A stretch of 64,000 nucleotides of DNA from Rariglobus hedericola. GTDB lineage: Bacteria > Verrucomicrobiota > Verrucomicrobiia > Opitutales > Opitutaceae. Below, piece after piece: positions 1 through 64,000 of the stretch (positions within the stretch are counted from its first letter, which is position 1; every line of letters starts with the position of its first letter). The notes below the pieces were generated by a model. That model was not told where the DNA came from. It ran no database searches and worked only from the letters and a program-made list of their open reading frames with translations. The position numbers were made by a program, and so were the translations under genes. The stretch lies in the NCBI RefSeq assembly GCF_007559335.1, contig NZ_VMBG01000003.1, positions 1 through 64,000 on the forward strand, read 5' to 3'.

Positions 1-32
1 ACTATTTCGTATGTAATCGAAGAAGAAACGGA

Positions 33-131
33 GGCTAACCAAGCGTTACAGACAACGACCACAGCTGTCACGGATCGTGCTGTCGCACGCTCCGCGCCAG
101 CTGCGGTCGTGTCTGATCTTTGACGTTCGGC
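33..131 (+). repeat. attC site 1
   Basis: R'' GGCTAAC at 33-39, L'' ACAGACAA near 48-55, long self-complementary arm around CCACAGCTG and CAGCTGCGG, L' TGTCTGAT at about 110-117, and R' GTTCGGC at 125-131. It closes a cassette whose gene lies left of the window; positions 1-32 are the 3' tail of that cassette and show no complete gene. Confidence 0.85.
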
Positions 132-140
132 AAAAAAATC

Positions 141-470
141 ATGGAAAAGTATACTAAAATGGCCGTATTGCGATTAGCAGGCAGCATTTTCGTTTACGCA
201 TTTCTCGCATATTCGGTGTCTTTATCCGAAAATTCTGAATCCCGACGATTACTCTGTGCACTGTCGATTGCTGTATGCTTATTATCCCGTCGTATAACGA
301 ATGCCGTTATGGATGGGGAGCTAAACAGCCTCAAGCTAGATATCCTAATCACCGGACGAGGGCAAGACGAGGTTGCGCGTTATATCGACTGTTCAACCAT
401 TTATTTAGTTGGTGACGGTATAGCTGCAGCGGCTCTAGTAGCGTTCTCTATCTACAAATATGCTTTTTGA
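141..470 (+). CDS. Cassette-encoded small membrane protein, unknown function
   Basis: A 109-residue protein that I do not recognise. The ATG at 141 is preferred over the in-frame TTG at 120, because the TTG sits inside the attC site. Two or three hydrophobic segments are visible: residues about 10-25, about 36-50, and a C-terminal one near 90-105 with the run AAAALVAFSIY. Between them is a polar stretch with several acidic residues, so an inner-membrane protein with a short cytoplasmic loop is likely. The start codon lies nine bases after the attC core, leaving no room for a normal ribosome-binding site outside the recombination site. Transcription presumably comes from an upstream integron promoter. 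Confidence 0.65.
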   Translation: MEKYTKMAVLRLAGSIFVYAFLAYSVSLSENSESRRLLCALSIAVCLLSRRITNAVMDGELNSLKLDILITGRGQDEVARYIDCSTIYLVGDGIAAAALVAFSIYKYAF

Positions 471-491
471 GATCCGTAACAGGCACACCGA

Positions 492-589
492 GCCGAACAA
501 GTCGTTACAGACAATGCAGTTTGCTGTCACGCCGGCTGCTTCGCACCCGTCGCGCCAGCAAACCGCATGTCTGATCTAAAGCGTTGGGC
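492..589 (+). repeat. attC site 2
   Basis: R'' GCCGAAC at 492-498 and R' GTTGGGC at 583-589, with ACAGACAA and TGTCTGAT between them. The central arm pairs GCAGTTTGCTG with CAGCAAACCGC. The R' core matches the GTTRRRY consensus exactly. Confidence 0.87.
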
Positions 590-595
590 AAAGAA

Positions 596-967
596 ATGGC
601 TTACTTTCCACTACATCAATTAAAAGTCCCGCCCGGCAATGCACGCCGAGCCGGAAGAGCCGCGACCGCCACATTTGTGTTTCTCGCGGTGGCGTTGATC
701 GGTTTCGTTATCGGAAAAGACGAAATTACAGCCATTGGTCTTTTCGGCTCATATTTGTGCGGCATGCTCATTTTGTTTTTGGCAGTTCCATTTATATTCA
801 TCCCGCTATTCTTCATGCTAGCACCCGCGGCAGGCTATATTTATGCAGACTTCCATGATTACCCGATTGTCCATGCATGGTGGTTTTGGGGACTATCAGG
901 GTTAAGCGTTATCCTAGCTATCGTTACACTCTCCAAGGCCGGAAAAATCTACCCACGAAGAAAATGA
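596..967 (+). CDS. Cassette-encoded multi-pass membrane protein, unknown function
   Basis: A 123-residue protein. The ATG at 596 is chosen over an in-frame TTG at 584 that is part of the attC core. Residues 1-25 are polar and basic (PPGNARRAGRA). Four hydrophobic stretches follow, near residues 25-42, 50-72, 74-85 and 95-115, and the protein ends in a basic tail (KIYPRRK). The positive N- and C-termini suggest both ends are cytoplasmic. No family is recognised. The start codon is only six bases after the attC core. Confidence 0.65.
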   Translation: MAYFPLHQLKVPPGNARRAGRAATATFVFLAVALIGFVIGKDEITAIGLFGSYLCGMLILFLAVPFIFIPLFFMLAPAAGYIYADFHDYPIVHAWWFWGLSGLSVILAIVTLSKAGKIYPRRK

Positions 968-977
968 AAACCACGGA

Positions 978-1068
978 GCCCAACCAGCGGCTACAGACAA
1001 TACCTCGGCGCTTCCCCTTTCAGCTTTTAAAGTCTCTGGCTCGGCATGTCTGACCCGGAACGTTGGGC
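978..1068 (+). repeat. attC site 3
   Basis: R'' GCCCAAC at 978-984 and R' GTTGGGC at 1062-1068, exact reverse complements of each other. The L'' ACAGACAA and L' TGTCTGA blocks are conserved. The variable arm is the least symmetric of the array. Confidence 0.82.
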
Positions 1069-1076
1069 AAATCGGA

Positions 1077-1301
1077 ATGGAAACGCTAAATCAAATCTCT
1101 GGATGGCTATTTTTAGGCCTGCTTTTGTGGGCAGTGATTTCCACGCTTATCAAAATACAAAAGGAAATCGGATTATTATCGAACCTAGGATTTATTTGGG
1201 GAGTTGCGGTAGTGGCAGGAAATCTGTTCGGCGTTATTCTGTATCGATACCTTAGGACTCCCACCGAAAGTCTATTTCGAAGACTTTTTAGCCAAATTTA
1301 A
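1077..1301 (+). CDS. Cassette-encoded 74-residue membrane protein, unknown function
   Basis: A short protein beginning METLNQISGW, with two hydrophobic segments (about residues 8-24 and 36-56) and a basic C-terminal end containing RRLF. The predicted topology is a hairpin of two membrane helices. I recognise no family. The ATG lies eight bases after the attC core. A longer plus-strand frame starting at 1046 overlaps it but begins inside the attC site and is not membrane-like, so it was not chosen. Confidence 0.6.
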   Translation: METLNQISGWLFLGLLLWAVISTLIKIQKEIGLLSNLGFIWGVAVVAGNLFGVILYRYLRTPTESLFRRLFSQI

Positions 1302-1325
1302 TGTTTTATAAATGAAAACCACGGA

Positions 1326-1424
1326 GCCCAACCAGCTACTACAGACAATGACTATGACTGTCCCAGTCGCGGCGGAGCCGCTTTGTGGGCCAGCCATAGT
1401 CATGTCTGACCGATAACGTTCGGC
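1326..1424 (+). repeat. attC site 4
   Basis: R'' GCCCAAC at 1326-1332 and R' GTTCGGC at 1418-1424. The arms contain GACTATGACTG and CAGCCATAGTC. A central GTCGCGGCGGAGCCGC segment recurs in attC site 5, which suggests the two sites derive from one another. Confidence 0.86.
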
Positions 1425-1428
1425 AAAA

Positions 1429-1740
1429 ATGAAGATACCACGCGCGCTAAAAATCGTAGGTATTATCTTATGCGCCATTTTCGCATTAGGCACGCCTTGG
1501 GTGGTTCTGAATAGTATTACCTTTGGTCGATACTATGGCTGGTATACACGAAAGTTCTCGGAAAAACCCATGACCGAAGAATCGTATTCGGAAATAATTC
1601 GATATTCCGTGAATTCTACGAGAAGCCATTTCGATTCAGAAGTCATTTATCTGAGCACAATAGGCGTATTAGGTTTATCACTAGGCATATGCTTATTGCT
1701 GTGGTCGCGAGATCTCCGAAAGCTACAAACACAGAAATGA
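1429..1740 (+). CDS. Cassette-encoded membrane protein with two helices, unknown function
   Basis: A 103-residue protein. A hydrophobic helix at about residues 8-28 is followed by about 45 polar, tyrosine- and serine-rich residues, a second helix near 72-92 (GVLGLSLGICLLLW), and a basic tail. This looks like two membrane spans enclosing a periplasmic loop. No family is recognised. The ATG begins only four bases after the attC core, the tightest spacing in the array. Confidence 0.62.
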   Translation: MKIPRALKIVGIILCAIFALGTPWVVLNSITFGRYYGWYTRKFSEKPMTEESYSEIIRYSVNSTRSHFDSEVIYLSTIGVLGLSLGICLLLWSRDLRKLQTQK

Positions 1741-1747
1741 AAACGGA

Positions 1748-1846
1748 GCCGAACCAGTCGTTACAGACAATTTCGTGCAGTGTCACAGTCGCGGCGGAGC
1801 CGCTTTGTGTGCCACCGCACGAAATGTCTGATCTAAAGCGTTGGGT
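1748..1846 (+). repeat. attC site 5
   Basis: R'' GCCGAAC at 1748-1754 and R' GTTGGGT at 1840-1846, the latter matching GTTRRRY. The arms TTTCGTGCAGTG and CACCGCACGAAA pair. The central GTCGCGGCGGAGCCGC is shared with site 4. Confidence 0.86.
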
Positions 1847-1857
1847 AAATATATAAA

Positions 1858-2361
1858 ATGAAATTTAAACGACTTTTCTGGATCGTAGGAGGCGTGTTGC
1901 TCGCAACGCTATTTCTTCGTGAGCTTGGCATATTCGAATTCGAAAAATTTTCAGACACGAGTGTCCGATATTCGCTAGTGAAATCATCACAAACAGAATT
2001 ACCCGGACCATATACTAAGGTAGTCGTTCGAGACGAATCCGCGCGTCTTCTTGCCACCGAAAAACGAGAGCTCGGCGTGCTTTATGTGTATGTTGATGGC
2101 TTTGTTTTCGATCACGACATCGGCAGGAAGCTACCTCTTTATAAAAACGGAAACGCGGAGAGTTATTTGCGGTTCGAGTTTGTGTTGAATGAAAAGACGC
2201 ATGCAGGAGGGATTGTGAGTGTTAAGTCGGATGGGAGCACGGTAGGTCTGAGGACACTCCGAAATATAAAAAAAGCCGAATTTAGAGATCTCGTGGTTAC
2301 CGCGCTAAAGTTTCATGGACTTGGGAATCGATCACTCACGACATTCGAAACTGAAATATGA
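1858..2361 (+). CDS. Cassette-encoded membrane-anchored protein, unknown function
   Basis: A 167-residue protein, the largest clear cassette product. It starts MKFKRLFWIVGGVLLATLFL, a signal-anchor helix after three basic residues. The rest is soluble, mixed alpha/beta in appearance, with no cysteine pair or recognisable catalytic motif, and is probably extracytoplasmic. Its stop codon at 2359-2361 lies within the left edge of attC site 6, so gene and recombination site share bases. The start is eleven bases after the preceding attC core. Confidence 0.62.
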   Translation: MKFKRLFWIVGGVLLATLFLRELGIFEFEKFSDTSVRYSLVKSSQTELPGPYTKVVVRDESARLLATEKRELGVLYVYVDGFVFDHDIGRKLPLYKNGNAESYLRFEFVLNEKTHAGGIVSVKSDGSTVGLRTLRNIKKAEFRDLVVTALKFHGLGNRSLTTFETEI

Positions 2362-2432
2362 AACCAGTCGTTACAGACAATGACCACAGCTGTCACGTCG
2401 GCTGCGGTCATGTCTCATCTAAAGTGTTAGCC
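2358..2432 (+). repeat. attC site 6 (short, weak R'' core)
   Basis: The conserved blocks ACAGACAATGACCACAGCTG and GCTGCGGTCATGTCTCAT are present, but the central arm is much shorter than in its neighbours. The expected R'' is replaced by ATGAAAC at 2358-2364, overlapping the stop codon of the preceding gene. R' is GTTAGCC at 2426-2432. The site is about 75 bases against about 98 for the others. Confidence 0.78.
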
Positions 2433-2438
2433 AAAAAT

Positions 2439-2849
2439 ATGAAATCTAATATCCTCCTGATTATCGTTTGTCTTATGTTTTCGCCCTTTACGAAAGCGGA
2501 ACCCACCATCGAAAAGGTCGTCGCCCCAAAATTCAGGCACGACCTCACGCTGGTCATCAAGTTACCGACGTCGAAGGGTTCAAAAGAAATCAAGTTACCT
2601 TGGACAATTACCGCCAATGGGCAGTCGCTAGAATATAGCGACAGTCTCGAAAATATAAGCATTCAGCTCACAGTTGGTGAGATATTAAAAGACTCAGCAG
2701 ACCTGAATTATACCGTCTTACGGAATAGCGGAAGCGACACTGACGGCCGGTTCCTATCGAGAAGCTACGCAGAATTTAAGTTTAATATGCCGAGGGAGAT
2801 TAGCATTAATTCGGAGAAGGTTGTTTCCCTATCATTACAATCCAAATGA
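2439..2849 (+). CDS. Cassette-encoded secreted protein, unknown function
   Basis: A 136-residue protein. The ATG at 2439 is chosen because it gives a clean Sec signal peptide (MKSNILLIIVCLMFSPFTKA, cleavage expected after the alanine). The in-frame ATG at 2358 belongs to the attC site and would add 27 unlikely residues. The mature part is a beta-rich-looking domain of about 115 residues with no cysteines and no recognised motif. It is probably periplasmic or exported. Confidence 0.62.
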   Translation: MKSNILLIIVCLMFSPFTKAEPTIEKVVAPKFRHDLTLVIKLPTSKGSKEIKLPWTITANGQSLEYSDSLENISIQLTVGEILKDSADLNYTVLRNSGSDTDGRFLSRSYAEFKFNMPREISINSEKVVSLSLQSK

Positions 2850-2854
2850 TGGAG

Positions 2855-2952
2855 GGCTAATCAGGCGTTACAGACAATGACCGCAGCTGTCACGCATCGT
2901 GCTGCGCAAGCCCCGCGCCAGCTGCGGTCATGTCTGATCTAAAGCGTTCGGC
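2855..2952 (+). repeat. attC site 7
   Basis: R'' GGCTAAT at 2855-2861 and R' GTTCGGC at 2946-2952. It is nearly identical to site 1 in the arms (GACCGCAGCTGTCACG and GCGCCAGCTGCGGTC) and in the central segment ATCGTGCTG. Confidence 0.85.
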
Positions 2953-2963
2953 AAAATAAAACC

Positions 2964-3179
2964 ATGAAAGCATTACCCACTATTCGAAATGTTCTTATCG
3001 CTGTCATTCCGATCATTATTCTGGTCACAGATACGTTTCTGAAGTTCGAAGCGTTCAGAAATCAAGACTTGGCCGTCCCATTTTTTATCACCATCGGCGT
3101 AGGACTCGCGCTCGCCGTTATCGCACAGAAAAATATGCCCGCCAAGGATGCATATGAATTCGAGCGCTCTCAGAAATAA
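2964..3179 (+). CDS. Cassette-encoded 71-residue membrane protein, unknown function
   Basis: Two hydrophobic helices (about residues 8-26 and 36-52) flank a short loop with KFEAFRNQD, and the tail is charged. Its general shape resembles the products at 1077 and 1429, but I see no convincing sequence similarity. The ATG is eleven bases after the attC core. No function can be assigned. Confidence 0.6.
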   Translation: MKALPTIRNVLIAVIPIIILVTDTFLKFEAFRNQDLAVPFFITIGVGLALAVIAQKNMPAKDAYEFERSQK

Positions 3180-3188
3180 AACCACAGC

Positions 3189-3224
3189 ACCGAACCAGTC
3201 ATTGTCTGATCTAAAGCCTTAGGC
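3189..3224 (+). repeat. Collapsed attC site 8 (internal deletion)
   Basis: The left flank ACCGAACCAGTC and the right part TGTCTGATCTAAAGC are both typical of the array. The L'' block and the entire central arm are missing, leaving only about 36 bases. The terminal core reads CTTAGGC at 3218-3224, losing the essential G of GTTRRRY. Folding and integrase cutting should be impaired, so the next gene is probably locked in place. Confidence 0.7.
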
Positions 3225-3235
3225 AAAATTAAACC

Positions 3236-3742
3236 ATGCGATTACTGGCCACCCTTTTCTTCGCTTCAACCTTGCACGCAACCCCTGAGCAAACCTGGTA
3301 TAGTAGCGAGCCCGATTATGTGAGACTTACGGCAAGTGTGAACGACTCCAGCGGCAGAGAAGTAACCAAATGGAGGGTCTCCGTAGATTATTTTCCGCAT
3401 GACAGGGCATGGGTCTACTCAGGGCCCCCTATTCCCTCACATATTTGTGCGCCTGACGACCTGGCAGATCTGAAGATTCATATTTGGGCGGCGCCGCCAT
3501 ATTCCAAATATGACGGACTCTATCCAAAGAGCGTCGCGCCGCGTGATCTAAGCATACACCTTGAACGGATATTTCCACCTGTGGTGAAATTGTCTTATTA
3601 CGTCACCCCCGAAATGTGGCTGACTGGAGAATGGCGTTCACCCAAGCCAAGCGAAGATACTCGTCGACTGGGATACACACTATCCTTGGTGAAAGCAGAT
3701 ACACCGAAAAAGACCGAGCCTCAAGGAGTGAAGAGCGAGTAG
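3236..3742 (+). CDS. Secreted protein, unknown function (last cassette-like gene)
   Basis: A 168-residue protein with a short signal peptide (MRLLATLFFASTLHA) and a mature region rich in aromatic residues and proline (VDYFPHD, SGPPIPSH, WAAPPYSKYD). Its start has the usual cassette spacing, eleven bases after the collapsed site 8, but no attC follows its stop codon. It therefore looks like a former cassette that has been fixed at the array end. No family is recognised. Confidence 0.6.
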   Translation: MRLLATLFFASTLHATPEQTWYSSEPDYVRLTASVNDSSGREVTKWRVSVDYFPHDRAWVYSGPPIPSHICAPDDLADLKIHIWAAPPYSKYDGLYPKSVAPRDLSIHLERIFPPVVKLSYYVTPEMWLTGEWRSPKPSEDTRRLGYTLSLVKADTPKKTEPQGVKSE

Positions 3743-3800
3743 CCAGTCGATCTGTCAGGAGCCGCACGGTAGATGCAGACGCCAATTTAAACGTAACAAA

Positions 3801-3938
3801 ATGGTTCGGACTGCCGATGGGACTGTAATGATTCAGCCCGTAACAGGAAAATTTATTCAAGCCATGCTTTCAGTCGGGCAGGATTCAGACAAACCAAGTT
3901 GGCCAGCCCCCGTGTATATCTCACAACCTCATAAATAA
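3801..3938 (+). pseudogene. Possible gene remnant, 45 codons, in an otherwise empty stretch
   Basis: The 215 bases between 3743 and 3957 contain no convincing gene. One open frame from ATG 3801 to TAA 3936-3938 encodes a peptide starting MVRTADGTVMIQPVTGKFIQ. It continues upstream without a start, as a decayed gene would. The words CCAGTCG at 3744-3750 and CTGTCAG nearby recall the L'' side of an attC site, but the rest is missing. Function and reality are both uncertain. Confidence 0.25.
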
Positions 3939-3957
3939 GTGCCTCCAAAAACAATCC

Positions 3958-4548
3958 ATGAAAATTAAAGAGTTCACTCCTTCAAAAAAGTTAAAATCCA
4001 TATGGATTGCCTCCGGATTTATCGGGTCGATCCTCCTTGGATTACTGGGCTCCGGCATCGCGCTAGCAGCTGAACTCAATGGAGCGTATGGCTTTCTGTT
4101 TGGATTCCTCATCCCATTTATCTTAATTACCGGCTACATATCGCTCTATTTTCCAACCATTCGATATTCTGTAGACGACGAATACGTCACGTGCGCCTCC
4201 GGGGTTTTATGGAAGGTAAAGAGGTCCATCCCCTTAGACAAAATCACCAACATCGACGTAAGACAGGGACCGATTGAGCGACTGCTGGGATTTGGGCAAA
4301 TCTGGATTTTCACCCCTTCGACGGGCTCGAACATACCGGAGGAAAAGCTCATCGGCACCGAAGATCCCTATGCGATAAAAACGCTCATTATCGACATCTC
4401 AAACAATCGCAGCGGCGACGCAAAGAACGGCGGTAGCGAATCCATAACGATTGATTCACCCGAGTCGTCGATTGCTGTGCTTCGCGAAATTCTAACAACC
4501 CTCAAAAGTATAGACCGCAAGATGGATCAACGACAGACCCGCGAGTAG
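3958..4548 (+). CDS. PH-like domain membrane protein (YdbS/DUF304 type)
   Basis: A 196-residue protein with two membrane helices (about residues 17-35 and 42-62), then a bacterial PH-like domain of the YdbS/DUF304 class. The domain is shown by YFPTIRYSVDDEYVTC, followed by the run SIPLDKITNIDVRQGPIERL and GFGQIWIFTPSTG. Such proteins are membrane anchored and their molecular role is largely unknown; some act in membrane integrity or export. The C-terminal 55 residues are polar, with IDISNNRSGDAKNG. No attC borders it, so cassette status is not supported, although its AT-rich composition is like that of the array. Confidence 0.75.
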   Translation: MKIKEFTPSKKLKSIWIASGFIGSILLGLLGSGIALAAELNGAYGFLFGFLIPFILITGYISLYFPTIRYSVDDEYVTCASGVLWKVKRSIPLDKITNIDVRQGPIERLLGFGQIWIFTPSTGSNIPEEKLIGTEDPYAIKTLIIDISNNRSGDAKNGGSESITIDSPESSIAVLREILTTLKSIDRKMDQRQTRE

Positions 4549-4645
4549 ATCACGCACAAGCCGACTATGATTTCTGGTTTTAATCGAACTGTTGGGATTC
4601 ATAATCGGAGCGCGATAGCCTGACTCACCTAACAGAAACCCGGAC

Positions 4646-4936
4646 ATGAAATACCCTTTTATAATAATGGGGCTCATTCTTATAGCCGGCGGCATTAAGG
4701 GTATAAACGATCCTCGATCCATGATGGCCACCATGGGCGGGCATAGGGCCAGCCCGACCATGTCGTATCGGGCAATTTCGCCTCAAGGTAGTCATTTCAT
4801 GGGCTATACGAGCATTGCACTCGGCTTGGGATCTGCAGGCGTCGGGCTTTTGTCGAAGCGCTTGTTTGGTCCCGGCCCCAGCAGCCCAAAAAAGCCGCCC
4901 GCACCGCCCAAGCGTCGCGGGACTCAAGGGCAATAG
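4646..4936 (+). CDS. Small two-helix membrane protein, unknown function
   Basis: A 96-residue protein: an N-terminal hydrophobic segment (FIIMGLILIAGGI), a methionine- and serine-rich middle, a glycine-rich second helix (YTSIALGLGSAGVGLLS), and a proline-lysine-rich tail (SSPKKPPAPPKRRG). Nothing in it identifies a family. It marks the transition between the AT-rich left end and the GC-rich remainder. The 97 bases before it and the 140 after it show no other gene. Confidence 0.5.
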   Translation: MKYPFIIMGLILIAGGIKGINDPRSMMATMGGHRASPTMSYRAISPQGSHFMGYTSIALGLGSAGVGLLSKRLFGPGPSSPKKPPAPPKRRGTQGQ

Positions 4937-5076
4937 CGCGAAAAGCACCTCTGCCGTCCGCTGCCGGCACGGCCATTAGTTACAACGCGCAGCCGCAACA
5001 CGCGGGCTGAATCCGTTCACGTTGGCTAGATACCCGGCTTGCCTCGGCTCGCGTCGCGCTTCATCCCCTTTGGGCT

Positions 5077-5406
5077 ATGGCAAGTCTTCCCACCCAGTTC
5101 GCCGGCGTCACGGTCGTGACCAAGGCCAATGTCTATTTTGACGGCAAAGTCGTCAGCCACACCGTGCTTTTCGCCGATGGCTCCAAAAAGACCCTCGGTC
5201 TGATCTACGCCGGTTCCTACCACTTCGGCACCGATGCCGCCGAGCGCATGGAAATCGTCGCCGGTGCATGCAAAGTCACCCTCGACGGCCAGACCGCCGT
5301 CCAGACCTACGAAGCCGGCACCTATTTCGATGTGCCCGCCAAGTCTGGCTTCACCATCGAGGTGTCCGCCGGCATCGCCGAATACATCTGCTCGTTCCTC
5401 TCGTAA
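5077..5406 (+). CDS. ppnP: Pyrimidine/purine nucleoside phosphorylase
   Basis: A 109-residue protein of the PpnP (YaiE, DUF1255) family, a one-domain cupin that cleaves many nucleosides with phosphate to give the base and ribose 1-phosphate in the cytoplasm. Family signatures are NVYFDGKVVSHTVLF at the start, ERMEIVAGACKVTLDG in the middle, YEAGTYFDVPAKSGFTIEV, and the end AEYICSFLS. Family members are typically about 95 residues, so the first 12-15 residues are a small extension; no better internal start is seen. Together with ribokinase (8259) and deoxyribose-phosphate aldolase (12229) it suggests nucleoside salvage, although the three genes are not in one operon. Confidence 0.9.
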   Translation: MASLPTQFAGVTVVTKANVYFDGKVVSHTVLFADGSKKTLGLIYAGSYHFGTDAAERMEIVAGACKVTLDGQTAVQTYEAGTYFDVPAKSGFTIEVSAGIAEYICSFLS

Positions 5407-5449
5407 GCCCGTGCGGCGCGGCCTCCACGGCCGCGCCCTATCCGCCTCC

Positions 5450-5530
5450 GTCTCAAGACTCCGACTCCTGCCCTGCCGTCAGTCTTCCGTCCTCCGCCCT
5501 CAGTCCTCCGTTCAGCTCCGTCCGCCCCAC
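5450..5530 (+). repeat. Pyrimidine-rich intergenic repeat, copy 1
   Basis: Between ppnP and the FKBP gene the plus strand is almost purine-free in runs built from words such as GTCTTCCGTCCTCCGCCCTC and AGTCCTCCG. Related runs lie at 9240-9290 and 12962-13030. The copies are degenerate and do not form a strong hairpin by eye. Confidence 0.45.
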
Positions 5531-5534
5531 TCCT

Positions 5535-6074
5535 ATGCGCTCCTTCTTTGTGCTGCTTCTGCTCGGTGTCGTGCTCGCCACCATCGGCCTCGTGGTGCGC
5601 TCGGGGATCATCTCGCGCAAAAATCCCGGCGAGCCCATCAACGCCGCGATGCGGGTCGCCCTGGCGGAAAACGGCCAGCAGTGGTCGGAGCGTGACATCC
5701 AGCTCATCGCGCAAAACTACAACGGTGCGCGCGACACCGACAGCGGCCTGCGCTACATCATCCGCCAGCCCGGCACGGGCGAGGCGACTCCGCAGCGCGG
5801 ACAAGTGGTCACCGTGCATTACGAAGGCCGATTCCTTGATGGCGAAAAAATCTTCGATACATCCGCCAACCACGAGGAAGGCCCGTTCAATTTCCGTATC
5901 GGCAACAGCGTGGTGATCGCCGGCTGGGACGAAGGTATCGCCAGCATGAAAAAGGGCGAGAAGCGCACGTTGATCATCCCTTACTGGCTCGGTTACGGCG
6001 AAAAAGGCATCACGGGGAAAATCCCCCGCCGCGCCACATTGGTGTTCGATATCGAGCTGCTGAAGTTCGAGTAA
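5535..6074 (+). CDS. Membrane-anchored FKBP-type peptidyl-prolyl cis-trans isomerase
   Basis: A 179-residue protein. The ATG at 5535 gives an N-terminal signal-anchor (SFFVLLLLGVVLATIGLVV). The upstream in-frame extension runs through the pyrimidine-rich repeat and is rejected. After a linker, the FKBP domain spans about residues 75-178: GQVVTVHYEGRFLDGEKIFD, NSVVIAGWDEGIASMKKGEK and RTLIIPYWLGYGEKG, then the closing strand LVFDIELLKF. These contain the usual substrate-pocket residues (Y, F, D, V-I, W, Y). It should speed proline isomerisation during folding in the periplasm. No operon partner is evident; the next gene is convergent. Confidence 0.9.
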   Translation: MRSFFVLLLLGVVLATIGLVVRSGIISRKNPGEPINAAMRVALAENGQQWSERDIQLIAQNYNGARDTDSGLRYIIRQPGTGEATPQRGQVVTVHYEGRFLDGEKIFDTSANHEEGPFNFRIGNSVVIAGWDEGIASMKKGEKRTLIIPYWLGYGEKGITGKIPRRATLVFDIELLKFE

Positions 6075-6143
6075 CCGTCGTCGCGGCTCCGGCCACGGCG
6101 GCCATGATTGCCGGATAACGCGCCCGCCGCCGGACTGGTTTAT

Positions 6144-7379
6144 TTACGAGCGGAACAGCACGCTCTCACGGCTGAACATCCGCACGCACCACGCCAGCGA
6201 GGCCGCCGCGTAAACGCAGGTCGATCCAAAGATCAATGCGAGCTGCGGCCACAGCCACACGCCCGAAACGAGTTCCTTGCACGCGAGCGTGACGTTGAGC
6301 ACCGGCACCAGGGCAAACGTGGAGTTGAGCTCCACGCCCGGCAACACGCCGGCAACCGCGGGCAGCAGCACCACGGCGACGAGCGGGCCGAGATAGGTTT
6401 GTGCCTCTTTTTGCGTGCGCGCGAACAGTGACAGGGTGAGCGCCACCGCAGCAAACAGCACCGCCAGCGGCACCACCAGCACCACCACGCCCACCAGTCC
6501 GAGCGGATCGAGCGAGGGCAACGCCGCCGCGCCACCTGCGGCACTGCCTGCCAACTCGGTGGTGAACCGGCCCGAGCCCACCATCATCAGCCCGCCTGCG
6601 ACCAGCGACACCGCCATCGAGACGAGCGAACACAACACGGTTGTGAGCGAGATCGTGAGCACCAGCAGGAATTTGCCCAGCACCAGATCGAGCCGCGCCG
6701 CCGGACTGCACAACAGCGTCTCCATCGTGCCGCGCTCCTTCTCGCCCGCCATCAGGTCGATCGCCGGATAAATCACGCCGGTGAAACTGAGCAGGATGAG
6801 CACATAGGGAATGAAGCCGCCGAAGGCCGCGCCACCGACTTTTTCGGGCGGCGCCACATTCTCCGAGCGGATCTCAAACGGCCGCGCAAAGTCGGCCGGC
6901 AGCGACCGTGCCGTGAGCCGCTCCGCCAGCGTGCGTTCGCGCAACTCCGTGAAAAACCGGCGCAACTCACCCGCCGCGAAGCCCGACTTAAATTCGCCTT
7001 CGTAGTGATAGATTTTCACCTGCGCCGATGCATGTCCGGCCAGGGACGCCTCGAAGCGCGGTGGAATTTCCACGACGGCGCGCAGCTGTTTATCCGCGAT
7101 GCGTTCACGCCAGTCGTGCGGCGCGGACACCACCACGAGACCTTCTGCCGCCTCGAGCTGCGCCCGCACCGCCGGCGAGTCTTCGCCGCCCAGAACCGCC
7201 ACGACGGGTGGCTGCGTGCGGGTGCTTTTCATCAACTGATACGTCGCCGTCCCAAATAGAAAAAAGATCGCCGGCATGATTACTGCCGGGACGAGGAACA
7301 TCGATATCAGCGTGCGCCGGTCGCGCAGCGCTTCGCACAACTCCTTCCGGTAAACCGTGAACGTGTCGCGCAACTTCAT
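6144..7379 (-). CDS. ABC-2 type permease, NatB-like
   Basis: A 411-residue membrane protein. The N-terminal helix follows YRKELCEALRDRRTLISMFL, a pattern common to NatB and related ABC-2 permeases. A large extracytoplasmic domain covers about residues 50-185, and five or six helices follow (YVLILLSFTGVIYPAIDLMAGEKERGTMETLL is the conserved region after the loop). Its start overlaps the stop codon of the ATPase gene by four bases, so the two are translationally coupled. The family exports Na+ or other substrates; the actual substrate cannot be told from sequence. Confidence 0.82.
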   Translation of the reverse strand: MKLRDTFTVYRKELCEALRDRRTLISMFLVPAVIMPAIFFLFGTATYQLMKSTRTQPPVVAVLGGEDSPAVRAQLEAAEGLVVVSAPHDWRERIADKQLRAVVEIPPRFEASLAGHASAQVKIYHYEGEFKSGFAAGELRRFFTELRERTLAERLTARSLPADFARPFEIRSENVAPPEKVGGAAFGGFIPYVLILLSFTGVIYPAIDLMAGEKERGTMETLLCSPAARLDLVLGKFLLVLTISLTTVLCSLVSMAVSLVAGGLMMVGSGRFTTELAGSAAGGAAALPSLDPLGLVGVVVLVVPLAVLFAAVALTLSLFARTQKEAQTYLGPLVAVVLLPAVAGVLPGVELNSTFALVPVLNVTLACKELVSGVWLWPQLALIFGSTCVYAAASLAWCVRMFSRESVLFRS

Positions 7380-8119
7380 ACGACCGCCTCCCCACCCGCG
7401 ACCTTGACGAAGATTTCCTCGAGATCCCGTTCGCCGTGCCGCGCGCGCAATTCATCGAGCGTGCCCTCGGCCACCAGCCGGCCTCCGTGGATGATGCCGA
7501 CGCGGTCGCACAATTTTTCCACCTCGCTCATGATGTGCGTCGAGTAAATCACCGTCTTTCCCCGGGCACGGCATTCGCGCACGAAACGCACGATCCCGCG
7601 CGCGGCCATCACATCCAGCCCCAGCGTGGGTTCGTCCAAAATGAGCACGTCGGGGTCGTGCACCAACGTGCGGGCGATCGAGGTCTTTTGCTTCATGCCG
7701 GTGGAGAACGTATCCACTCTCCGGTCCAGAAACTCATGCATGCCGAGTTCGTCCGCCAGCCGGGCGATGCGGCTCGCGATACGCGCGTCGTCGAGACCGT
7801 GGAGCCGGCCGAAATAGGTAATCGTCTCCCGCGCGGTCAGGCGTGCGTAGAGCGCGGTGCTCGCCGCGAGAAACCCCACGCGGGCACGCACCACGGCGGG
7901 TTGCTTCACGACATCGAGACCGGCGACCAGCGCCCCGCCCGAGGACGGCGCGATCAACGTGGCGAGCATGCGCAGCGTGGTGGTTTTGCCCGCGCCATTC
8001 GCGCCGAGCAGGCCGTAGATGCGTCCGGGCTCGCAGGTGAAGGACACGTCGTCCACCGCACGGATCTCGCCGCGCTTTTTATCGCGGAAAACTTTGGTGA
8101 GATTGCGCGCGACGATCAT
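7376..8119 (-). CDS. ABC transporter ATP-binding protein, NatA-like
   Basis: A 247-residue ATPase. Walker A is LLGANGAGKTTTLRML (about residues 35-50), the signature is FSTGMKQKTSIAR, Walker B is DVLILDEPTLGLD, and the H-loop is YSTHIMSEVE. It powers the permease encoded immediately downstream (6144-7379). The next 139 bases, up to the ribokinase gene on the other strand, hold the promoters for both directions. Confidence 0.88.
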   Translation of the reverse strand: MIVARNLTKVFRDKKRGEIRAVDDVSFTCEPGRIYGLLGANGAGKTTTLRMLATLIAPSSGGALVAGLDVVKQPAVVRARVGFLAASTALYARLTARETITYFGRLHGLDDARIASRIARLADELGMHEFLDRRVDTFSTGMKQKTSIARTLVHDPDVLILDEPTLGLDVMAARGIVRFVRECRARGKTVIYSTHIMSEVEKLCDRVGIIHGGRLVAEGTLDELRARHGERDLEEIFVKVAGGEAVV

Positions 8120-8258
8120 CGATCACGCAGCATTCACATCTCTCCTCATTCAGGAAAGGCCATTTACCGCGGATTGTGCGGATGGGCGCAGATAAATACC
8201 TGCAATCCCCGTCTTGGCATCTGCGTTCATCTGCACAATCTGCGGTCAAAATTCACTC

Positions 8259-9206
8259 ATGAAACCCCAAGTCATCGTTGTCGGCAGCTTCGTGCAGGAT
8301 CTCACCTGGAATTGCGCAAATTTCCCTCAGGCGGGCGAAACCATCATCGGCACCTTCTCGACCGGCCCCGGCGGCAAGGGCTCCAACCAGGCCGTCGCCG
8401 CCGGCCGCGCCGGAGCCGCCACGCTCTTCATCGGCGCGGTGGGCAAGGATACGTTCGCCGGTGGCGCGCGCGCCTTCTACAAGGCCGAGAAAATCGGCGC
8501 ACGGTTCATTGAGAAACCCGCGCATGCCACCGGCACAGCCGCGATTTTGGTGAGCGAATCCGGTCAAAACGAAATCGTCGTCGCCCTCGGGGCCAACGCC
8601 CATCTGTCCAAGGCCGATCTCCCGGCCAAACTGTTTGCCGGCGCCCAGGTCGTCGTCGCCCAGCTGGAATCCAACCTCGCCGCCACCGCCCACGCGCTGA
8701 AATCCGCCCGCGCCGCCGGCGCCACCGCCGTGCTCAACCCCGCGCCCATGCGCGCCGATTTCAATCCCGCGATTCTTAAGCACGCCGACATCCTCATCCC
8801 CAACGAGACGGAATTCACCGCGTTGGTGAACCTGCTCCCCATCACCGGCATCAAAGACTTCACCGAGTCGCAGCTCTCAGCCCTTGGCGACGACGACATC
8901 CATGCGCTCGCCCGCACGTTCGGCCCTCGCGTGGTCATCGTGACCCTCGGCAAACGCGGCTGCCTCGTGTCGCAGGAATCCGGATACACCTTCATCGCCT
9001 CGCACAAGGTCAAGGCCATCGACACGACCGGCGCCGGCGACGCCTTCGTCGGCGGTTTCACCGCCGGACTGGTCAAATTCAAAGGCGATTTCCTCGCCGC
9101 CGCCCGCTTTGGCACCGTCGTCGCCGCCCTCTCCGTGACCAAACGCGGCACCGCCCCCGCGATGCCGCACGCCCGCGAAATCGCCGCCTTCCTCAAAAAG
9201 AAGTAA
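8259..9206 (+). CDS. rbsK: Ribokinase
   Basis: A 315-residue PfkB-family kinase that phosphorylates D-ribose to ribose 5-phosphate with ATP. Visible motifs are GSFVQDLTW near the N-terminus, the ribokinase motif GPGGKGSNQAVAAGRAG (about residues 36-52), NPAPMRADF, ILIPNETE, and the catalytic IDTTGAGDAFVGGFTAGL (about residues 250-268) with the base aspartate in GAGD. The ATG at 8259 begins MKPQVIVVGS directly at the first beta strand, so the in-frame upstream extension is not used. Other PfkB sugars are possible, but the ribokinase motif fits best. Confidence 0.86.
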   Translation: MKPQVIVVGSFVQDLTWNCANFPQAGETIIGTFSTGPGGKGSNQAVAAGRAGAATLFIGAVGKDTFAGGARAFYKAEKIGARFIEKPAHATGTAAILVSESGQNEIVVALGANAHLSKADLPAKLFAGAQVVVAQLESNLAATAHALKSARAAGATAVLNPAPMRADFNPAILKHADILIPNETEFTALVNLLPITGIKDFTESQLSALGDDDIHALARTFGPRVVIVTLGKRGCLVSQESGYTFIASHKVKAIDTTGAGDAFVGGFTAGLVKFKGDFLAAARFGTVVAALSVTKRGTAPAMPHAREIAAFLKKK

Positions 9207-9239
9207 CCCGCTTCGGCCCGCAGGCGAACAGCCGACGCG

Positions 9240-9290
9240 ACCTCCGTCCGTCTTCCGCCCTCTGTTCTCTGTCCTTTGTCCTCCGCGCGA
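9240..9290 (+). repeat. Pyrimidine-rich intergenic repeat, copy 2
   Basis: The plus strand reads CTCCGTCCGTCTTCCGCCCT then CTGTTCTCTGTCCTTTGTCC between the convergent rbsK and sensor-kinase genes. It shares words with the run at 5450-5530. A role in transcription termination is possible but unsupported by any hairpin. Confidence 0.45.
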
Positions 9291-9298
9291 CGCGCGCC

Positions 9299-11104
9299 TC
9301 ACACCACACCACCCGCACTCGCCGCGGGCGCGTGGATCTCCACGACAAACACCGCTCCACCGCCCTCACGGGCCTCCGCGGTGATGTCGCCGCCGAGCAA
9401 CCGCGCCAAATCTCGTGAGATCGCCAGCCCGAGTCCCGTGCCACCAAAGCGTCGGGAGATTGACTCATCTGCCTGCGCATACGGCGTGAACAAGTGCCGC
9501 CTCTGTTCCTCGCTCACGCCGATTCCCGTGTCGCTCACGCGCAACCGCACACAGTCGCCTTGCACACTCACCTGCACGGTGACGCCGCCTGCCTCGGTGA
9601 ACTTAACCGCATTCGAAAGCAGGTTACTCAGAATCTGGCGGAGCCGCAGGCCGTCGGTCAGAATTTCAGCAGGCACATCCGCATCGACCGCATACTCGAG
9701 TTTCAAACCCTTCACCCGCGCGGGCGCGCTGAACAACTCGCAGATCTCGGCTACAAACACGCGCGTCGGCAGCGGCAGGATTTCAATTTTCAACCGGCCT
9801 GATTCGATCTGCGCCTGGTCAAGCAGGCCATTGATCAGCTTCAGCAAACTCTCCGCGCACTGCTCGATCAGCGACACCAACTCCAATTGCGTCTTCGTGA
9901 GCCCTTCGTCGCGCAGCAATTGCACGACGCCCATGATGCCGTTGAGCGGCGTGCGGATCTCGTGGCTGATAAACGCCAGATAACGGCTCTTCGCCGTGTT
10001 GGCGCTCTCGGCGGTATTGCGCGCGGTCTTCAAACGCCGGTTGAGCCCGATCAACGGCAGCAACCACCCGATTGATCCCACGGCAATCAGCCCGAGCGCG
10101 CCCAGCGACCAGTAAACCCAAGTGAGATCCCGCTGTTGATTTTCGTGATAAAGGAAACCCGTGAGATCAAAATCCGCCGGCATGAGACCGAACTCCGCGT
10201 AAGTTTGCGCGATGTGCCGCCAGCGACCGGGGTTGTTGTGCCCCACCTCGATGATACCGGGGTGCATGAGCTCGGCGGTCTTGGCCGCTTCGAAAAGTAG
10301 ATGCTCGCGCGAGTGGCGCGTCGTATATTTGGACAGGATCAGATCAACGATCTCCTCCGGGTGCGCCAACGCGTAATCCCAGCCGCGCAGGCTCGCCGCA
10401 CGAAATGCCCGCACGCGCTCGGGATACTCACGCACCTGCGACTCCGTCGTGAACAGGTTGTCGCCATAAAAATCAATACCGCCCGTGCGCGCGACAAACG
10501 TCAGGTAACTCACGCCCGCCTGCTTGAGCATGAACGGCTGGTCGGTCACGTAGGCCGACATCGCATCCACTTTCCCATCGATAAAATCCTCGATACGCTG
10601 CGTATGCGGCTGGATGCGCAGGCCCGCGAGGTTGACACCCTCATGCTTAAAATAAGCGAGCAGCTCCGCCTTTTCGGATTCCACCATCATCATCGGCCGG
10701 TTGTGCAGATCGGGCATCGCGGTGATTCCCGGCACGGCGCGCGCCACCAGTGCCAGCGGAGAGTGTTGAAAAATCGCCGCCAGCACCACGGCCGGTTTTC
10801 CCTCGGCCCGCGACAACAGCAGATCGGAGTTGCCCACGCCGAACTCCGCTTCTCCAGCAAACACCGCTTCGACCGGATTTTTGCCCGGCACCGCTTCAAG
10901 CAGCTGCACGTCCATCCCTGCATCGCGGTAATAACCCTTGGCCACCGCCGCGTAATAACCCGCAAACTGGAATTGATGCCGCCACTTGAGCTGCAACCTC
11001 ACTACATCCAGCGGCTCGTCCGTCTGCGCCACCGCCGCGCCCGGCGAGACTGCCAAAAAGAGGACGGCTAAAGCCCATCCATTCTTAAAAAAATCCATGA
11101 ACAT
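9299..11104 (-). CDS. Sensor histidine kinase with THI5/NMT1-like periplasmic domain
   Basis: A 601-residue protein with four parts: a signal peptide ending AVAQ; a substrate-binding-protein domain of the NMT1/THI5 type (about residues 30-310, with LQLKWRHQFQFAGYYAAVAKG near its start); one membrane helix (about 335-355); and a kinase core. In the core, HisKA carries the phospho-acceptor in FISHEIRTPLNGIMG, and HATPase carries N-box NLLSNAVKF, G1 VSDTGIGV and G2 GTGLGLAISRDLA. There is no receiver or HPt domain. THI5-like domains bind pyrimidine or aromatic ligands, so it may sense such a molecule. No response regulator is nearby. ATGs at 11104 and 11098 are both possible. Confidence 0.87.
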   Translation of the reverse strand: MFMDFFKNGWALAVLFLAVSPGAAVAQTDEPLDVVRLQLKWRHQFQFAGYYAAVAKGYYRDAGMDVQLLEAVPGKNPVEAVFAGEAEFGVGNSDLLLSRAEGKPAVVLAAIFQHSPLALVARAVPGITAMPDLHNRPMMMVESEKAELLAYFKHEGVNLAGLRIQPHTQRIEDFIDGKVDAMSAYVTDQPFMLKQAGVSYLTFVARTGGIDFYGDNLFTTESQVREYPERVRAFRAASLRGWDYALAHPEEIVDLILSKYTTRHSREHLLFEAAKTAELMHPGIIEVGHNNPGRWRHIAQTYAEFGLMPADFDLTGFLYHENQQRDLTWVYWSLGALGLIAVGSIGWLLPLIGLNRRLKTARNTAESANTAKSRYLAFISHEIRTPLNGIMGVVQLLRDEGLTKTQLELVSLIEQCAESLLKLINGLLDQAQIESGRLKIEILPLPTRVFVAEICELFSAPARVKGLKLEYAVDADVPAEILTDGLRLRQILSNLLSNAVKFTEAGGVTVQVSVQGDCVRLRVSDTGIGVSEEQRRHLFTPYAQADESISRRFGGTGLGLAISRDLARLLGGDITAEAREGGGAVFVVEIHAPAASAGGVV

Positions 11105-11234
11105 GCGGGGTATGAAGTGCCGGTGGTTAAGGCGCGATAATTCCAGCGCACACGGGAGTCATCAAGCACGATGGCATCGGATTTTTTCCTAAACTTGCAG
11201 CCTTCGCGCGAAGAAACTTTAGTCGATCTCGTCG

Positions 11235-12155
11235 ATGCCCGATCAACCTCCCGATTCCTCCCCTGCCCGCGTGTGGGACATGGGCCACATCACCGCAGCC
11301 GTGCTCGTGCTGTGCACCGTGATCGCCTTCTGGCCGGTGACGCGCTGGATGTTTCACGAGGTCGCCGCGAGCCAGCAGATCCGGCAGTCCTTCGTCTTAC
11401 TCGGTGCCGCCGCCGGACTCGTCTTCTGGCAACATGCGCGTGAATGGCGGCTGAAACTGGAGATCAGCAACACCGCTCTTATCCTCATCGGTTCAGCCTA
11501 CGCATTCACGGCTCTGGCGTGGTGGACGAAGCTGCCTCTGCTCGTTCTGCCGGCCTTCGCCCTCGGACTCGGCGGCATTCTGCACGTCATCGTGGGCAGT
11601 GAGGCATGGCGCTTTGTGAAACCGCTTTTCATCGGGTTCGTCGCGTGCCTCATCATCATCCTGTTGTTTCCCCTGCTCGACTGGCCGCTGCGCCAGATGG
11701 CCGGTATCAACGCCGCACGTTTCCTCCACGCCCTCGGCTTTACCCCGCAGCTGAGCGTCATCAGCGATCCCGAGCCGCGTCTCCTCCTCAACACGGGAAA
11801 AAACATTTTTCACGTGGCCACGGAGTGCAACGGCTTCGGGCTCATCACCAGCGGCGCGGTGCTTGCCCTGCTCGCCGGCGGCATCGCCAACCGGCGCGTG
11901 ATCGCACTGATGTGGCTCGTGCCCGTGGCGATGATCATCGGCTTCGTTTTCAACCTCCTGCGCATCCTGGTCATCTGCCTGCTGGCGCCGACGTTCCCCA
12001 ATAATTACCACACGCTCCACGAGACCGCCGGCATCCTTTTGTTGTGGGCCGGACTCGGCCTGATCGGCTGGCTCGCCTGGCGTCCCGCCGCTGAAGTCGC
12101 TGCTCCGCCGTCCGACACACCGGAAAACCCGCCCCGCGTTCCCGCCAATAGCTAA
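11235..12155 (+). CDS. Exosortase/archaeosortase-family transpeptidase
   Basis: A 306-residue integral membrane protein with about eight helices. The exosortase catalytic triad is visible: cysteine 198 in ATECNGFGLITSG, arginine in FVFNLLRILVI and histidine in TLHETAGILLLW, in the standard order and spacing. Exosortases cut PEP-CTERM proteins at the membrane and are thought to attach or release them at the cell surface. The only PEP-CTERM protein in this window is at 24410-25249, 12 kb away. The usual exopolysaccharide genes are absent nearby. The ECNG signature differs from the commoner ACSG form, pointing to a non-EpsH subfamily. Confidence 0.88.
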   Translation: MPDQPPDSSPARVWDMGHITAAVLVLCTVIAFWPVTRWMFHEVAASQQIRQSFVLLGAAAGLVFWQHAREWRLKLEISNTALILIGSAYAFTALAWWTKLPLLVLPAFALGLGGILHVIVGSEAWRFVKPLFIGFVACLIIILLFPLLDWPLRQMAGINAARFLHALGFTPQLSVISDPEPRLLLNTGKNIFHVATECNGFGLITSGAVLALLAGGIANRRVIALMWLVPVAMIIGFVFNLLRILVICLLAPTFPNNYHTLHETAGILLLWAGLGLIGWLAWRPAAEVAAPPSDTPENPPRVPANS

Positions 12156-12228
12156 CACCACAGGTTGGTGGGTGGCGGACGTTTTTGTGATTTCACCTCT
12201 CAGGGACGGAGGATAGCGTGAGTTCATC

Positions 12229-12930
12229 ATGTCGCTCACGTCCGTCCAACTCGCCTCGTATCTCGACTCCACCAACCTCCGTCTTGACGCCTCCGAGGCG
12301 GACATCGAGCAGCTCGCCCGCGAAGCCGCGCAACACCGTTTCGCCTGCGTGATGATTTATCCCGCCAGCGTGCCACTCGCTGCCCGCATCCTCGCCGGCA
12401 CCGGCGCACGCATCGGCACCGTGATCGGATTTCCCAGCGGCCGTTTTGCCACCGATGCCAAGGCCGCCGAAATCACCACCGCCCATCTCGCCGGCGCGCA
12501 CGAGGTCGATATCGTGATGAACTACCCCGCGCTCCGCGCCGGTCATCTCGCCGAGGTCGCCGCCGAAGTCACGCGCCTCACGCAGCTCGCCCACGATCAA
12601 GGCCAGCTCATCAAGGTCATCGTCGAAACCTGCTTCCTTGATGCCGCGCAAAAACTCCGCGCGCTCGAAATCTGCGAGGTCGCCGGTGCTGATTTCATCA
12701 AGACATCGACCGGCTTCGGCACCGCCGGCGCGCAGGTCGCCGACATCGCCGCCTGGGCCGCCGCGCGCAAAACCAAGATCGCGCTGAAAGCCTCCGGCGG
12801 CATCAAGACCCTCGCCGACGCCCGCGCGATGATCGACGCCGGCGCAACCCGTCTCGGCACGTCCAACGCCGCCGCCATCCTCGCCGAATTCAACGGTGCC
12901 GCCACCGCCGCCGCCACGTCGGGTTACTAA
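12229..12930 (+). CDS. deoC: Deoxyribose-phosphate aldolase
   Basis: A 233-residue class I aldolase that cleaves 2-deoxyribose 5-phosphate to glyceraldehyde 3-phosphate and acetaldehyde. Family signatures are LASYLDSTNLRLDA at the N-terminus, GTVIGFPSGRFATDAKAAE, the segment HEVDIVMNYPALRAG, KVIVETCFLD (first catalytic lysine region), GADFIKTSTGFG with the Schiff-base lysine, and KASGGIKTLADARAMIDAGA with the second lysine. The TNLR start matches the DeoC family. Acetaldehyde is also the product of EutBC encoded further right, so both may feed the same aldehyde pool. Confidence 0.93.
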   Translation: MSLTSVQLASYLDSTNLRLDASEADIEQLAREAAQHRFACVMIYPASVPLAARILAGTGARIGTVIGFPSGRFATDAKAAEITTAHLAGAHEVDIVMNYPALRAGHLAEVAAEVTRLTQLAHDQGQLIKVIVETCFLDAAQKLRALEICEVAGADFIKTSTGFGTAGAQVADIAAWAAARKTKIALKASGGIKTLADARAMIDAGATRLGTSNAAAILAEFNGAATAAATSGY

Positions 12931-12935
12931 AATCC

Positions 12936-13931
12936 GTGCGCGCTCACCGGCCGTCGTTGTCCCGCCTTCAGGCTTCAGATTTCAGGTCTTTGGTTTCGGG
13001 ATTCCGCTCTCCGTCTTCGTTCCTCGGTCTGCTGTCTTGCGTTTTCCTGCTGACCGCGTGCGCGCAGCCCGCCGCCTACGACGCGCCTCAACGCACCGGC
13101 ACCATGCCGCTCGCGATGCGCGAAAGCAGCGGGATCGCCGCGTCGCACCACGACCCGCGCGTGCTCTGGACTCATAACGACAGCGGCGGCCAGCCCGTGC
13201 TCTACGCCGTCGAACCCGGCGGCGCGCGGCGCGGCGATCTGCGGCTCACCGGCGCAACCAACCGCGACTGGGAGGACATTGCCTCGTTCGAACTCGACGG
13301 ACGCTCCTGGCTGCTCGTCGCCGACACCGGCGACAACACCGGCCTGCGCAACGATTGCGCACTCTACATCGTGGCCGAGCCGGAGACCGCGGATCTTTCA
13401 CCCGTTCACGAAACCATCGCCACGGTCGCCTGGAAAATTCCCGTGCGCTACCTCGATGGTCCGCGCGATGTCGAAGCCGTGGCCGTTGATGCGCGCGCCG
13501 GTCTGGTTTATCTCCTCGCCAAACGCACCTCACCTCACGGCCTTTACACGCTGCCGCTGCGACTGCCGGCCGATGGCGTCGTGCCCGCCGCGATGCCCGT
13601 GGCGCAGTTCCCCAACGCTTCCATTCCCCAGCCCACGTCAGGTCAACGCATGCTGCCCATTCCATCGGGCCGCTTCCGCGCACAACCCACCGGCATGGAC
13701 TTCGCCTCCGACGGCTCGGCCGCGGTCATCGTGAGTTATGGCGATGTCATGGTGTTTCCGCGCAAGGACAACGAGCCGTGGAAGGATGCCCTCTTGCGCC
13801 CGCCCGTCGTGCTGGCTCCGCACGGACTCGCTCAGGCCGAGGGCGTGTGCTTCGGCGCCGACAACCGCACCATCTACGTGTCCTCGGAAGGCCCCGGCAG
13901 CGGGATCATGCGTTATCGGGTGGCAAAATAA
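12936..13931 (+). CDS. Putative lipoprotein, beta-propeller-like, unknown function
   Basis: A protein of up to 331 residues. A lipobox (FLLTACAQPA) near residue 43 indicates a lipid-anchored protein. The mature region has repeated short blocks ending in aromatic residues (WTHNDSGGQPVLYAVEP, DRDW-like NRDWEDIASFELDG, LVADTGDNTGLRNDCALYIV, IYVSSEGPGSGIMRYRV), which looks like a beta-propeller with acidic loops that might bind calcium. The GTG at 12936, six bases after deoC, is the longest start. A TTG at 12990 would give a more normal signal peptide and leave the pyrimidine-rich repeat outside the gene. Function is unknown. Confidence 0.6.
   Translation: MRAHRPSLSRLQASDFRSLVSGFRSPSSFLGLLSCVFLLTACAQPAAYDAPQRTGTMPLAMRESSGIAASHHDPRVLWTHNDSGGQPVLYAVEPGGARRGDLRLTGATNRDWEDIASFELDGRSWLLVADTGDNTGLRNDCALYIVAEPETADLSPVHETIATVAWKIPVRYLDGPRDVEAVAVDARAGLVYLLAKRTSPHGLYTLPLRLPADGVVPAAMPVAQFPNASIPQPTSGQRMLPIPSGRFRAQPTGMDFASDGSAAVIVSYGDVMVFPRKDNEPWKDALLRPPVVLAPHGLAQAEGVCFGADNRTIYVSSEGPGSGIMRYRVAK
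12962..13030 (+). repeat. Pyrimidine-rich repeat, copy 3 (may overlap a gene start)
   Basis: The runs CTTCAGGCTTCAGATTTCAG and CTCTCCGTCTTCGTTCCTCG resemble the runs near 5450 and 9240. If the lipoprotein gene begins at its GTG, this repeat is translated as an unusual N-terminal extension; if it begins at the later TTG, most of the repeat is intergenic. Confidence 0.35.
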
Positions 13932-13968
13932 CCGCGCACGCCGCGGAGCCACGATCCCGTATTTTTGA

Positions 13969-15720
13969 TCAAGCCGGATCTTTGAACTGCAGCGCGTGCA
14001 GTCGCGAGTAGAGCCCGTCCTTCGTCAGCAACTCGGCATGCGTGCCCATCTCCGCGAGACGACCTTGATCCATCACCAGGATGATGTCGGCGTTCTGAAT
14101 CGTGGAGAGACGATGCGCGATGATGAAGCTCGTGCGGTTCTGCATGAGACGTTCCATCGCCTGCTGGATCAACCGCTCCGACTGCGTATCGAGCGCACTG
14201 GTCGCCTCGTCAAAAATGAGGATGCGCGGATCCTTCAAAATCGCACGCGCGATGGCGATGCGCTGACGCTGGCCGCCGGACAGTTTTGAACCGCGTTCGC
14301 CGACCACGGTCGCATATCCGTCGGGCAACTTGGTGATGAACTCGTGGGCATTCGCCGCGTTGGCTGCGTCGAGGATTTGCTCACGCGTGGCATCGGGGCG
14401 GCCGTATTTGATATTGTCCTCCAACGTGCCGGAAAAGAGCACGCTCTCCTGCAACACGATGCCGATCTGCTTGCGGAGCGAGTCCGTGGTCACCGTGCGG
14501 ATATCATGGCCGTCCACCAGCACGGCGCCCGAAGCCACGTCATAGAAGCGCGCGATGAGGTTGATGATCGTGCTTTTGCCCGAGCCGCTCGGCCCGACGA
14601 TCGCCACGATCTTCCCGGCGGGAATGTTGAAGCTGACATTCGACAACGTGCGCGGGCGGCCCTTGCCCGGCATCTCGAGATCATAGTCGAAGCCCACATC
14701 ACGAAACTCGAGTTCACCCCGCAGCGCCGGCAACGCCTTGGCATCCGCGGCATCCGCCACCTCGGGCTTCGTATCGAGCATCGTGAAGATATTTTCCAAG
14801 CCGGTGTTGGCGCGCTGGAAAATCGCACTCAGATCCACGAAGCGCACGATCGGAGGAAAGATGAACGTGATGTAGGCGTTGAACGCCACCAACGTGCCGA
14901 CCTCCATCTGGCCCTGCATCACCATCCAGCCGCCATACGCCAGCACCACCAGCGCGCCGAGCGAGCCGAGCAGGTCCGCCACCACCGAGAGCTTGGTGTT
15001 GCGCATGACGATGCGCGAAAAATTGAAATAATCCGCATTGATGCCGCCGGCGAACGACGAGATTTCATCCTGCTCTTTTGCGAACGACTTCACCACGCGG
15101 GCGGCGGCGACACGCTCATTGAGAAAGCCCATCACTTTGTCCCAGTTGTCGCGGTGCGCGCGGCTCTCCTGCCGCATGCGTTTCCGGTGGTGGAGATAAT
15201 TGAAGACGAACAGCGGCAGCACCGCGGTCACCGCCAGCGCGAGGTGCCACTCAATCCAAAACAGGAACCCAAGCACGCAAACAACGGTAACCGAATCCGC
15301 GATCACCGTGATCAGAAACCCGTTGGTGAGCGCATAGACTTCGTTGGTGTCTTGCGTGATGCGGCCGATGGTGCGGCCCGTTTGGTTGGTATCGAAGTAA
15401 CGCAGTGAGAGGCTTTGCAAGTGGGCGAACAGCTTGATGCGGATGTCACAGACCAATCGCATCGCCGCGAATTGGAGGATGCGATTGCGCACGAGCGTCA
15501 GCCACGCCCGCAGCATAAAAAGCCCGGTGAAGGCGGCCAGGAGCTTCACCATCAGCTCCATGTTCTTCCCCGGCAGCGCGTCATCGATGATCAGCTTAAG
15601 TATCCAGGGCGCCGGCAGCATCAGCAGCGTCGCCGCAAGGATGAGCAGGACGCCCAGGATAATGGGCCCGCGTTGGGGTATGGTCAGGGCAAGAAACCGC
15701 CGGAAGGGAGATGCGTTCAT
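13969..15720 (-). CDS. ABC exporter, fused permease and ATPase (MsbA-like)
   Basis: A 583-residue half-transporter with six membrane helices over about residues 1-310, then an ATPase: Walker A IVGPSGSGKSTIINLI, signature KLSGGQRQRIAIARAI, Walker B RILIFDEATSALD and the H-loop in IIAHRLST. The layout matches MsbA-type lipid or drug exporters that act as homodimers in the inner membrane. The ATG at 15720 (MNASPFRRFLAL) is preferred over an upstream TTG. The gene is divergent from the secreted protein at 15811. The substrate cannot be assigned; lipid A core export or multidrug export are both possible. Confidence 0.85.
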   Translation of the reverse strand: MNASPFRRFLALTIPQRGPIILGVLLILAATLLMLPAPWILKLIIDDALPGKNMELMVKLLAAFTGLFMLRAWLTLVRNRILQFAAMRLVCDIRIKLFAHLQSLSLRYFDTNQTGRTIGRITQDTNEVYALTNGFLITVIADSVTVVCVLGFLFWIEWHLALAVTAVLPLFVFNYLHHRKRMRQESRAHRDNWDKVMGFLNERVAAARVVKSFAKEQDEISSFAGGINADYFNFSRIVMRNTKLSVVADLLGSLGALVVLAYGGWMVMQGQMEVGTLVAFNAYITFIFPPIVRFVDLSAIFQRANTGLENIFTMLDTKPEVADAADAKALPALRGELEFRDVGFDYDLEMPGKGRPRTLSNVSFNIPAGKIVAIVGPSGSGKSTIINLIARFYDVASGAVLVDGHDIRTVTTDSLRKQIGIVLQESVLFSGTLEDNIKYGRPDATREQILDAANAANAHEFITKLPDGYATVVGERGSKLSGGQRQRIAIARAILKDPRILIFDEATSALDTQSERLIQQAMERLMQNRTSFIIAHRLSTIQNADIILVMDQGRLAEMGTHAELLTKDGLYSRLHALQFKDPA

Positions 15721-15810
15721 TAAAAAGACGAACGCCGCGACCCTTGCACGCCCCACCGGACGTGGCCAACCGAAACTTGCCAACGCATCTCACCCCGTCA
15801 TCATAAGCCC

Positions 15811-16506
15811 ATGCATCGTAGCGGTTTGTTTACCCGCCTGATTTTTTTAACAGCCGTCCTGCTGGGCCCGCAGGTTCGTGCCCAAGAGGTGCAACAACAC
15901 GGTCTCGTGTTTGAAACTTGGATACGCGACACGTTTTTCGACGGCTATGTGCCGCCCGGCTATACGCAGAAGTGGGACATCCCCGCCGCCATCAACCTGC
16001 GCCACGGCGGCGTCCCGGTGAATCCGAAGGCCGCCAAATACCGCACGCCCGTGGATCTCGGCGACGCGTTGCGACAATACGACATCGCCGAGCCGTTCAT
16101 CCTCGTGATCGGCTACTGGGTCCAGGACGGAGATGAAAAGCGTTTCGTGAACATCGTCGCTCCGCGCATCGAGCCGGATGCCTGGCGGAAACTCTGGGGA
16201 CCTGTCACCCGCGCCGATCTCGAAAAACTCGACGCCGTCATCAAGGATCGCTCCCTCGATTATCGCGAGGCCCGCAAACAGGCCCAAGCCATCAAGACCG
16301 CGCCTCCCTTTACCGGCTCGGTCCTCGTGGTGAATCCCAAAATCGATTCCTCCGGCCAACGTCGGCTCCAATGCAGCCTGCGCTCCGACGATCTCTACAA
16401 ACACCTCGCACCCGAAGCCGAGACCGGCATTCAAAAAACGCCCGCGCTCTGGGGCGTGCCTTTTGAGACCAAGGTCAAATCCGGCCCCCGCGAGTTCGCG
16501 AAATGA
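15811..16506 (+). CDS. Secreted protein of unknown function, restriction-enzyme-like sequence pattern
   Basis: A 231-residue protein with a signal peptide (LIFLTAVLLGPQVRA, cut near residue 24). The mature protein begins QEVQQHGLVFETWIRDTFFD. The pattern KWDIPAAIN, then GGVPVNPKAAKY, then VDLGDALRQYD and FILVIGYW recalls the D...(E/Q)xK strand arrangement of PD-(D/E)XK nucleases. This is only a resemblance by eye and no catalytic proof is offered. The C-terminal part contains LVVNPKIDSSGQRRLQCSL. It has its own promoter region, divergent from the ABC exporter, and is convergent with the cytochrome gene. Confidence 0.55.
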   Translation: MHRSGLFTRLIFLTAVLLGPQVRAQEVQQHGLVFETWIRDTFFDGYVPPGYTQKWDIPAAINLRHGGVPVNPKAAKYRTPVDLGDALRQYDIAEPFILVIGYWVQDGDEKRFVNIVAPRIEPDAWRKLWGPVTRADLEKLDAVIKDRSLDYREARKQAQAIKTAPPFTGSVLVVNPKIDSSGQRRLQCSLRSDDLYKHLAPEAETGIQKTPALWGVPFETKVKSGPREFAK

Positions 16507-16524
16507 TCCGGCTCACTGCACCGC

Positions 16525-16959
16525 TTAATTGAGCGAGCGCAGGTAAACCACGATCGCCTCGGCATCCTCGCGGTTGAAACGATACGCGGGCATCGGCGGA
16601 CGCAGCGGTTGTCCATTCAGCGTTTTCCCCTCGGTGAGCAACGCGATCGCCTGCGCATCGGTGTAATTGTGCAAGCCCGCGATGCCGGGCGCATATCCCG
16701 CCCAAGCCGGCATCGGCACGGTCGGCGAAAAACCCAGCGGCGCACCTTGCAGCCATTGACCCAGATCAAACATTCCCCCCGGACCGCGCGCCGAATGGCA
16801 GTCGGCGCACATGCCGACCTTCTCCACCAAATACTGGCCGCGCGCGCGTGTCACCTCGGGGTCGACCCGCTCACGTCCGTCGCAACCCGACAGCATGGTC
16901 ATCATCGCAGCCGCCAAACCCGTGGCCGCAATCACGCCGCCCACCTTGAATTTCGTCAT
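16525..16959 (-). CDS. Single-haem cytochrome c lipoprotein
   Basis: A 144-residue protein. The ATG at 16959 gives a signal peptide ending in a lipobox (MTMLSGCDG). One haem-binding motif, CADCH, lies near residue 50, with candidate axial methionines further on (VPMPAW and PPMPAYRF). The C-terminal helix DAEAIVVYLRSLN is typical of class I cytochromes c. It probably carries electrons on the periplasmic face of the inner or outer membrane. It lies five bases downstream of the GYF-domain gene, so the two are probably co-transcribed. A longer start at 17040 would overlap that gene. Confidence 0.84.
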   Translation of the reverse strand: MTKFKVGGVIAATGLAAAMMTMLSGCDGRERVDPEVTRARGQYLVEKVGMCADCHSARGPGGMFDLGQWLQGAPLGFSPTVPMPAWAGYAPGIAGLHNYTDAQAIALLTEGKTLNGQPLRPPMPAYRFNREDAEAIVVYLRSLN

Positions 16960-16964
16960 AAAAA

Positions 16965-17705
16965 TCAACCCTTGCGATAGCCTGAAATCGCGGTGCCCAC
17001 GACCGCCAACAGGAGCATCAAGATCAACAAGACCACGCATATTTTCACGATGATGCTGGTCTTGTATTTGATCTGCGGCGTCGCCGCGATGATGTCCTTG
17101 TATTCCGGAGATAGCACCACCTTTCCCTTCGCGGAATGGATCAGATAAAGGATGTAGGCGTTGATCAGCGTGCCGATGGGGAAATTGATCAACCCGATCA
17201 CCGCCATCACTGTCCCGGGAACTTTAACGGACGGCGTAAGTTTTCGAAACATGCGGCCCATGACAAAAGCGATCACCGCAAACGCTGCCATAATCGTCTG
17301 AACCACAGGGCCCAAGTGGGCATTTTTCTCGGGGACCCGTCCCGTGAAAGCCGCCACACAAGCGAACACGATCAACACTCCGCCGATATAATAAAGCGTG
17401 CCCACCGAGCGTAGAGCCGCCTCGTGCTTGATGTGCTCCTCGCGGATAATCACATCGTCACTCCGCGATGAAAACGACTTCGCGGCGGAGGCACGGAATG
17501 TCGGGGTCGTCGTTGCGGCCGCTTGCGCAGGCGCCGATGAAAAAACCTCCTGCCATTCCCGCAATTCACGCCAGCCCGACATGCCCTCCTGCCAGTAAAG
17601 CGTGAGCCCGTTGATCTCCGCTGCCGCCATTTTGGCGCGCAACTCATCCGCGCTGAACGGGCCCTTCTGTTCTTGGTTAACGGCAATCCAGGTTTGGTCG
17701 GGCAT
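16965..17705 (-). CDS. GYF-domain membrane protein
   Basis: A 246-residue protein. The ATG at 17705 starts MPDQTWIAVNQEQKGPFSAD, the beginning of a GYF_2/DUF4339 domain (residues 1-45; PFSADELRAKM and LYWQEGMSGWREL are diagnostic). After a low-complexity linker (AAATTTPT), four membrane helices occupy about residues 100-240. GYF_2 domains probably bind proline-rich or other peptides; the role here is unknown. The gene precedes the cytochrome c gene with a five-base gap, which suggests coupling. Earlier in-frame starts at 17771 or 17735 are less likely, because the domain begins at this methionine. Confidence 0.75.
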   Translation of the reverse strand: MPDQTWIAVNQEQKGPFSADELRAKMAAAEINGLTLYWQEGMSGWRELREWQEVFSSAPAQAAATTTPTFRASAAKSFSSRSDDVIIREEHIKHEAALRSVGTLYYIGGVLIVFACVAAFTGRVPEKNAHLGPVVQTIMAAFAVIAFVMGRMFRKLTPSVKVPGTVMAVIGLINFPIGTLINAYILYLIHSAKGKVVLSPEYKDIIAATPQIKYKTSIIVKICVVLLILMLLLAVVGTAISGYRKG

Positions 17706-17832
17706 GCGTAAAGTGCATGTGGTTTGCCGATGACGCATCGCGACTTCAAGTCGCAACACGAGGTCAACCAACAGGAAAACTCCCTAGGTTAGGTTACCAG
17801 CGGTCCAGGCGTATCCGATTCCACCCTACCGC

Positions 17833-19053
17833 TTACGTCACCTGCGCCTTGGCCGCACTGCCGCCAAAGAGTTCGCGCAACGTGCCCCAGGCCTTCAACA
17901 GACCGGCATCCTGCACCCCGCCGTCGATGCGATAGATGTGAACCATCGCCTCTTCGTGTCCGCGATAACGCGGAGGCAAAATGAACGACGTGCGTTCCGC
18001 ATCGCGGATCGTGGAGAAAAACAAGCCCTTGCCCACCGATGGCGTCGCGAGGGTCACAGTGATGGTTTTCTCGGGTAGCACCATCCAGGGTTTGTAAGCA
18101 AAGGTCAGGCGGCCGTTCTCCGGCTCGTTGATCAACCGGCCGTAGGTGCGCATCGGCACGCCCTGCTTCACGAGTTGCGTGCTGGAGAACAGCTTGTTCT
18201 CGCGCTCGGCCGGAGTGAACCGGCGTTTGCGCAGCGTGAAAAACTCCCACGAGAAAATCGTGCCGAAAATCGTCAGGCGAAACGCCCAGCCGGCGATCAG
18301 GTAGGCGACCAGAATAATGATCAGTGACAGCGCGAGGCTGATCCACGGGCTCATCGTTGCCGTGATGGTCACGAGGCCGAGCAACGCAGTGCGCGCACCT
18401 TTAAGCGCCGCATCGATCGCGCCCCACGGGCTGAGCAGGATGAGCGCGTTGATCGCATGCGAAGCCATCCACACGAGCGCAAACATCGCGATGCCGAAGG
18501 GAATCGTGAGCACGCTCAGGAACCACGAGCTGTCGATCGCCGCGATGTGGATCGCGGCCAGTCCCGTGGACTCGATCACCGGCGAAGCCGGCGCCTGTGC
18601 GATAATCATCTTGGACATCGCGCTCATCGTGAGCGGCACCACCGCGCCCGCGGCCACGAGGCCGGTTGCCTTGTTCTCAATCGTCTCCAACACATCGAGC
18701 GGCTTCTTCATGCCGGGCGGCAACATCGCGCCGAGGGAGTCTTTCGCAGCGCAAAGACCGACGATGGCGAGCGCCGGCAGGATGAAGGACCACTGCGCAT
18801 ACCACGGCAGCTTCGCTTTCGCCTCGGGGGTTTTGGCCTGCCAGTTTTCGTAGAGGCCAAGCGCGCCCGTGCCGAGCAGCGGCGAAATGGCGATGCCCGT
18901 GATGGTCGCGACCGTCTTGCTGATCGCGCCCACCGGGGATTTATCGGCAGCCGGCGCAGGCTCGGGAGCCGTCGCCGTGGTAGCAGCCCACACGGGCGAG
19001 GCGAACATCGCCAGAAAGCCGAGCAGAAGACAGGGAACGGAAAGACGTTTCAT
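17833..19053 (-). CDS. Large membrane protein, unknown function
   Basis: A 406-residue protein starting with a signal peptide (MKRLSVPCLLLGFLAMFASPVWA). About six hydrophobic segments lie between residues 45 and 270 (for example LPALAIVGLCAA, AAGAVVPLTMSAM, LSVLTIPFGIAMFALVWM, LALSLIIILVAYLIAGWAF). A C-terminal soluble domain of about 120 residues follows, containing RRRFTPAERENKLF, GVPMRTYGRLI and TVTLATPSVGKGLFFSTI. I know no family for this arrangement. It stands alone: 127 bases separate it from the GYF gene and 65 from the fusion oxidoreductase. Confidence 0.6.
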   Translation of the reverse strand: MKRLSVPCLLLGFLAMFASPVWAATTATAPEPAPAADKSPVGAISKTVATITGIAISPLLGTGALGLYENWQAKTPEAKAKLPWYAQWSFILPALAIVGLCAAKDSLGAMLPPGMKKPLDVLETIENKATGLVAAGAVVPLTMSAMSKMIIAQAPASPVIESTGLAAIHIAAIDSSWFLSVLTIPFGIAMFALVWMASHAINALILLSPWGAIDAALKGARTALLGLVTITATMSPWISLALSLIIILVAYLIAGWAFRLTIFGTIFSWEFFTLRKRRFTPAERENKLFSSTQLVKQGVPMRTYGRLINEPENGRLTFAYKPWMVLPEKTITVTLATPSVGKGLFFSTIRDAERTSFILPPRYRGHEEAMVHIYRIDGGVQDAGLLKAWGTLRELFGGSAAKAQVT

Positions 19054-19118
19054 GCACCGCGAGGGCTAACCTCCATCCGGCCCCTCGGCAAGATTTGCGT
19101 GGCAACGAGATGAGCCCG

Positions 19119-21137
19119 TCAGAGTTTTTCGCGCTCCAGATTGAGCCAAGCGACTTCCTGGCGGGAGAGCTTCATGCCGAGGCAGTCGAGGGAGTTTACC
19201 GTCTCCGCGATGACCCGCGGCCCGATCAATGCGAAGGTCGGAAACGGCTGGTGCAACACATAGGCCGCCGCGATGGCGATGGGCGACACGCCTTTCTTCG
19301 CCGCCAGCGCGACCGCACGCTCGCGGCGCGCAAAGTTGTCCTCGGAATACCAGCAGCGCACCAATTCCGCATCGGACGTTTTATCCCGCCCCGCACGGTC
19401 CGTAAAAAACCCGCGCGCCTGACTCGACCACGCGAAAAGCGGGAGTTGAGTTTTCTTGAGCCACTTGCGCGAAGCCTCGTCACTCGACGAGATGCAACCG
19501 CCCCACGGCGCCTCGACCATCCGGGCCAGCGAGAAATTATTGGAGAGCACGCCGAAGCCCTGAAGGCCCTTGCGCTTCGCGTAACGATTCGCCGCGGCCG
19601 TCCGCTCGATGCTCCAGTTGGAACCGCCAAAGATCCCGATGCGTCCCGCGCTGACATGCTCGTTGAGCACATCGACCAGCTCGCCCACCGGCACCTCGGG
19701 ATTGTCTCGGTGCATCATGTAAACATCCACCCGCCCGGTTTGCAGTCGTTCGAGCGATTCGTGCAACTGCCGCGTGATACCTTCCGGCGTGCAGTGCGGC
19801 GTGTGTCCGCCCTTGGCGATCACGACGACGTCGTCACGCAGTCCGCGGTTCTTCATCCACTGGCCGAGCAGGCGCTCCTGCAGGCCGCCACCATACAGCC
19901 ACGCCGTGTCGAAGGTGTTGCCGCCACGCTCGAAAAAATCGTCCCACATCGCCGCGGCATGCGGCATCGTGCGCTGGTTGTCGCAGCCCATCACGAGACG
20001 CGACACGGGCAGCGCCACTCCCGGAATCGTTGCATACGTCATCGGCGCCGACTCACGACGTCGCAACGTGCGGCGCGCGATCGTGTGCGTGTAGGCGGCC
20101 GGCTTTTCCGCTTCGTAGGTCAGTCCAATCGCCGCGCGCCACTGGTCCAGCGTGGCCAGATTGCCCAGCGTATCATCGGTGCTCATCTGCGGCACATCCC
20201 GCAAACCCGCGCGCACCGCAGCCGCAAAGGCATCGGCTTCGAGCGCGTAAAGCGGTCCGCCCTCGATCACGACTTCCTCCGGTGCGGGCGCACCGGCCTT
20301 GTGCAAAATTAATTTCGACGAACCGCCTTCGCGATTCATCACCCAGGGAGAGGGCACATGCAGCCATCCAGCCGAACCATAGATGCGAACGACGTTGTCT
20401 TGATTGAGCCCCACGCCGGCGGAAACCTGCGCGATCACATTGTTTTCAAACGTCAGGGTCGCCGCCGTATACATGTCAGCCCTGCTCTCGGGATGCAGCA
20501 CGCCCGCGCCGGTCACGGCGACCGGATCTAGAAACGGCTTTTGCGAGGCCGCACCGGCCACCAGCCGCGCCATCGACACCGCGTAACAACCCACATCCAG
20601 AATGCCACCGCCGCCGGCATCGTTGGCCCACAGGCGCGACGTGGCGTTGTAGTCGGTTTTAAAACTGAACGTCGCCTGCACCAGCCCGACCGTGCCCAGC
20701 GCACCGGAACGAACGAGCTCGGCAATCTTCGCCGTCTGCGGATGACAACGATACATAAACGCCTCCATGAGCACGACCCCGTGATCGCGCGCCGCCTGCA
20801 CCATCACCATCGCTTCGGCGTGATTCAGGCCCATCGGTTTTTCACAGAGGATGTGCTTCCCGGCCTCGGCCGCCTTGATCACCCACTCCGCATGCTGCGG
20901 GTGCGGCGTGGCCACATACACCGCATCGACTTCAGGATCGGCGAGGAGTTCTTCGTAACTGCCATGCGCACGGGCGATGCCCTGCGCGGCGGCAAATTTT
21001 TGAGCAGATTCGAGTGACCGGCTGCCGACCGCGACCACGCGACCGCTGGCGGACAACGCGACACCCTGGGCAAACACACCGGCGATACGTCCGGTGCTCA
21101 GAATACCCCAGCGAAGGGGCGAGGAAGGAGAATTCAT
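19119..21137 (-). CDS. Fusion of Gfo/Idh/MocA oxidoreductase and aldo/keto reductase
   Basis: A 672-residue two-domain protein. Residues 1-345 are a Gfo/Idh/MocA dehydrogenase: Rossmann start WGILSTGRIAGVFA, VDAVYVATPHPQHAEW and the conserved HILCEKPMGLN. Residues about 355-672 are a complete aldo/keto reductase: NTFDTAWLYGGG with catalytic aspartate and tyrosine, VVVIAKGGH with the lysine, and VDVYMMHRD with the histidine. A second methionine (MTYATIPG) marks the junction. Both domains use NAD(P)H and act on sugars or polyols, so it may interconvert a carbohydrate in two steps. The AraC gene on the other strand, 110 bases away, is its likely regulator. Confidence 0.86.
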   Translation of the reverse strand: MNSPSSPLRWGILSTGRIAGVFAQGVALSASGRVVAVGSRSLESAQKFAAAQGIARAHGSYEELLADPEVDAVYVATPHPQHAEWVIKAAEAGKHILCEKPMGLNHAEAMVMVQAARDHGVVLMEAFMYRCHPQTAKIAELVRSGALGTVGLVQATFSFKTDYNATSRLWANDAGGGGILDVGCYAVSMARLVAGAASQKPFLDPVAVTGAGVLHPESRADMYTAATLTFENNVIAQVSAGVGLNQDNVVRIYGSAGWLHVPSPWVMNREGGSSKLILHKAGAPAPEEVVIEGGPLYALEADAFAAAVRAGLRDVPQMSTDDTLGNLATLDQWRAAIGLTYEAEKPAAYTHTIARRTLRRRESAPMTYATIPGVALPVSRLVMGCDNQRTMPHAAAMWDDFFERGGNTFDTAWLYGGGLQERLLGQWMKNRGLRDDVVVIAKGGHTPHCTPEGITRQLHESLERLQTGRVDVYMMHRDNPEVPVGELVDVLNEHVSAGRIGIFGGSNWSIERTAAANRYAKRKGLQGFGVLSNNFSLARMVEAPWGGCISSSDEASRKWLKKTQLPLFAWSSQARGFFTDRAGRDKTSDAELVRCWYSEDNFARRERAVALAAKKGVSPIAIAAAYVLHQPFPTFALIGPRVIAETVNSLDCLGMKLSRQEVAWLNLEREKL

Positions 21138-21247
21138 AAGGGGTTGAAAGCATGGTCAGCGTGCCCCGCAGGCCGGCGCATGCCAAGATCGGATACCGGT
21201 CTTCTATTGTAGTTAATCAGGATATTATCCAATTTTTATAGGTATAG
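21138..21247. promoter_or_regulatory. Divergent promoter region with palindrome GGATATTATCC
   Basis: This 110-base gap separates the fusion oxidoreductase (minus) from the AraC gene (plus). Its right half is AT-rich and contains the 11-base palindrome GGATATTATCC at 21220-21230, some 18 bases before the AraC start, plus TATAGGTATAG. An operator for the AraC protein is plausible but inferred only from position. Confidence 0.4.
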
Positions 21248-22075
21248 ATGGCTAATCTACAACTTTGGCAGCACCGGCCCCGCATCCAGCTCGCCATGAT
21301 CATGCCCCGTGCATCGAAGCGCAGCCTGCGTTACTGGGAGCACACCCATTCGTTTCACGAGATAGGATTTTTACTGGAGGGAGACTGCAACTGGCAGCTA
21401 GGCACCAAGCGCGAACGGCTCCACGCCGGAGATCTGTTGTTCGTGCCCGCCGGCACCAAGCATTACGAAAAGACACCTGCCGGCGCGAGTGCGCGCATCG
21501 GTTGGATCGGTTTCGATTTTGGTGATGAGATCGCCGAAATACCCGGGCCTCTGCGCGTGCCGCTCGCTTCCGGTGAATACAATGTGGAGCTCAAGCGTCT
21601 GTTTGAAACCGTGTTCGCCGAGCGGCAAAGCGACGCGCTCGCCCACGCTGAACGCGCCGAACTCGCCTTGCGCGAGATCTTGATTCTGCTGTGCCGTCTC
21701 CGTCCCGCCGGTGAAGCCATCAAGGCCAGTCGCGCACCGAAAACGCTGCGCGCCACCCAGCTGATGCGCTCCGCCGCCCTCACGCTTTGCTCGAATCTCG
21801 CGCAGCCGATGCGCATCCGTGACCTCGCGCACTATCACTCGTTGAGCTCCTCGCACTTTGCCCTGTTGTTTCGCCGCCATCAGGGAGAAACCCCGCGCCG
21901 CTTCCTCCAAAATGCCCGCCTGGCCCGGGCCAAGGTGCTCTTGAAAGAAGATGCGTTGAACGTGAAGGAGATCGCCGCCGCGTGCGGCTACGTCGATGCC
22001 GCGCACTTTTGCCACGCTTTCAAAGCAGCGACCAAGCTCACCCCGAAACACTTTCGCGAACGGAGCCGCGCCTGA
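21248..22075 (+). CDS. AraC-family transcriptional regulator
   Basis: A 275-residue regulator. The N-terminal cupin sensing domain (about residues 1-140) has HTHSFHEIGFLLEGDCNW, GDLLFVPAGTKHYEKT and WIGFDFG. The C-terminal double helix-turn-helix (about residues 175-273) has RIRDLAHYHSLSSSHFALLF as first HTH and NVKEIAAACGYVDAAHFCHAF as second, followed by the family ending TPKHFRER. It is divergent from the sugar-oxidoreductase fusion gene and probably controls it in response to a sugar. Confidence 0.9.
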   Translation: MANLQLWQHRPRIQLAMIMPRASKRSLRYWEHTHSFHEIGFLLEGDCNWQLGTKRERLHAGDLLFVPAGTKHYEKTPAGASARIGWIGFDFGDEIAEIPGPLRVPLASGEYNVELKRLFETVFAERQSDALAHAERAELALREILILLCRLRPAGEAIKASRAPKTLRATQLMRSAALTLCSNLAQPMRIRDLAHYHSLSSSHFALLFRRHQGETPRRFLQNARLARAKVLLKEDALNVKEIAAACGYVDAAHFCHAFKAATKLTPKHFRERSRA

Positions 22076-22083
22076 CCGGGCGC

Positions 22084-22335
22084 TTACTTCCGCTTGCTGC
22101 CACCCTCGCTGCTGCGGCCGCCGGACTTGCCTCCGGAATTGTGCAGCAAGGTTCCACCGATCACGCCGACGGCGAACATGGCGAAATAGATGATGGCCGC
22201 CGAGGAACGCAGCGGTTTGTCCGCCAGCATCGAAAAGCGGAAGTCGATGATCTGCGTATTCTCGATGCTCACATAGACGACGAGAAAGAGGATGATCAAA
22301 AATCCAATGGTGCGAAAAAAAGTCTGGGCGTTCAT
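22084..22335 (-). CDS. Small LapA-like (DUF1049) membrane protein
   Basis: An 83-residue protein. The ATG at 22335 (MNAQTFFRTIGFLIILFLVV) is preferred to a longer frame starting at 22467, which would overlap the methyltransferase gene on the other strand. Two membrane helices surround IENTQIIDFRFSMLADKPLR. The segment YVSIENTQIIDFRF is typical of LapA-like proteins, where residues after the first helix read N.q.v.l.f. A polar glycine-serine-lysine tail ends it. In other bacteria the family acts in the envelope, often near lipopolysaccharide assembly genes; none is adjacent here. Confidence 0.65.
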   Translation of the reverse strand: MNAQTFFRTIGFLIILFLVVYVSIENTQIIDFRFSMLADKPLRSSAAIIYFAMFAVGVIGGTLLHNSGGKSGGRSSEGGSKRK

Positions 22336-22456
22336 GGAAATAGTCGGGCCGGAATGGCCGTGACCTCTTGCATCGCAGCCCGCCCGACGCGGAGCAAAAA
22401 GAAAAAGTGCGGGCGCGAAATTGCCTTTCCCCGCCCGCGTGCTCTTGCTCGCCGCC

Positions 22457-23188
22457 ATGTTGACCAAGGCCCAACTTTCCCGCCTGCGCGCGCTCCGCGA
22501 AAAAAAGAACCGCGAGCTTGAGGGCCTCTACGTGGTCGAAAACCCCAAGGTCGTCAGCGAACTCCTCGCCGCCGGTGTCGCCTTCGCCGAACTCTATGCC
22601 ACCGCTGCCTGGGATGGTCCCGCCAGCGTAAAACGCATCGAGGTAACCACCGACGAGATGGCCCGCATCAGTCATTTTCCCACTCCGTCCGCCGTGTTCG
22701 CCGTGGGTCGTATCGAATCCGCCGCGCTGCCCGCTGGCGCGCTTGGCAACGGACTGACCCTCGCCCTCGATGGCATTCAAGATCCGGGCAATGTCGGCAC
22801 GCTCCTGCGCATCGCCGACTGGTTCGCCTTTGACCGTGTGTTGCTCTCACCGGACTGCGCCGACCTGTTTTCACAGAAGGTGATCAACGCCAGCATGGGC
22901 TCCTTTGTGCGCGTCAAAACATTCACCGTGAACCTGCCGTCCGCGCTCAGTGACGACTGCGTGCCGGTGCTCGGCTGCGATCTGGGCGGAGATGATGTGC
23001 ACACGTTGCCGTCCATCACCAACGCCGTCGTCGTGATCGGCAGCGAAGGCCGAGGCCTCTCGCCGGCCGTCCGCGCAGTGGTCACGCGTTTTATCACCAT
23101 CCCGAAATATGGCAGCGCCGAATCCCTCAACGCCGGTGTCGCCGCCGCCATCGTCTGCGACAACCTGCGCCGCGCCCGAGGCAAGTAA
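22457..23188 (+). CDS. SpoU/TrmH-family RNA 2'-O-methyltransferase
   Basis: A 243-residue protein with an N-terminal substrate-binding domain (LREKKNRELEGLYVVENPKV) and a SPOUT methyltransferase domain from about residue 95. The three SpoU motifs are LALDGIQDPGNVGTLLRIAD (motif 1), AVVVIGSEGRGLSPAV (motif 2) and ITIPKYGSAESLNAGVAAAI (motif 3). It methylates rRNA or tRNA with S-adenosylmethionine. The ATG at 22457 fits the family start; a start at 22421 is also possible. The exact RNA target is unknown. It is convergent with eutC, seven bases apart. Confidence 0.88.
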   Translation: MLTKAQLSRLRALREKKNRELEGLYVVENPKVVSELLAAGVAFAELYATAAWDGPASVKRIEVTTDEMARISHFPTPSAVFAVGRIESAALPAGALGNGLTLALDGIQDPGNVGTLLRIADWFAFDRVLLSPDCADLFSQKVINASMGSFVRVKTFTVNLPSALSDDCVPVLGCDLGGDDVHTLPSITNAVVVIGSEGRGLSPAVRAVVTRFITIPKYGSAESLNAGVAAAIVCDNLRRARGK

Positions 23189-23195
23189 GCAAATC

Positions 23196-23990
23196 CTACT
23201 CGTCGAGTCGGCTCATCGTCTCCGTATCCTTGAGCGCCACGCCGCTCACGCCGAGTCGGGCTGATTCGATTAACAAATGGGCGAGTTTGCGCGCCGCGGC
23301 CAGCGGCGGAAGGCCCTCGGGCCGGATGTTCGAGACGCAATTGCGATCCGCATCGGTGCACGTCGCGCACGGATGATGCGTCAGGTAGGCTCCGAGGCTG
23401 TCCGGCATGCCGAGTCCGGGGCGTTCGCCGAGGAGCATGAGCGCATGACGCGCGCCGAGCAGCTCGCCCACCTCGTCCTGCAATTTTACGCGGCCATAAG
23501 GAGCCAGCAGAATCGGGTAAATCGTCCAGCCCGCCGCCCTGAGTTGACCGGCCAGCAACGTCACCGTCTCAACCGCATGGCGTTCCGCGGCCTGCGCCGC
23601 GAGTCCGTCGGAAACGATGATCACGAGATCTCGTTGTCCCCACGCAGGCGCGAGCGATTGCAGTTCAGACCGCGACGTATCCGCCAACCGTCGCCCTAGA
23701 TCGGGGCGCACGAGATAGGTTTTTTTGTCGGTCACCGCGGTGACAACACGCTGCGTGTCGAAGCCGGCTTTGACGAAACGCCCGGCAATGCCTTCACGAT
23801 CAAAAGGCGCCATGACCGCATCCCGCGCACGCGCGTGCGAAAGGCGGAAATCGAGCACCGTCTGCATGCGCTGGCTCCCGCCGGTGCGGCCCAGCGCGAT
23901 TCGCGCCGAGGTATACCGGCGCAGGCCCACCCACGGATCGCGGCCGGTATCGGCTGCGGGAACGATTACGGCGTCATCGGTGTTTTCCAT
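23196..23990 (-). CDS. eutC: Ethanolamine ammonia-lyase small subunit
   Basis: A 264-residue protein of the EutC family. EutC with EutB forms the adenosylcobalamin-dependent enzyme that converts ethanolamine to acetaldehyde and ammonia. Signatures are WVGLRRYTSARIALGRTGGS near the N-terminus, LDFRLSHARARDAV, VIIVSDGLAAQA, GERPGLGMPDSLGAYLTHHP with the B12-contact region, and NCVSNIRPEGLPP. The ATG at 23990 is preferred; the longer start at 24062 would overlap the preceding small gene. It is separated from eutB (28972-30357) by about 5 kb of unrelated genes, unlike the usual eutB-eutC pair. Confidence 0.93.
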   Translation of the reverse strand: MENTDDAVIVPAADTGRDPWVGLRRYTSARIALGRTGGSQRMQTVLDFRLSHARARDAVMAPFDREGIAGRFVKAGFDTQRVVTAVTDKKTYLVRPDLGRRLADTSRSELQSLAPAWGQRDLVIIVSDGLAAQAAERHAVETVTLLAGQLRAAGWTIYPILLAPYGRVKLQDEVGELLGARHALMLLGERPGLGMPDSLGAYLTHHPCATCTDADRNCVSNIRPEGLPPLAAARKLAHLLIESARLGVSGVALKDTETMSRLDE

Positions 23991-24027
23991 GATAACGCCA
24001 AGGCAGGAACCGTGCCTTTCTCTCTTC

Positions 24028-24294
24028 TCAGGCCAGCCAATATCCGGCCAGGCCCGCGCCACAGAGCAAACCGACGACGATCACGCCCAAACAACCCTGG
24101 GCCTGCGGACCGGCGGTGAACTTATCCGGCGACGACCCGCGCAGCGATGCCTCGAGCTCGTCGACGGCGTCCTTGGACTCCTTCAGCCCCAAACCCGTCA
24201 TCTCACGGTAGAGCTTGATGGCTTCGATTTTTCGGCCTTGGAAAATACACGCCGACAAGGTCGCAATCTGTTCGTCTGAAACGGGGTGACTCAT
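24028..24294 (-). CDS. Small protein with L7/L12 C-terminal-like domain and membrane helix
   Basis: An 88-residue protein. The ATG at 24294 (MSHPVSDEQIATLSACIFQG) is preferred to an upstream start at 24351. Residues about 22-50 (KIEAIKLYREMTGLGLKESKDAVDELE) match the C-terminal domain of ribosomal protein bL12, which reads K..vIK.vRe.TglgLkEAK.lVe. The C-terminal end is one hydrophobic helix (CLGVIVVGLLCGAGLAGYWLA). Such small L12-like proteins occur in many bacteria with unknown roles. It lies 37 bases upstream of eutC on the same strand and may share its transcript. Confidence 0.72.
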   Translation of the reverse strand: MSHPVSDEQIATLSACIFQGRKIEAIKLYREMTGLGLKESKDAVDELEASLRGSSPDKFTAGPQAQGCLGVIVVGLLCGAGLAGYWLA

Positions 24295-24409
24295 GCCAAA
24301 AGCGAGGTCGGGAACCGCCATTATGACGAGTCGGAAAATCCCCCGCGCCACCGGGGTGTGTTCCTCAATCAGCTCAACTCCTTCGGAAATGGACCGATGG
24401 AAGGGCAGA

Positions 24410-25249
24410 ATGAAGAAAGTTATTTTTGCGTTTTTGGGGTTCGGGCTGGCCGGGACGATCGCGCCGGCTTCGCTGCGCCTTTACGATTACGACATCAATC
24501 CTGCAGCCTATAACCGTTTCAGTTCGTTCTCCACGACGAGCGCGACCCTTAACACGGATACGAGTTTCATCGGCGCAGGCTATGATCTCAGCGGCTGGGG
24601 CTGGGACGACGGCGGGTGGGCGGTTTCACTCATTTCGCCGCTGCATTTTGTGCAGGCCAATCACGCACACACCGGCGTCGGACAAACCATATATTTCATA
24701 AACGCAGCAGGCTTGGTCGTGCAGGCAACCGTGGCCTCGCAGACGCTGATGGGCGGCGACCTTACACTCGGCACACTCACTGCGCCGATCGCAGCCGACA
24801 ACGGCATCCACGCCTTCTCGGTCGCCTTTGGTGACAATCAATCGATGGCCGGCGATTCACTGCTGGTCGGCGGCCGCGGCGGACTTCTCGGCACGAACAC
24901 AGTCGACTCCGCGACCGGTTTTCTCGTCTACGATTACGACTCCATCACCGGCGAAGCCATGCCCCAGAGCGGCGATTCGACATCGCCCACCTTTGTGGTG
25001 GATGGCGGCACCTTGCTGCTGGCCTCGGTCCACAGCTATGTGAACAAGCTGCCTGATCCCACCGTGGCTTATGACACCAACTTAAACGCTTACTTCCCGA
25101 CCATCCAGTCGACGATGCTGACCGATGGTTACTCCCTCGTCGCCGTGCCGGAGCCGGCATCCGTGGCCTCGTTCTTCGGTCTGGGCTGCGGTTTGGCGGC
25201 GGCGGCCCACCGTTTTCGCCGCCGCGGACGACTCCCGCCGAAGGCTTAA
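24410..25249 (+). CDS. PEP-CTERM sorted exported protein
   Basis: A 279-residue protein with an N-terminal signal peptide (MKKVIFAFLGFGLAGTIAPA) and a C-terminal sorting tail: VPEPASVASFFGLG, a hydrophobic helix, and the basic cluster HRFRRRGR. These three elements in order are the PEP-CTERM signal recognised by exosortase, which is encoded at 11235. The middle has no known domain; it is rich in aspartate, glycine and serine (SGWGWDDGGW, YDYDSITGE), as is common in surface-exposed members. The upstream in-frame start at 24293 would overlap the L12-like gene and place the signal peptide 39 residues inside, so it is rejected. Confidence 0.88.
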   Translation: MKKVIFAFLGFGLAGTIAPASLRLYDYDINPAAYNRFSSFSTTSATLNTDTSFIGAGYDLSGWGWDDGGWAVSLISPLHFVQANHAHTGVGQTIYFINAAGLVVQATVASQTLMGGDLTLGTLTAPIAADNGIHAFSVAFGDNQSMAGDSLLVGGRGGLLGTNTVDSATGFLVYDYDSITGEAMPQSGDSTSPTFVVDGGTLLLASVHSYVNKLPDPTVAYDTNLNAYFPTIQSTMLTDGYSLVAVPEPASVASFFGLGCGLAAAAHRFRRRGRLPPKA

Positions 25250-25254
25250 ACAGC

Positions 25255-25272
25255 GTAGTTGAAATCAACTAC
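25255..25272. terminator. Perfect hairpin after the PEP-CTERM gene
   Basis: GTAGTTGA and TCAACTAC pair fully around a two-base AA centre, six bases after the stop codon of the PEP-CTERM gene. No T-run follows, so it may be a weak terminator or an mRNA-stabilising stem rather than a classical intrinsic terminator. Confidence 0.45.
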
Positions 25273-25406
25273 ACAGGATGGGTGCAGAGAGGCTCCCCCA
25301 CCCTTGATGTCGGATTCCGCCCCATAGACCAACCTCGCCGGAACAGGCATACTGTGGGCCGAAAGATATTCGTGCCAGAGTCACCCTCAACCCACGTTAA
25401 AACATC

Positions 25407-25526
25407 ATGGCTAAAAAAAGCAGAGGCGGTCGTATGACTGCCGCCAAGAAACGCGCCGCCAAATCTCCCGGCGGCAAAGGCCCCATTGCCAAGCGTCCCG
25501 CCGGTCGTCATATCATGAAGACCTGA
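25407..25526 (+). CDS. 39-residue highly basic protein
   Basis: The open frame from ATG 25407 to TGA 25524-25526 encodes MAKKSRGGRMTAAKKRAAKS then PGGKGPIAKRPAGRHIMKT. About a third of the residues are lysine or arginine, with glycine and alanine and no acidic residue, as in small nucleic-acid-binding or ribosome-associated proteins. A strong intrinsic terminator follows 24 bases after its stop, and a 157-base leader precedes it, so it looks like an independent gene. Whether it is conserved cannot be judged here. I do not recognise a family. Confidence 0.6.
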   Translation: MAKKSRGGRMTAAKKRAAKSPGGKGPIAKRPAGRHIMKT

Positions 25527-25550
25527 GCTGTCGATTCACCGCCACTCCAA

Positions 25551-25577
25551 GAGCCGTCTTTCGACGGCTCTTTTTTT
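25551..25577 (+). terminator. Intrinsic terminator
   Basis: GAGCCGTC (25551-25558) and GACGGCTC (25563-25570) form an eight-base stem with a four-base loop, followed directly by seven T residues. It ends the transcript of the small basic protein gene. Confidence 0.9.
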
Positions 25578-25650
25578 GTGCCCGCGAACAGAGACGGTGC
25601 GAGTAGCGGCTTGCCCTCGGGGAGCATCTCGAAGACCAAACATCCCTACT

Positions 25651-26364
25651 ATGACGAGATCGTTCACTCCGCCTCCGGGCACTCACTGCATCCAGGTGGT
25701 CGGCAGCTTTGAAGAACTCGTTTCCACTCCGTTCACCGCAGGCGTCAACGCGCTCTGCTGGCCGCGCACGCTCGCGGGAAATTTTCAGGAGATCGTCGAT
25801 CAACTTGGACCGGTCGAGGAGATCACCAGCATCGACGAAGACGATCTGCGTGCGCTCACGTTGAGCCCGGACGGACAAATCGCGCGCGCGGTCCTGATCG
25901 AGGATCTGCGCTTGTTGCGCGAACACGAACTCGCGCCGGAGTTGAACTGCATTCCCGGTTACCCGAAGGACGACGAAGCCGGACCGGTGCCGACCGATGT
26001 GTATTCGTATCACGCGGACAGTGCGAATGTGGAGGCTTACACCTTTCTGTGCAGCTACACGGTGTCGTCGTCCGAAGGCCTGCGCCCCGAGGACGCCGTT
26101 CGCTGCGCCGATGTGCCCGAGACGCGCGCGAAGCTTTTAAAGGAATACGGCGGCGCGGATGACGCAGGCTTCGAAGTGTTCTTGAATGAGAATTTCTACG
26201 ACCTGCACTACGTCGCGAAACCCGGGACAGAGGCGTATACCTTCGGGTTGGGTAACCTGTGGCGCATCACGACTGACTGGCCCGGCAGCCCGGTGCCGCC
26301 GTGCGTGCATCGCGCACCGGTGCAACATCCCGGACAGCCACCGCGCCTGCTGATCATCAGCTGA
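25651..26364 (+). CDS. DUF1826-like protein, unknown function
   Basis: A 237-residue soluble protein. The N-terminal third has GVNALCWPRTLAGNFQEIVD. The middle has YSYHADSANVEAYTFLCSYT, and the end reads PCVHRAPVQHPGQPPRLLII. This order (a short GVN..W.R block, an H.D block, and a final VHR.P..RLL block) resembles DUF1826. The histidine and aspartate positions might hold a metal, but that is inference. The ATG at 25651 is chosen; an in-frame start at 25576 would lie in the terminator T-run. It is convergent with the symporter gene. Confidence 0.5.
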   Translation: MTRSFTPPPGTHCIQVVGSFEELVSTPFTAGVNALCWPRTLAGNFQEIVDQLGPVEEITSIDEDDLRALTLSPDGQIARAVLIEDLRLLREHELAPELNCIPGYPKDDEAGPVPTDVYSYHADSANVEAYTFLCSYTVSSSEGLRPEDAVRCADVPETRAKLLKEYGGADDAGFEVFLNENFYDLHYVAKPGTEAYTFGLGNLWRITTDWPGSPVPPCVHRAPVQHPGQPPRLLIIS

Positions 26365-26372
26365 GACCAGAG

Positions 26373-26399
26373 TCCTGCGCACACCATGCGTGCGCAGGA
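26373..26399. terminator. Strong hairpin between convergent genes
   Basis: TCCTGCGCAC (26373-26382) and GTGCGCAGGA (26390-26399) form a perfect ten-base stem with a seven-base loop. It lies between the stop codons of the DUF1826-like gene (plus) and the symporter gene (minus) and may terminate both transcripts. No T-run is present on either side. Confidence 0.55.
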
Positions 26400-26412
26400 A
26401 CGGCGCGGGCGA

Positions 26413-28707
26413 TCAGTCCTGTTTCTCGTGGGTGCGTTCCTCGAAGATGGCCTTGTCGGCGACGGACACGTGTCCGTCCACCTGACCGTTGTCGAGGGGG
26501 TTGTCCACGCGGGCCTCCAGATCCTTGAAGAGGCGCTTCATATCGATGATGCCGCCGATCAGGAACCAGAAGGTGGAGACGATACCGACCACACCGGTGA
26601 CACACAGGCTCGTGATGAAGAAGTAGGTGCTCCACCACTCCGTCGGCCAGGGCGAGATCATGTTCCAGATTAGCACGGCGACGAAGCAGAGGCCGAACTT
26701 GTAAACGATGGCGTAGCCGACCACTGACCAGGCGATGATTTTGTCGCCGCGTGTATATTCCGGGGTGATGCCGACAAGGGCCTTGGCCACGTTACCAGGC
26801 GTCCACTTGAACGCCGGTTTGGCCTGACCTTCGACATCGTAAATGCCGCGATGAAGCAGGCGGTCGAGGTTGTAAGGAGTCTTGTAGGTGAGCAGTGATC
26901 CGACGACGTAGGCTACGATACCGGTGATCATCGACATGAAGTAGAGCTCGTAGGAATTGATGGGGAATTTAACCGCGTCCATCTGCCAGACGACGTAAGG
27001 ATGAAACGGAGAGGAAACCGTTTCAAGGAAGCGACCGAACGGCACATCCCAGCCCTGACCGTGGAGCCAAGGGTAAAGGTTGGACGCCCAGGTGCGCTGA
27101 ACGATGAGGCCGCCGATCGAGAGGCCGGAGCCAAAAATCAGTGAACAGAACGCGCCTGTCGTCGTGCCGAAGCGGCTGTAGAGACCGAAGATCATGATCG
27201 GGCCGGCACCGCCCAGCCACATGCCGGTCATGATCGTCGTGAACATGTTGATGTAGTCGAGCTGGACGAAGAACAGCGACACCACGAAGAAGAAAACGCA
27301 CACGGAGGTGGAGCAGAGGCGCAGGGCGAGGAGGTGCTGCTCCGGAGTGAATCCTTTTTTGCGCAGCGGCATCACGATGTCCTGAATGATCGTCGAGGAG
27401 GCGTTGAACACGCGGGAGTCGTCGGTGGACAACATCAGCATGATCATGAGCAAACAGAAGAGCCCCATGAGACCGACGGGGAGCAGGTTCTTGATGGCGA
27501 CCGGCAGCATCATCTGCTGGTAGAGCGTGCGGAATTTCTGGAACTGGACGTTGCCCTCGGGCGTGTTGCCCAGCGTCTCGCGGGCGGTCTGGAGATAAGG
27601 CGTGTCGATATTGTCCTGGCGTGAAAGCGGCGCATCCACACCGATTTGGTGCTGGGCCACCGGGAGCGCCGCGATGTTGGCGTCGAGCCGGGCGCGCAAC
27701 GCGGGATCAACGACCGCTTCAGCCGCGACTTGCTGCGTCAGCTGCTGCCGGATTTCGTGCGCCTGGTTGGAAAAGCTCCGGTGCGTCATCAGCGTGATGA
27801 TCATGACCGCGACCAGCAGCAGCATGAGGTTGGAGTAAAGGGTGCGCCAGGTGCCGAGAATGCCGGCCATCTTTTGCTCGTGCGGGGTGCGACCGCAGTT
27901 GGATGTGTCGTTGCCGATCCAACTGGCCCGGTTAAGGATGTTGCCCATGATCGTCACGACGAGGGCGAAGATGTTAAAGTCCCTCAGTTTCTCGATGTCG
28001 AAGGGGTTGATGAAATTCTCACCGTCAACGCGGTCCATCATCACCGGGGCGATGGTGTCGTGCCACCCGAAATGAAGGAAGATGTAACCGGCGATGATGA
28101 CGAAAATCGGGTAGCTGATGAGGCCCTGGAAGGCATCGGTGATCAGCAGCGAGATGCGGCCACCCGGCCAGATGACCAACATGCACAGAACCAGAGACGC
28201 ACCCACGAGCAGGGCGAACATCGGCAGCGCCAGACCGAAGATCATGATCTTGTGCGGCAGGCCGAGGAAATAGATGAAGAAGTTGGCCGCGATGGCCGGG
28301 CCGATCGCGTTGGTCAGCATTTCCGAAAGCGTGCGCAACGAGGCCGCCACGATGCGGAATTTGCGGTTGTAACGCATCTCGAGGAACTGGCCGATCGAAA
28401 GGGAGCGCGTCGCGCGGAAACGATAGACGCAGTAACCGGTCAGACTCATGGCAATGCCCACGGGGATCGTCAGGTATTCCCAAAACGAGAGCGCGTAGCC
28501 GACCTGATATTTCGATTCGACCAGCGCGACCAAGGCGATGACGCCGAGGCCGGAAGTCATGTCACCCGCCGAGAGCACGTAGCGGCCGGCCACGCGACCG
28601 GCGGCGAGGAAGTCCACCACACCGCGCACGTATTTTTTCGAATACACCGCGAGCCAGAGAATCAAAACCACAGGAACGATTACGATGAGCCAGTCGAGCC
28701 AATGCAT
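26413..28707 (-). CDS. Sodium:solute symporter family transporter
   Basis: A 764-residue SSS-family protein, longer than the usual 500-600 residues. The N-terminal half has the typical FLAAGRVAGRYVLSAGDMTS (Na+-site region) and SIGQFLEMRYNRKFRI. A hydrophilic insertion of about 100 residues (SNQAHEIRQQLTQQVAAEAV onwards) separates the helices near residue 330-440. About 13-15 membrane helices are visible. It should import an organic solute with Na+. The ATG at 28707 follows a 264-base gap, so it is not tightly coupled to eutB. It sits between eutB and eutC, which allows but does not prove an amine or alcohol substrate. Confidence 0.82.
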   Translation of the reverse strand: MHWLDWLIVIVPVVLILWLAVYSKKYVRGVVDFLAAGRVAGRYVLSAGDMTSGLGVIALVALVESKYQVGYALSFWEYLTIPVGIAMSLTGYCVYRFRATRSLSIGQFLEMRYNRKFRIVAASLRTLSEMLTNAIGPAIAANFFIYFLGLPHKIMIFGLALPMFALLVGASLVLCMLVIWPGGRISLLITDAFQGLISYPIFVIIAGYIFLHFGWHDTIAPVMMDRVDGENFINPFDIEKLRDFNIFALVVTIMGNILNRASWIGNDTSNCGRTPHEQKMAGILGTWRTLYSNLMLLLVAVMIITLMTHRSFSNQAHEIRQQLTQQVAAEAVVDPALRARLDANIAALPVAQHQIGVDAPLSRQDNIDTPYLQTARETLGNTPEGNVQFQKFRTLYQQMMLPVAIKNLLPVGLMGLFCLLMIMLMLSTDDSRVFNASSTIIQDIVMPLRKKGFTPEQHLLALRLCSTSVCVFFFVVSLFFVQLDYINMFTTIMTGMWLGGAGPIMIFGLYSRFGTTTGAFCSLIFGSGLSIGGLIVQRTWASNLYPWLHGQGWDVPFGRFLETVSSPFHPYVVWQMDAVKFPINSYELYFMSMITGIVAYVVGSLLTYKTPYNLDRLLHRGIYDVEGQAKPAFKWTPGNVAKALVGITPEYTRGDKIIAWSVVGYAIVYKFGLCFVAVLIWNMISPWPTEWWSTYFFITSLCVTGVVGIVSTFWFLIGGIIDMKRLFKDLEARVDNPLDNGQVDGHVSVADKAIFEERTHEKQD

Positions 28708-28971
28708 GGGGAGTTTACTGTGTAGGGTTATGCGACGAAGTTGCCAAAGTATCAGCAGGCCGTAAGCACCCATCGGGGCGCAACCCTTTTAAAGCATAGC
28801 AATCAAGACGATAAGACCGGGTGAAGCGCTGTATTCGAACGGCTGCGTGGCGGGCCTATGACCAGCACACGCGGAATCCGCGATTCACCTCTTTAGGGCT
28901 GACCTGAGATGCAGCCCCAGCGTTGTCGAAACGAAGGGCGCGAGGGATTCAACAACGCCAAAGAAAAGGGG

Positions 28972-30357
28972 TTACGCTGAGATCTTCGCGCTGGCGAGCA
29001 GTGCATGCTGGCCGGTGACGGGGAGAAGGCGGCGGCCGTCGCTCGCGATGCGCATTTTTTCGAGCCATTGCTCGAACTCAGGGGCGGGTTTTAGGCCGAG
29101 AACTTGGCGGAGATAGTGGCTGTCGTGAAATGAGGTAGATTGGTAACCGAGCATGATGTCGTCGGCGCCGGGGATGCCCATGATGAAGTTGCAGCCCGCC
29201 ACACCGAGGAGCGTGAGGAGGTTGTCCATGTCGTCCTGGTCGGCTTCGGCGTGGTTGGTGTAACACACATCCACGCCCATCGGTAGGCCGAGGAGTTTGC
29301 CGCAGCAGTGGTCTTCGAGGCCGGCGCGGATGATTTGTTTTCCGTCGTAGAGGTATTCCGGACCGATGAAGCCGACGACCGTGTTGACGAGGAGCGGTTT
29401 GAACGGACGCGCGACGGCGTAAGCGCGAACTTCGCAGGTCTGCTGGTCGAGTCCGTGATGCGCGCCGGCCGAGAGGCACGAGCCTTGGCCGGTTTCGAAA
29501 TACATGCAGTTGTCGCCGACCGTGCCGCGTTTGAGTGAGAGAGCGGCGGCGTGCGCCTCGGCGAGTAGCGCGAGGTTGATGCCGAAGCTTTTGTTGGCCG
29601 CCTCGGTGCCGGTGATGGATTGGAAAACGAGGTCGACGGGCGCTCCGCGTTGCATGGCCTGGAGCGCGGTCGTCACGTGGGCGAGGATGCAGGACTGCGT
29701 GGGGATTTCGTAGCGGTGGACGAGTTCGTCGATGAGACGGAGAAGCGTCTCCATCGCAGGCACGCTGTCGGTGGCCGGGTTGATGCCGATCACGGCGTCG
29801 CCGCAGCCGTAGAGGAGTCCGTCGAGGATCGAGGCGGCGATGCCCTGCGGGTCGTCGGTCGGGTGGTTGGGTTGGAGACGGACCGCGAGACGTCCTGGCA
29901 GGCCTATGGTCGATCGGAAGGCGGTGACGACGCGGCATTTTTTGGCGACGAGGATGAGGTCCTGGTTGCCCATGAGCTTCGACACGGCGGCGACCATTTC
30001 AGGCGTGAGACCGGGGGCGAGCGCGGTGAGGACGGTCGAATCGGTTTCGTAGCGGAGGAGCCAGTCGCGGAATTGGCCGACGGTCAGGCCGGCGATGGGC
30101 GCGAAGGCGGCGCGGTCGTGGCTGTCGATGATGAGGCGGGTGACCTCGTCGGCCTCGTAGGGAATGAGCAGGTCTTCGAGAAAGCGGGCGAGCGGGACAT
30201 CGGCGAGGCAGAGCTGGGCGGCGATGCGTTCCTCGGCAGACGCGGCGGCGACACCGGCAAGCACGTCGCCGGAACGGTGCGGCGTGGCCTTGGCCAGCAA
30301 CTCGGCGAGCGTGGCGAAGGTGTGGCGCGTGCGGCCGATGGTGGTCGCGAAACTCAT
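28972..30357 (-). CDS. eutB: Ethanolamine ammonia-lyase large subunit
   Basis: A 461-residue protein of normal EutB length. It forms the TIM-barrel catalytic subunit that binds ethanolamine and adenosylcobalamin. Family stretches include KLMGNQDLILVAKKCRVVTA, the segment NHPTDDPQGIAASILDGLLY, YGCGDAVIGINPATDS, FETGQGSCLSAGAHHGLDQQ, AVARPFKPLLVNTVVGFIGP and MGVDVCYTNHAEADQDDMDN. It is the last gene of a nine-gene operon and starts three bases after the kinase gene. The matching small subunit is at 23196. No eutA reactivase, acetaldehyde dehydrogenase or microcompartment shell gene is in the window. Confidence 0.95.
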   Translation of the reverse strand: MSFATTIGRTRHTFATLAELLAKATPHRSGDVLAGVAAASAEERIAAQLCLADVPLARFLEDLLIPYEADEVTRLIIDSHDRAAFAPIAGLTVGQFRDWLLRYETDSTVLTALAPGLTPEMVAAVSKLMGNQDLILVAKKCRVVTAFRSTIGLPGRLAVRLQPNHPTDDPQGIAASILDGLLYGCGDAVIGINPATDSVPAMETLLRLIDELVHRYEIPTQSCILAHVTTALQAMQRGAPVDLVFQSITGTEAANKSFGINLALLAEAHAAALSLKRGTVGDNCMYFETGQGSCLSAGAHHGLDQQTCEVRAYAVARPFKPLLVNTVVGFIGPEYLYDGKQIIRAGLEDHCCGKLLGLPMGVDVCYTNHAEADQDDMDNLLTLLGVAGCNFIMGIPGADDIMLGYQSTSFHDSHYLRQVLGLKPAPEFEQWLEKMRIASDGRRLLPVTGQHALLASAKISA

Positions 30358-30360
30358 GCG

Positions 30361-31395
30361 TCAGTTAAAGCGGGAAAGGTAGGCGTCGGCGAGGTCGCAG
30401 GTGTCGGTCGTGTATTTAGGGCCCATCGCCTGGGCTTGGGCGGTGTCGGCGTGGGAGCCGATCCAAGCGACGAGGAGCATGCGGCGGAGCATGATGAAAG
30501 TGGGGATTTCCGCGATTTCCTGTTTCGAGAGGCGGCGTTGGCGGGTGTAGCCGCCCAGCCACGCATCGATGTAGGCGGGGACGTCGGGGTGCGTTTCGAT
30601 GAAGCTCAACGCGGCGGCGAGGTCGTAGATGAACCAGGAGTGTCCGCAGTCGTCGAAGTCGATCACGGCGACTTGTCCGTCGTGGACGAGGAGGTTGGCG
30701 GCGCGGAGGTCGGCGTGGATGAGACCGAAGCGAGCGCGGTCGTAGCCGATTTTATCGACGCGGCGGCGGATGACGGGGAGGACGCGGGCGAGGTGTTTCT
30801 TTTTGGCGGGCGTCATGCCGAGGCCGTTTTCCCAGCGGCCCCAGTGTCCGGAGGGGCCGACCATGGTGTCGAAATCCCAGCGTTCGCGGAGGATGGGATG
30901 ATCGGGTTTCCAGCCGGCGGCGTGGCGGTGGAGTTGGGCGGTGACTTCGCCGAGGAGGGCGAAGGAAGCGAGGCGGTTGGTGTCGTCGGGCTCGGTGCCC
31001 TCGACGAATGTCATGAGGACGCAGTGACGAGGCTCAGGAACGGCGGGGTGCCAAACATGTTGGACGAGTTCGCCGTCGAGTCCAGGCAGCGGCTCGGCGG
31101 TGAGAATGGACGTATCGCGCTTGAGGGCGCGGACCCACGAGAGCTCGGTGGCGATGTAGTTGCGCGGGTGATACCCGGGGCGGTTGATGCGGAGGACGCG
31201 CCGCGGACCGGACGGCGGCGTGATGAGCCAGGTGGCGTTCTCGGAGTAGTTGAGAAGCTTGATCGCGGACGCAGGATGGAGTCCGAAGAGCGGGAGCGCC
31301 TGTCGGGCGAGTTGCTCGACGCGTCGGAGCTGGGCGCGCGTGGGCAGCGCGGAGAAAGCGGCGGGCGTGATCGGAGTTTTTAACGCAGAGGACAC
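30361..31395 (-). CDS. APH-fold small-molecule kinase, possibly an amino-alcohol kinase
   Basis: A 344-residue protein of the aminoglycoside-phosphotransferase / choline-kinase fold. The catalytic loop is FGLIHADLRAANLLV (aspartate in HAD, metal-binding N) and the metal site is VAVIDFDDCG. The N-terminal lobe has ENATWLI and RVLRINRPGYHPR (lysine-equivalent strand). The family includes homoserine, choline, ethanolamine and hydroxylysine kinases. Its position between a class III PLP enzyme and EutB suggests an amino-alcohol substrate. It lies 13 bases after the PLP gene and three bases before eutB. The substrate is an inference; the fold is secure. Confidence 0.75.
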   Translation of the reverse strand: MSSALKTPITPAAFSALPTRAQLRRVEQLARQALPLFGLHPASAIKLLNYSENATWLITPPSGPRRVLRINRPGYHPRNYIATELSWVRALKRDTSILTAEPLPGLDGELVQHVWHPAVPEPRHCVLMTFVEGTEPDDTNRLASFALLGEVTAQLHRHAAGWKPDHPILRERWDFDTMVGPSGHWGRWENGLGMTPAKKKHLARVLPVIRRRVDKIGYDRARFGLIHADLRAANLLVHDGQVAVIDFDDCGHSWFIYDLAAALSFIETHPDVPAYIDAWLGGYTRQRRLSKQEIAEIPTFIMLRRMLLVAWIGSHADTAQAQAMGPKYTTDTCDLADAYLSRFN

Positions 31396-31408
31396 GGAGG
31401 TCGCAGAG

Positions 31409-32683
31409 TTAGAAACTGGATGCGGCGGCGGAGATGCCGGCTTCGGTGAGGGTCAGGATTTCGTCGCAATCGGCGGGCGTAAGGAGGAGGCCGGGTTTGA
31501 ATTGGAGGACGCGCGGGTCGAGTTGCGAAAAAATCGCCCAGATGCCTTTCGCGTAGAGTTCGCGCATGACGATTTTCGCGCCTTCGGGGTGCGTGTTGAA
31601 CTCGAGGCCGAAGATCACACCGCGCTGGCGGATGCCCGTGAAGAAGGCGTGTTTTTTCTGAATGGTCTCGAGGCCGGCACGGAGTTTCGCGGCGATGGCG
31701 TCCACGTTGGCGATGGTCTCGGGGCGGAGGGTGATTTCGAGGGTCTTTAGGGCGGCGACGCAGCCGAGTTCGGAACCGCCAAAGGTGGAGATATGGCCCC
31801 AGCCGTCTTCGTTGAGCCAGCCGCCGCCGGCGGCGTTGGTGATGACGGCGCCGATGGGATAGAGGCCGCCGCTGAGGCCTTTGCTCGTGACAATGATGTC
31901 GGGCGTGACGCCGTAGCCGGTGATGCCCCAGAGGTTGCCGGAGCCGCAGCGCATGAGTCCGGTCTGGACTTCGTCGGCGACGTAGAGGGAGCCGTATTTT
32001 TCGCAGAGGGCTTTGACGGCGGGGAGGTAGCCGTCGGCGGGGAGCGGGAAACCGTAGGTCGCGGGGATGGTTTCCATGATGACGCAGGCGGCATCGCCGA
32101 GGGCGAGCGCGGCCTCCATGGCGGCGAGGTCGTTGAAGGGAACCTTGACGAATTCGTCGGGGCGACCGGCGCTCATGAATTGGTCGGCGTAGCGTCCGTC
32201 GGCGGTGCCGAGGGCGAGTCCGGTGTGGCCGTGGTAGGCTTTTTCGATGGAGATGATTTTGCGGCGCTTGGTTGCGTAGCGGGCGCACTTGAGGCCGATG
32301 TCGATGGCTTCGCCTCCGCCGCTGGAGAGGACGGCGTAGCGCATGTTGGACGGCGCGGTGGTGACGAGTTTTTTGGCGAGCGCGGCTCGGCCGATGGCGG
32401 GGAAATGGTGGTTCCCCATGTCGAAGTGATCGAGGGCCTCTTTGAGTTCGGCGATGATCTCGGCGTTACGATGGCCGAGGTTGTAGGTGCCGCCGTTGAG
32501 GTGGAGGTCGATCAGGCGGTGGCCCGACATGTCGTAGAGGTGGTAGCCTTCGCGACGGCCGATGACGAGGGGCGTGCCGCGTTGGGCCCAGGCGCGGACC
32601 TTGTCGGGGTTCCAGTATTTGGCGCTGTCGGCGAGGACGGCTTCCTTGGTTGCATTGAGGAGAGAGTCGATGAGGGCTGACAT
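31409..32683 (-). CDS. Class III PLP-dependent aminotransferase or amino-alcohol-phosphate lyase
   Basis: A 424-residue fold-type I PLP enzyme. Features are NGGTYNLGHRNAEI, SSGGGEAIDIGLKCAR, the segment EKAYHGHTGLALG with the aromatic PLP contact, ETIPATYGFPLP, YVADEVQTGLMRCG with the cofactor aspartate, and IVTSKGLSGGLYPIGAVI with the Schiff-base lysine. The class includes ornithine, putrescine and GABA aminotransferases and also ethanolamine-phosphate phospho-lyase. Because a kinase gene follows 13 bases downstream, phospho-lyase activity is a serious alternative. Sequence reading alone cannot separate the two. It starts three bases after the isochorismatase-type gene. Confidence 0.8.
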   Translation of the reverse strand: MSALIDSLLNATKEAVLADSAKYWNPDKVRAWAQRGTPLVIGRREGYHLYDMSGHRLIDLHLNGGTYNLGHRNAEIIAELKEALDHFDMGNHHFPAIGRAALAKKLVTTAPSNMRYAVLSSGGGEAIDIGLKCARYATKRRKIISIEKAYHGHTGLALGTADGRYADQFMSAGRPDEFVKVPFNDLAAMEAALALGDAACVIMETIPATYGFPLPADGYLPAVKALCEKYGSLYVADEVQTGLMRCGSGNLWGITGYGVTPDIIVTSKGLSGGLYPIGAVITNAAGGGWLNEDGWGHISTFGGSELGCVAALKTLEITLRPETIANVDAIAAKLRAGLETIQKKHAFFTGIRQRGVIFGLEFNTHPEGAKIVMRELYAKGIWAIFSQLDPRVLQFKPGLLLTPADCDEILTLTEAGISAAASSF

Positions 32684-32686
32684 AAA

Positions 32687-33388
32687 TTAGGCGGGGTTGA
32701 GGGCTGAAAGCGTTTCGTCGGTGGTGAGGACCTGGCAGTAGATGTTGTTGATGATGGTGAGCTCGGCGCGGTGGAGTTCGTCGGTCGCGGCGGCGCAGGC
32801 GTCGTCCACGACGATCACGTTGAAACTTTCGTCGGCGAGGGAGCGCACGGTGCTGGCGACGCACTGGTCGGTGAAGATGCCGCAGACGACGACATTGCGG
32901 ATGCCTAGATTGGATAGGAGCAGGCGGAGGTTGGTGCCGGTGAGCGCGCTATCGGTGGTTTTGGTGATGACGATTTCGTCGGCGAGCGGGGCGACTTGCG
33001 GGAGGATTTGGGAATCGGCGCCAATGTGCGGGAGGAGGAGGTTGTTGAAGCCGGGACGGGCGTGACTGAGGGATCGGTCGCGGCCGTCCTTGGTAAGGCA
33101 GGCGATGCGAACGAAGAGGACTTCGCGTTGGGTGCCGCGGAAATGCGCGAGGAGGCGTTGCGTGGCGGGGAGCACGGTGCCGGTCATGCGTTCGCGGAAA
33201 GGCGCCCAGCGGTGCCACTCGGCGATGTCGGCGGGCGTGGCGTGAGGCGGCGTGGCCTCGGGCAGGTAGGCGACTTGAAGGTCGATCACAAGCAGCGCGG
33301 TTTTCTCCGGGTCGAGGACGATGTCGGGGATATCATCCCCGTTCATGGTTTCGTAGTAGAAAGATCGATACGCGGTGCGCCAGCTCAT
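32687..33388 (-). CDS. Isochorismatase-family cysteine hydrolase
   Basis: A 233-residue alpha/beta hydrolase of the isochorismatase/nicotinamidase superfamily. The catalytic triad is apparent: aspartate in TALLVIDLQVAYL, lysine in EIVITKTTDSALTG, and cysteine in VVVCGIFTDQCVASTVRSLA. Members split amide or carbamoyl bonds (nicotinamide, N-carbamoyl compounds, ureidoacrylate, biuret). An amide-cleaving step ahead of the aminotransferase and ammonia-lyase would fit this operon, for example releasing an amino alcohol from an N-acyl or N-carbamoyl precursor. That substrate is inferred. It is 11 bases downstream of the SDR gene. Confidence 0.85.
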   Translation of the reverse strand: MSWRTAYRSFYYETMNGDDIPDIVLDPEKTALLVIDLQVAYLPEATPPHATPADIAEWHRWAPFRERMTGTVLPATQRLLAHFRGTQREVLFVRIACLTKDGRDRSLSHARPGFNNLLLPHIGADSQILPQVAPLADEIVITKTTDSALTGTNLRLLLSNLGIRNVVVCGIFTDQCVASTVRSLADESFNVIVVDDACAAATDELHRAELTIINNIYCQVLTTDETLSALNPA

Positions 33389-33399
33389 GGTGATTTTGC

Positions 33400-34176
33400 T
33401 CAGGCGGTGAGCGCGGCGGGGGACTCGGGGAGAATCTGGCCACCGTCCACGGTGATGGTTTGGCCGGTGATGTAGTTGGCTTCGGCGGAGGCGAGGAAGG
33501 CGGCGGCGTGGCCGATGTCTTCAACGGTGCCGAGTTTGCCGAGCGGGACGCAGGCGGCGGTGGCGGCGATGTAGTCGGCGCCCATGCCGATCAGGCCTTC
33601 GGTAAGAATGTTGCCGGGAAGGACGGCGTTGATGGTGATGTTATCCTTGGCGAATTCGATGGCGGCAGTGCGGAGGAAACCAAGTTGGGCGGCTTTGGTG
33701 GCGCCGTAGTGCGACCAGCCGGGAAAGCCGGTGATCGGGCCGGTGATTGAGGACGTGAGGACGATGCGGGGCGCGGTGCTCTTTTTGAGATGCGGGAGGC
33801 ACGCTTGGATCGAGAGGAACATGCTTTTCACGTTGGTCGCGAAAATGCCGTCCCACGCCTCTTCAGTCATGTCGGCGAACTTGAGCGCGGGGAAGGCCCC
33901 GGCGTTGGCGCAGAGGACGTCGATGCCGCCGTAGAGCGACACGGCGGTCGCGGCCATGTGATCGACGCCGGCGCGGGTCGCGACATCGGCTTGGCAGAAG
34001 GCGACGGTGCCGCCGGCGGCGATGAGTTCGGCGACGGTCGCCTCGCCTTCGGACGTGGTGCGGGCGACGACGAGGACTTTGGCACCGTGTTGCGCGAAGA
34101 TGCGGGCAATGCCTTTGCCGATGCCTTTGCTGCCACCGGTGACGATGACTGATTTGTTTTTGAGGGAGGCTGACAT
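33400..34176 (-). CDS. Short-chain dehydrogenase/reductase
   Basis: A 258-residue classical SDR. The cofactor motif is VTGGSKGIGKGIAR, the structural motif is CANAGAFP, and the catalytic residues are the serine in VLTSSITGP and the YGATK tetrad (tyrosine and lysine). The end ASAEANYITGQTITVDGG is typical of the FabG-like group. It should oxidise an alcohol or reduce a ketone with NAD(P)H in the cytoplasm. It is the first enzyme gene after the transporter genes, 48 bases from the permease. The substrate is unknown. Confidence 0.88.
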   Translation of the reverse strand: MSASLKNKSVIVTGGSKGIGKGIARIFAQHGAKVLVVARTTSEGEATVAELIAAGGTVAFCQADVATRAGVDHMAATAVSLYGGIDVLCANAGAFPALKFADMTEEAWDGIFATNVKSMFLSIQACLPHLKKSTAPRIVLTSSITGPITGFPGWSHYGATKAAQLGFLRTAAIEFAKDNITINAVLPGNILTEGLIGMGADYIAATAACVPLGKLGTVEDIGHAAAFLASAEANYITGQTITVDGGQILPESPAALTA

Positions 34177-34224
34177 GGGGAGATTTTTTAGACGAAACAG
34201 CGCGGCCGTTCCGCTACGGGACGG

Positions 34225-35043
34225 TCAATGCGACGAGGTGGAGTGGCGGGACTTGCGGGTGCTCCAGCGGACAATGGCGAAGAGGGCGATCACGAGGATG
34301 ATGGCGACGCCGACGTTGATGACGCCGACTGCGGGAACCATCGGTTGATAACCGCTGGTCATACGGGCGTAGAGCCACTCGGGCAGCGCGCTGTCGGCAC
34401 CGGTTGTGTAGAGCGAGAGGGCGAAATTACCCCACGAGAGCAGCACGGCAAAACACGTGGCGCTGATCATGCCGGGGAGCAGAAGCGGGATGGTGATCTT
34501 GCGCATAATCTGCCAGCGGGTCGCGCCCATGTCGCGGGCGGCTTCTTCGAGCGATTCGTCGAGTCCGTAGGCTTGGATCGAGATGATCAGCGTGGTAATG
34601 GGCGCGATCCACACGGTGTGCGCGATGGCGGCGGTCCACCAGGCGGTGGTGACGTCGAGGAAGCTAAACCACATGAGCAGGGCGAGTCCGAGCACCGACT
34701 GGGGAAAGAAGAGCGGCAGAAGCACGAGGCGCTGGAACGTCTGGCGTCCGCGCCAGCGGTAGCGGGCGTAGGCGAGCGCGGAGAAAAAGCCGATGGCAAC
34801 CGAGGCGACGGCGGTGATGCCGGCGATGCGCAAACTCACGCCGACGAAATCATGAACCTGCGGAGAGTTGATCGCATCGTTATACCATTTAAACGTCATG
34901 TCGTCCGACGTGTAAGGAAAGGAGAAGAAGCGCTTCTTGGAGAGCGAGGCGACGATGATGCAGAAGACGGGGAAGTAGAACACGAGCAGCACGAGGCCCG
35001 CGTAAAAACTGAAACCGGTTTTCTGGGTGCGAGTGACAATCAT
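34225..35043 (-). CDS. ABC importer permease, PotC-like
   Basis: A 272-residue permease with six helices. The cytoplasmic EAA loop, which docks the ATPase, reads ESLEEAARDMGATRWQIMRK and continues with ITIPLLLPG. The N-terminal helix and the pattern KWYNDAINSPQVHD (the PotC/PotI-type WY..al.d.) point to the spermidine/putrescine branch of importers. It pairs with the permease encoded 13 bases upstream. Relatives import polyamines, GABA, or other cationic amines; the solute here is unproven. Confidence 0.88.
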   Translation of the reverse strand: MIVTRTQKTGFSFYAGLVLLVFYFPVFCIIVASLSKKRFFSFPYTSDDMTFKWYNDAINSPQVHDFVGVSLRIAGITAVASVAIGFFSALAYARYRWRGRQTFQRLVLLPLFFPQSVLGLALLMWFSFLDVTTAWWTAAIAHTVWIAPITTLIISIQAYGLDESLEEAARDMGATRWQIMRKITIPLLLPGMISATCFAVLLSWGNFALSLYTTGADSALPEWLYARMTSGYQPMVPAVGVINVGVAIILVIALFAIVRWSTRKSRHSTSSH

Positions 35044-35056
35044 GGTGTGTGACGGG

Positions 35057-35959
35057 TCATTCGGACGGTTTTTTGCCGAGGAGTTTTTCGAGGTCGAAGC
35101 GGCTGAGCGCGAAGAAGACGACCACGGTGGTCAGCGCGATGAACATCGTCGAAAGCGCGGATCCGAGCGGCCAGTTTTGCGCGTAGGTGAACTCGGACTC
35201 GATGTCGGAGGCGATGGTGACAACCTTTTGTCCGCCGAGGATTTTTGCCTCGGAAATCGCGCCGACCGAAAGCACGAACACGAGCAGCGAGCCAATCATC
35301 ACGCCGGGCATGGCGAGCGGGAGGTCAATTTTTTTGAAGACCTGCCAGCGGCTCGCGCCGAGATCGAAGGCGGCTTCACGGACTTGGTCGGGCACCATCT
35401 TCACACCGAGCACGAGCGGAAAGAGCATGAACGGCAGATAAACGTAAACCATGCCGAGAATGATCACCGGGATGTTATAGAGCAGGGAGTCGATCTGGAG
35501 CCCTAAGACCTTGGAAAGCGTGCCGCCAACCACACCGTTTTTCATGAAGCCGATGACCCAGCCGAAAAGGCGGATATTTTCGGAAACGAAAAGCGAGGTC
35601 GCGATGGCGTAGGTGATGAAACTCGCGGCACCCCTGAAGATCTTGGCCATGGCAAAGGCCAGAGGGAAACAGATGACGAGCAGGATGACGACGGTAACGG
35701 AGGCGAGGCCGAGCGACCAGAGGGCGGATTTGAAATACGTCTGGTTGAAAATCGTCTGGTAGTTTTCGAGGGTCGGTGCCTGCAGAAGACTGAAGGTTTT
35801 CGGCGGCATGAATCCGAACCACACGACGCAGAGGAGAGGCGCGACGAAACCGAACAACATGAGCAACGCAAACGGCGAGGCGGAGAGCGCGCCGATGAGA
35901 CCGGGCAGGCGCTCAAGCAGCCGTGGCTTTTGCGGAGTGACTGGAGACGCGTCGCTCAT
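35057..35959 (-). CDS. ABC importer permease, PotB-like
   Basis: A 300-residue permease with six helices. The EAA loop is EAAFDLGASRWQVFKKIDLP followed by LAMPGV. The early helix is followed by SLLQAPTLENYQTIFNQTYF, the usual ENY motif of PotB-like proteins. The start codon overlaps the ATPase stop by four bases, indicating translational coupling. It forms the membrane channel with the PotC-like permease. Confidence 0.88.
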   Translation of the reverse strand: MSDASPVTPQKPRLLERLPGLIGALSASPFALLMLFGFVAPLLCVVWFGFMPPKTFSLLQAPTLENYQTIFNQTYFKSALWSLGLASVTVVILLVICFPLAFAMAKIFRGAASFITYAIATSLFVSENIRLFGWVIGFMKNGVVGGTLSKVLGLQIDSLLYNIPVIILGMVYVYLPFMLFPLVLGVKMVPDQVREAAFDLGASRWQVFKKIDLPLAMPGVMIGSLLVFVLSVGAISEAKILGGQKVVTIASDIESEFTYAQNWPLGSALSTMFIALTTVVVFFALSRFDLEKLLGKKPSE

Positions 35960-37029
35960 GATTCGAGGATCTGACTGTCAGCAAGGTCCCAGCCGAGGAT
36001 GGTGTCGGTGCCAGAGGCGCGCTCTTCGCGGAGACGCTCGACGGTGAGCGTGCAACCAGGGACCACTTCGACGTGATATTGGACACGCGAGCCAAGGGAG
36101 AACTGGTTGAGGATGCGCACGGGCACGGTGTTGCCAGCGGTCTCGCCGGGGTCGATGAAACGGAGCGATTCAGGACGGATGAGCAGCTTGCGCTTCGTGC
36201 CGGCGTCGAGCGGTGCAGGCAGGTTGAGCACGAGCGGCTTGCGACCGGTATCCCATTCGGCGGTGGTGCCGCCGGAGGCGGTGATATCCAGGAGGTTCAC
36301 TTCGCCCATGAACTCGGCGACGAAGGCGTTTTTGGGAGAAGCGTAGATTTCGTCGGGTTGGCCGATCTGCTCGATCATGCCGGCGCGGAGAATAGCGACG
36401 CGGTCGCTCATGACCATCGCCTCTTCGAGCGAATGGGTGACGTAGCAGAAGGTCTTTTTGGTGCTGCGCTGGATGTCCTTGAGTTCCTTCTGAAGTGTTT
36501 TGCGCAGGCGGGCGTCCAAGGCAGAAAGCGGTTCGTCGAAGAAAAGGATGTCGGGGTCGTAGGCCAGCGCGCGGGCAAGGGCGACGCGCTGGCGTTCGCC
36601 ACCGGAGCACTGGGTGACGTTTTTGTCGTAGTAGCGGTTGGGATCGAGGTGGAGGAGCTTGAGCAACTCCCAGGCTCGCGTGCGGCGCTCGCTCTCACGC
36701 TCACCGCGGATCGCGAGCGGAAACTCGACGTTTTTGCCCACGGTCATGTGAGGGAAAAGGGCGAGCGACTGGAAGACCATGCAGGTCGGGCGCTTGTTGG
36801 GCGCGAGGTCATTGACGATTTTCCCCCGTAGACGAAGTTCGCCCGTAGTGGGTTTTTCCATACCCACCAACATGCGGAGAAGCGTGGTCTTTCCGCTGCC
36901 GCTGGGGCCGACGAGCGTGAAGAACTCGCCGTCGGCAATCTTGAAACTGACGTCATTGACGGCGGTGAATTTTCCGAAGCGCTTGGTGACGTTGGCGACT
37001 TCTAGTATGGGCGTGGCGGAATCATCCAT
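35956..37029 (-). CDS. ABC importer ATPase, PotA-like
   Basis: A 357-residue ATPase. Walker A is LVGPSGSGKTTLLRML, the signature is QCSGGERQRVALARAL, Walker B is ILFFDEPLSALD and the H-loop is YVTHSLEEA. A C-terminal TOBE domain follows (about residues 280-355, RKLLIRPESLRF). The ATG at 37029 (MDDSATPILEV) is preferred to starts at 37059 and 37104. It drives the PotBC-like permeases and overlaps the next gene by four bases. Confidence 0.9.
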   Translation of the reverse strand: MDDSATPILEVANVTKRFGKFTAVNDVSFKIADGEFFTLVGPSGSGKTTLLRMLVGMEKPTTGELRLRGKIVNDLAPNKRPTCMVFQSLALFPHMTVGKNVEFPLAIRGERESERRTRAWELLKLLHLDPNRYYDKNVTQCSGGERQRVALARALAYDPDILFFDEPLSALDARLRKTLQKELKDIQRSTKKTFCYVTHSLEEAMVMSDRVAILRAGMIEQIGQPDEIYASPKNAFVAEFMGEVNLLDITASGGTTAEWDTGRKPLVLNLPAPLDAGTKRKLLIRPESLRFIDPGETAGNTVPVRILNQFSLGSRVQYHVEVVPGCTLTVERLREERASGTDTILGWDLADSQILES

Positions 37030-37123
37030 GATCGGGCGATAGGTGCAGGCGGGAGTCATCCGCAGGCCGCGTCGAAAAGAGCGGCAGCCTGCGGAAGGAA
37101 ACAAACAACAGGAGGCCAGGAAC

Positions 37124-38305
37124 TCAGCCCTCGCGAGTGCGCTTGGCCTCGTTGTAGATCGAGGTGAGCAGGTCGTTGTCGGGCACGACTTGGTAATCGA
37201 CGCTGCGCGTCATATCGGCCTCGAGCGTGTCCCACTGGAAGCAGTTGAGTTCGTCTTTCTTGAACTTGGCGAAGACCTCGGGCTGCGACATCTGGGTGAC
37301 GGGATTATGCGAAGCCTCGGCCATGGCGACGGTATGGCAGATGTCGGGACGCTGCACGTATTCGAGGAAGTCCTCGGCGAGCGGGCTGACGTCGGGATTG
37401 TTGACGACTGATGTGACCTCGAACCACTGGAGCGAACCCTTGCCGCCCTCGAGCGGTCCCCTTAGCGGCGAGACGTGATAGACCTCGCTGAAGCCTTCCT
37501 TGCGGGCGACGGAGCACGTGTAGGTGCCGCCGCTGTAGATGGCGTCGATCTCGCCGTTGATGAGCGCCTGGTTGAGCTGGGCGGGATCGCCGCCGATCAT
37601 CTTGGCGTTGGCGAAGAGAGTTTGCGCGGTCTTTTTGAAGAGCTCGACCTCCTCGGGCGTGTGCATCTTGTAGGGCGAGAAACCGGCGGTGATACACATG
37701 TGCATCACGTTCCAGTTGTCCCACGCGAGCAGGCCGTATTTGCCCTTCATTTTCGGATCGAGGAACATGGGCAGGCCTTGGTCCTCGGCGGTCTTGACGG
37801 AAATTTTCTTGGTATTGACGACAAAGTTCATCGGGCCGAAGCGCTGCATCATGCCGATGAGTTCCTTGCCGTCGGGCGAGAGGGCAAAGGGGTTAATACC
37901 CATCGTCTTGTTATAGAACATGGGCATCATCTTTTCGATGTAGGGCTCGAAGCGCTTACGATCGAGCGGCTTGATGAGCTTCTCCTTCCACATCTGCTCG
38001 CGGGCCCAGCATTGGTTGAGATTGATCAGGTCCCAGACCTTGATTTCGCCGGCGCGGAGCTTGTTGATCATGCTCGGATCGTCGGTGCCGGACTCGGCTT
38101 TCAAACTGAGCCCCTTGTGCATGCCACGGAAAGGATTCAGGACGTTGTCACTGTTGTAGCCCTCCCAGCAGAGAATGTTGAGCTCCTTGTCGCGCTTGCT
38201 GGCGGCAAACGAGGTGGAGGGCAGGGAGGTGAAGGCAAGGCCGGCGGCGGCGGTGCCGGCGATTTTCATGAAATCGCGGCGGTTGTAGTTGTGCGTTGTA
38301 TTCAT
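37124..38305 (-). CDS. Periplasmic substrate-binding protein, PotD-like, Tat-exported
   Basis: A 393-residue binding protein. The ATG at 38305 gives a twin-arginine signal (NRRDFMKIAGTAAAGLAFTS), implying export in the folded state. The mature region starts LNILCWEGYNSDNVL, the hallmark of the PotD/PotF family (l.i..W.gY....v). Other segments are WDLINLNQCWAREQMW, NPFALSPDGKEL and GEIDAIYSGGTYTCS. It is the first gene of the amine operon, and the LysR gene diverges from it. Its ligand probably resembles a small amine, but residues that fix polyamine binding cannot be assigned by eye. Confidence 0.88.
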   Translation of the reverse strand: MNTTHNYNRRDFMKIAGTAAAGLAFTSLPSTSFAASKRDKELNILCWEGYNSDNVLNPFRGMHKGLSLKAESGTDDPSMINKLRAGEIKVWDLINLNQCWAREQMWKEKLIKPLDRKRFEPYIEKMMPMFYNKTMGINPFALSPDGKELIGMMQRFGPMNFVVNTKKISVKTAEDQGLPMFLDPKMKGKYGLLAWDNWNVMHMCITAGFSPYKMHTPEEVELFKKTAQTLFANAKMIGGDPAQLNQALINGEIDAIYSGGTYTCSVARKEGFSEVYHVSPLRGPLEGGKGSLQWFEVTSVVNNPDVSPLAEDFLEYVQRPDICHTVAMAEASHNPVTQMSQPEVFAKFKKDELNCFQWDTLEADMTRSVDYQVVPDNDLLTSIYNEAKRTREG

Positions 38306-38378
38306 GTGGAAGATGGCGAACCGCTTCGAAGATAGCAGGCACGATACCAGCTTACTAATGGCACCAACTATACTCTCC

Positions 38379-38393
38379 ATAGATGCCATCTAT
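38379..38393. promoter_or_regulatory. LysR-type T-N11-A operator overlapping the regulator start
   Basis: ATAGATGCCATCTAT is a perfect 15-base palindrome containing T-N11-A. It lies between the divergent operon and LysR gene, and it contains the ATG (38383) at which the LysR gene would start. Nearby, CTATACTC occurs twice (38368-38375 and 38390-38397). Confidence 0.55.
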
Positions 38394-39300
38394 ACTCAAT
38401 CATGCCGTCGAATTGCGGCACCTCCTTTACTTCCAGGCACTGGCGCAACACGGGAGTTTCACGCGCGCGGCCGCGGTGATCGGCCTGCGGCAGCCGACGC
38501 TTTCACAGCAAATTCACCAAATGGAAAAGGCGCTCGGCGTGCCGCTGTTCGACCGCGCACGGAGGCGCTGCCGCCTTACCTCGGCGGGCGAAATGCTGCT
38601 GCCTTACGTGCGCCGCGTGCTCGCGGAAATGGAAAACCTGCGGAGCTCGCTGGACGACCTTAGTGATTTGAAACGAGGTTCGCTCACCGTGGCGGTGCTG
38701 CCCTCGGTCACTCATCAGTTACTGCCGCTCGCGCTGGAAAAATTCCATGAAGATTACTCCGGTATCCAAGTCCGGATACTTGAGATGTCGGTCGACGAGA
38801 TGGAGCGCGCGCTCGTGATGGGCACGGTGGAGCTGGGGATCGGCCATACGCCCCCAGCCGAGACCAGCCTGAGGCACCAATCGCTTTATGCCGAGGAACT
38901 GGTAGCGGTGGTGGCCACTTCCGACCGGCTGGCACGGCGGGAATCCGCCACAATGGAAGAAATCAGCACGCGTCCGCTGCTGGTGCCGCCGCCCGGCTAC
39001 GGCACGCGAACCCTGCTGTTAAAGGCCTTCGCCAAGGTCCGGCGCACCCCGAACTTCGCGTTGGAACTCAGCTCGGTCGACATGCTGCTGCACATGGTGG
39101 CGGCGGGCAGCGGACTGGGCATCGTGCCGTCGTCGGCATTGTGGGGCCGCGTCGCCAAAGACTACGCCGTGGTGCGGATCATCCGCCCCACCCCTAAGCG
39201 CCAGATCGGTTTTCTGACGTTACATGGCGTTCACACGCGGCCGGCGGCCGAGGCGTTTATCCCGATCGTGCGCGCAGTGGCAAAAAACCTCGGCGAGTAA
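38383..39300 (+). CDS. LysR-family transcriptional regulator of the amine operon
   Basis: A 305-residue LysR protein. The winged helix-turn-helix occupies residues about 10-70 (LRHLLYFQALAQHGSFTRAA and TLSQQIHQMEKALGVPLFDR). The effector domain of about 210 residues follows (GSLTVAVLPSVTHQLLPLAL). It is divergent from the PotD-like gene, 77 bases away, so it almost certainly controls the nine-gene operon and itself. The start may be the ATG at 38383, inside the operator palindrome, or a TTG at 38413 that would begin with the standard RHL.YF. The likely effector is the imported amine or a product of it. Confidence 0.87.
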   Translation: MPSILNHAVELRHLLYFQALAQHGSFTRAAAVIGLRQPTLSQQIHQMEKALGVPLFDRARRRCRLTSAGEMLLPYVRRVLAEMENLRSSLDDLSDLKRGSLTVAVLPSVTHQLLPLALEKFHEDYSGIQVRILEMSVDEMERALVMGTVELGIGHTPPAETSLRHQSLYAEELVAVVATSDRLARRESATMEEISTRPLLVPPPGYGTRTLLLKAFAKVRRTPNFALELSSVDMLLHMVAAGSGLGIVPSSALWGRVAKDYAVVRIIRPTPKRQIGFLTLHGVHTRPAAEAFIPIVRAVAKNLGE

Positions 39301-39321
39301 CCAGCCGCATACGCGCACCAC

Positions 39322-40587
39322 TCAAGTCTCGTTACGCGCGACGGCGACCGACGGCGTCAGCGACAATGGAAGCAGGATCACCAAGCCCACCACGAAGAAA
39401 CCGGCGTTGACGAGAATCGCCGTGCGAAAGCCAAAGTGCGTCGCCAACACACCGAACACCGGCTGACCGATCACGCCCGCCAGCTTGGTGAAGAATCCCC
39501 AGAAGCCAAAAAACTCTCCGCCGCGTCCTTCAGGTGTGAGCGTGGACACCACCGCACGTCCGGCGGATTGCAACGCACCCATCGCAATGCCCGCCAGCGC
39601 GCCGATCCCGTAAAACTGCAGTTTGCTGGAGCAATACGCGCCGGCCACGCACACGAAGATCCACAGGATGAGCGAAAGCGACAGGGCGAACTTGGGACCT
39701 GCGCGATCCTGCAAAAGACCGAAGCCATAAGCGCCCGCGACACCGGACAGCTGCAAAACCACGAGCAATTTGATGAATTCTTCCGGCGTCATTTTGAGCA
39801 CGCCATCGGCATAGCCGCCTGCAAATGCCACCACGGCCACGAGGCCAGCCGTGGAAAACATGAGCGACACCAGAAACGCCGCCAGCGTGCGATGACTCGG
39901 CAGTTCACGCAGCGAACGCAGATTCGCACCCCAGGCCTCCGCGAACAAAGTCCGCCCCGGCGCCAGCGTGCGCGGACGTGCACGTTCACGCACAAGCAGC
40001 AGGGTCGGCAGGCTCGCCAGCATAAAAAACACGCCCGTCATCACAAAGGTCCACGGCACGCGCCCTTCCCCGCTTTTAATGATCAGCAGCGCCAGCACCA
40101 GACTCAGGAGGCCGCCAAAATACCCGAAACTCCAACCATAACCGGAAATGCGTCCGGCATTTTGCGGCGTGCTGATCTCGGGCAGGAATCCGGCGCACAG
40201 TGTCTCGCTCAACGAGAAAGCGAAATTCGCGAGCACCACGAGCACGAGCGCGAGCAACGGCTCGCCCGGACCGACAAAATAAAGACTGGCCGTCGCCAGT
40301 GAACACACGATCGCGGTCGCCATCAGAAATTTTTTCTTACTGGCCTGCACGTCGGCCAGCGCGCCGATAAACGGTGACACGATGATTGCGCCTAATTGTG
40401 AAACGGCCAGCGCCACGCCCCACCAAGTCGAGGCTTCGGCGGCTCCCGACATCACGACCTTTTGGAAATACACGAAGTAGACCGCCGTGATGATGATCGT
40501 CGTAAACGCCGAATTCGCGAAGTCGAAACAGCACCAACCAAAGATCTCACTTTTCTTAACCGGTGCTTGGTCGGCGGGTTGGCTCAT
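39322..40587 (-). CDS. MFS transporter, UMF1/Atg22-like
   Basis: A 421-residue protein with 12 membrane helices. The start EIFGWCCFDFANSAFTTIII is the signature of the UMF1 (Atg22-like) family. GRISGYGWSFGYFGGLLSL, also typical, lies near residue 130. Yeast Atg22 exports amino acids from the vacuole; bacterial members are uncharacterised. The ATG at 40587 fits the family start; 40641 is too early. The gene is convergent with the LysR gene, 21 bases apart, and divergent from the desaturase gene. The substrate is unknown. Confidence 0.82.
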   Translation of the reverse strand: MSQPADQAPVKKSEIFGWCCFDFANSAFTTIIITAVYFVYFQKVVMSGAAEASTWWGVALAVSQLGAIIVSPFIGALADVQASKKKFLMATAIVCSLATASLYFVGPGEPLLALVLVVLANFAFSLSETLCAGFLPEISTPQNAGRISGYGWSFGYFGGLLSLVLALLIIKSGEGRVPWTFVMTGVFFMLASLPTLLLVRERARPRTLAPGRTLFAEAWGANLRSLRELPSHRTLAAFLVSLMFSTAGLVAVVAFAGGYADGVLKMTPEEFIKLLVVLQLSGVAGAYGFGLLQDRAGPKFALSLSLILWIFVCVAGAYCSSKLQFYGIGALAGIAMGALQSAGRAVVSTLTPEGRGGEFFGFWGFFTKLAGVIGQPVFGVLATHFGFRTAILVNAGFFVVGLVILLPLSLTPSVAVARNET

Positions 40588-40770
40588 GTGCCGCGGAGTG
40601 AAGGCATACGCATTCACCGGCGCAAGCTGCGAGACTCGCATCGGCGGTCACACTTCATGCAACTATTCTGCCGCGAAAATCGTATCATTATTGTAATGCC
40701 TTTCAGGGAAACACGGCTTGCGCCGATGGGTCACAGGCTATTCCTTAATACTCTTTAATCCACTCCGCCT

Positions 40771-41991
40771 GTGACTGATTCCGTTTCATCCCGTCCCTCG
40801 TTTTTCCGCCGTGCGGCCACTGCCGTGACGCAATGGATCGACTCCGATTACTGCCCTGAAGGCGCCGAGAAAATGCGCAACGAACCCGACAAGGTTGATT
40901 GGGTGCGCGTTATGCCATTCGCCATCCTCCACCTCGGTTGCTTCGGCATCATTTGGGTGGGCGTGAGCGCGTTCGCCGCCTGGGCCGCCGTATTCCTTTA
41001 TTTTGTGCGCATGTTTGCCGTCACCGGTATTCACCACCGCTATTTCTCGCACAAAACCTACAGCACCTCGCGTGCAGGTCAGTTTTTCCTGGCACTCTGG
41101 GCCGGCACCACGGTGCAACGCGGTTCGCTCTGGTGGGCGTATCATCATCGCCATCACCACCAACACTCCGACGATCCAGAGGACGCACACTCACCGCACG
41201 TTCACGGTTTCCTGTGGTCGCACATCGGCTGGATCACTTCGCGCCGTAATTTCCCGACCGATTATTCGAAGATCAAAGACCTCCAGAAGTTCCCCGAACT
41301 CGTCTGGCTTAACCGCTTCGATCTCGTTGTTCCCATCCTCTATGCTGCCTCGATGTTCGGCATCGGCGCCCTCCTCGAAAAGTTCGCCCCCGGCCTCGGC
41401 ACCAACGGCTGGCAGATGCTCGTGTGGGGCTTCTTCGTGAGCACCACGGCCCTCTTCCACGGCACCGCCTGTATTAACTCGATGGCCCATCTCATGGGTA
41501 AACGCCGCTACAAGACCGACGACGATTCGCGCAACAGCTTCATCCTCGCGATCATCTGCCTCGGCGAAGGCTGGCACAACAACCACCACCGCTACCAAAG
41601 CGCCACGCGCAACGGTTTCTATTGGTGGGAAATCGACCCGACTTACTACGGCCTCAAGGTTCTCTCCTGGACCGGCCTGATTTGGGGTCTCAAAAATGTG
41701 CCGCAATCCGTCCTCGACGAAGGCATGCGCGCCGAACACGAAGCCTCCGTCGCCGCCGCCCAAGCCAGCTCGCAAGTCCGCCCCGAGCACGCCTCGTCCC
41801 TGCGTCATGTGCTGCCCGCCGCCGCTGCCATCGCGGTTGCCACGGTCAACGCCGCCAACACCCAGATCCCGCAAAAGCCCGACAGCGCCGCGATGCACAA
41901 GGACCTCACCGAGCTCGCCCACGAACTCGACCGCAAGGCCCCGACCGCGCACACGCCGGCAGTCTCCACGGACACCGATAACGCCCGGTAA
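40771..41991 (+). CDS. Acyl-CoA/acyl-lipid fatty acid desaturase
   Basis: A 406-residue membrane protein of the delta-9 desaturase family, starting at a GTG. The three histidine boxes that bind the di-iron centre are TGIHHRYFSHKT, AYHHRHHHQHSDDPEDAHSP and GEGWHNNHHRYQSATRNGFY. Four or so helices flank them. It introduces a double bond into fatty acyl chains using oxygen. The last 70 residues are an alanine-rich polar tail not found in typical members. Unsaturated acyl chains are the substrates of the cyclopropane-synthase-type enzymes encoded downstream, which links this gene to the lipid cluster. Confidence 0.9.
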   Translation: MTDSVSSRPSFFRRAATAVTQWIDSDYCPEGAEKMRNEPDKVDWVRVMPFAILHLGCFGIIWVGVSAFAAWAAVFLYFVRMFAVTGIHHRYFSHKTYSTSRAGQFFLALWAGTTVQRGSLWWAYHHRHHHQHSDDPEDAHSPHVHGFLWSHIGWITSRRNFPTDYSKIKDLQKFPELVWLNRFDLVVPILYAASMFGIGALLEKFAPGLGTNGWQMLVWGFFVSTTALFHGTACINSMAHLMGKRRYKTDDDSRNSFILAIICLGEGWHNNHHRYQSATRNGFYWWEIDPTYYGLKVLSWTGLIWGLKNVPQSVLDEGMRAEHEASVAAAQASSQVRPEHASSLRHVLPAAAAIAVATVNAANTQIPQKPDSAAMHKDLTELAHELDRKAPTAHTPAVSTDTDNAR

Positions 41992-42089
41992 ATTCCCCGC
42001 GTTTTCAGGCATCCCCGCAGGGTGCGCAGCCGTAACAGGTTGCGCACCCTGCGTGCTTTAACCCTTTCGCGATCCACCGATTCCTTCCT

Positions 42090-43382
42090 ATGTCACGTCT
42101 CGCCATCATCGGCACCGGCATCGCCGGCATGGGTTCAGCCCACTTCCTGCACCGCCACCACGACCTTACGATTTTTGAGGCCAACGATTACGTCGGCGGC
42201 CACACCAACACCGTCGACGCCGTCGAGCCCGGCACCGCCCGACTCGTGCCGATCGACACCGGCTTCATGGTTTACAACGAGGCCACCTACCCGCTCCTCA
42301 CGCGCCTTTTCGCGCAACTCCAGGTGCCCGTGAAGAAGACCACCATGTCGTTCTCCGTGCGCGACGACGCCAGCGGACTCGAGTGGGCCGGCACTTCGCT
42401 CAACCACCTTTTCGCCCAGCGCAAAAACCTGATCAACCTGCGCTTCCTCAAGATGCTCGCGGCGATCAACCGCTTTAACAAAGAGGCCGTCGCCGCCCTC
42501 GATGATCCGGCCACAACTGAGATCACCCTCGGCGAATACGTGCGCCGCCGCGGTTACGGGGAGGATTTTTTTAACCTCTACCTCGTGCCGATGAGCAGCG
42601 CCGTGTGGAGCACGCCTCCCGAGCTCATGCTGTCGTTTCCCGCCGCGAGCCTGCTGCGGTTTTTCCACAACCACGGCTTTCTCGGCCTCAACACCCAGCA
42701 CCAATGGATGACCGTCGACGGTGGCTCGCGCCAATACCGCGACCGCCTCATCGCGCCCTTCCGCGGCTCGATCCAGCTAGGCCGCGCCGCCGTGCGCATC
42801 ATCCGCAACGGCGCGGGACGCGGAGTCACCCTGATGACCGCCGACGGTGCCACGCACGCGTTTGACCAGGTGATCGTCGCCACCCACGCCGACCAAGCCC
42901 TGCGTCTCCTCGTCAACCCCACGCCCGACGAAGTCCGCCTGCTCGGCGAATTCAAATACCAAGCCAACGTCGCCACGCTCCACACGGACGCCTCGGTGTT
43001 GCCCAAAGCCCCGCTCGCCCGCGCAGCTTGGAACTATCAACTCACCCGCGACTCCGCCGGACGCCTGAGCCCCGCGACGCACTACTGGATGAACGAACTT
43101 CAAGGCGTCTCCGACCGCGAAAACTACTTTGTCACCATCAACCGCCCCGACGCCATCGACTCCGGCAAGGTCATCAAACGAATCGATTACACGCACCCGC
43201 TATTCAGCCTCGGTGCGGTCCGTGCGCAACGTGAACTCCCCCGGCTCAACGAACAGGCTCGCGGTCGCAGCGAGACGTATTTTGCCGGCAGTTATTTCCG
43301 CTACGGTTTCCACGAAGACGCCTTCATGAGTGCCGTGCAGCTCAGCGAACTGATGCTCGGCCGCGATCCTTGGACGGCGTGA
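42090..43382 (+). CDS. FAD-dependent amine-oxidase-like oxidoreductase (COG2907 type)
   Basis: A 430-residue flavoprotein. The FAD-binding motif is AIIGTGIAGMGSAHFLHRHH at the N-terminus, followed by FEANDYVGGHTNT. The region DTGFMVYNEATYPLLTRLFA and SSAVWSTPPELMLSFPAASL are typical of COG2907. The C-terminus has AGSYFRYGFHEDAFMSAVQL, the usual second flavin contact. Such proteins accompany DUF1365 and cyclopropane-synthase genes in many bacteria. In Rhodobacter a relative takes part in furan fatty acid formation. The exact reaction here is unknown, but it probably oxidises a fatty acyl chain. Confidence 0.85.
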   Translation: MSRLAIIGTGIAGMGSAHFLHRHHDLTIFEANDYVGGHTNTVDAVEPGTARLVPIDTGFMVYNEATYPLLTRLFAQLQVPVKKTTMSFSVRDDASGLEWAGTSLNHLFAQRKNLINLRFLKMLAAINRFNKEAVAALDDPATTEITLGEYVRRRGYGEDFFNLYLVPMSSAVWSTPPELMLSFPAASLLRFFHNHGFLGLNTQHQWMTVDGGSRQYRDRLIAPFRGSIQLGRAAVRIIRNGAGRGVTLMTADGATHAFDQVIVATHADQALRLLVNPTPDEVRLLGEFKYQANVATLHTDASVLPKAPLARAAWNYQLTRDSAGRLSPATHYWMNELQGVSDRENYFVTINRPDAIDSGKVIKRIDYTHPLFSLGAVRAQRELPRLNEQARGRSETYFAGSYFRYGFHEDAFMSAVQLSELMLGRDPWTA

Positions 43383-43431
43383 ACAGGATGCGTTCGTCCG
43401 CTGAACACACCCGTTCGCGCTAGCTCGGGGA

Positions 43432-43445
43432 CCTTCAGCTGAAGG
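43432..43445. repeat. 14-base perfect palindrome CCTTCAGCTGAAGG in a 176-base gap
   Basis: The gap between the flavoprotein and DUF1365 genes contains this palindrome, flanked by GCGCTAGCTCGGGGA and CGCTACC. No other gene or terminator is visible between 43383 and 43559. Confidence 0.5.
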
Positions 43446-43559
43446 CGCTACCTTTTCATAAGCCGCAGGTTGCCACCGGGCACAAACTCCCCTTGCTGGC
43501 ATCCCGTGTGCCCATTCATGCGTAGTATCAGTGAACCGTCCGCCGTTTCCTGATCCTGC

Positions 43560-44501
43560 ATGAACTCCCGAATCTACGAATGCCACGTGATGCATGCCCG
43601 CTTCATCCCGAAGCCGCATCGCTTCGCATATCGTATTTTCATGCTGGCTATCGACTTGGACGAACTGCCCGCGCTTCACCGCCACTTAAAGCTCTTATCC
43701 GTCAACCGCGCCAATCTCTACGCCTTCCGCGAAAACGACTACCTGCCCACCTCGGAACCCATTCACAACCAATCGGAAAAATCAGTTTGTAACTTAATAA
43801 GTTACAAACCGGTTGATTCGTCCGTCGTTCCTTCACCGGTTGCCACTCCGTTACTGTCTGCCGGCCTGAGCCTCAAAGGCCGTGTGCTCGCATATCTCGC
43901 GGTCCACGGGGTCGATCTCGGGCCGGGCGGGCGGATCGAGCTGATCACCCTGCCCCGCGTCTTCGGCTACCTGTTTAATCCGGTTTCGTTTTACTACTGC
44001 TACGACGCCAGCGGCACCTGCGTGGCTGCCATCTCCGAGGTCACCAACACATTCCGCGAGATGAAGCCGTATTTTTTAGGTCCGGAAACCTTTCGCGCGT
44101 CCGCATCTACGGGGCACTCCGGAGCGTTTCACTTGCGCATACCTAAAAACTTTTACGTATCGCCGTTCTCCGATGTGGACGTCGCATTCGACTTCAACCT
44201 GCGTCCACCGTCTGAAAAATTAACCATTCAAATCGACGACTACGCCGGAACCCAACGCACGCTCACCAGCACCCTTACGGGACCCGCCCGCCCGTTGACC
44301 GACTCAAGACTGGCGTGGTTCACGCTTAAATATCCTCTCATCACGCTGCGTATCATCGGCCTCATTCACTGGCACGCCCTCCTGCTCTATTTCAAAAAAA
44401 TCCCGTGGTTTAATAAAGCCGCCCGCGCCGCCGACCAACGCGATCTCTACCGTCCTCACGGCTCCGTCTCCCACCGTCAATCCGACTCCCCCACGCCATG
44501 A
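43560..44501 (+). CDS. DUF1365 family protein
   Basis: A 313-residue protein with the DUF1365 features: start SRIYECHVMHARFIPKPHRF, then FMLAIDLDELP, PRVFGYLFNPVSFYYCYDAS, VTNTFREMKPYFL and KNFYVSPFSDVDVAFDF. The family always travels with COG2907 flavoproteins and cyclopropane-synthase-type enzymes and may be a fatty acyl carrier or desaturation partner; its biochemistry is unknown. The stop codon overlaps the start of the next gene by four bases. One helix near residues 250-270 (LKYPLITLRIIGLIHWHALL) may associate with the membrane. Confidence 0.87.
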   Translation: MNSRIYECHVMHARFIPKPHRFAYRIFMLAIDLDELPALHRHLKLLSVNRANLYAFRENDYLPTSEPIHNQSEKSVCNLISYKPVDSSVVPSPVATPLLSAGLSLKGRVLAYLAVHGVDLGPGGRIELITLPRVFGYLFNPVSFYYCYDASGTCVAAISEVTNTFREMKPYFLGPETFRASASTGHSGAFHLRIPKNFYVSPFSDVDVAFDFNLRPPSEKLTIQIDDYAGTQRTLTSTLTGPARPLTDSRLAWFTLKYPLITLRIIGLIHWHALLLYFKKIPWFNKAARAADQRDLYRPHGSVSHRQSDSPTP

Positions 44502-45817
44502 GCGAAGAAAACTCTCCCGCCCTCGACTCCACCGCCACCTACCTGGAAACGGCCAACACTTGCGGTCCCCTGTGCCGTCGCATGGTGCTCGCGTCCCTGC
44601 GCGACATGAAGCTCGGCCATCTCCGCGTGGAACTCCCCGAGGGCGGCTTCGTCGAATTCGGTTCGCATGCCGATGCGCTCACCCGACGTATGCCGGTCGG
44701 GCTCTCCGCCACCGCTTGCATTCGCGTGCGCCGTCCCGCGTTTTTCAGCAAATGCGTGCTCTCCGGTGATATCGGTTTTGCCGAATCCTACCTCGACGGC
44801 GATTGGAGCACTCCCGATCTCGCCAGCGTCCTGTCGTGGTTTTTGCTCAACATCGAGCACGCCCCGACGCTCTCGGGCTCGACCGCGACCACGCTGAGCG
44901 CGCTGCCCCTCAACTGGCTCCGTCTCGTCAACCGCCTGCGCCACCTCTTGCGTCCGAATTCCCGCGCCACTGCCCGTCGCAACATCGCCGAGCACTACGA
45001 TCTCTCCAACGACTTCTTCTCCCTCTTCCTCGACCCCTCGATGATGTATTCGAGCGCACGCTGGCCGGCCAACGCTCAACAATTCTCCCTCCAGGAAGCC
45101 CAACGCGAAAAAAACGACGCGCTCTGCCGTTCCCTTCGTCTCAAGTCCACCGATCGCGTGCTCGAAATCGGCACCGGCTGGGGCGGTTGGTGCCTGCATG
45201 CCGCCTCGAACTACGGCTGCAAGGTAACCACCCTCACCATCTCGAAGGAACAATACGAACTCGCCCGCAGCCGCGTGCAGGCCGCCGGCCTCGGTGATCG
45301 CATCGATGTGCGCTTGGAAGACTACCGCGATCACGCCGGCACCTACGACAAGATCGTCTCCATCGAAATGATGGAAGCCATCGGCCACGACTATCTCCCG
45401 TCCTATTGCGACGTCCTCGCCGCGCGCCTGAAGGCCGACGGCCTGCTCGCCCTTCAATTCATCACCTGCCCCGACGATCGCTACGAAGCGCTCCGCAAAG
45501 GCGTCGATTTTATCCAGAAGCATATCTTCCCCGGCTCGCTGCTGCTCTCCTTGAACCGCGTCAACCAGCAGCTGACACGCGCCGGCGGTTTTCAACTGCA
45601 CCACATTGAAGACTTCGGCCCCGACTACGCCCGCACGCTGCGACTCTGGCGCGACACCTTCGAACATCAGCGCGACCGCGTAATCGAGCTCGGCTTCGAC
45701 GAACGCTTCATCCGCAAATGGCGCTACTACCTGTGCTACTGCGAAGCCGCCTTCGCCATGCGCAACATCTCGGTCGTCCAGACCCTCCACACACGCGCCA
45801 ACAATCTGGCTCTTTGA
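44498..45817 (+). CDS. cfa: Cyclopropane-fatty-acyl-phospholipid synthase
   Basis: A 439-residue S-adenosylmethionine enzyme that adds a methylene bridge across a cis double bond of membrane lipids. N-terminal part: LSGDIGFAESYLDGDWSTPD. The catalytic domain has RNIAEHYDLSNDFFSLFLDP, then LEIGTGWGGWCLHAAS (methyl donor site), SIEMMEAIGHDYL with the base E and GH, FIQKHIFPGSLLLS, and YYLCYCEAAFAMRN with the conserved cysteine. These match the Cfa family over its full length. The gene is coupled to DUF1365 by an ATGA overlap. A closely related alternative product, such as a methyl-branched or methylene acyl chain, cannot be excluded. Confidence 0.9.
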   Translation: MSEENSPALDSTATYLETANTCGPLCRRMVLASLRDMKLGHLRVELPEGGFVEFGSHADALTRRMPVGLSATACIRVRRPAFFSKCVLSGDIGFAESYLDGDWSTPDLASVLSWFLLNIEHAPTLSGSTATTLSALPLNWLRLVNRLRHLLRPNSRATARRNIAEHYDLSNDFFSLFLDPSMMYSSARWPANAQQFSLQEAQREKNDALCRSLRLKSTDRVLEIGTGWGGWCLHAASNYGCKVTTLTISKEQYELARSRVQAAGLGDRIDVRLEDYRDHAGTYDKIVSIEMMEAIGHDYLPSYCDVLAARLKADGLLALQFITCPDDRYEALRKGVDFIQKHIFPGSLLLSLNRVNQQLTRAGGFQLHHIEDFGPDYARTLRLWRDTFEHQRDRVIELGFDERFIRKWRYYLCYCEAAFAMRNISVVQTLHTRANNLAL

Positions 45818-45828
45818 TTCGACGCACC

Positions 45829-46242
45829 ATGCTTTGGTTTTTACGCGCTCTCTTCTTCGTCGTCATCGCTTCCATGCTCGCCGTCACGGGCTGGGCCAGT
45901 TCGCAATGCGCACTCTTCGCCATCCCTCGCGAGGTGTTCACCCACCCGTGGTTTATCGCCACGCTCTTTGATGCCTACTGGGCGTTCATCGCGTTCTACG
46001 TCTGGGTGGCGTGGAAGGAACAGTCACTGGCCGCGCGCATCCTGTGGTTCGTCGCCATCATTCTGTGGGGCAACCTCGCGATGGCCCTCTACTTCCTCAT
46101 CGAACTGTTTCGTATCCAAACTATCGATCAACTCGGCGAAGTGTTCGGCACGCGCCGCTCTGGAAAGATCACGCTTCCCGCGCTTCTCGCCACACTCGGA
46201 GTCGGTGTCTACCTCCTGGGCGCACAGCCTCTTTTTTCGTAA
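45829..46242 (+). CDS. DUF1475-like small membrane protein
   Basis: A 137-residue protein with four hydrophobic segments (about residues 5-22, 40-58, 68-90 and 115-132). The pattern WFIATLFDAYWAFIAFYVWV followed by WKEQSLAARILWFVAIILWG and GNLAMALYFLIELF resembles DUF1475 proteins of unknown function. The ATG at 45829 is chosen over an in-frame ATG at 45718, which lies inside the cyclopropane synthase gene. It is the fourth gene of the lipid cluster, 11 bases after cfa and three bases before the DUF2062 gene. Confidence 0.72.
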   Translation: MLWFLRALFFVVIASMLAVTGWASSQCALFAIPREVFTHPWFIATLFDAYWAFIAFYVWVAWKEQSLAARILWFVAIILWGNLAMALYFLIELFRIQTIDQLGEVFGTRRSGKITLPALLATLGVGVYLLGAQPLFS

Positions 46243-46245
46243 CCC

Positions 46246-46743
46246 ATGTCCGACACCTCTCCCCGTCGTTCCTTCTGGAAACGCCGCTTTGGCGACCCTG
46301 TGATGGCGCTGCTTACTCAAGGCGTCACGCCTGACAAAGTCGCCTCAACCGTCGCCGTGGGCACCGCCGCCTCGCTGTTCCCGTTTCTGGGCTTCACCAC
46401 CACGCTCAACATCATCATCGGCTTCTGGTTTCGGATGAACCAGCCGCTTCTGCAGGCAGTCAACTACCTGCTCGCCCCGCTCCACATCGTGATGATCCTC
46501 GTGTATGTTCGCGTGGGTGAGTGGATCTGGCGCTCAAGCGAGGATCCCTTCTCCATCGGAGACCTTATCTCGTCCTTCCGCCACGACACGTTTCGTGAAT
46601 TCCTTCACCGCTTCGGCTGGGCCGGCGTGCACGCCTTCACCGCCTGGGTCATCAGCGTGCCGTTCATCATCGCCGGACTTTATTTTTCATTGCGCCCGCT
46701 CATGCGCAAACTCGCCCGTTTGCGTGGCCCCAAACCCGCCTGA
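46246..46743 (+). CDS. DUF2062 family membrane protein
   Basis: A 165-residue protein. The segment LTQGVTPDKVASTVAVGTAA then SLFPFLGFTTTLNIIIGFWF is the DUF2062 signature (G.sp..iA.g.AlG.f.g..P..G). Two or three helices follow, with NQPLLQAVNYLLAPLHIVMI and a final membrane span. Members often sit beside glycosyltransferase or lipid genes; no activity is known. It is tightly packed between DUF1475-like and DUF1295 genes with three-base gaps, so it belongs to the same transcript. Confidence 0.82.
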   Translation: MSDTSPRRSFWKRRFGDPVMALLTQGVTPDKVASTVAVGTAASLFPFLGFTTTLNIIIGFWFRMNQPLLQAVNYLLAPLHIVMILVYVRVGEWIWRSSEDPFSIGDLISSFRHDTFREFLHRFGWAGVHAFTAWVISVPFIIAGLYFSLRPLMRKLARLRGPKPA

Positions 46744-46746
46744 TTC

Positions 46747-47532
46747 ATGTCCTTGCTTCTCATCATTGCACTCGCCGTGGCCGCGCTGGGATTGATCTTC
46801 GCCGCGACCTACGCGCTCGCGCGTCGCATGGAAAACTACGGGATCGTGGACATCACGTGGTCCTACGCCTTCGGTGCGCTGGCGCTATTTTATGCAGCCA
46901 CAGCGTCGGGCTGGGCTCCGCGCCGGTGGACCATCGCGGCCATCGTCATAATTTGGAGCGGACGTCTCGGCACACATCTCTACCGCCGCGTGATGAGCCA
47001 TCACCCGGTCGAGGACACCCGCTACACGGAAATGCGCACCCGCTGGGCCGAGGGGTTTGCCGCGAAGATGTTTATCTTCTATCAACAACAGGCACTCTCG
47101 GTCGTCATCCTCGGCCTGCCCTTTTTGCTCATTGCAAGAAATCCCGCCGAAGGATTTCAGCCGCTTGAATACGCCGGTGTTGCGCTCTGGTTGCTCGCAC
47201 TCCTTGGCGAATCCCTGGCCGACGCCCAACTCGCCGCCTTCAAGCGAAACTCCGCCAACAAAGGTAAAGTCTGCGAAGTCGGCCTGTGGCATTACAGCCG
47301 TCACCCCAACTATTTTTTCGAGTGGTGCATCTGGCTCGGTTATTTTGCCTTCGCCTGCGCCTCGCCCTGGGGCTGGACCAGTTTCATCTGCCCCGCCGGC
47401 ATCCTTTATCTGCTGCTATGCGTAACAGGAGTGCCCATGGCCGAGGAACAATCACTCCGCTCGCGCGGTGATGCCTACCGAGCCTATCAAAAACGCGTCC
47501 CGGTCTTCGTTCCTTGGTTTCGCAAAAACTGA
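46747..47532 (+). CDS. DUF1295 (steroid 5-alpha-reductase-like) membrane protein
   Basis: A 261-residue protein with about six helices. Diagnostic segments are VDITWSYAFGALALFY, RLGTHLYRRVMSHHPVEDTR, RYTEMRTRWAEGFAAKMF and CEVGLWHYSRHPNYFFEWCI, the last being the conserved NADPH-binding/catalytic region of the steroid-reductase superfamily (R.PNYf.E). It probably reduces a double bond in a lipid acyl or isoprenoid chain. In lipid clusters of this type it is a regular partner of the flavoprotein and cyclopropane-synthase genes. Direct activity is unproven. Confidence 0.85.
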   Translation: MSLLLIIALAVAALGLIFAATYALARRMENYGIVDITWSYAFGALALFYAATASGWAPRRWTIAAIVIIWSGRLGTHLYRRVMSHHPVEDTRYTEMRTRWAEGFAAKMFIFYQQQALSVVILGLPFLLIARNPAEGFQPLEYAGVALWLLALLGESLADAQLAAFKRNSANKGKVCEVGLWHYSRHPNYFFEWCIWLGYFAFACASPWGWTSFICPAGILYLLLCVTGVPMAEEQSLRSRGDAYRAYQKRVPVFVPWFRKN

Positions 47533-47547
47533 CCGCCCCTTCTTCGC

Positions 47548-48558
47548 ATGATCGACTCCCTTCTCGAAAAAAACCTGCTCCCCGACTGGCTCATCCGCAT
47601 CGGTATCCGTCGGCTGCTTGCCCAGCGAATTAAAGACGAGTCCGCCACCTACAATGCGGATGCCTACGTCACCGATCTGAAGACCCGTGCGCTCGCCGAG
47701 CAAACCGCCGCTGCCAACGAGCAACACTACGAGGTTCCCACGCCTTTCTACCAGTATTGCCTCGGTAAACGTCTCAAATATTCCGGCTGCCTTTACCCCA
47801 CCGGCAAGGAAACCCTCGACGAAGCCGAGGAACACATGCTCGCGCTCTACGCCGATCGCGCGCAGCTCGTGGACGGCCAGGACATCCTCGAACTCGGTTG
47901 CGGCTGGGGTTCACTCGCCCTCTACAACGCCGCGAAATTCCCCAATGCCCGCATCACCGCGATCTCCAATTCGCGCACGCAAAAGGAGCACATCGACACC
48001 GAGGCGCGCAAACGCGGCATCACCAATCTCCGCATCATCACCTGCGACATCAACGCGTTCGATATCGCCTCGGGCAGCTTTGATCGCGTCGTCTCGGTCG
48101 AGATGTTCGAGCATCTCAAAAACTATCAGCTCCTTTTCAAAAATATCGCCCGCTGGCTGCGCCCCGGCGGCCTGCTATTCACGCACATCTTCACGCACGA
48201 CCACCTGAGTTATCACTTCATCGCGCGTGACAAGACCGACTGGATGAGCCGCTATTTTTTCACCGGCGGACAAATCCCCGCGCACAATCTCTTCAGTTAC
48301 TTTCAAGACGATCTCACGCTCATCGCCGACTGGCGCGTCAATGGTCGACACTACCAGCAGACCGCCGAGCACTGGCTCCAGAACATGGACAAACACCGAG
48401 ACGAGATCATCCCGCTCTTCCGCGATGTTTACGGTCAGGAGCAGACGCTCAAATGGTGGTGCTACTGGCGCGTGTTTTACATGAGCTGCGCCGAACTCTG
48501 GGGCTACAAAAACGGAGAAGAGTGGCTCGTGAGCCACTACCTCTTCCGCAAACCCTGA
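47548..48558 (+). CDS. Second cyclopropane-synthase-type SAM methyltransferase
   Basis: A 336-residue methyltransferase, different from the product at 44498. Features are NEQHYEVPTPFYQYCLGKRL, the donor motif ILELGCGWGSLALYNAAKFP, ISNSRTQKEHIDTEA, VSVEMFEHLKNYQLLFKNIA and YFFTGGQIPAHNLFSYFQDD. These are typical of the branch that contains plant coclaurine N-methyltransferase and bacterial fatty acyl methyltransferases. It has no Cfa-type N-terminal domain. Because it lies in the same operon as Cfa, it probably modifies the same or a related acyl chain at another position. The exact substrate is unknown. Confidence 0.85.
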   Translation: MIDSLLEKNLLPDWLIRIGIRRLLAQRIKDESATYNADAYVTDLKTRALAEQTAAANEQHYEVPTPFYQYCLGKRLKYSGCLYPTGKETLDEAEEHMLALYADRAQLVDGQDILELGCGWGSLALYNAAKFPNARITAISNSRTQKEHIDTEARKRGITNLRIITCDINAFDIASGSFDRVVSVEMFEHLKNYQLLFKNIARWLRPGGLLFTHIFTHDHLSYHFIARDKTDWMSRYFFTGGQIPAHNLFSYFQDDLTLIADWRVNGRHYQQTAEHWLQNMDKHRDEIIPLFRDVYGQEQTLKWWCYWRVFYMSCAELWGYKNGEEWLVSHYLFRKP

Positions 48559-48559
48559 G

Positions 48560-49318
48560 ATGAAATTCATCGGCCTGCTGCTAGGATTACATCTCGCCAC
48601 CGCCACGATCACGGTTTGGGCCGGCGAAGCGCCATCGCTCATTGAGCGCGCCTTGGTGGCCGAGAGTAAGTTCGACTCACAAACCGCGCTGGATCTTTTC
48701 CTCGCCGCCGACCGCGCCAAACCCAACGACGGTTTCATCCTCCAAAAAATCGCGCGCCAATACTCCGACTCGATCCTCGACACCGCCGACATCGAGGAGA
48801 AAAAGCACCGCGCCGAGCAGGCACTCGCCTACGCCCAACGCTCCGTCGCGGTCGCACCCGACAACGCTGAAAACGTGCTCTCCCTCGCCGTGTGTCACGG
48901 AACGCTCGCCGTTTACAGCGATACCCGCACCAAGCTCCGTTACTCGCGCCTCGTGAAAGAAGAAGCCGAGCGCGCCCTCGTGCTCAATCCCGACTACGAC
49001 TGGGCGCACCACCTGCTCGGTCGCTGGCACTACGAAGTCGCCACACTGGGAGCGACCAAGCGTTTTTTTGTCCGCATCATTTATGGAGGCCTGCCCGAGG
49101 CCTCCTTTAATCAAGCAATCACCCACCTCGAACGCGCCGTGGCGCTGGCACCCAAAGTCGCGCCGCATCACCTCGAACTCGGCTTTGCCTTGCTCGCGGC
49201 CGGCCGTGAAGCCGATGCGCGCGTCGCCTTCAACCGCGGCCTCGCGCTTCCCTCAACCGGCAAACACGACGACGCAGCCAAAGATCGCGCCCGCGCCGCC
49301 TTGCAACAGCTGAAATAA
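48560..49318 (+). CDS. Secreted TPR-repeat protein
   Basis: A 252-residue protein with a signal peptide (LLLGLHLATATITVWAGEA, cut near residue 22). At least four TPR-like helical pairs follow, for example FDSQTALDLFLAADRAKPND, HRAEQALAYAQRSVAVAPDN, EEAERALVLNPDYDWAHHLL and AITHLERAVALAPKVAPHHL. The region DWAHHLLGRWHYEVATL resembles regulator-of-microtubule-dynamics (RMDN/FAM82) proteins, whose role is unclear. It begins one base after the methyltransferase stop codon and ends the lipid cluster. It may be an adaptor for envelope enzymes. Confidence 0.78.
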   Translation: MKFIGLLLGLHLATATITVWAGEAPSLIERALVAESKFDSQTALDLFLAADRAKPNDGFILQKIARQYSDSILDTADIEEKKHRAEQALAYAQRSVAVAPDNAENVLSLAVCHGTLAVYSDTRTKLRYSRLVKEEAERALVLNPDYDWAHHLLGRWHYEVATLGATKRFFVRIIYGGLPEASFNQAITHLERAVALAPKVAPHHLELGFALLAAGREADARVAFNRGLALPSTGKHDDAAKDRARAALQQLK

Positions 49319-49342
49319 TTTGTGGCGGCGAAGATGGTGGAA

Positions 49343-51004
49343 CTACACCGCCACTCCGACCACCGCCGGGAGTTCAACGATGAAGACCGCGCCGCCGCCG
49401 GGTGACTCCTCGCATCGCACGGTTCCGCCCATCGCGATCACCAGTTGCTTCACGATCGCCAACCCCAGGCCGATTGATTGTTCGCCGCCGGTCGGACGCG
49501 CGCTCAGGCACACGTATTTCTGAAACAGCCGTGGCATTTCCGCGGGCGCGATGCCCGGCCCTTGATCACGCACACGGAACACCAGCCGGCCTTGCAAGGC
49601 CGGCTCGACCTCCACCGCGACCACGCGGTCAAAGGGCGAATATTTCACCGCGTTACCCACGAGATTATTGAGCACTTGCCGCAACGCCGCGCGGTCCGCG
49701 AGCGCCAGCGGAGCCGTGCGTGCGAAATCCGTGGTGAACGTGATCTGCTTGCGTGCGGCCAGCGTTTGCATCGCGGCCAGCACATCATCGACTTCCTTCG
49801 TCACCTCGACCGGCTCGATGCGCAACCGCCGCTTGCCGTCCTCGAGCGCCTGCACATCGAGCAGGTTGCGGATCATGTGAATCATCTGGTGCGCCAGCCC
49901 CATCATCCGGTCCAGTGGCTCGCGATCCTTCTCCACCGCGGCATCCGAAAGAATCTCGATGTTGAGCATGAGTCCGTTGAGCGGATTGCGCAGATCGTGC
50001 GCGGCCATGCGCATGAGACCGGTCTTTTCCTCGTTCAACTCCTCGAGCCTGCGTTGCGTCGCCTCCAGCTCGCGTTGCACGCGCGCACGTTGCGCCAGTT
50101 CGCGCCGCAGACAGCGGTTGTGCCAGATCATCACGCCGATGAACGTGCCCGCCACCACGAAGCCGCCGGCCACCCAGCGCATCACATAATCCCAGCGCAC
50201 GATCCGCGCATACTCCACGCCCACCCACGGCCCCACGATCTCCTGCCGGTCTTTGGCGCTGAGCGATGCCACGCCTTTATCCAATATGTCGCGCAACACC
50301 GGCTGGTCCTTGCGCACCGCATAACGCAGATCGAAAAGATACGGCATCACTCCGGCGATCTTCAGATTGGAGAGCCCGAGCGACTTGATGATGTAGTTGG
50401 CATTGGCGATGTTGGTCACCGCCACATCCGCCCGTCCCGCCGCCACAGCCAGAAATGCCTCGTCCATGGTTTTCACCATGACGCGCACAATACGCGGATG
50501 ATCCCGCGCCAGCACCAACGAGCCCACATAACCCTCGGGCAGCGCCATACGACGCCCGTTTAATTGATCCATCGACATCACCGCCCGCGAATCATGCCGC
50601 GTCACAAAGGCCATCGGGAACGAGTTGTAGGCGCGGGTGAAAACAAAATCCTGCTCACGCCCTTCGTCTTCCGCCGTGCTCACCAAAAAATCCACCGCGC
50701 CGGCTTTTGCGCTGTTATACGCCTCGGGCCACGAGGACGAATGCACCGGCTGGAACTTTAGCCCCAGCCGCTCTTCTAGGAGCTTGAGGAAATCCCGGTC
50801 AATACCCGCAAAATCCCCGCGGGTATCCTTGTAGCTGAACGGCCCCCAACCCGGGTCATACCCAAAATAAACAACCGGATGTTCCTTTATCCAGGTCTTC
50901 TCCGTATCAGTGAGTTCGATACGCGGAGCCTCGCCGCGAGCGGGCATCGCGATAAAAACAAGAACCGCGAGAAACGGCCCGAGAAGCTGGAGAGTCCTGC
51001 GCAT
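49343..51004 (-). CDS. Sensor histidine kinase with amino-acid-binding-type periplasmic domain
   Basis: A 553-residue protein. After a signal peptide (FLAVLVFIAMPARGEA), a solute-binding domain of the bacterial family 3 type spans about residues 30-270 (VVYFGYDPGWGPFSYKDTRG, DFLVSTAEDEGREQDFVFTR, LNGRRMALPEGYVGSL). A membrane helix (VMRWVAGGFVVAGTFIGVMI), a short coiled coil and the kinase follow: HisKA with AAHDLRNPLNGLM, HATPase with NNLVGNAVKYS, VRDQGPGI and SIGLGLAIVKQL. This is the BvgS-like layout without a receiver. The ATG at 51004 is preferred over 51079. No response regulator gene is adjacent. Confidence 0.88.
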   Translation of the reverse strand: MRRTLQLLGPFLAVLVFIAMPARGEAPRIELTDTEKTWIKEHPVVYFGYDPGWGPFSYKDTRGDFAGIDRDFLKLLEERLGLKFQPVHSSSWPEAYNSAKAGAVDFLVSTAEDEGREQDFVFTRAYNSFPMAFVTRHDSRAVMSMDQLNGRRMALPEGYVGSLVLARDHPRIVRVMVKTMDEAFLAVAAGRADVAVTNIANANYIIKSLGLSNLKIAGVMPYLFDLRYAVRKDQPVLRDILDKGVASLSAKDRQEIVGPWVGVEYARIVRWDYVMRWVAGGFVVAGTFIGVMIWHNRCLRRELAQRARVQRELEATQRRLEELNEEKTGLMRMAAHDLRNPLNGLMLNIEILSDAAVEKDREPLDRMMGLAHQMIHMIRNLLDVQALEDGKRRLRIEPVEVTKEVDDVLAAMQTLAARKQITFTTDFARTAPLALADRAALRQVLNNLVGNAVKYSPFDRVVAVEVEPALQGRLVFRVRDQGPGIAPAEMPRLFQKYVCLSARPTGGEQSIGLGLAIVKQLVIAMGGTVRCEESPGGGAVFIVELPAVVGVAV

Positions 51005-51079
51005 GAAGTCCGGCGTTGCAGTTATTCTGCATAAAACAGGCCGGAGAACAAGACGCGTATCATGGCTTTCGGGAGCCAC

Positions 51080-51865
51080 TTATCTCGCGGCTGCGAATTT
51101 CCGCAGGTATTTGAGCGCCACCTCAAACTCGTTCGGCAGCGGCGCGTTGATTACAATCATCTCCTTGGTAATCGGGTGCTTTACGGTCAGCCGGCTCGCA
51201 TGCAGCGCCAGGCGGCTGATGAGGGGCTTCTCGTCAAGACGGCCTTTGTAACCGCGCTTGAGCTGGGAAAGTTTCAATTCCGTCACGCCGTCACCATAAA
51301 ACGGGTCGTTCAAAATGGGCAGACCGCTATATTGCAGGTGCACACGCAACTGATGCGTGCGGCCGGTCACCGGCCGGCATTCCACGAAAGTAAATCCGCC
51401 AAACCGGTCCAACACCTTCACGACCGTCTGGCTGGCCTTGCCGTGCTTGCGCACGGTGCGCATGCGCCCGGGGTTGTCCTCGTCGTCGATCAAATCGCGA
51501 TCCACGAAAAATTCATCGTCCGCCAAACCCTCCGGCGGCTCATCATCCGGATCATCCGACCGCACAAACAGCTCGGCCGCCGGAGTGCCGACGCAGAGCG
51601 CGTGGTAAATTTTTTTGACCGTCTTCGACTGGAACTGCCCGCTCACGAAATCGAGCGCGGACTTTTCCTTGGTGCACAGGAGGATGCCGCTCGTGTCCGC
51701 ATCGAGGCGATGCACGTTGGCCACGCCGTGACCCATCTTGTCGTGCACCAGACCCATGAGGTTTTCGCGCTTCTTATCCCAGCGATCGGGCGCGACGAGC
51801 ATCCCGCTCGGCTTGTCGAAAGCGATCAGCGTGTCGTCTTCATAGATGACGGGAGGGATGGGCAT
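51080..51865 (-). CDS. RluA-family pseudouridine synthase
   Basis: A 261-residue RNA-modifying enzyme. The catalytic aspartate lies in [20 protein letters not shown] (about residue 63). [17 protein letters not shown] and [20 protein letters not shown] are the other conserved blocks, and [19 protein letters not shown] is the C-terminal one. There is no S4 domain. It isomerises uridine to pseudouridine in rRNA or tRNA. An unusual acidic insertion lies near residues 105-135 ([20 protein letters not shown]). The ATG at 51865 is the start; an upstream one at 51913 would reach into the spacer of the divergent glpK. Confidence 0.88.
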
Positions 51866-51930
51866 GGACGAGTGAGCATCGCAATGCCAACGTCCATGTC
51901 CACCCGCAAGCACTCGGCCTCATCCACCCC

Positions 51931-53433
51931 ATGAGCACTCCCCGCTACATTCTCGCCCTCGATCAAGGCACCTCGTCGTCCCGCGCTATCGTGTTCGACC
52001 ACGATGGCGGCATCGTCGCCGTCGCTCAGAAGGAGTTCACTCAATATTATCCTCAACCCGGCTGGGTGGAGCACGACCCGCTCGAAATCTGGTCCAGCCA
52101 GAATTCCACCGCCGCCGAAGCCATCGCCCGCGCCAACTTATCGTCCGAGGACATCGCCGCCGTCGGCATCACCAATCAACGCGAGACCACCATCGTGTGG
52201 GACCGCGACACCGGCCGGCCCGTGTGCAACGCCATCGTCTGGCAGGACCGCCGCACCGCCGCCTATTGCGCCCAACTCAAACGCGACGGGCTGGAACCGC
52301 TGGTTTCTCAAAAAACCGGCCTGCGCCTCGACCCTTATTTTTCCGCCACGAAACTTCGCTGGATTCTCGAAACCATTCCCGGCGTTCGCGCCCGTGCTGA
52401 GGCGGGAAAACTCCTCTTTGGCACCGTCGATACCTGGCTGCTGTGGCAGCTCACCGGCCGCAAGGTCCACGCCACCGATGTCACCAACGCCTCGCGCACG
52501 CTCCTCTGCAATCTTCACACCGGCGATTGGGACGATGATCTCCTGAAACTGTTCAAAATCCCGCGCTCGCTGCTGCCCGAGATCCGCTCGTGCTCCGAAA
52601 TCTACGGGCACGTTGACCGCCATCTCTATCCCGCCGGCGCGCCCATTTCCGGTGTCGCCGGCGACCAGCACGCCGCGCTCTTCGGGCAAGCCTGCTTTAC
52701 GCCCGGCATGGTTAAGAACACCTACGGAACCGGCTGTTTCACGCTTATGCACACGGGTGAAAAACCCGTCGTCTCGCGCAACAACCTCCTCACCACCGTC
52801 GCCTGGAAAATCGGCGGCCGCACCGACTACGCGCTCGAAGGCTCGGTGTTCATCGGTGGCGCGGTCATCCAATGGCTGCGCGATGAACTGCAGCTGGTGC
52901 GCAACGCGGCCGAGCTCGACCGGCTCGCCGCATCGGTGCCGGATGCCGGCGGACTTTTTCTGGTGCCTGCATTCTCCGGCCTCGGCGCACCCCACTGGGA
53001 TCCGGATGCACGCGGCACGATGGTCGGCATCACCCGAGGCACGAACCGCGCACACTTTTGCCGCGCGGCGCTTGAAGCCATCGCGTTCCAGACCGCCGAT
53101 CTCATCTCGTGCATGGAAAAAGACAGCGGACTTCCGCTCAAGGAACTGCGCGTCGACGGCGGCGCATCCCGCAGCAATCCTCTGCTCCAGTTCCAGGCTG
53201 ATCTGCTGAACACCTCCGTGGTGCGGCCGAAATGCATCGAAACCACCGCGCTGGGCGCCGCCTGCCTGGCCGGCCTTGCCACCGGCTTCTGGTCGGATCG
53301 CGATGAGATCGCCCGTAATTGGACGGTGGATACTTCATTCGCACCGACGCAAAAACGTGACCGCATCACCGCATTGCGCGGCGGCTGGGAACGCGCCCTC
53401 ACCCGCGCCAAAGGCTGGGAACCGTCCTCGTAA
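51931..53433 (+). CDS. glpK: Glycerol kinase
   Basis: A 500-residue FGGY-family kinase that makes sn-glycerol 3-phosphate from glycerol and ATP. Family hallmarks are [20 protein letters not shown] at the N-terminus, [20 protein letters not shown], the segment [63 protein letters not shown] and [20 protein letters not shown]. The length is normal. The product feeds phospholipid synthesis or glycolysis. It is divergent from the pseudouridine synthase gene. No glycerol facilitator or glycerol-3-phosphate dehydrogenase is adjacent. Confidence 0.95.
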
Positions 53434-53549
53434 CCGCGCGGTGAACCCGCGTGTGACGCGAACGTGTCGCCCGCGTGAACATTGGGTGACGGATCTGCTT
53501 TGCCTTTGCGCGCACTCCGCGCGCCACGCATGAGCGAGGAAAACCTATT

Positions 53550-54668
53550 ATGCCCGCGCTGAGTTTCGCCCCCGCCCTTGCACTGATCTCCGCCTTCGGA
53601 CGCGGTTCGCCCGCGCAGCCGCTACGGACGTTTATCCGCACCACCGGCTACAAACTTCGCCCGCCGTGCCCGATCCCCCACACGCCGGCGCGCACCACCC
53701 GTCAGGATGCAGTGCTCGGTTCAGGCGCGGCCGGTCCTCACCAGCTCGCCACCCTGTTGTGCGAACGCCGCAAAGGCCTCGTGCCGACCATCGTTCTCGG
53801 CGGCTTCGTGCCCGATGCGACCGAGCAGGTATTTCTCCTCCGCGGTTCGCTGCTCAATCGAGGCAGCGTCTATTATCTGAACTACCCGCGCAACGGCTTC
53901 TCGGCCGATCTGCTGTTCGCCCAACTCGACGATCTCGTCGATGAACTCGCGCTCGTGCAGGGCACGCCGCCGGTGATTTTTTCCGTGAGCTTCGGCTCCG
54001 GCCTCGTGCTCGAATGGCTGCGGCGCACCCGTGCGGCCGGCCACCACGCCGCCATCGCGGGCGCGATTTTCGTGAGCCCCATCGGTTGCGTCGAAGATTT
54101 GCTGGCACCCGGTGAAGCCAAACCCGCCACACTGCTCGGACGCGCGGTGAAGCCTTTCCTCGAAGCGACCGACGGCCTGGTCGACCCGAAGCACATCGAA
54201 AAATCCCGCACGATCTTCAACCGCATGTTCGGCGCCGGTGCGCAAAACAAGACCGCCCTCATCGCGTTAATGAGTCCCGCCGAGCTCCGGCGGTTGCACG
54301 CCGCGGTGATGGACACCATCGCCCGCGTCGACACGCGCGGAGCCTGCGAACGCATGGCCGCGTTGAACTCGTTCGCTTCGCCCTCCGCTTATTTTTCGCA
54401 ACAACTGCTCCCGCTCACCGAAGCGCCCGTGCTGATTCTGTTCGCCGAAGACGAGGAAGCCGTGATCGACCGCCGCTCGCCCACGCGATTTGCGCTGAAC
54501 GCCGCTCATCGGGCCTATTTCCCCAACGGCACGTGCCGGACGCTCGCCAATCCCGGCGGCGCGCCCGTGCAACACGCCTCGTTAATCTTCCACAGCGGCA
54601 ATTTCCTGCCTCCCATCGCCCGGTTTTATAAGGGGTTAAAAACGCGTAAGCTTCTGCAAGCCGCATGA
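53550..54668 (+). CDS. Alpha/beta-hydrolase-like protein, unknown function
   Basis: A 372-residue protein. The segment PPVIFSVSFGSGLVLEWL has the shape of a nucleophile elbow with SxSxG instead of GxSxG. It follows VPTIVLGGFVPDATEQVFLL and YLNYPRNGFSADLLFAQLDD, as in alpha/beta hydrolases. APVLILFAEDEEAVIDRRSP carries a candidate acid residue, and VQHASLIF a candidate histidine. The N-terminal 45 residues are basic and proline-rich. The stop codon overlaps the start of the GH3-family gene by four bases, so the two probably act together. No substrate can be named. Confidence 0.62.
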   Translation: MPALSFAPALALISAFGRGSPAQPLRTFIRTTGYKLRPPCPIPHTPARTTRQDAVLGSGAAGPHQLATLLCERRKGLVPTIVLGGFVPDATEQVFLLRGSLLNRGSVYYLNYPRNGFSADLLFAQLDDLVDELALVQGTPPVIFSVSFGSGLVLEWLRRTRAAGHHAAIAGAIFVSPIGCVEDLLAPGEAKPATLLGRAVKPFLEATDGLVDPKHIEKSRTIFNRMFGAGAQNKTALIALMSPAELRRLHAAVMDTIARVDTRGACERMAALNSFASPSAYFSQQLLPLTEAPVLILFAEDEEAVIDRRSPTRFALNAAHRAYFPNGTCRTLANPGGAPVQHASLIFHSGNFLPPIARFYKGLKTRKLLQAA

Positions 54669-56314
54669 ATTCGCTTGCGACTGCCCCCCGGGCCAAGCTG
54701 CCTCAAAAGCAGCCGTCCCGTATGCTATCTCCGACGCGAAGCCTCCTGACCGCAGGCGCCAGTTTCCTGACCACCCGCACCGCACGCAAACTGCGCACCG
54801 GCAAAGATGCCGTGCCCATGCAGGAACGCACGCTGGCCCACCTCATCGGCCAGCTTTCGCGCACCGCTTACGGCTACGCGCACGCCCTCACGCCCGGCAC
54901 CACTTACAGTCAGTTCCAGGCCCGCGCACCGCTCCAGACCTACGAGGGATTCATCCCCTACATCGAGCGCATGAAGACCGGCGAGGCCGACGTGCTTTGG
55001 CCCGGTCATTGCAGTTTTTACGCGGTGTCCTCGGGCACCACCTCGGGCCGCACCAAATACCTGCCGATCACCGACGGCATGCTGGAGCATTTTCGCAAGG
55101 CCGGCCTCGACTCGCTCCTCTACTACACCGCCCGCGTCGGCCACACGGGCATATTTCGCGGCAAACACCTGTTCCTCGGCGGCTCGACCACGCTCAGCCG
55201 TCTGGACGAGTGCAAGGACCGCGCCGCTTACGCCGGTGACTTGAGCGGCATCACCGCCCTCAACCTGCCGGGCTGGGTCGAAAAACACCTCTACGAGCCC
55301 GGCGCCCGTATCGCTCAAATCGCCGACTGGCCGGCCAAAATCCAGGCCATCGCCGACCAGACGTGGAATCGCGACATCACGATGCTCGCCGGCATCCCGA
55401 GCTGGGTGCTCATCCTCGCCGAGGCCGTCAAAGCCCGTGCATCCAGCGGCAAGAGCCGTCCATCCCATCTCCAGGCCGTGTGGCCCAACCTCGAGTGCCT
55501 CGTCCACGGCGGCGTTCCCGTGGGCCCGTTCATCGACGAACTGCGCACGCACATCGGCCCCAAGGTCAATTTCCACGAAGTTTACCCCGCCTCCGAGGGT
55601 TTCATCGCCACCCAGGATGCCGAGTCCTCGCTCGGCCTGCGCCTGATGACCGATACCGGTCTCTTCTTCGAATTCCTCCCCATGCGTTACTACCATGAGG
55701 AAAACCTACCGCAGCTCGGCCAGCACACGGTGCCCCTCGAGGGCGTGCAGGTCGGCGTCGATTACGCTCTCATCCTGAGCACGCCCGCCGGCCTCACCCG
55801 CTACGTGATCGGCGATGTGGTGCGCTTCATTTCGACCGATATACCGCGCTTGGTTTACGTCGGCCGCACCGCGCTGCAATTGAGCGCTTTTGGCGAACAC
55901 GTGATCGAGAAAGAACTCACCGACGCCCTCATCACCGTCTGCCAGCGTCACAACTGGACGATCACCAACTTCCATGTCGCCCCGCTGTTCGTCGACAGCT
56001 CCGTCGGTCAACGCCGCGGACGCCACGAGTGGTGGGTCGAGCTCAAGCCTTACACTCAAGAGACCCCCACCGGCCCCGTCATCGCAGCAGAACTCGATGT
56101 GGAATTGAAGCGCCTGAACGACGACTACGAAGCCAAGCGCAACGGCGGTGGCCTCGACGCGCCGAATGTAAAACTCGTCATGCCCGGCGTCTTCGAACAC
56201 TGGCTCCGCACCAAGGACAAATGGGGCGGCCAAAACAAGATGCCTCGCTGCCGCAGCGATCGCCAGATCGCCGACGAGCTCGCGCAGGTCGCCCGTTTCT
56301 CGGCCGACTCATGA
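54665..56314 (+). CDS. GH3-family acyl-adenylate-forming protein
   Basis: A 549-residue protein of the GH3 (auxin-responsive) family. Family signatures are YEGFIPYIERMKTGEADVLW, the phosphate-binding loop YAVSSGTTSGRTKYLPIT, FHEVYPASEGFIATQDAESS, and YALILSTPAGLTRYVIGDVV then RLVYVGRTALQLSAFGEHV. Plant members join amino acids to acyl acids through an acyl-adenylate. Bacterial members are poorly known. It may activate a carboxylic acid that the alpha/beta-hydrolase-like partner releases or receives. A terminator follows after a 180-base spacer. Confidence 0.88.
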   Translation: MNSLATAPRAKLPQKQPSRMLSPTRSLLTAGASFLTTRTARKLRTGKDAVPMQERTLAHLIGQLSRTAYGYAHALTPGTTYSQFQARAPLQTYEGFIPYIERMKTGEADVLWPGHCSFYAVSSGTTSGRTKYLPITDGMLEHFRKAGLDSLLYYTARVGHTGIFRGKHLFLGGSTTLSRLDECKDRAAYAGDLSGITALNLPGWVEKHLYEPGARIAQIADWPAKIQAIADQTWNRDITMLAGIPSWVLILAEAVKARASSGKSRPSHLQAVWPNLECLVHGGVPVGPFIDELRTHIGPKVNFHEVYPASEGFIATQDAESSLGLRLMTDTGLFFEFLPMRYYHEENLPQLGQHTVPLEGVQVGVDYALILSTPAGLTRYVIGDVVRFISTDIPRLVYVGRTALQLSAFGEHVIEKELTDALITVCQRHNWTITNFHVAPLFVDSSVGQRRGRHEWWVELKPYTQETPTGPVIAAELDVELKRLNDDYEAKRNGGGLDAPNVKLVMPGVFEHWLRTKDKWGGQNKMPRCRSDRQIADELAQVARFSADS

Positions 56315-56409
56315 GTCCGATCCTCCGCGTAACCGCGCGGCCCGAAATCGGCCCCTGACGTCAAAAACGCCCACCTGTCGCGGCGCCCGCCTGTTGGCAT
56401 GCCCGATGC

Positions 56410-56490
56410 TAAATTACTTCCGATACAGACTTCCCTGCCTCGGCAGGGTCTAGGGGTAACATGGATACCGGCTTAATACCGGATAAGAAA
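56410..56490 (+). ncRNA. Possible structured RNA upstream of a terminator
   Basis: The 182 bases between the GH3 gene and the terminator stem contain no gene, but they hold a hairpin CCCTGCC-TC-GGCAGGG (56433-56448), the word GGGGTAAC, and a direct repeat ATACCGG (56465-56471, 56476-56482) shortly before the terminator. A 3' UTR element or small RNA is possible. It is only a candidate. Confidence 0.3.
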
Positions 56491-56496
56491 AATAGA

Positions 56497-56537
56497 GGGC
56501 CCGCCGTTAGGGGTTTCGGCGGGCCCTTCCTTTTTTA
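56497..56537 (+). terminator. Intrinsic terminator after the GH3 gene
   Basis: GGGCCCGCC (56497-56505) pairs with GGCGGGCCC (56518-56526) around a 12-base loop, followed by TTCCTTTTTT. It ends the plus-strand transcript. The stop codon of the minus-strand thioredoxin gene lies within its T-run, so on that strand the stem sits just past the gene and may act there as well. Confidence 0.88.
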
Positions 56538-57083
56538 AAGCAACGAAACGATCAGCGCCTCATACGCCTTTGCCTCGGCCAGACCGAGTTTGACGTGGCG
56601 GATGTTTCCCTCGCGATCGATCACGAACGCAGTCGGCAATCCCTGCACGCCGCCAAAGGCCTCGGCCACATCCGCGTCGGCGACCAGAATCGGATAGTTC
56701 ATCTTCATCTTTTCACCGAAAGCCTTCACTTCCGCCGGCGTCGCTTCATCCAGCGAGAAGCCCAAAATCACGAGCCCGCGATCGGCATATTTTTTCTGCC
56801 ACGCGATGTAGTCGGGGATCTCCTTGCGGCACGGAGGACACCAGGTCGCCCAGAAATCCACGACCACGACCTTGCCCTTGAAATCAGCCGCCTTCACCTC
56901 GCGGCCATCCAGATCCTTAAGTTTCCAATCGGGCGCTTTGCGCAACACCGGCAGCGCGGAGACCGTGGGTGCCGCCACCGCAGGCGTCGCGCCGGCCGTG
57001 GTTGATTCAGCAGGGCTGCAAGCAGCTCCCATCAAGATCACCGCCGCCACCAGTCCGCTTTTCAAAAGAGAGTTCATCGTCAT
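56535..57083 (-). CDS. TlpA/ResA-like thiol-disulfide oxidoreductase lipoprotein
   Basis: A 182-residue protein. The signal peptide ends in a lipobox (LMGAACSPAE). The mature thioredoxin-like domain has WKLKDLDGREVKAADFKGKV, the active site VVVDFWATWCPPCRKEIPDY with CPPC, GFSLDEATPAEVKAF and the cis-proline in GLPTAFVIDREG. It reduces or oxidises disulfides in the periplasm, often during cytochrome c maturation. The ATG at 57083 or the one at 57077 may start it. A linker rich in threonine, alanine and proline follows the lipobox. Confidence 0.9.
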   Translation of the reverse strand: MTMNSLLKSGLVAAVILMGAACSPAESTTAGATPAVAAPTVSALPVLRKAPDWKLKDLDGREVKAADFKGKVVVVDFWATWCPPCRKEIPDYIAWQKKYADRGLVILGFSLDEATPAEVKAFGEKMKMNYPILVADADVAEAFGGVQGLPTAFVIDREGNIRHVKLGLAEAKAYEALIVSLL

Positions 57084-57116
57084 GAGAGTCTCAACGGACT
57101 CCGCTTATTCCCGCGG

Positions 57117-58607
57117 TCAAGCGCGCTCCGCACCAAACCGGGGCAGCAAGTCGCCCGTGGAGATCAACGCCAGCCCCAGGAAACCCGCGGCTTTCACCAC
57201 CAGCACGATGGCGATCGACTCCAGCCCGCGCTGTTCGAAGTGAATCGCGCCAGCCAGCATCATACCGCCCAAAACGAGTTCTACCACGGTGATCGCGGCA
57301 AACACCGAACGGCTCCGCAAACGCGAAACCAAGCCGCCCGCCGTGACCGCGCGTCCGCCCTTGGGCGTGCGCACAAACTCACCGCCGCGTTGGAACAGTC
57401 CTTCGCACACCGCCACGCAGCACGTGACACTCATCGCCAGGCCGAATGCCAGCATGAACGGCGCCGTCAGGAACAGCAGCACGCCTTCCTTCCACTGACG
57501 CTGGCGGAAATACTGGCCCGTGATGTAGAGGGCCACCGTCGCGCCGCTCGTGAGCACGACCACCACCGGATTAAAGATCATCCAGGAGCCCGGCAGGCGC
57601 GCGCCGAACAACAGGTAGGGCACAAAAATCACCGAGAAGATCACCAGTAGCGGGTGAATAAAGCCCACCAGCAAATGACTCGCCGCCTCGCGCTTGATAC
57701 GGGCCGGCACATCACTGCGCAGGATGGTGCCGAGCTGTTTGCGCATCACCTGAATGCCGCCCTTGGTCCAGCGACGCTGCTGGGACTTAAACGCCGTGAG
57801 ATTTTCCGGCAGCTCGGAAGGCACCGAATATTCCGGCAGGTAAACGAAGCGCCAGCCCTTGAGCTGCGCACGATAACTCACATCCAAGTCTTCCGTCACC
57901 GTGTCCGGAGTCCAGCCGCCGGCCTCTTCCAGCGCGGCGCGGCGCCAGATGCCCGCCGTGCCGTTGAAATTAAAAAACAGCCCGGCCGCGCAACGTGCCG
58001 ACTGCTCCACCACAAAATGCGCATCGAGGAAGATGCCCTGAAACCGCGTGAGGAAACTCGCCTTGCGATTGTTAAACTCCCATCGCGCCTGCACGACACC
58101 GATCTGCGGATCGGCAAACTGCGGCATCATCACTTCGAGGAAGTCCGGCTCGGGGCGGAAATCCGCATCGAAGATCGCGAAAAATTCCGCGTCGGTGAGC
58201 GTGTTCGCATAGGCGAGCGCACCGGCCTTGTAACCCGAACGATCCGTGCGGCGGATATGCACCATGCAGGCAGCGCGCTCGGGGTTGGCCTTCATCCAAC
58301 GATCAATGATCGCGGAGGTTTCGTCATTCGAGTCATCGAGCACCTGGATCAGCAGCAGTCCGGCGTGCCAGCGGATGGCGGAAACTTTTTCCAACAACGC
58401 CTCGACGACCAGCGGTTCGTTAAAAAGCGGGAGCTGGATGCAGACCATCGGGTTCGGACCGGTCCAGGGCGGCGGCGCGATCGCCGCACGGCGGGAGCCC
58501 TTCATATAGAGCCACAGCATCTTGACCTTGTGCAGGCCGAACACGCACATGCCGAGCAAGGTAAACAGGTAAAGGCCCAGCAAAACGTGGGAAAGGAAAG
58601 GTGACAT
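57117..58607 (-). CDS. Family 2 glycosyltransferase, CslA-like, membrane-bound
   Basis: A 496-residue processive-type glycosyltransferase. One helix at the N-terminus is followed by the GT-A domain: NPMVCIQLPLFNEPLVVEAL, VLDDSNDETSAIIDRW, KAGALAYANTLT, AIFDADFRPEPDFLEVMM, the ED in DTVTEDLDVSYRAQLKGW, and the KSQQRRWTKGGIQVMRK acceptor motif (QxxRW). Four or five C-terminal helices follow. These features match the plant CslA/bacterial mannan- or glucan-synthase branch. The sugar is unknown. The ATG at 58607 is chosen; the earlier start at 58694 adds a non-family tail. The gene is 98 bases downstream of the LysR gene. Confidence 0.88.
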   Translation of the reverse strand: MSPFLSHVLLGLYLFTLLGMCVFGLHKVKMLWLYMKGSRRAAIAPPPWTGPNPMVCIQLPLFNEPLVVEALLEKVSAIRWHAGLLLIQVLDDSNDETSAIIDRWMKANPERAACMVHIRRTDRSGYKAGALAYANTLTDAEFFAIFDADFRPEPDFLEVMMPQFADPQIGVVQARWEFNNRKASFLTRFQGIFLDAHFVVEQSARCAAGLFFNFNGTAGIWRRAALEEAGGWTPDTVTEDLDVSYRAQLKGWRFVYLPEYSVPSELPENLTAFKSQQRRWTKGGIQVMRKQLGTILRSDVPARIKREAASHLLVGFIHPLLVIFSVIFVPYLLFGARLPGSWMIFNPVVVVLTSGATVALYITGQYFRQRQWKEGVLLFLTAPFMLAFGLAMSVTCCVAVCEGLFQRGGEFVRTPKGGRAVTAGGLVSRLRSRSVFAAITVVELVLGGMMLAGAIHFEQRGLESIAIVLVVKAAGFLGLALISTGDLLPRFGAERA

Positions 58608-58704
58608 GAAGGTTACAGGCTGATGGCTAAACCGCGCACTTTGTGCCAACGAACCGAGCCGGTGCAAGCCAGCGTTCCAACCGGCTTCCGGCACGTCCAG
58701 CCGG

Positions 58705-59613
58705 TCAATTATCGTCGTTTGACCCCGGCAGATTCATCCCGAGCGTCTCGATGAACTTCTTCATCGCCGGCGTGAGGACGCGGCCCTTGCGATGCAAAAT
58801 CGCCAGCGGACGCGTGAACTCCTTGTTCTTAAATGGGATGACGGCGAGCGTTCCCTGTTGCTGCTCTTGCTGAACCGTGGCTTGCGGGACGATGGCGATG
58901 CCGTGGTCGATCTCGACCGCGCGCTTCACCGTCTCGATGTTGTCGAACTCCATGACGGGCTCAATCTCGAGCTTGTTGTCGCGGAAAATCTGGTCGACCG
59001 CCTTACGCGTCGGGATGTCCGGATCGAAGCCGATAAATTTCTGTCCCGCGAGTTGCTTCAACTCCACGCCACCTTCCACGCACTTCGCCAGCGGATGCCG
59101 CGGATGCGCGATCAGCACGAGACGATCGTTGCGAAACGGAAGTTGCTCAATCTGGCGCGTGCGCACCGGAAACGCCACCAGGCCGAAATCAACCGAGTTG
59201 TGCAGAATGTCCTCATAAACGAGGTTCGACCGACGGTATTCAACGCGCACGTTGACCGACGGATAATCCACCAAAAAGCGTTTGATGAACGGCGGCAGCT
59301 CATGGAGCCCGATCGAATAAATCGTCGAGATCCGAATCGTGCCGCTGATGACTTTCTTCATCTCCTGCAGCTCGCTCGCGAGCTTGTCGTAACTGTGCAG
59401 CAACTCCTTCGCCGCCTCGTAAACCCGCTGCCCTTCACGGGTCAGCTGAAATTGCTTCTGACTGCGATCAATCAGGAGAGCCTTGAAATGACGCTCCATC
59501 GCCCTGGCCTGCTGGCTCACCGCTGACTGAGTGATGGCATTGATCTTTGCCGATTTTGAGAAACTCTTCGTTTCCACCAGGTCCGCGAAGATTTTGAAGT
59601 TTTCAATTTGCAT
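58705..59613 (-). CDS. LysR-family transcriptional regulator
   Basis: A 302-residue regulator. The HTH spans about residues 1-62 (ENFKIFADLVETKSFSKSAK, NAITQSAVSQQARAMERHFK), followed by a standard effector domain (SGTIRISTIYSIGLHELPPF, VDFGLVAFPVRTRQIEQLPF). It begins at ATG 59613; the 59646 start would add a foreign leader. It is divergent from the YggS gene by 71 bases, and that gene is a possible target. It is not homologous in detail to the amine-operon LysR. The effector is unknown. Confidence 0.88.
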   Translation of the reverse strand: MQIENFKIFADLVETKSFSKSAKINAITQSAVSQQARAMERHFKALLIDRSQKQFQLTREGQRVYEAAKELLHSYDKLASELQEMKKVISGTIRISTIYSIGLHELPPFIKRFLVDYPSVNVRVEYRRSNLVYEDILHNSVDFGLVAFPVRTRQIEQLPFRNDRLVLIAHPRHPLAKCVEGGVELKQLAGQKFIGFDPDIPTRKAVDQIFRDNKLEIEPVMEFDNIETVKRAVEIDHGIAIVPQATVQQEQQQGTLAVIPFKNKEFTRPLAILHRKGRVLTPAMKKFIETLGMNLPGSNDDN

Positions 59614-59684
59614 AGGCCGCTGGGTATTCCTGTTCAGTATAAACAAATCTTATTCCACGCAACCTGATAAACGCCGACGACTCC

Positions 59685-60377
59685 ATGCTCCCCTCCTATC
59701 ATGAGTTTAAAAATCGTGCGGACGCCATCCGCGCGCAGATCGCCGCCGCCTGCGTCGCCGCAGGTCGCGATCACTCCACCGTCGAGCTGCTTGCCGTGAC
59801 CAAAACCCACTCCGCCGACGCTGCCGACTACGCCTCGCGCTACGGCCTGCGCGCCGTCGGCGAAAATCGCGTGCAGGAGGCCGTGGATAAGCAATCGCAA
59901 TGCACGGCCCGCATCCAGTGGGAGCTCATCGGCCATCTCCAATCCAACAAAGCCAAGCTCGCCGCCACGCATTTCGACCGCGTGCAGAGCGTCGACAGCG
60001 AGAAACTCCTCAACCACCTCGACACCGCCGCCGCCGCGCTCGGCAAGGTCCTGCCCGTCCTCCTCCAAATCAACGCCGGCCGCGATCCTGCCAAGTTTGG
60101 CGCTGAGCTCGAAGACGCTCCGCGCCTGCTCGAAACCGCACTCGGCAAAAAAAATCTGCGCATCGACGGCTTCATGACCATCGCCCCGCTCTCCGACGAT
60201 CCCGCAGTCGCGGTGCGCACCTTCGAGACATTGCGCACACTCCGCGACGAACTCGCCGCAAAATTTGGCGTGTCGTTGCGCGAACTTTCCATGGGCATGA
60301 GCGGCGACATGGAGGCCGCCGTGCGCGCCGGCAGCACGCAGGTGCGCGTCGGCACCGCGCTCTACGGCACGCGCTGA
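59685..60377 (+). CDS. YggS/PLPBP-family pyridoxal phosphate homeostasis protein
   Basis: A 230-residue PLP-binding barrel protein. Conserved blocks are STVELLAVTKTHSADAADYA with the PLP lysine, GENRVQEAVDK, QWELIGHLQSNKAKLAATHF, VLLQINAGRDPAKFGAEL, GFMTIAPLSDDP and ELSMGMSGDMEAAVRAGSTQ followed by VRVGTALYG. These proteins keep free PLP and amino acid balance and have no known catalysis. EutBC does not use PLP, but the class III enzyme at 31409 does. The LysR gene diverges from it. Confidence 0.92.
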   Translation: MLPSYHEFKNRADAIRAQIAAACVAAGRDHSTVELLAVTKTHSADAADYASRYGLRAVGENRVQEAVDKQSQCTARIQWELIGHLQSNKAKLAATHFDRVQSVDSEKLLNHLDTAAAALGKVLPVLLQINAGRDPAKFGAELEDAPRLLETALGKKNLRIDGFMTIAPLSDDPAVAVRTFETLRTLRDELAAKFGVSLRELSMGMSGDMEAAVRAGSTQVRVGTALYGTR

Positions 60378-60402
60378 ATCCCGATTCGCGTTTGCCACCC
60401 GC

Positions 60403-61296
60403 GTGAAACCGGATTCGATTTCCTCCGTGGAAAACGCTCAACCCAGTCTCGGCTCCCGCGAAGCAGTGCTGGCGTTGCTCGACGACCCTAGTCCCGCGGT
60501 CCGCAAGGCCTTGCTCACCCACTTCGCCGCCCAAGGCGAGCCGGCCCGCATCTTCCTTGAAGAGGTCGCCAACGGCGGCCGCCGCCTGCTCGCCAAACAT
60601 GCGCGCAGTTTCCTCGAAGAGCTCAAATTCACCGACCCCGTTTCCGAATTTCGCGACTTCATCCGCTCGCTCAACTACGAGCTTGAGACCGGCGCGCTGC
60701 TCCTCGCCCGCACCGTGTTTCCCGATCTCGATGTGGGCCTGAGTTGCCAGCGTCTCGACGACCTCGCCGCCCGCTGCCGCGAGTTGATCGCCGAGCCGTT
60801 GTCCGTCCGCGAAAAATGCCGCGTCATGAACCGCGTGCTGTTTCACGAAAACGGTTTCCGCGGCAACGCCGAGCACTACACCGACCCTCTCAACAGCTTT
60901 CTTCCCCTCGTGCTGGAGCGCCGCAAAGGCATTCCGCTTTCACTGAGCATTGTTTACCTGCTCGTCGCCCAACGCCTCGGCATCGACCTCGAACCCGTCG
61001 GCTTGCCCGGCCACTTCATGGTCGGCTGCTACCTCGAGGACGCCCCGCTCTTCATCGATCCGTTTGAACACGGCACCTTCCGCTCGCCCGAGGAGGTTTT
61101 TGCGTTTTTAAAGGCCGGCTCTCACCAGCCCAAGGTTTCCGACCTCGCCCCCACGACAGTTCGCGAGGTGCTCTGCCGCAGCTGCCGCAACCTCGCCAAT
61201 CATTACGCCGCCGCGGGTGACGCCGAACGTTCCAAGCTCTTCACCAGCTTCGTCGACGAATTCGAACAGACCTACGAACGCCACGCGCAACCGTAG
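60403..61296 (+). CDS. SirB1-like transglutaminase-fold protein
   Basis: A 297-residue protein beginning at GTG 60403. The family block RKGIPLSLSIVYLLVAQRLG and IDLEPVGLPGHFMVGCYLED, with YTDPLNSFLPLVLER before it, matches the SirB1/transglutaminase-like group. The usual transglutaminase cysteine position is occupied by serine in LSLSIVY, so enzymatic activity is doubtful. A C-terminal helical region (LCRSCRNLANHYAAAGDAER) is TPR-like. It starts 25 bases after the YggS gene and is probably in the same transcript. The function of the family is not settled. Confidence 0.8.
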   Translation: MKPDSISSVENAQPSLGSREAVLALLDDPSPAVRKALLTHFAAQGEPARIFLEEVANGGRRLLAKHARSFLEELKFTDPVSEFRDFIRSLNYELETGALLLARTVFPDLDVGLSCQRLDDLAARCRELIAEPLSVREKCRVMNRVLFHENGFRGNAEHYTDPLNSFLPLVLERRKGIPLSLSIVYLLVAQRLGIDLEPVGLPGHFMVGCYLEDAPLFIDPFEHGTFRSPEEVFAFLKAGSHQPKVSDLAPTTVREVLCRSCRNLANHYAAAGDAERSKLFTSFVDEFEQTYERHAQP

Positions 61297-61305
61297 AAAT
61301 CTTTC

Positions 61306-61382
61306 TCTTTCCTCTTTCTCTTTCCTCTTTCTCCCTGAAAGGCTCCGCAGAGAAAGATAAAGATTACGATAAAGAGGAAAGA
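61306..61382 (+). promoter_or_regulatory. Pyrimidine-rich leader complementary to the aroE ribosome-binding site
   Basis: TCTTTCCTCTTT occurs twice (61306-61317 and 61319-61330). Both copies are exact reverse complements of AAAGAGGAAAGA (61371-61382), which contains the GAGG ribosome-binding site and the first base of the aroE ATG. Either copy could pair with and hide the start region. This suggests translational control, for example by a hairpin of about 40-50 loop bases. Confidence 0.6.
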
Positions 61383-62302
61383 TGCTTACCGACCCGATTT
61401 ACACGCTCGCCGATCTCGATAACTGGTCCTTCGCCGGAACCGCTCTCGCCGTGCTCGGCCACCCGATCAAGCACTCGATAAGCCCGCCGATGCACAACGC
61501 CGCGCTCGCACAGATGGCGCAAAGCGATGCGCGCTTCGCCTCGTGGAAATACTTCCGCTTCGACATCGCGCCCGACGACCTGCCCGTCGCCCTCGAAAAA
61601 TTTAGCCATCATAACTTCAAAGGATTAAACCTTACGGTTCCCCACAAGGTCTTGGCCTTCGACCTTGTTAACACATCAGGAACCGACGCTCATGAAATCG
61701 GAGCTGTGAATACTCTCACCCTAGAATCCAACTCGTGGTTCGGTGAGAACACTGACGGCTACGGACTTGAAGCAGGAATTCTTGAGAACTTCAGGACTAC
61801 GATAGCAGATAGAGATATCATATTACTTGGTGCAGGAGGAGCTGCTCGTGGTGCGGCCGTTATGTGTGTGCATAGGCACTGCAGATCATTGTGGATCGCT
61901 AACAGAACAGCGAAAAATCGGGACGCATTGCAGGAACATCTGTTGGGCGCATCTTGGCACCTTAAAGTGCCTGTATTCGGATTTGATCCTTCAGCACCGC
62001 CCAAAGAATTACCCCTCGGTGCTCTCGTCATCAATGCCACCAGCGCCGGCCTTAAACCCAACGACCCGCTGCCCATTGATTTGTCCACACTGCCGCGCCC
62101 AAGAGCAGTTTATGACATGATCTACAACCCGCCCGAGACCCCGCTCCTCGCGCAGGCTCGCGCACTCGGCATTCCCGCCGCCAACGGACTTTCGATGCTC
62201 GTCCACCAAGGTGCCCGTGCCCTCGAAATCTGGAGCGAGGCAGCCGTCCCCGTTGACGCGATGCGCAGCGCCGTTCATTCAGCCATGAAGTCTTCCGCAT
62301 GA
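61382..62302 (+). CDS. aroE: Shikimate dehydrogenase
   Basis: A 306-residue NADP-dependent enzyme that reduces 3-dehydroshikimate to shikimate in aromatic amino acid synthesis. All family motifs are present: LGHPIKHSISPPMHNAAL, KGLNLTVPHKV with the catalytic lysine, IGAVNTLTL, ENTDGYGLEAGI, ILLGAGGAARGAAV (NADP loop), IANRTAKN, NATSAGLKP, YDMIYNPPETPLL and ANGLSMLVHQGARALEIW. The gene overlaps the prepilin peptidase by four bases. Its middle third has different codon use from the ends, noted separately. The leader may control translation. Confidence 0.95.
   Translation: MLTDPIYTLADLDNWSFAGTALAVLGHPIKHSISPPMHNAALAQMAQSDARFASWKYFRFDIAPDDLPVALEKFSHHNFKGLNLTVPHKVLAFDLVNTSGTDAHEIGAVNTLTLESNSWFGENTDGYGLEAGILENFRTTIADRDIILLGAGGAARGAAVMCVHRHCRSLWIANRTAKNRDALQEHLLGASWHLKVPVFGFDPSAPPKELPLGALVINATSAGLKPNDPLPIDLSTLPRPRAVYDMIYNPPETPLLAQARALGIPAANGLSMLVHQGARALEIWSEAAVPVDAMRSAVHSAMKSSA
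61600..62025 (+). other. Internal aroE segment with atypical codon use
   Basis: From about 61600 to 62025 the coding sequence becomes AT-richer (61801-61860 holds 31 G or C in 60) and uses AGA or AGG five times for arginine within about 120 bases, plus ATA and TTA codons. The flanks are GC-rich (40 of 60 at 61441-61500) and use CGC. The reading frame and all protein motifs remain intact. It looks like a patch from another source, although annealing limits are only approximate. Confidence 0.6.
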
Positions 62303-63216
62303 CCTTCGACTACGCCGATTTTTCCTCCGCCTTCCCTTGGTTTTTTCCCGTCATGGCGGGCATCTTCGGCGCCATCGTCGGCAGTTTCCTCAACGTCGTC
62401 ATCTACCGGATGCCGCTGGACAAATCCGTCGTCACCCCCGGCTCCCACTGCGCGTGCGGCGCGCCCATCAAGTGGTATGACAACATCCCCGTGCTCAGCT
62501 GGTTTATCCTGCGCGGCAAAGCCCGCTGTTGCGGCCGGTCCTACTCGTTTCGCTACGCCTTCGTCGAACTGCTCACCGCGGCACTTTTCACGACGAGCTG
62601 GCTGATGTTCCCGCCGGCGAAGGCGCTGTGCGGCATGCTGTTTGTCGCGTGCATGCTGTGCGCGCTCTTCATCGACCTCGATCACATGATCATCCCCGAC
62701 ACGTTCACCATCGGTCTCGGCGTGGCCGGCGTGGTGCTGTCGGTATTCGTTCCTTCATTACACGGTCAGCACGACGGCGTTTTCTTCGTGAGCGCCCTGC
62801 AATCGGGCCTCATCTCGCTGCAAGGCTTGTTGATCGGCTCCGGACTCGTGCTGTGGATCGCCCTCATCGCGGAGGTGCTGCTGCGCAAGGAAGCCATGGG
62901 GTTCGGAGACGTGAAATTCGTCGGCGCGATCGGCGCGTTCACCGGCTGGCAGGGCGCGGTGTTCTCCATCTTTGGCGGCGCGGTCGTCGGCATCATCTGG
63001 ATCGCCCTCGCGTTCATCTGGAAAAAAATCTTCGGCGACCGCATCCAGGTCGCCCCGCGCGCCGAGACGCCCGACGGCCAGCCCGCCGAACTGGGCATGG
63101 GCGTGCAAATTCCCTTCGGCCCCATGCTGGCCGTCGCCGGCTTGCTCCACTTTTTCTATTTTACCCATTGGATGGACAACTACTTCGCCGAACTCGCGGC
63201 GATCTTCCAGGGCTGA
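62299..63216 (+). CDS. Prepilin peptidase (type IV leader peptidase)
   Basis: A 305-residue membrane aspartic protease that cuts and often methylates prepilin leaders. The N-terminal methylase part has IVGSFLNVVIYRMP and the cysteine motif CACGAPIKWYDNIPVLSWFI ending in ARCCG. The peptidase part has the two aspartates in LFIDLDHMIIPDTFTIGLGV and MGFGDVKFVGAIGAFTGWQG. About eight helices are visible. It processes type IV pili or type II secretion pseudopilins. The start overlaps aroE by four bases, so expression of both is coupled. Confidence 0.92.
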   Translation: MTFDYADFSSAFPWFFPVMAGIFGAIVGSFLNVVIYRMPLDKSVVTPGSHCACGAPIKWYDNIPVLSWFILRGKARCCGRSYSFRYAFVELLTAALFTTSWLMFPPAKALCGMLFVACMLCALFIDLDHMIIPDTFTIGLGVAGVVLSVFVPSLHGQHDGVFFVSALQSGLISLQGLLIGSGLVLWIALIAEVLLRKEAMGFGDVKFVGAIGAFTGWQGAVFSIFGGAVVGIIWIALAFIWKKIFGDRIQVAPRAETPDGQPAELGMGVQIPFGPMLAVAGLLHFFYFTHWMDNYFAELAAIFQG

Positions 63217-63255
63217 TCGCCCGCGTCAGAGTTCCACCCCAACCCCGACCGCACC

Positions 63256-64000
63256 ATGCGTCCTCATTGCTTCGCCTTGCTGGTTTCACTCGTCGCCCTG
63301 GCCGGTTCGGCCGGTGCCCAGCCCACCACCGGACTTTCCGGCACGTCCGACAGTCGGTCCGAAAAAGTTTCCTTCGATCCCGCCAAGTGGACGCTCGCGT
63401 GGTCCGACGAATTCGACCGGCCCGGCGCGCCCGACGCCACGCACTGGCAACGCGAAGAAGGCTACCGCCGAAATAAAGAGGCCCAGTATTACACGCGTGA
63501 TCGCGCTGAAAATGCCCGCATCGAAGACGGCCACCTCATCATCGAGGCGCGCCGCGACAACTGGAACGGCAAGCCCATCACCTCGGCCAGCCTGACCACC
63601 AAGGGCAAAAAAGCATTCCTTTACGGCCGCATCGAAGTGCGCGCAAAAATTCCGACGGGCCTCGGCACCTGGCCGGCCGTCTGGACGCTGGGCGACAACA
63701 TCGATCAAGCCGGCTGGCCCGCCTGCGGCGAAATCGACATCTTGGAAAACGTCGGCTTCTCCCCGCGCGCCATTCACGCGAACGTTCATTGCAAAGCTTA
63801 CAACCACATGACGAAAACCGGCAAAGGTCGCTCCATCGAAGTGGACGCGCCTTGGTCGGATTTTCACGTTTACGCCGTCGAGTGGTATGAGGACCGCCTC
63901 GAATTCTTTTTCGACGACACCCGCTATTTTATCTTCCGCAAAGAGTCCGATGATCCCGCCAAGTGGCCTTTCGCGAAATCCCAATACCTCATCCTCAATC
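63256..64000 (+). CDS. GH16-family glycoside hydrolase, 5' part only
   Basis: The gene starts at ATG 63256 and runs off the window, so only 248 residues are visible. A signal peptide (LLVSLVALAGSAGAQ) is followed by LAWSDEFDRPGAPDATHWQR, the usual start of secreted beta-glucanases. SLTTKGKKAFLYGRIEVRAK then IPTGLGTWPAVWTLGD precedes the catalytic GEIDILENVG with both glutamates of the ExDxxE motif. VDAPWSDFHVYAVEWYEDRL also fits. It should cleave beta-1,3- or beta-1,4-glucans or related polysaccharides outside the cell. Confidence 0.9.
   Translation, partial: MRPHCFALLVSLVALAGSAGAQPTTGLSGTSDSRSEKVSFDPAKWTLAWSDEFDRPGAPDATHWQREEGYRRNKEAQYYTRDRAENARIEDGHLIIEARRDNWNGKPITSASLTTKGKKAFLYGRIEVRAKIPTGLGTWPAVWTLGDNIDQAGWPACGEIDILENVGFSPRAIHANVHCKAYNHMTKTGKGRSIEVDAPWSDFHVYAVEWYEDRLEFFFDDTRYFIFRKESDDPAKWPFAKSQYLILN

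Follow-up and report, generated by a model that had tools for sequence, protein, structure and literature searches.

The aminoacetone/1-amino-2-propanol microcompartment of Mycobacterium smegmatis and Rhodococcus erythropolis (RMM, AAU or Aut) uses an SDR, a kinase and a class III PLP enzyme. How the last of these acts looks unsettled: according to the 2018 paper on the kinase it is reportedly a phospho-lyase. In contrast, a transaminase is proposed for the same microcompartment in PMC6620236. Papers naming the kinase (6ef6) and dehydrogenase (6ci8/6ci9) enzymes appear in the reference list of PMC8007038. Two other known systems are relevant here, namely the ethanolamine ammonia-lyase EutBC and the ethanolamine-phosphate phospho-lyase ETNPPL (5g4i, 6tor), a class III PLP-fold enzyme whose relatives are encoded beside the same kinase family.

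Here we describe an operon from Rariglobus hedericola (Opitutaceae) within a stretch of 64,000 nucleotides (contig NZ_VMBG01000003.1, positions 1 to 64,000; hereafter the window). It contains the same families of SDR, kinase and class III enzyme (here AT3) as the microcompartment, but it lacks shell genes and an aldehyde dehydrogenase and adds a PotDABC-like importer, a probable amidase and EutBC. Most of its parts are known, but their arrangement is unusual; among the open-licence papers listed by literature searches, no title or abstract start describes such a shell-less, importer-linked operon. We consider it fairly probable that it encodes a shell-less aminoacetone/1-amino-2-propanol pathway with its own importer. 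This pathway would run without a shell despite a reactive aldehyde, and the tie between importer and amide hydrolase points to an amide-linked amino alcohol as nutrient.

Gene order and importer

The preliminary description listed nine closely spaced genes (gaps of at most 94 bases, or overlaps), and open reading frames together with Pfam/NCBIfam matches in the 64-kb window agree: on the minus strand, PotD, PotA, PotB, PotC, SDR, the cysteine hydrolase (ISO), AT3, kinase and EutB follow one another with gaps of 94, -4, 13, 48, 11, 3, 13 and 3 bases. The order from PotD to the kinase is constant in all 11 Verrucomicrobiota loci examined (the window, L009, L017-L023, L034 and L088) as far as the contigs reach, so that the arrangement is not due to chance. 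Upstream, a divergent LysR-type gene (38383..39300, plus strand) is the probable regulator of the operon and has homologues at the same place in L019, L020, L022 and L023 (53-83% identity). Downstream, 198 bases past EutB and on the same strand, lies a sodium/solute symporter gene (26413..28773, minus strand; PF00474, E 2e-7) whose membership of the system is unsure; neither L019 nor L020 yielded a homologue.

The importer consists of four PotABCD-type components, all encoded on the minus strand: a PotD-like substrate-binding protein with a Tat-type signal (37124..38305), a PotA-like ABC ATPase (35956..37029, its start placed by choice at the ATG at 37029 in a reading frame opening at 37104), and PotB-like (35057..35959) and PotC-like (34225..35043) permeases. 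The PotD-like protein matches 7xjm by profile (E 2e-4), and its model, of low confidence (pLDDT 60), matches the fold of the same structure (VcPotD1; E 1.6e-11). Its identity to the solved polyamine receptors listed is 12-17%, and a single-sequence search gave no match at E 0.01. An assignment of its ligand was dropped in view of the model confidence and this receptor identity.

Enzyme families and the exchange of AT3

The preliminary description recognized the SDR gene (33400..34176, minus strand) without giving it a role; we place it in the aminopropanol dehydrogenase group, a membership that applies at family level, the protein being nearer to 3pk0 (E 4e-91; function not stated) than to 6ci8 (E 6e-81). 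It also matches 6ci9. In the mycobacterial shell locus L055 the SDR is 55% identical to it and itself matches 6ci8 at 3e-147. The APH-fold kinase (30361..31395, minus strand, with an uncertain GTG start; PF01636, E 1e-23) has 6ef6 as its best solved match (E 1.4e-67; next best 1.6e-19) and, by this match and the tree, is counted in the aminopropanol kinase family as a putative amino-alcohol kinase. Its counterpart in L055 is 38% identical, and the kinase of the Mycobacterium shell locus matches 6ef6 at 8e-170. Kinase (E <= 1e-30) and AT3 (E <= 1e-120) occur in the same two of 288 genomes sampled from the phylum, one of them the window's own.

Isochorismatase-fold cysteine hydrolases employ an Asp-Lys-Cys triad. 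In ISO (32687..33388, minus strand; PF00857, E 1e-32), which is 61 and 68% identical to two aligned relatives, D36, K143 and C176 are invariant in all three aligned sequences, and we take them to be this triad; judged from its sequence, ISO is a probable amidase. As a point against the proposed pathway, ISO is not a constant member: it is found with other partners in rhizobia, and it is missing from L106 and from the available part of L067. Some relatives carry further amide hydrolases, which supports the idea of an amide-linked substrate: a CbiZ gene (annotated in CG920) follows ISO in L108, and six AT3 loci, as well as L004 and L108, encode a family S58 peptidase.

AT3 (31409..32683, minus strand) shares 62% identity with its class III counterpart in L055, and about 62% with those of the Mycolicibacterium and Nocardioides shell loci of aminopropanol type. 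Its neighbourhood was surveyed in the best-scoring 80 of 545 relatives, with up to 10 kb on each side, so that the proportions hold for close relatives. In the available flanks, 69 of the 80 loci have the kinase, 67 have the SDR and 51 have shell genes; among the 53 with at least 19.9 kb the numbers are 52, 51 and 42. Ten of the 11 loci without the kinase are stretches shorter than 14 kb, and the eleventh is L087, for which 10 kb on either side are available. A PotD gene is near AT3 in 9 of these 80 loci, and kinase and SDR accompany AT3 also where no PotD-type importer was seen.

In the tree, AT3 and ETNPPL fall into separate supported clades. AT3 is 24-27% identical to five ETNPPL-clade rows, and 6tor ranks 46th among the solved matches of its profile. 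The preliminary description took ethanolamine-phosphate lyase and its kinase as the model, which has to give way to the 1-amino-2-propanol/aminoacetone pathway as the closest known system. Membership of AT3 in the phospho-lyase family was accordingly rejected, and its proposed phospho-lyase function is argued from gene context. Structure was set aside as a discriminator, because the matches comprise class III enzymes of many kinds, headed by the true transaminase YgjG (the nearest solved relative by profile and by fold), and do not separate lyase from transaminase; ETNPPL is absent from the 50 matches listed in either fold search, which excludes nothing. In class III transaminases of 2-oxoglutarate type, a Glu/Arg pair binds the 2-oxo acid. 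This pair is seen in YgjG and replaced in AT3 by T209 and Q394 (85 of 85 rows). It is also missing from two class III enzymes in L038 (a control of frames of at least 300 aa with less than 40% identity to the reference rows) and from three rhizobial ones among the reference rows, so that its loss is a weak sign and was rejected as proof of a lyase, and AT3 could be a transaminase of another type.

Such gene context is provided by an operon on the pAt plasmid of Agrobacterium fabrum C58 (ATU_RS25065-25115). It encodes relatives of the importer, SDR, ISO and kinase that are 42-60% identical, with an ETNPPL-family enzyme at the place of AT3 (5g4i E 1e-105, 6tor E 1e-95). In the kinase tree, the pAt kinase falls together with those that accompany AT3 in L053 and L067 (99/89 and 100/99). 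A swap within an operon that shares importer, dehydrogenase, amidase and kinase argues that AT3 and the ETNPPL-family enzyme do the same job, and the two probably catalyse the same reaction type. An ETNPPL-type enzyme likewise replaces the AT3-type one on Rhodococcus RHA1 pRHL2. The pAt operon and its relatives differ from that of the window in their CbiZ gene and S58 peptidase, in having no EutB in the available sequence and, in L106, in the lack of ISO. Among 14 kinase loci compared, a small and non-random sample, 11 have an ETNPPL-family enzyme (L004, L106 and L108 among them being close Agrobacterium relatives), one has AT3 and two have only other class III enzymes; 13 came from the hit list of the kinase search (88 records) and L012 from the AT3 search. 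The same-job reading is weakened by L084 and L087, which carry AT3 beside ethanolamine-type operons (shell genes, EutB, EutC) with no kinase in the available sequence.

In the proposed pathway, an amine or amide conjugate would be the candidate ligand taken up by PotDABC, and the amine would be freed from its amide by ISO, as its triad suggests. The SDR would interconvert aminoacetone and 1-amino-2-propanol and the kinase would phosphorylate the latter, both roles resting on homology to solved mycobacterial microcompartment enzymes. AT3 with PLP would then remove phosphate and ammonia to yield propionaldehyde, a step for which gene context and the exchange against a phospho-lyase family member are the main grounds, and in a second branch, joined in one Opitutaceae group, EutBC with adenosylcobalamin would convert ethanolamine to acetaldehyde. 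An amino-alcohol operon, an amide-linked substrate and a phosphorylation/PLP-lyase route beside the B12 lyase had been suggested from the outset, and homology and gene context speak for all three. More tentatively, class III amino-alcohol-phosphate phospho-lyases may have arisen a second time, in a separate lineage represented by AT3; this would be interchangeable with the ETNPPL family beside the same kinase and so would decide how the aminopropanol microcompartment works. The operon may then harvest, with no shell, amide-bound 1-amino-2-propanol, for which products of cobamide breakdown are a possible source. Because the other genes of the set are shared, the natural ETNPPL swap leads to a direct prediction on the disputed class III enzyme.

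EutBC, competing readings and the fate of the aldehyde

EutB, the ammonia-lyase large subunit (28972..30357, minus strand; PF06751, E 1e-220; NCBIfam PRK15067 above cut-off), was joined to the operon in the preliminary description, which overlooked its partner. The small subunit EutC (23196..23990, minus strand; PF05985, E 2e-81, the only such match in the genome; NCBIfam PRK05465 above cut-off) lies 5 kb off, with two opposite-strand genes between it and the symporter, so both subunits are encoded. EutB adjoins the kinase gene in the window, but it follows the kinase in only four of the eight testable Verrucomicrobiota loci, all close relatives, and is absent there in the other four. For this reason EutB could be a mere passenger, unconnected with the other operon enzymes, and the distance to EutC in the window, together with the lack of EutC in the ~3.8 kb available after EutB in L019, would fit such a view. 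We nevertheless find it distinctly unlikely, as the genes for EutB and EutC lie side by side in L020, and as EutBC is accompanied by AT3 and the kinase in L025 (a Bacillaceae MAG that has no SDR of this group at the locus). On a Moraxella osloensis CCUG 350 plasmid (L110), its company is an SDR, a kinase and an ETNPPL-family enzyme. The same co-occurrences in L025 and L110, and that of EutBC with AT3 in L084 and L087, would suit a system in which both branches act mainly on ethanolamine, with kinase and AT3 forming a B12-independent and EutBC a B12-dependent route to acetaldehyde. A kinase gene adjoining an annotated ethanolamine permease in L007 points the same way, and a B12-free route would be useful when B12 is scarce, neither CobS nor a cobalamin riboswitch having been found in the genome search. 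Against this stand the SDR, without evident role on ethanolamine yet present in most of the AT3 loci surveyed, the aminopropanol kinase 6ef6 as best solved relative of the kinase, and the four loci without EutB, and we judge ethanolamine as main substrate improbable.

Unlikely, too, is that AT3 acts as a transaminase, turning 1-amino-2-propanol into lactaldehyde or acting on an imported diamine, with the kinase serving a later intermediate; PMC6620236 proposes this for the Aut microcompartment, with AutA as an aminotransferase and AutD as forming phospholactate. The ETNPPL-family enzyme in the Agrobacterium operon speaks against it, as does the missing Glu/Arg pair, though five other class III enzymes lack this as well. 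That the operon imports and degrades polyamines, in which case AT3 would be a putrescine transaminase and the kinase would be unrelated, draws on the PotD fold of the binding protein and the likeness of AT3 to YgjG. It appears very improbable, considering the low identity of the binding protein to the solved receptors listed, its empty single-sequence search and the regular company of kinase and SDR at AT3 loci with no such importer.

Under the favoured aminopropanol pathway with its EutBC branch, a PduO-type adenosyltransferase in the genome could serve EutBC. Compared with eut systems, the genome (99.99% complete) has no match to the BMC-domain shell protein (PF00936), in the operon or elsewhere, no EutE-like dehydrogenase among its PF00171 matches, and for EutA no more than a weak, partial match that scores 23.1 bits and misses the cut-off of 27 bits; genome searches also found neither methylmalonyl-CoA mutase nor PrpD. 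The gaps in mutase, PrpD, CobS and EutA count against the pathway, casting doubt on the use of propionaldehyde carbon and on the upkeep of EutBC. The operon has no dedicated aldehyde dehydrogenase gene. Ammonia may be the main gain, because the sole CoA-acylating candidate in the PF00171 search is a methylmalonate-semialdehyde dehydrogenase (MMSDH) elsewhere in the genome. The Moraxella L110 cluster, whose EutBC, SDR and kinase belong to the same families as those of the window, differs in its ETNPPL-family enzyme, a second class III enzyme and an APC permease, and encodes two aldehyde dehydrogenases, one of them a CoA-acylating MMSDH.

Composition and distribution of the operon

Open reading frames and domain matches bear out the nine genes that the preliminary description had listed between 38305 and 28972 on the minus strand: a PotDABC-like importer, a short-chain dehydrogenase (SDR, 33400..34176), an isochorismatase-fold cysteine hydrolase that is a probable amidase (ISO, 32687..33388), a class III PLP enzyme (AT3, 31409..32683), an APH-fold kinase (30361..31395) and EutB (28972..30357). 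From gene to gene the gaps are 94, -4, 13, 48, 11, 3, 13 and 3 bases. The kinase has a single strong solved relative, 6ef6 (E 1.4e-67; runner-up 1.6e-19), and the SDR matches 3pk0, 3rih and 6ci8/6ci9. To find what 6ef6 and 6ci8 are, we searched from a Mycobacterium aquaticum locus with microcompartment shell genes, whose kinase and SDR match them at 8e-170 and 3e-147, respectively. We take the two structures to be those of the papers on the aminopropanol kinase and dehydrogenase of M. smegmatis. The reference list of PMC8007038 includes work on an (S)-1-amino-2-propanol kinase and on an S-(+)-1-amino-2-propanol dehydrogenase from the microcompartment of this species.

A scan with an AT3 alignment gave at least 545 relatives, the best 80 of which were kept and examined with flanks of at most 10 kb on either side. 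Among these best 80 of 545, the kinase occurs in 69 loci, the SDR (at least 50% identity) in 67, shell genes in 51 and an aldehyde dehydrogenase in 48; kinase and AT3 frames lie at most 300 bases apart in 40 of the 69 kinase-bearing loci. Genes of the window's operon outside this common set are rare around AT3 (PotD 9/80, ISO 9/80, EutC 4/80, which served as an internal yardstick, and EutB 6/80). Where at least 19.9 kb of sequence was present (n = 53 among the best 80 of 545), the kinase is present in 52 loci, the SDR in 51 and a shell gene in 42. Record titles assign the 80 loci to Verrucomicrobiota, Bacillota, Actinomycetota, Pseudomonadota and Spirochaetota, plus one MAG labelled Sphingobacterium. 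The co-occurrence of kinase, SDR and shell genes with AT3 thus identifies the gene set as that for aminoacetone/1-amino-2-propanol. In contrast to the corresponding microcompartment, however, the window has the enzymes and lacks the shell, and no match to the shell protein PF00936 was found in its whole genome. By its predicted gene content, the operon is a known enzyme set in shell-less form, to which an importer, a probable amidase and EutBC are added. Titles and abstract starts in the open-licence literature gave no description of a verrucomicrobial operon that has a PotDABC importer and no shell. Of 288 genomes sampled from the phylum, two encode the kinase (E <= 1e-30), and the same two, one of them the window's own, encode AT3 (E <= 1e-120), a pattern that fits joint horizontal transfer.

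On plasmid pRHL2 of Rhodococcus jostii RHA1 (L005, 2558-8047), duplicated shell genes adjoin the kinase, and an enzyme of the ethanolamine-phosphate phospho-lyase (ETNPPL) family replaces AT3. In the verrucomicrobial locus L022, an ORF partly similar to a BMC shell protein (2624-3466) adjoins the LysR gene of a Pot-type operon.

Phospho-lyase or transaminase

A phospho-lyase was reportedly proposed for the class III enzyme in a 2018 paper on the kinase. PMC6620236, which describes the aminopropanol-type (Aut) microcompartment, proposes instead a transaminase, with the kinase leading to phospholactate. Membership of AT3 in the ETNPPL family is ruled out: identity to five rows of the 5g4i/6tor clade is 24-27%, the two clades are separated in the tree with full support, and the closest solved relative, by profile and by fold, is the transaminase YgjG. 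Gene context, by contrast, indicates that AT3 probably acts as a phospho-lyase. Agrobacterium fabrum C58 has an importer, SDR, ISO and kinase that share 42-60% identity with those of the window, but its class III enzyme belongs to the ETNPPL family rather than being AT3. The A. fabrum kinase falls in a supported group with the AT3-linked kinases of loci L053 and L067, so the PLP partner has been swapped and the kinase kept. Most simply read, two class III lineages beside the same kinase carry out the same reaction. The analysis is of most use for a prediction that can be tested, namely that AT3 and enzymes of the ETNPPL family would prove interchangeable as phospho-lyases.

At the positions of Glu and Arg in YgjG, presumably those binding the 2-oxo acid, every one of the 85 AT3 rows shows Thr and Gln, and in the seven rows of the ETNPPL clade the first is Thr, Ser, Cys or Asn and the second Lys. 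This loss is a weak argument, directed solely against a 2-oxoglutarate transaminase, because the pair is also missing in two class III enzymes of locus L038 and in three rhizobial ones. In two Bacillaceae loci (L084, 951-12732; L087, 9184-21237), a finding against the phospho-lyase reading is that AT3 adjoins operons of the ethanolamine type that carry EutB, EutC and shell genes, and the available sequence around it contains no kinase; either phosphoethanolamine comes from another source there, or AT3 is no lyase. A DeoR-type-regulator-like gene precedes AT3 in both. On Phyllobacterium and Mesorhizobium plasmids (L010, 8706-12121; L011, 8706-11242), AT3 relatives are preceded by a peptide-type ABC importer and a gene of the alkaline phosphatase family; L010 continues with a DUF1045 and a PhnF gene, neighbours that hint at a phosphonate or phosphodiester substrate.

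Predicted substrate and fate of the aldehyde

ISO represents the amide hydrolases in the window and in Agrobacterium; Agrobacterium CG920 has CbiZ (PF01955, E 5e-33) together with a peptidase of family S58, and six of the AT3 loci (among the best 80 of 545) carry a gene of that family. The recurrence of such varied amide hydrolases suggests an amide-linked amino alcohol as substrate. By annotation, CbiZ is an adenosylcobinamide amidohydrolase; enzymes of this kind cleave the aminopropanol amide of cobinamide, and a cobamide is a possible source of the amino alcohol; tblastn found no CbiZ in the window, in the verrucomicrobial locus L009 or in the 80 AT3 loci (best 80 of 545). Two findings weigh against the overall interpretation: ISO is missing at locus L106, and relatives of ISO lie without the kinase in rhizobia. 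In three rhizobial loci (L013, 3836-11997; L014, 3830-11987; L016, 3840-11998), close ISO relatives occur with an N-formylglutamate amidohydrolase, a second isochorismatase-fold hydrolase, a branched-chain-type ABC importer and another class III enzyme.

Single-family searches of the window's genome found neither methylmalonyl-CoA mutase nor PrpD. Aldehyde dehydrogenases found in it comprise a methylmalonate-semialdehyde dehydrogenase (MMSDH), whose adjoining genes we read as pyrimidine catabolism, a succinate-semialdehyde type and one weak match, read as ProA. Nitrogen supply, rather than carbon supply, is therefore the safer guess for the operon's role. As to cobalamin, the genome has a PduO-type adenosyltransferase; single-family searches in it found no CobS, CobA or cobalamin riboswitch, and no EutA match above the cut-off.

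Attachment of EutB and other features of the window

The order PotD-A-B-C-SDR-ISO-AT3-kinase is common, up to contig ends, to all 11 Verrucomicrobiota loci compared (the window, L009, L017-L023, L034 and L088). Eight of these extend well past the kinase: EutB follows it in four close relatives (the window, L017, L019 and L020) and was not found there in L009, L022, L023 and L034. This pattern is most simply explained by EutB having joined the operon late, within the former branch. EutB is no orphan, since EutC lies in the window on the same strand (23990-23196), the single match genome-wide in a family search. A symporter gene, which begins 198 bases past EutB, and two opposite-strand genes separate the two, unlike in L020, where EutB and EutC are side by side. 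Nor is EutB joined to such genes a lone case: a Bacillaceae MAG (L025) has AT3, kinase, EutB, EutC, an ethanolamine-permease-like gene and, by eye, an EutA-like gene, with no SDR of the window's group found, and on a Moraxella osloensis plasmid EutBC is accompanied by SDR, kinase, an enzyme of the ETNPPL family and an MMSDH of the CoA-acylating type.

Pfam and NCBIfam searches at E 0.001 gave no match for a 262-aa ORF (25576-26364, plus strand) that lies between EutC and the symporter gene. Within an AraC-family gene (21248-22075), ARAGORN places a tRNA-Leu(gag) at 21495-21577 (plus strand), which is probably a false call. At 19119-21137 (minus strand), a MocA-type oxidoreductase and an aldo/keto reductase are joined in a single ORF. 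Positions 1-4000 have a G+C content of 0.46-0.47, against about 0.57-0.66 elsewhere in the window, and are possibly foreign DNA.
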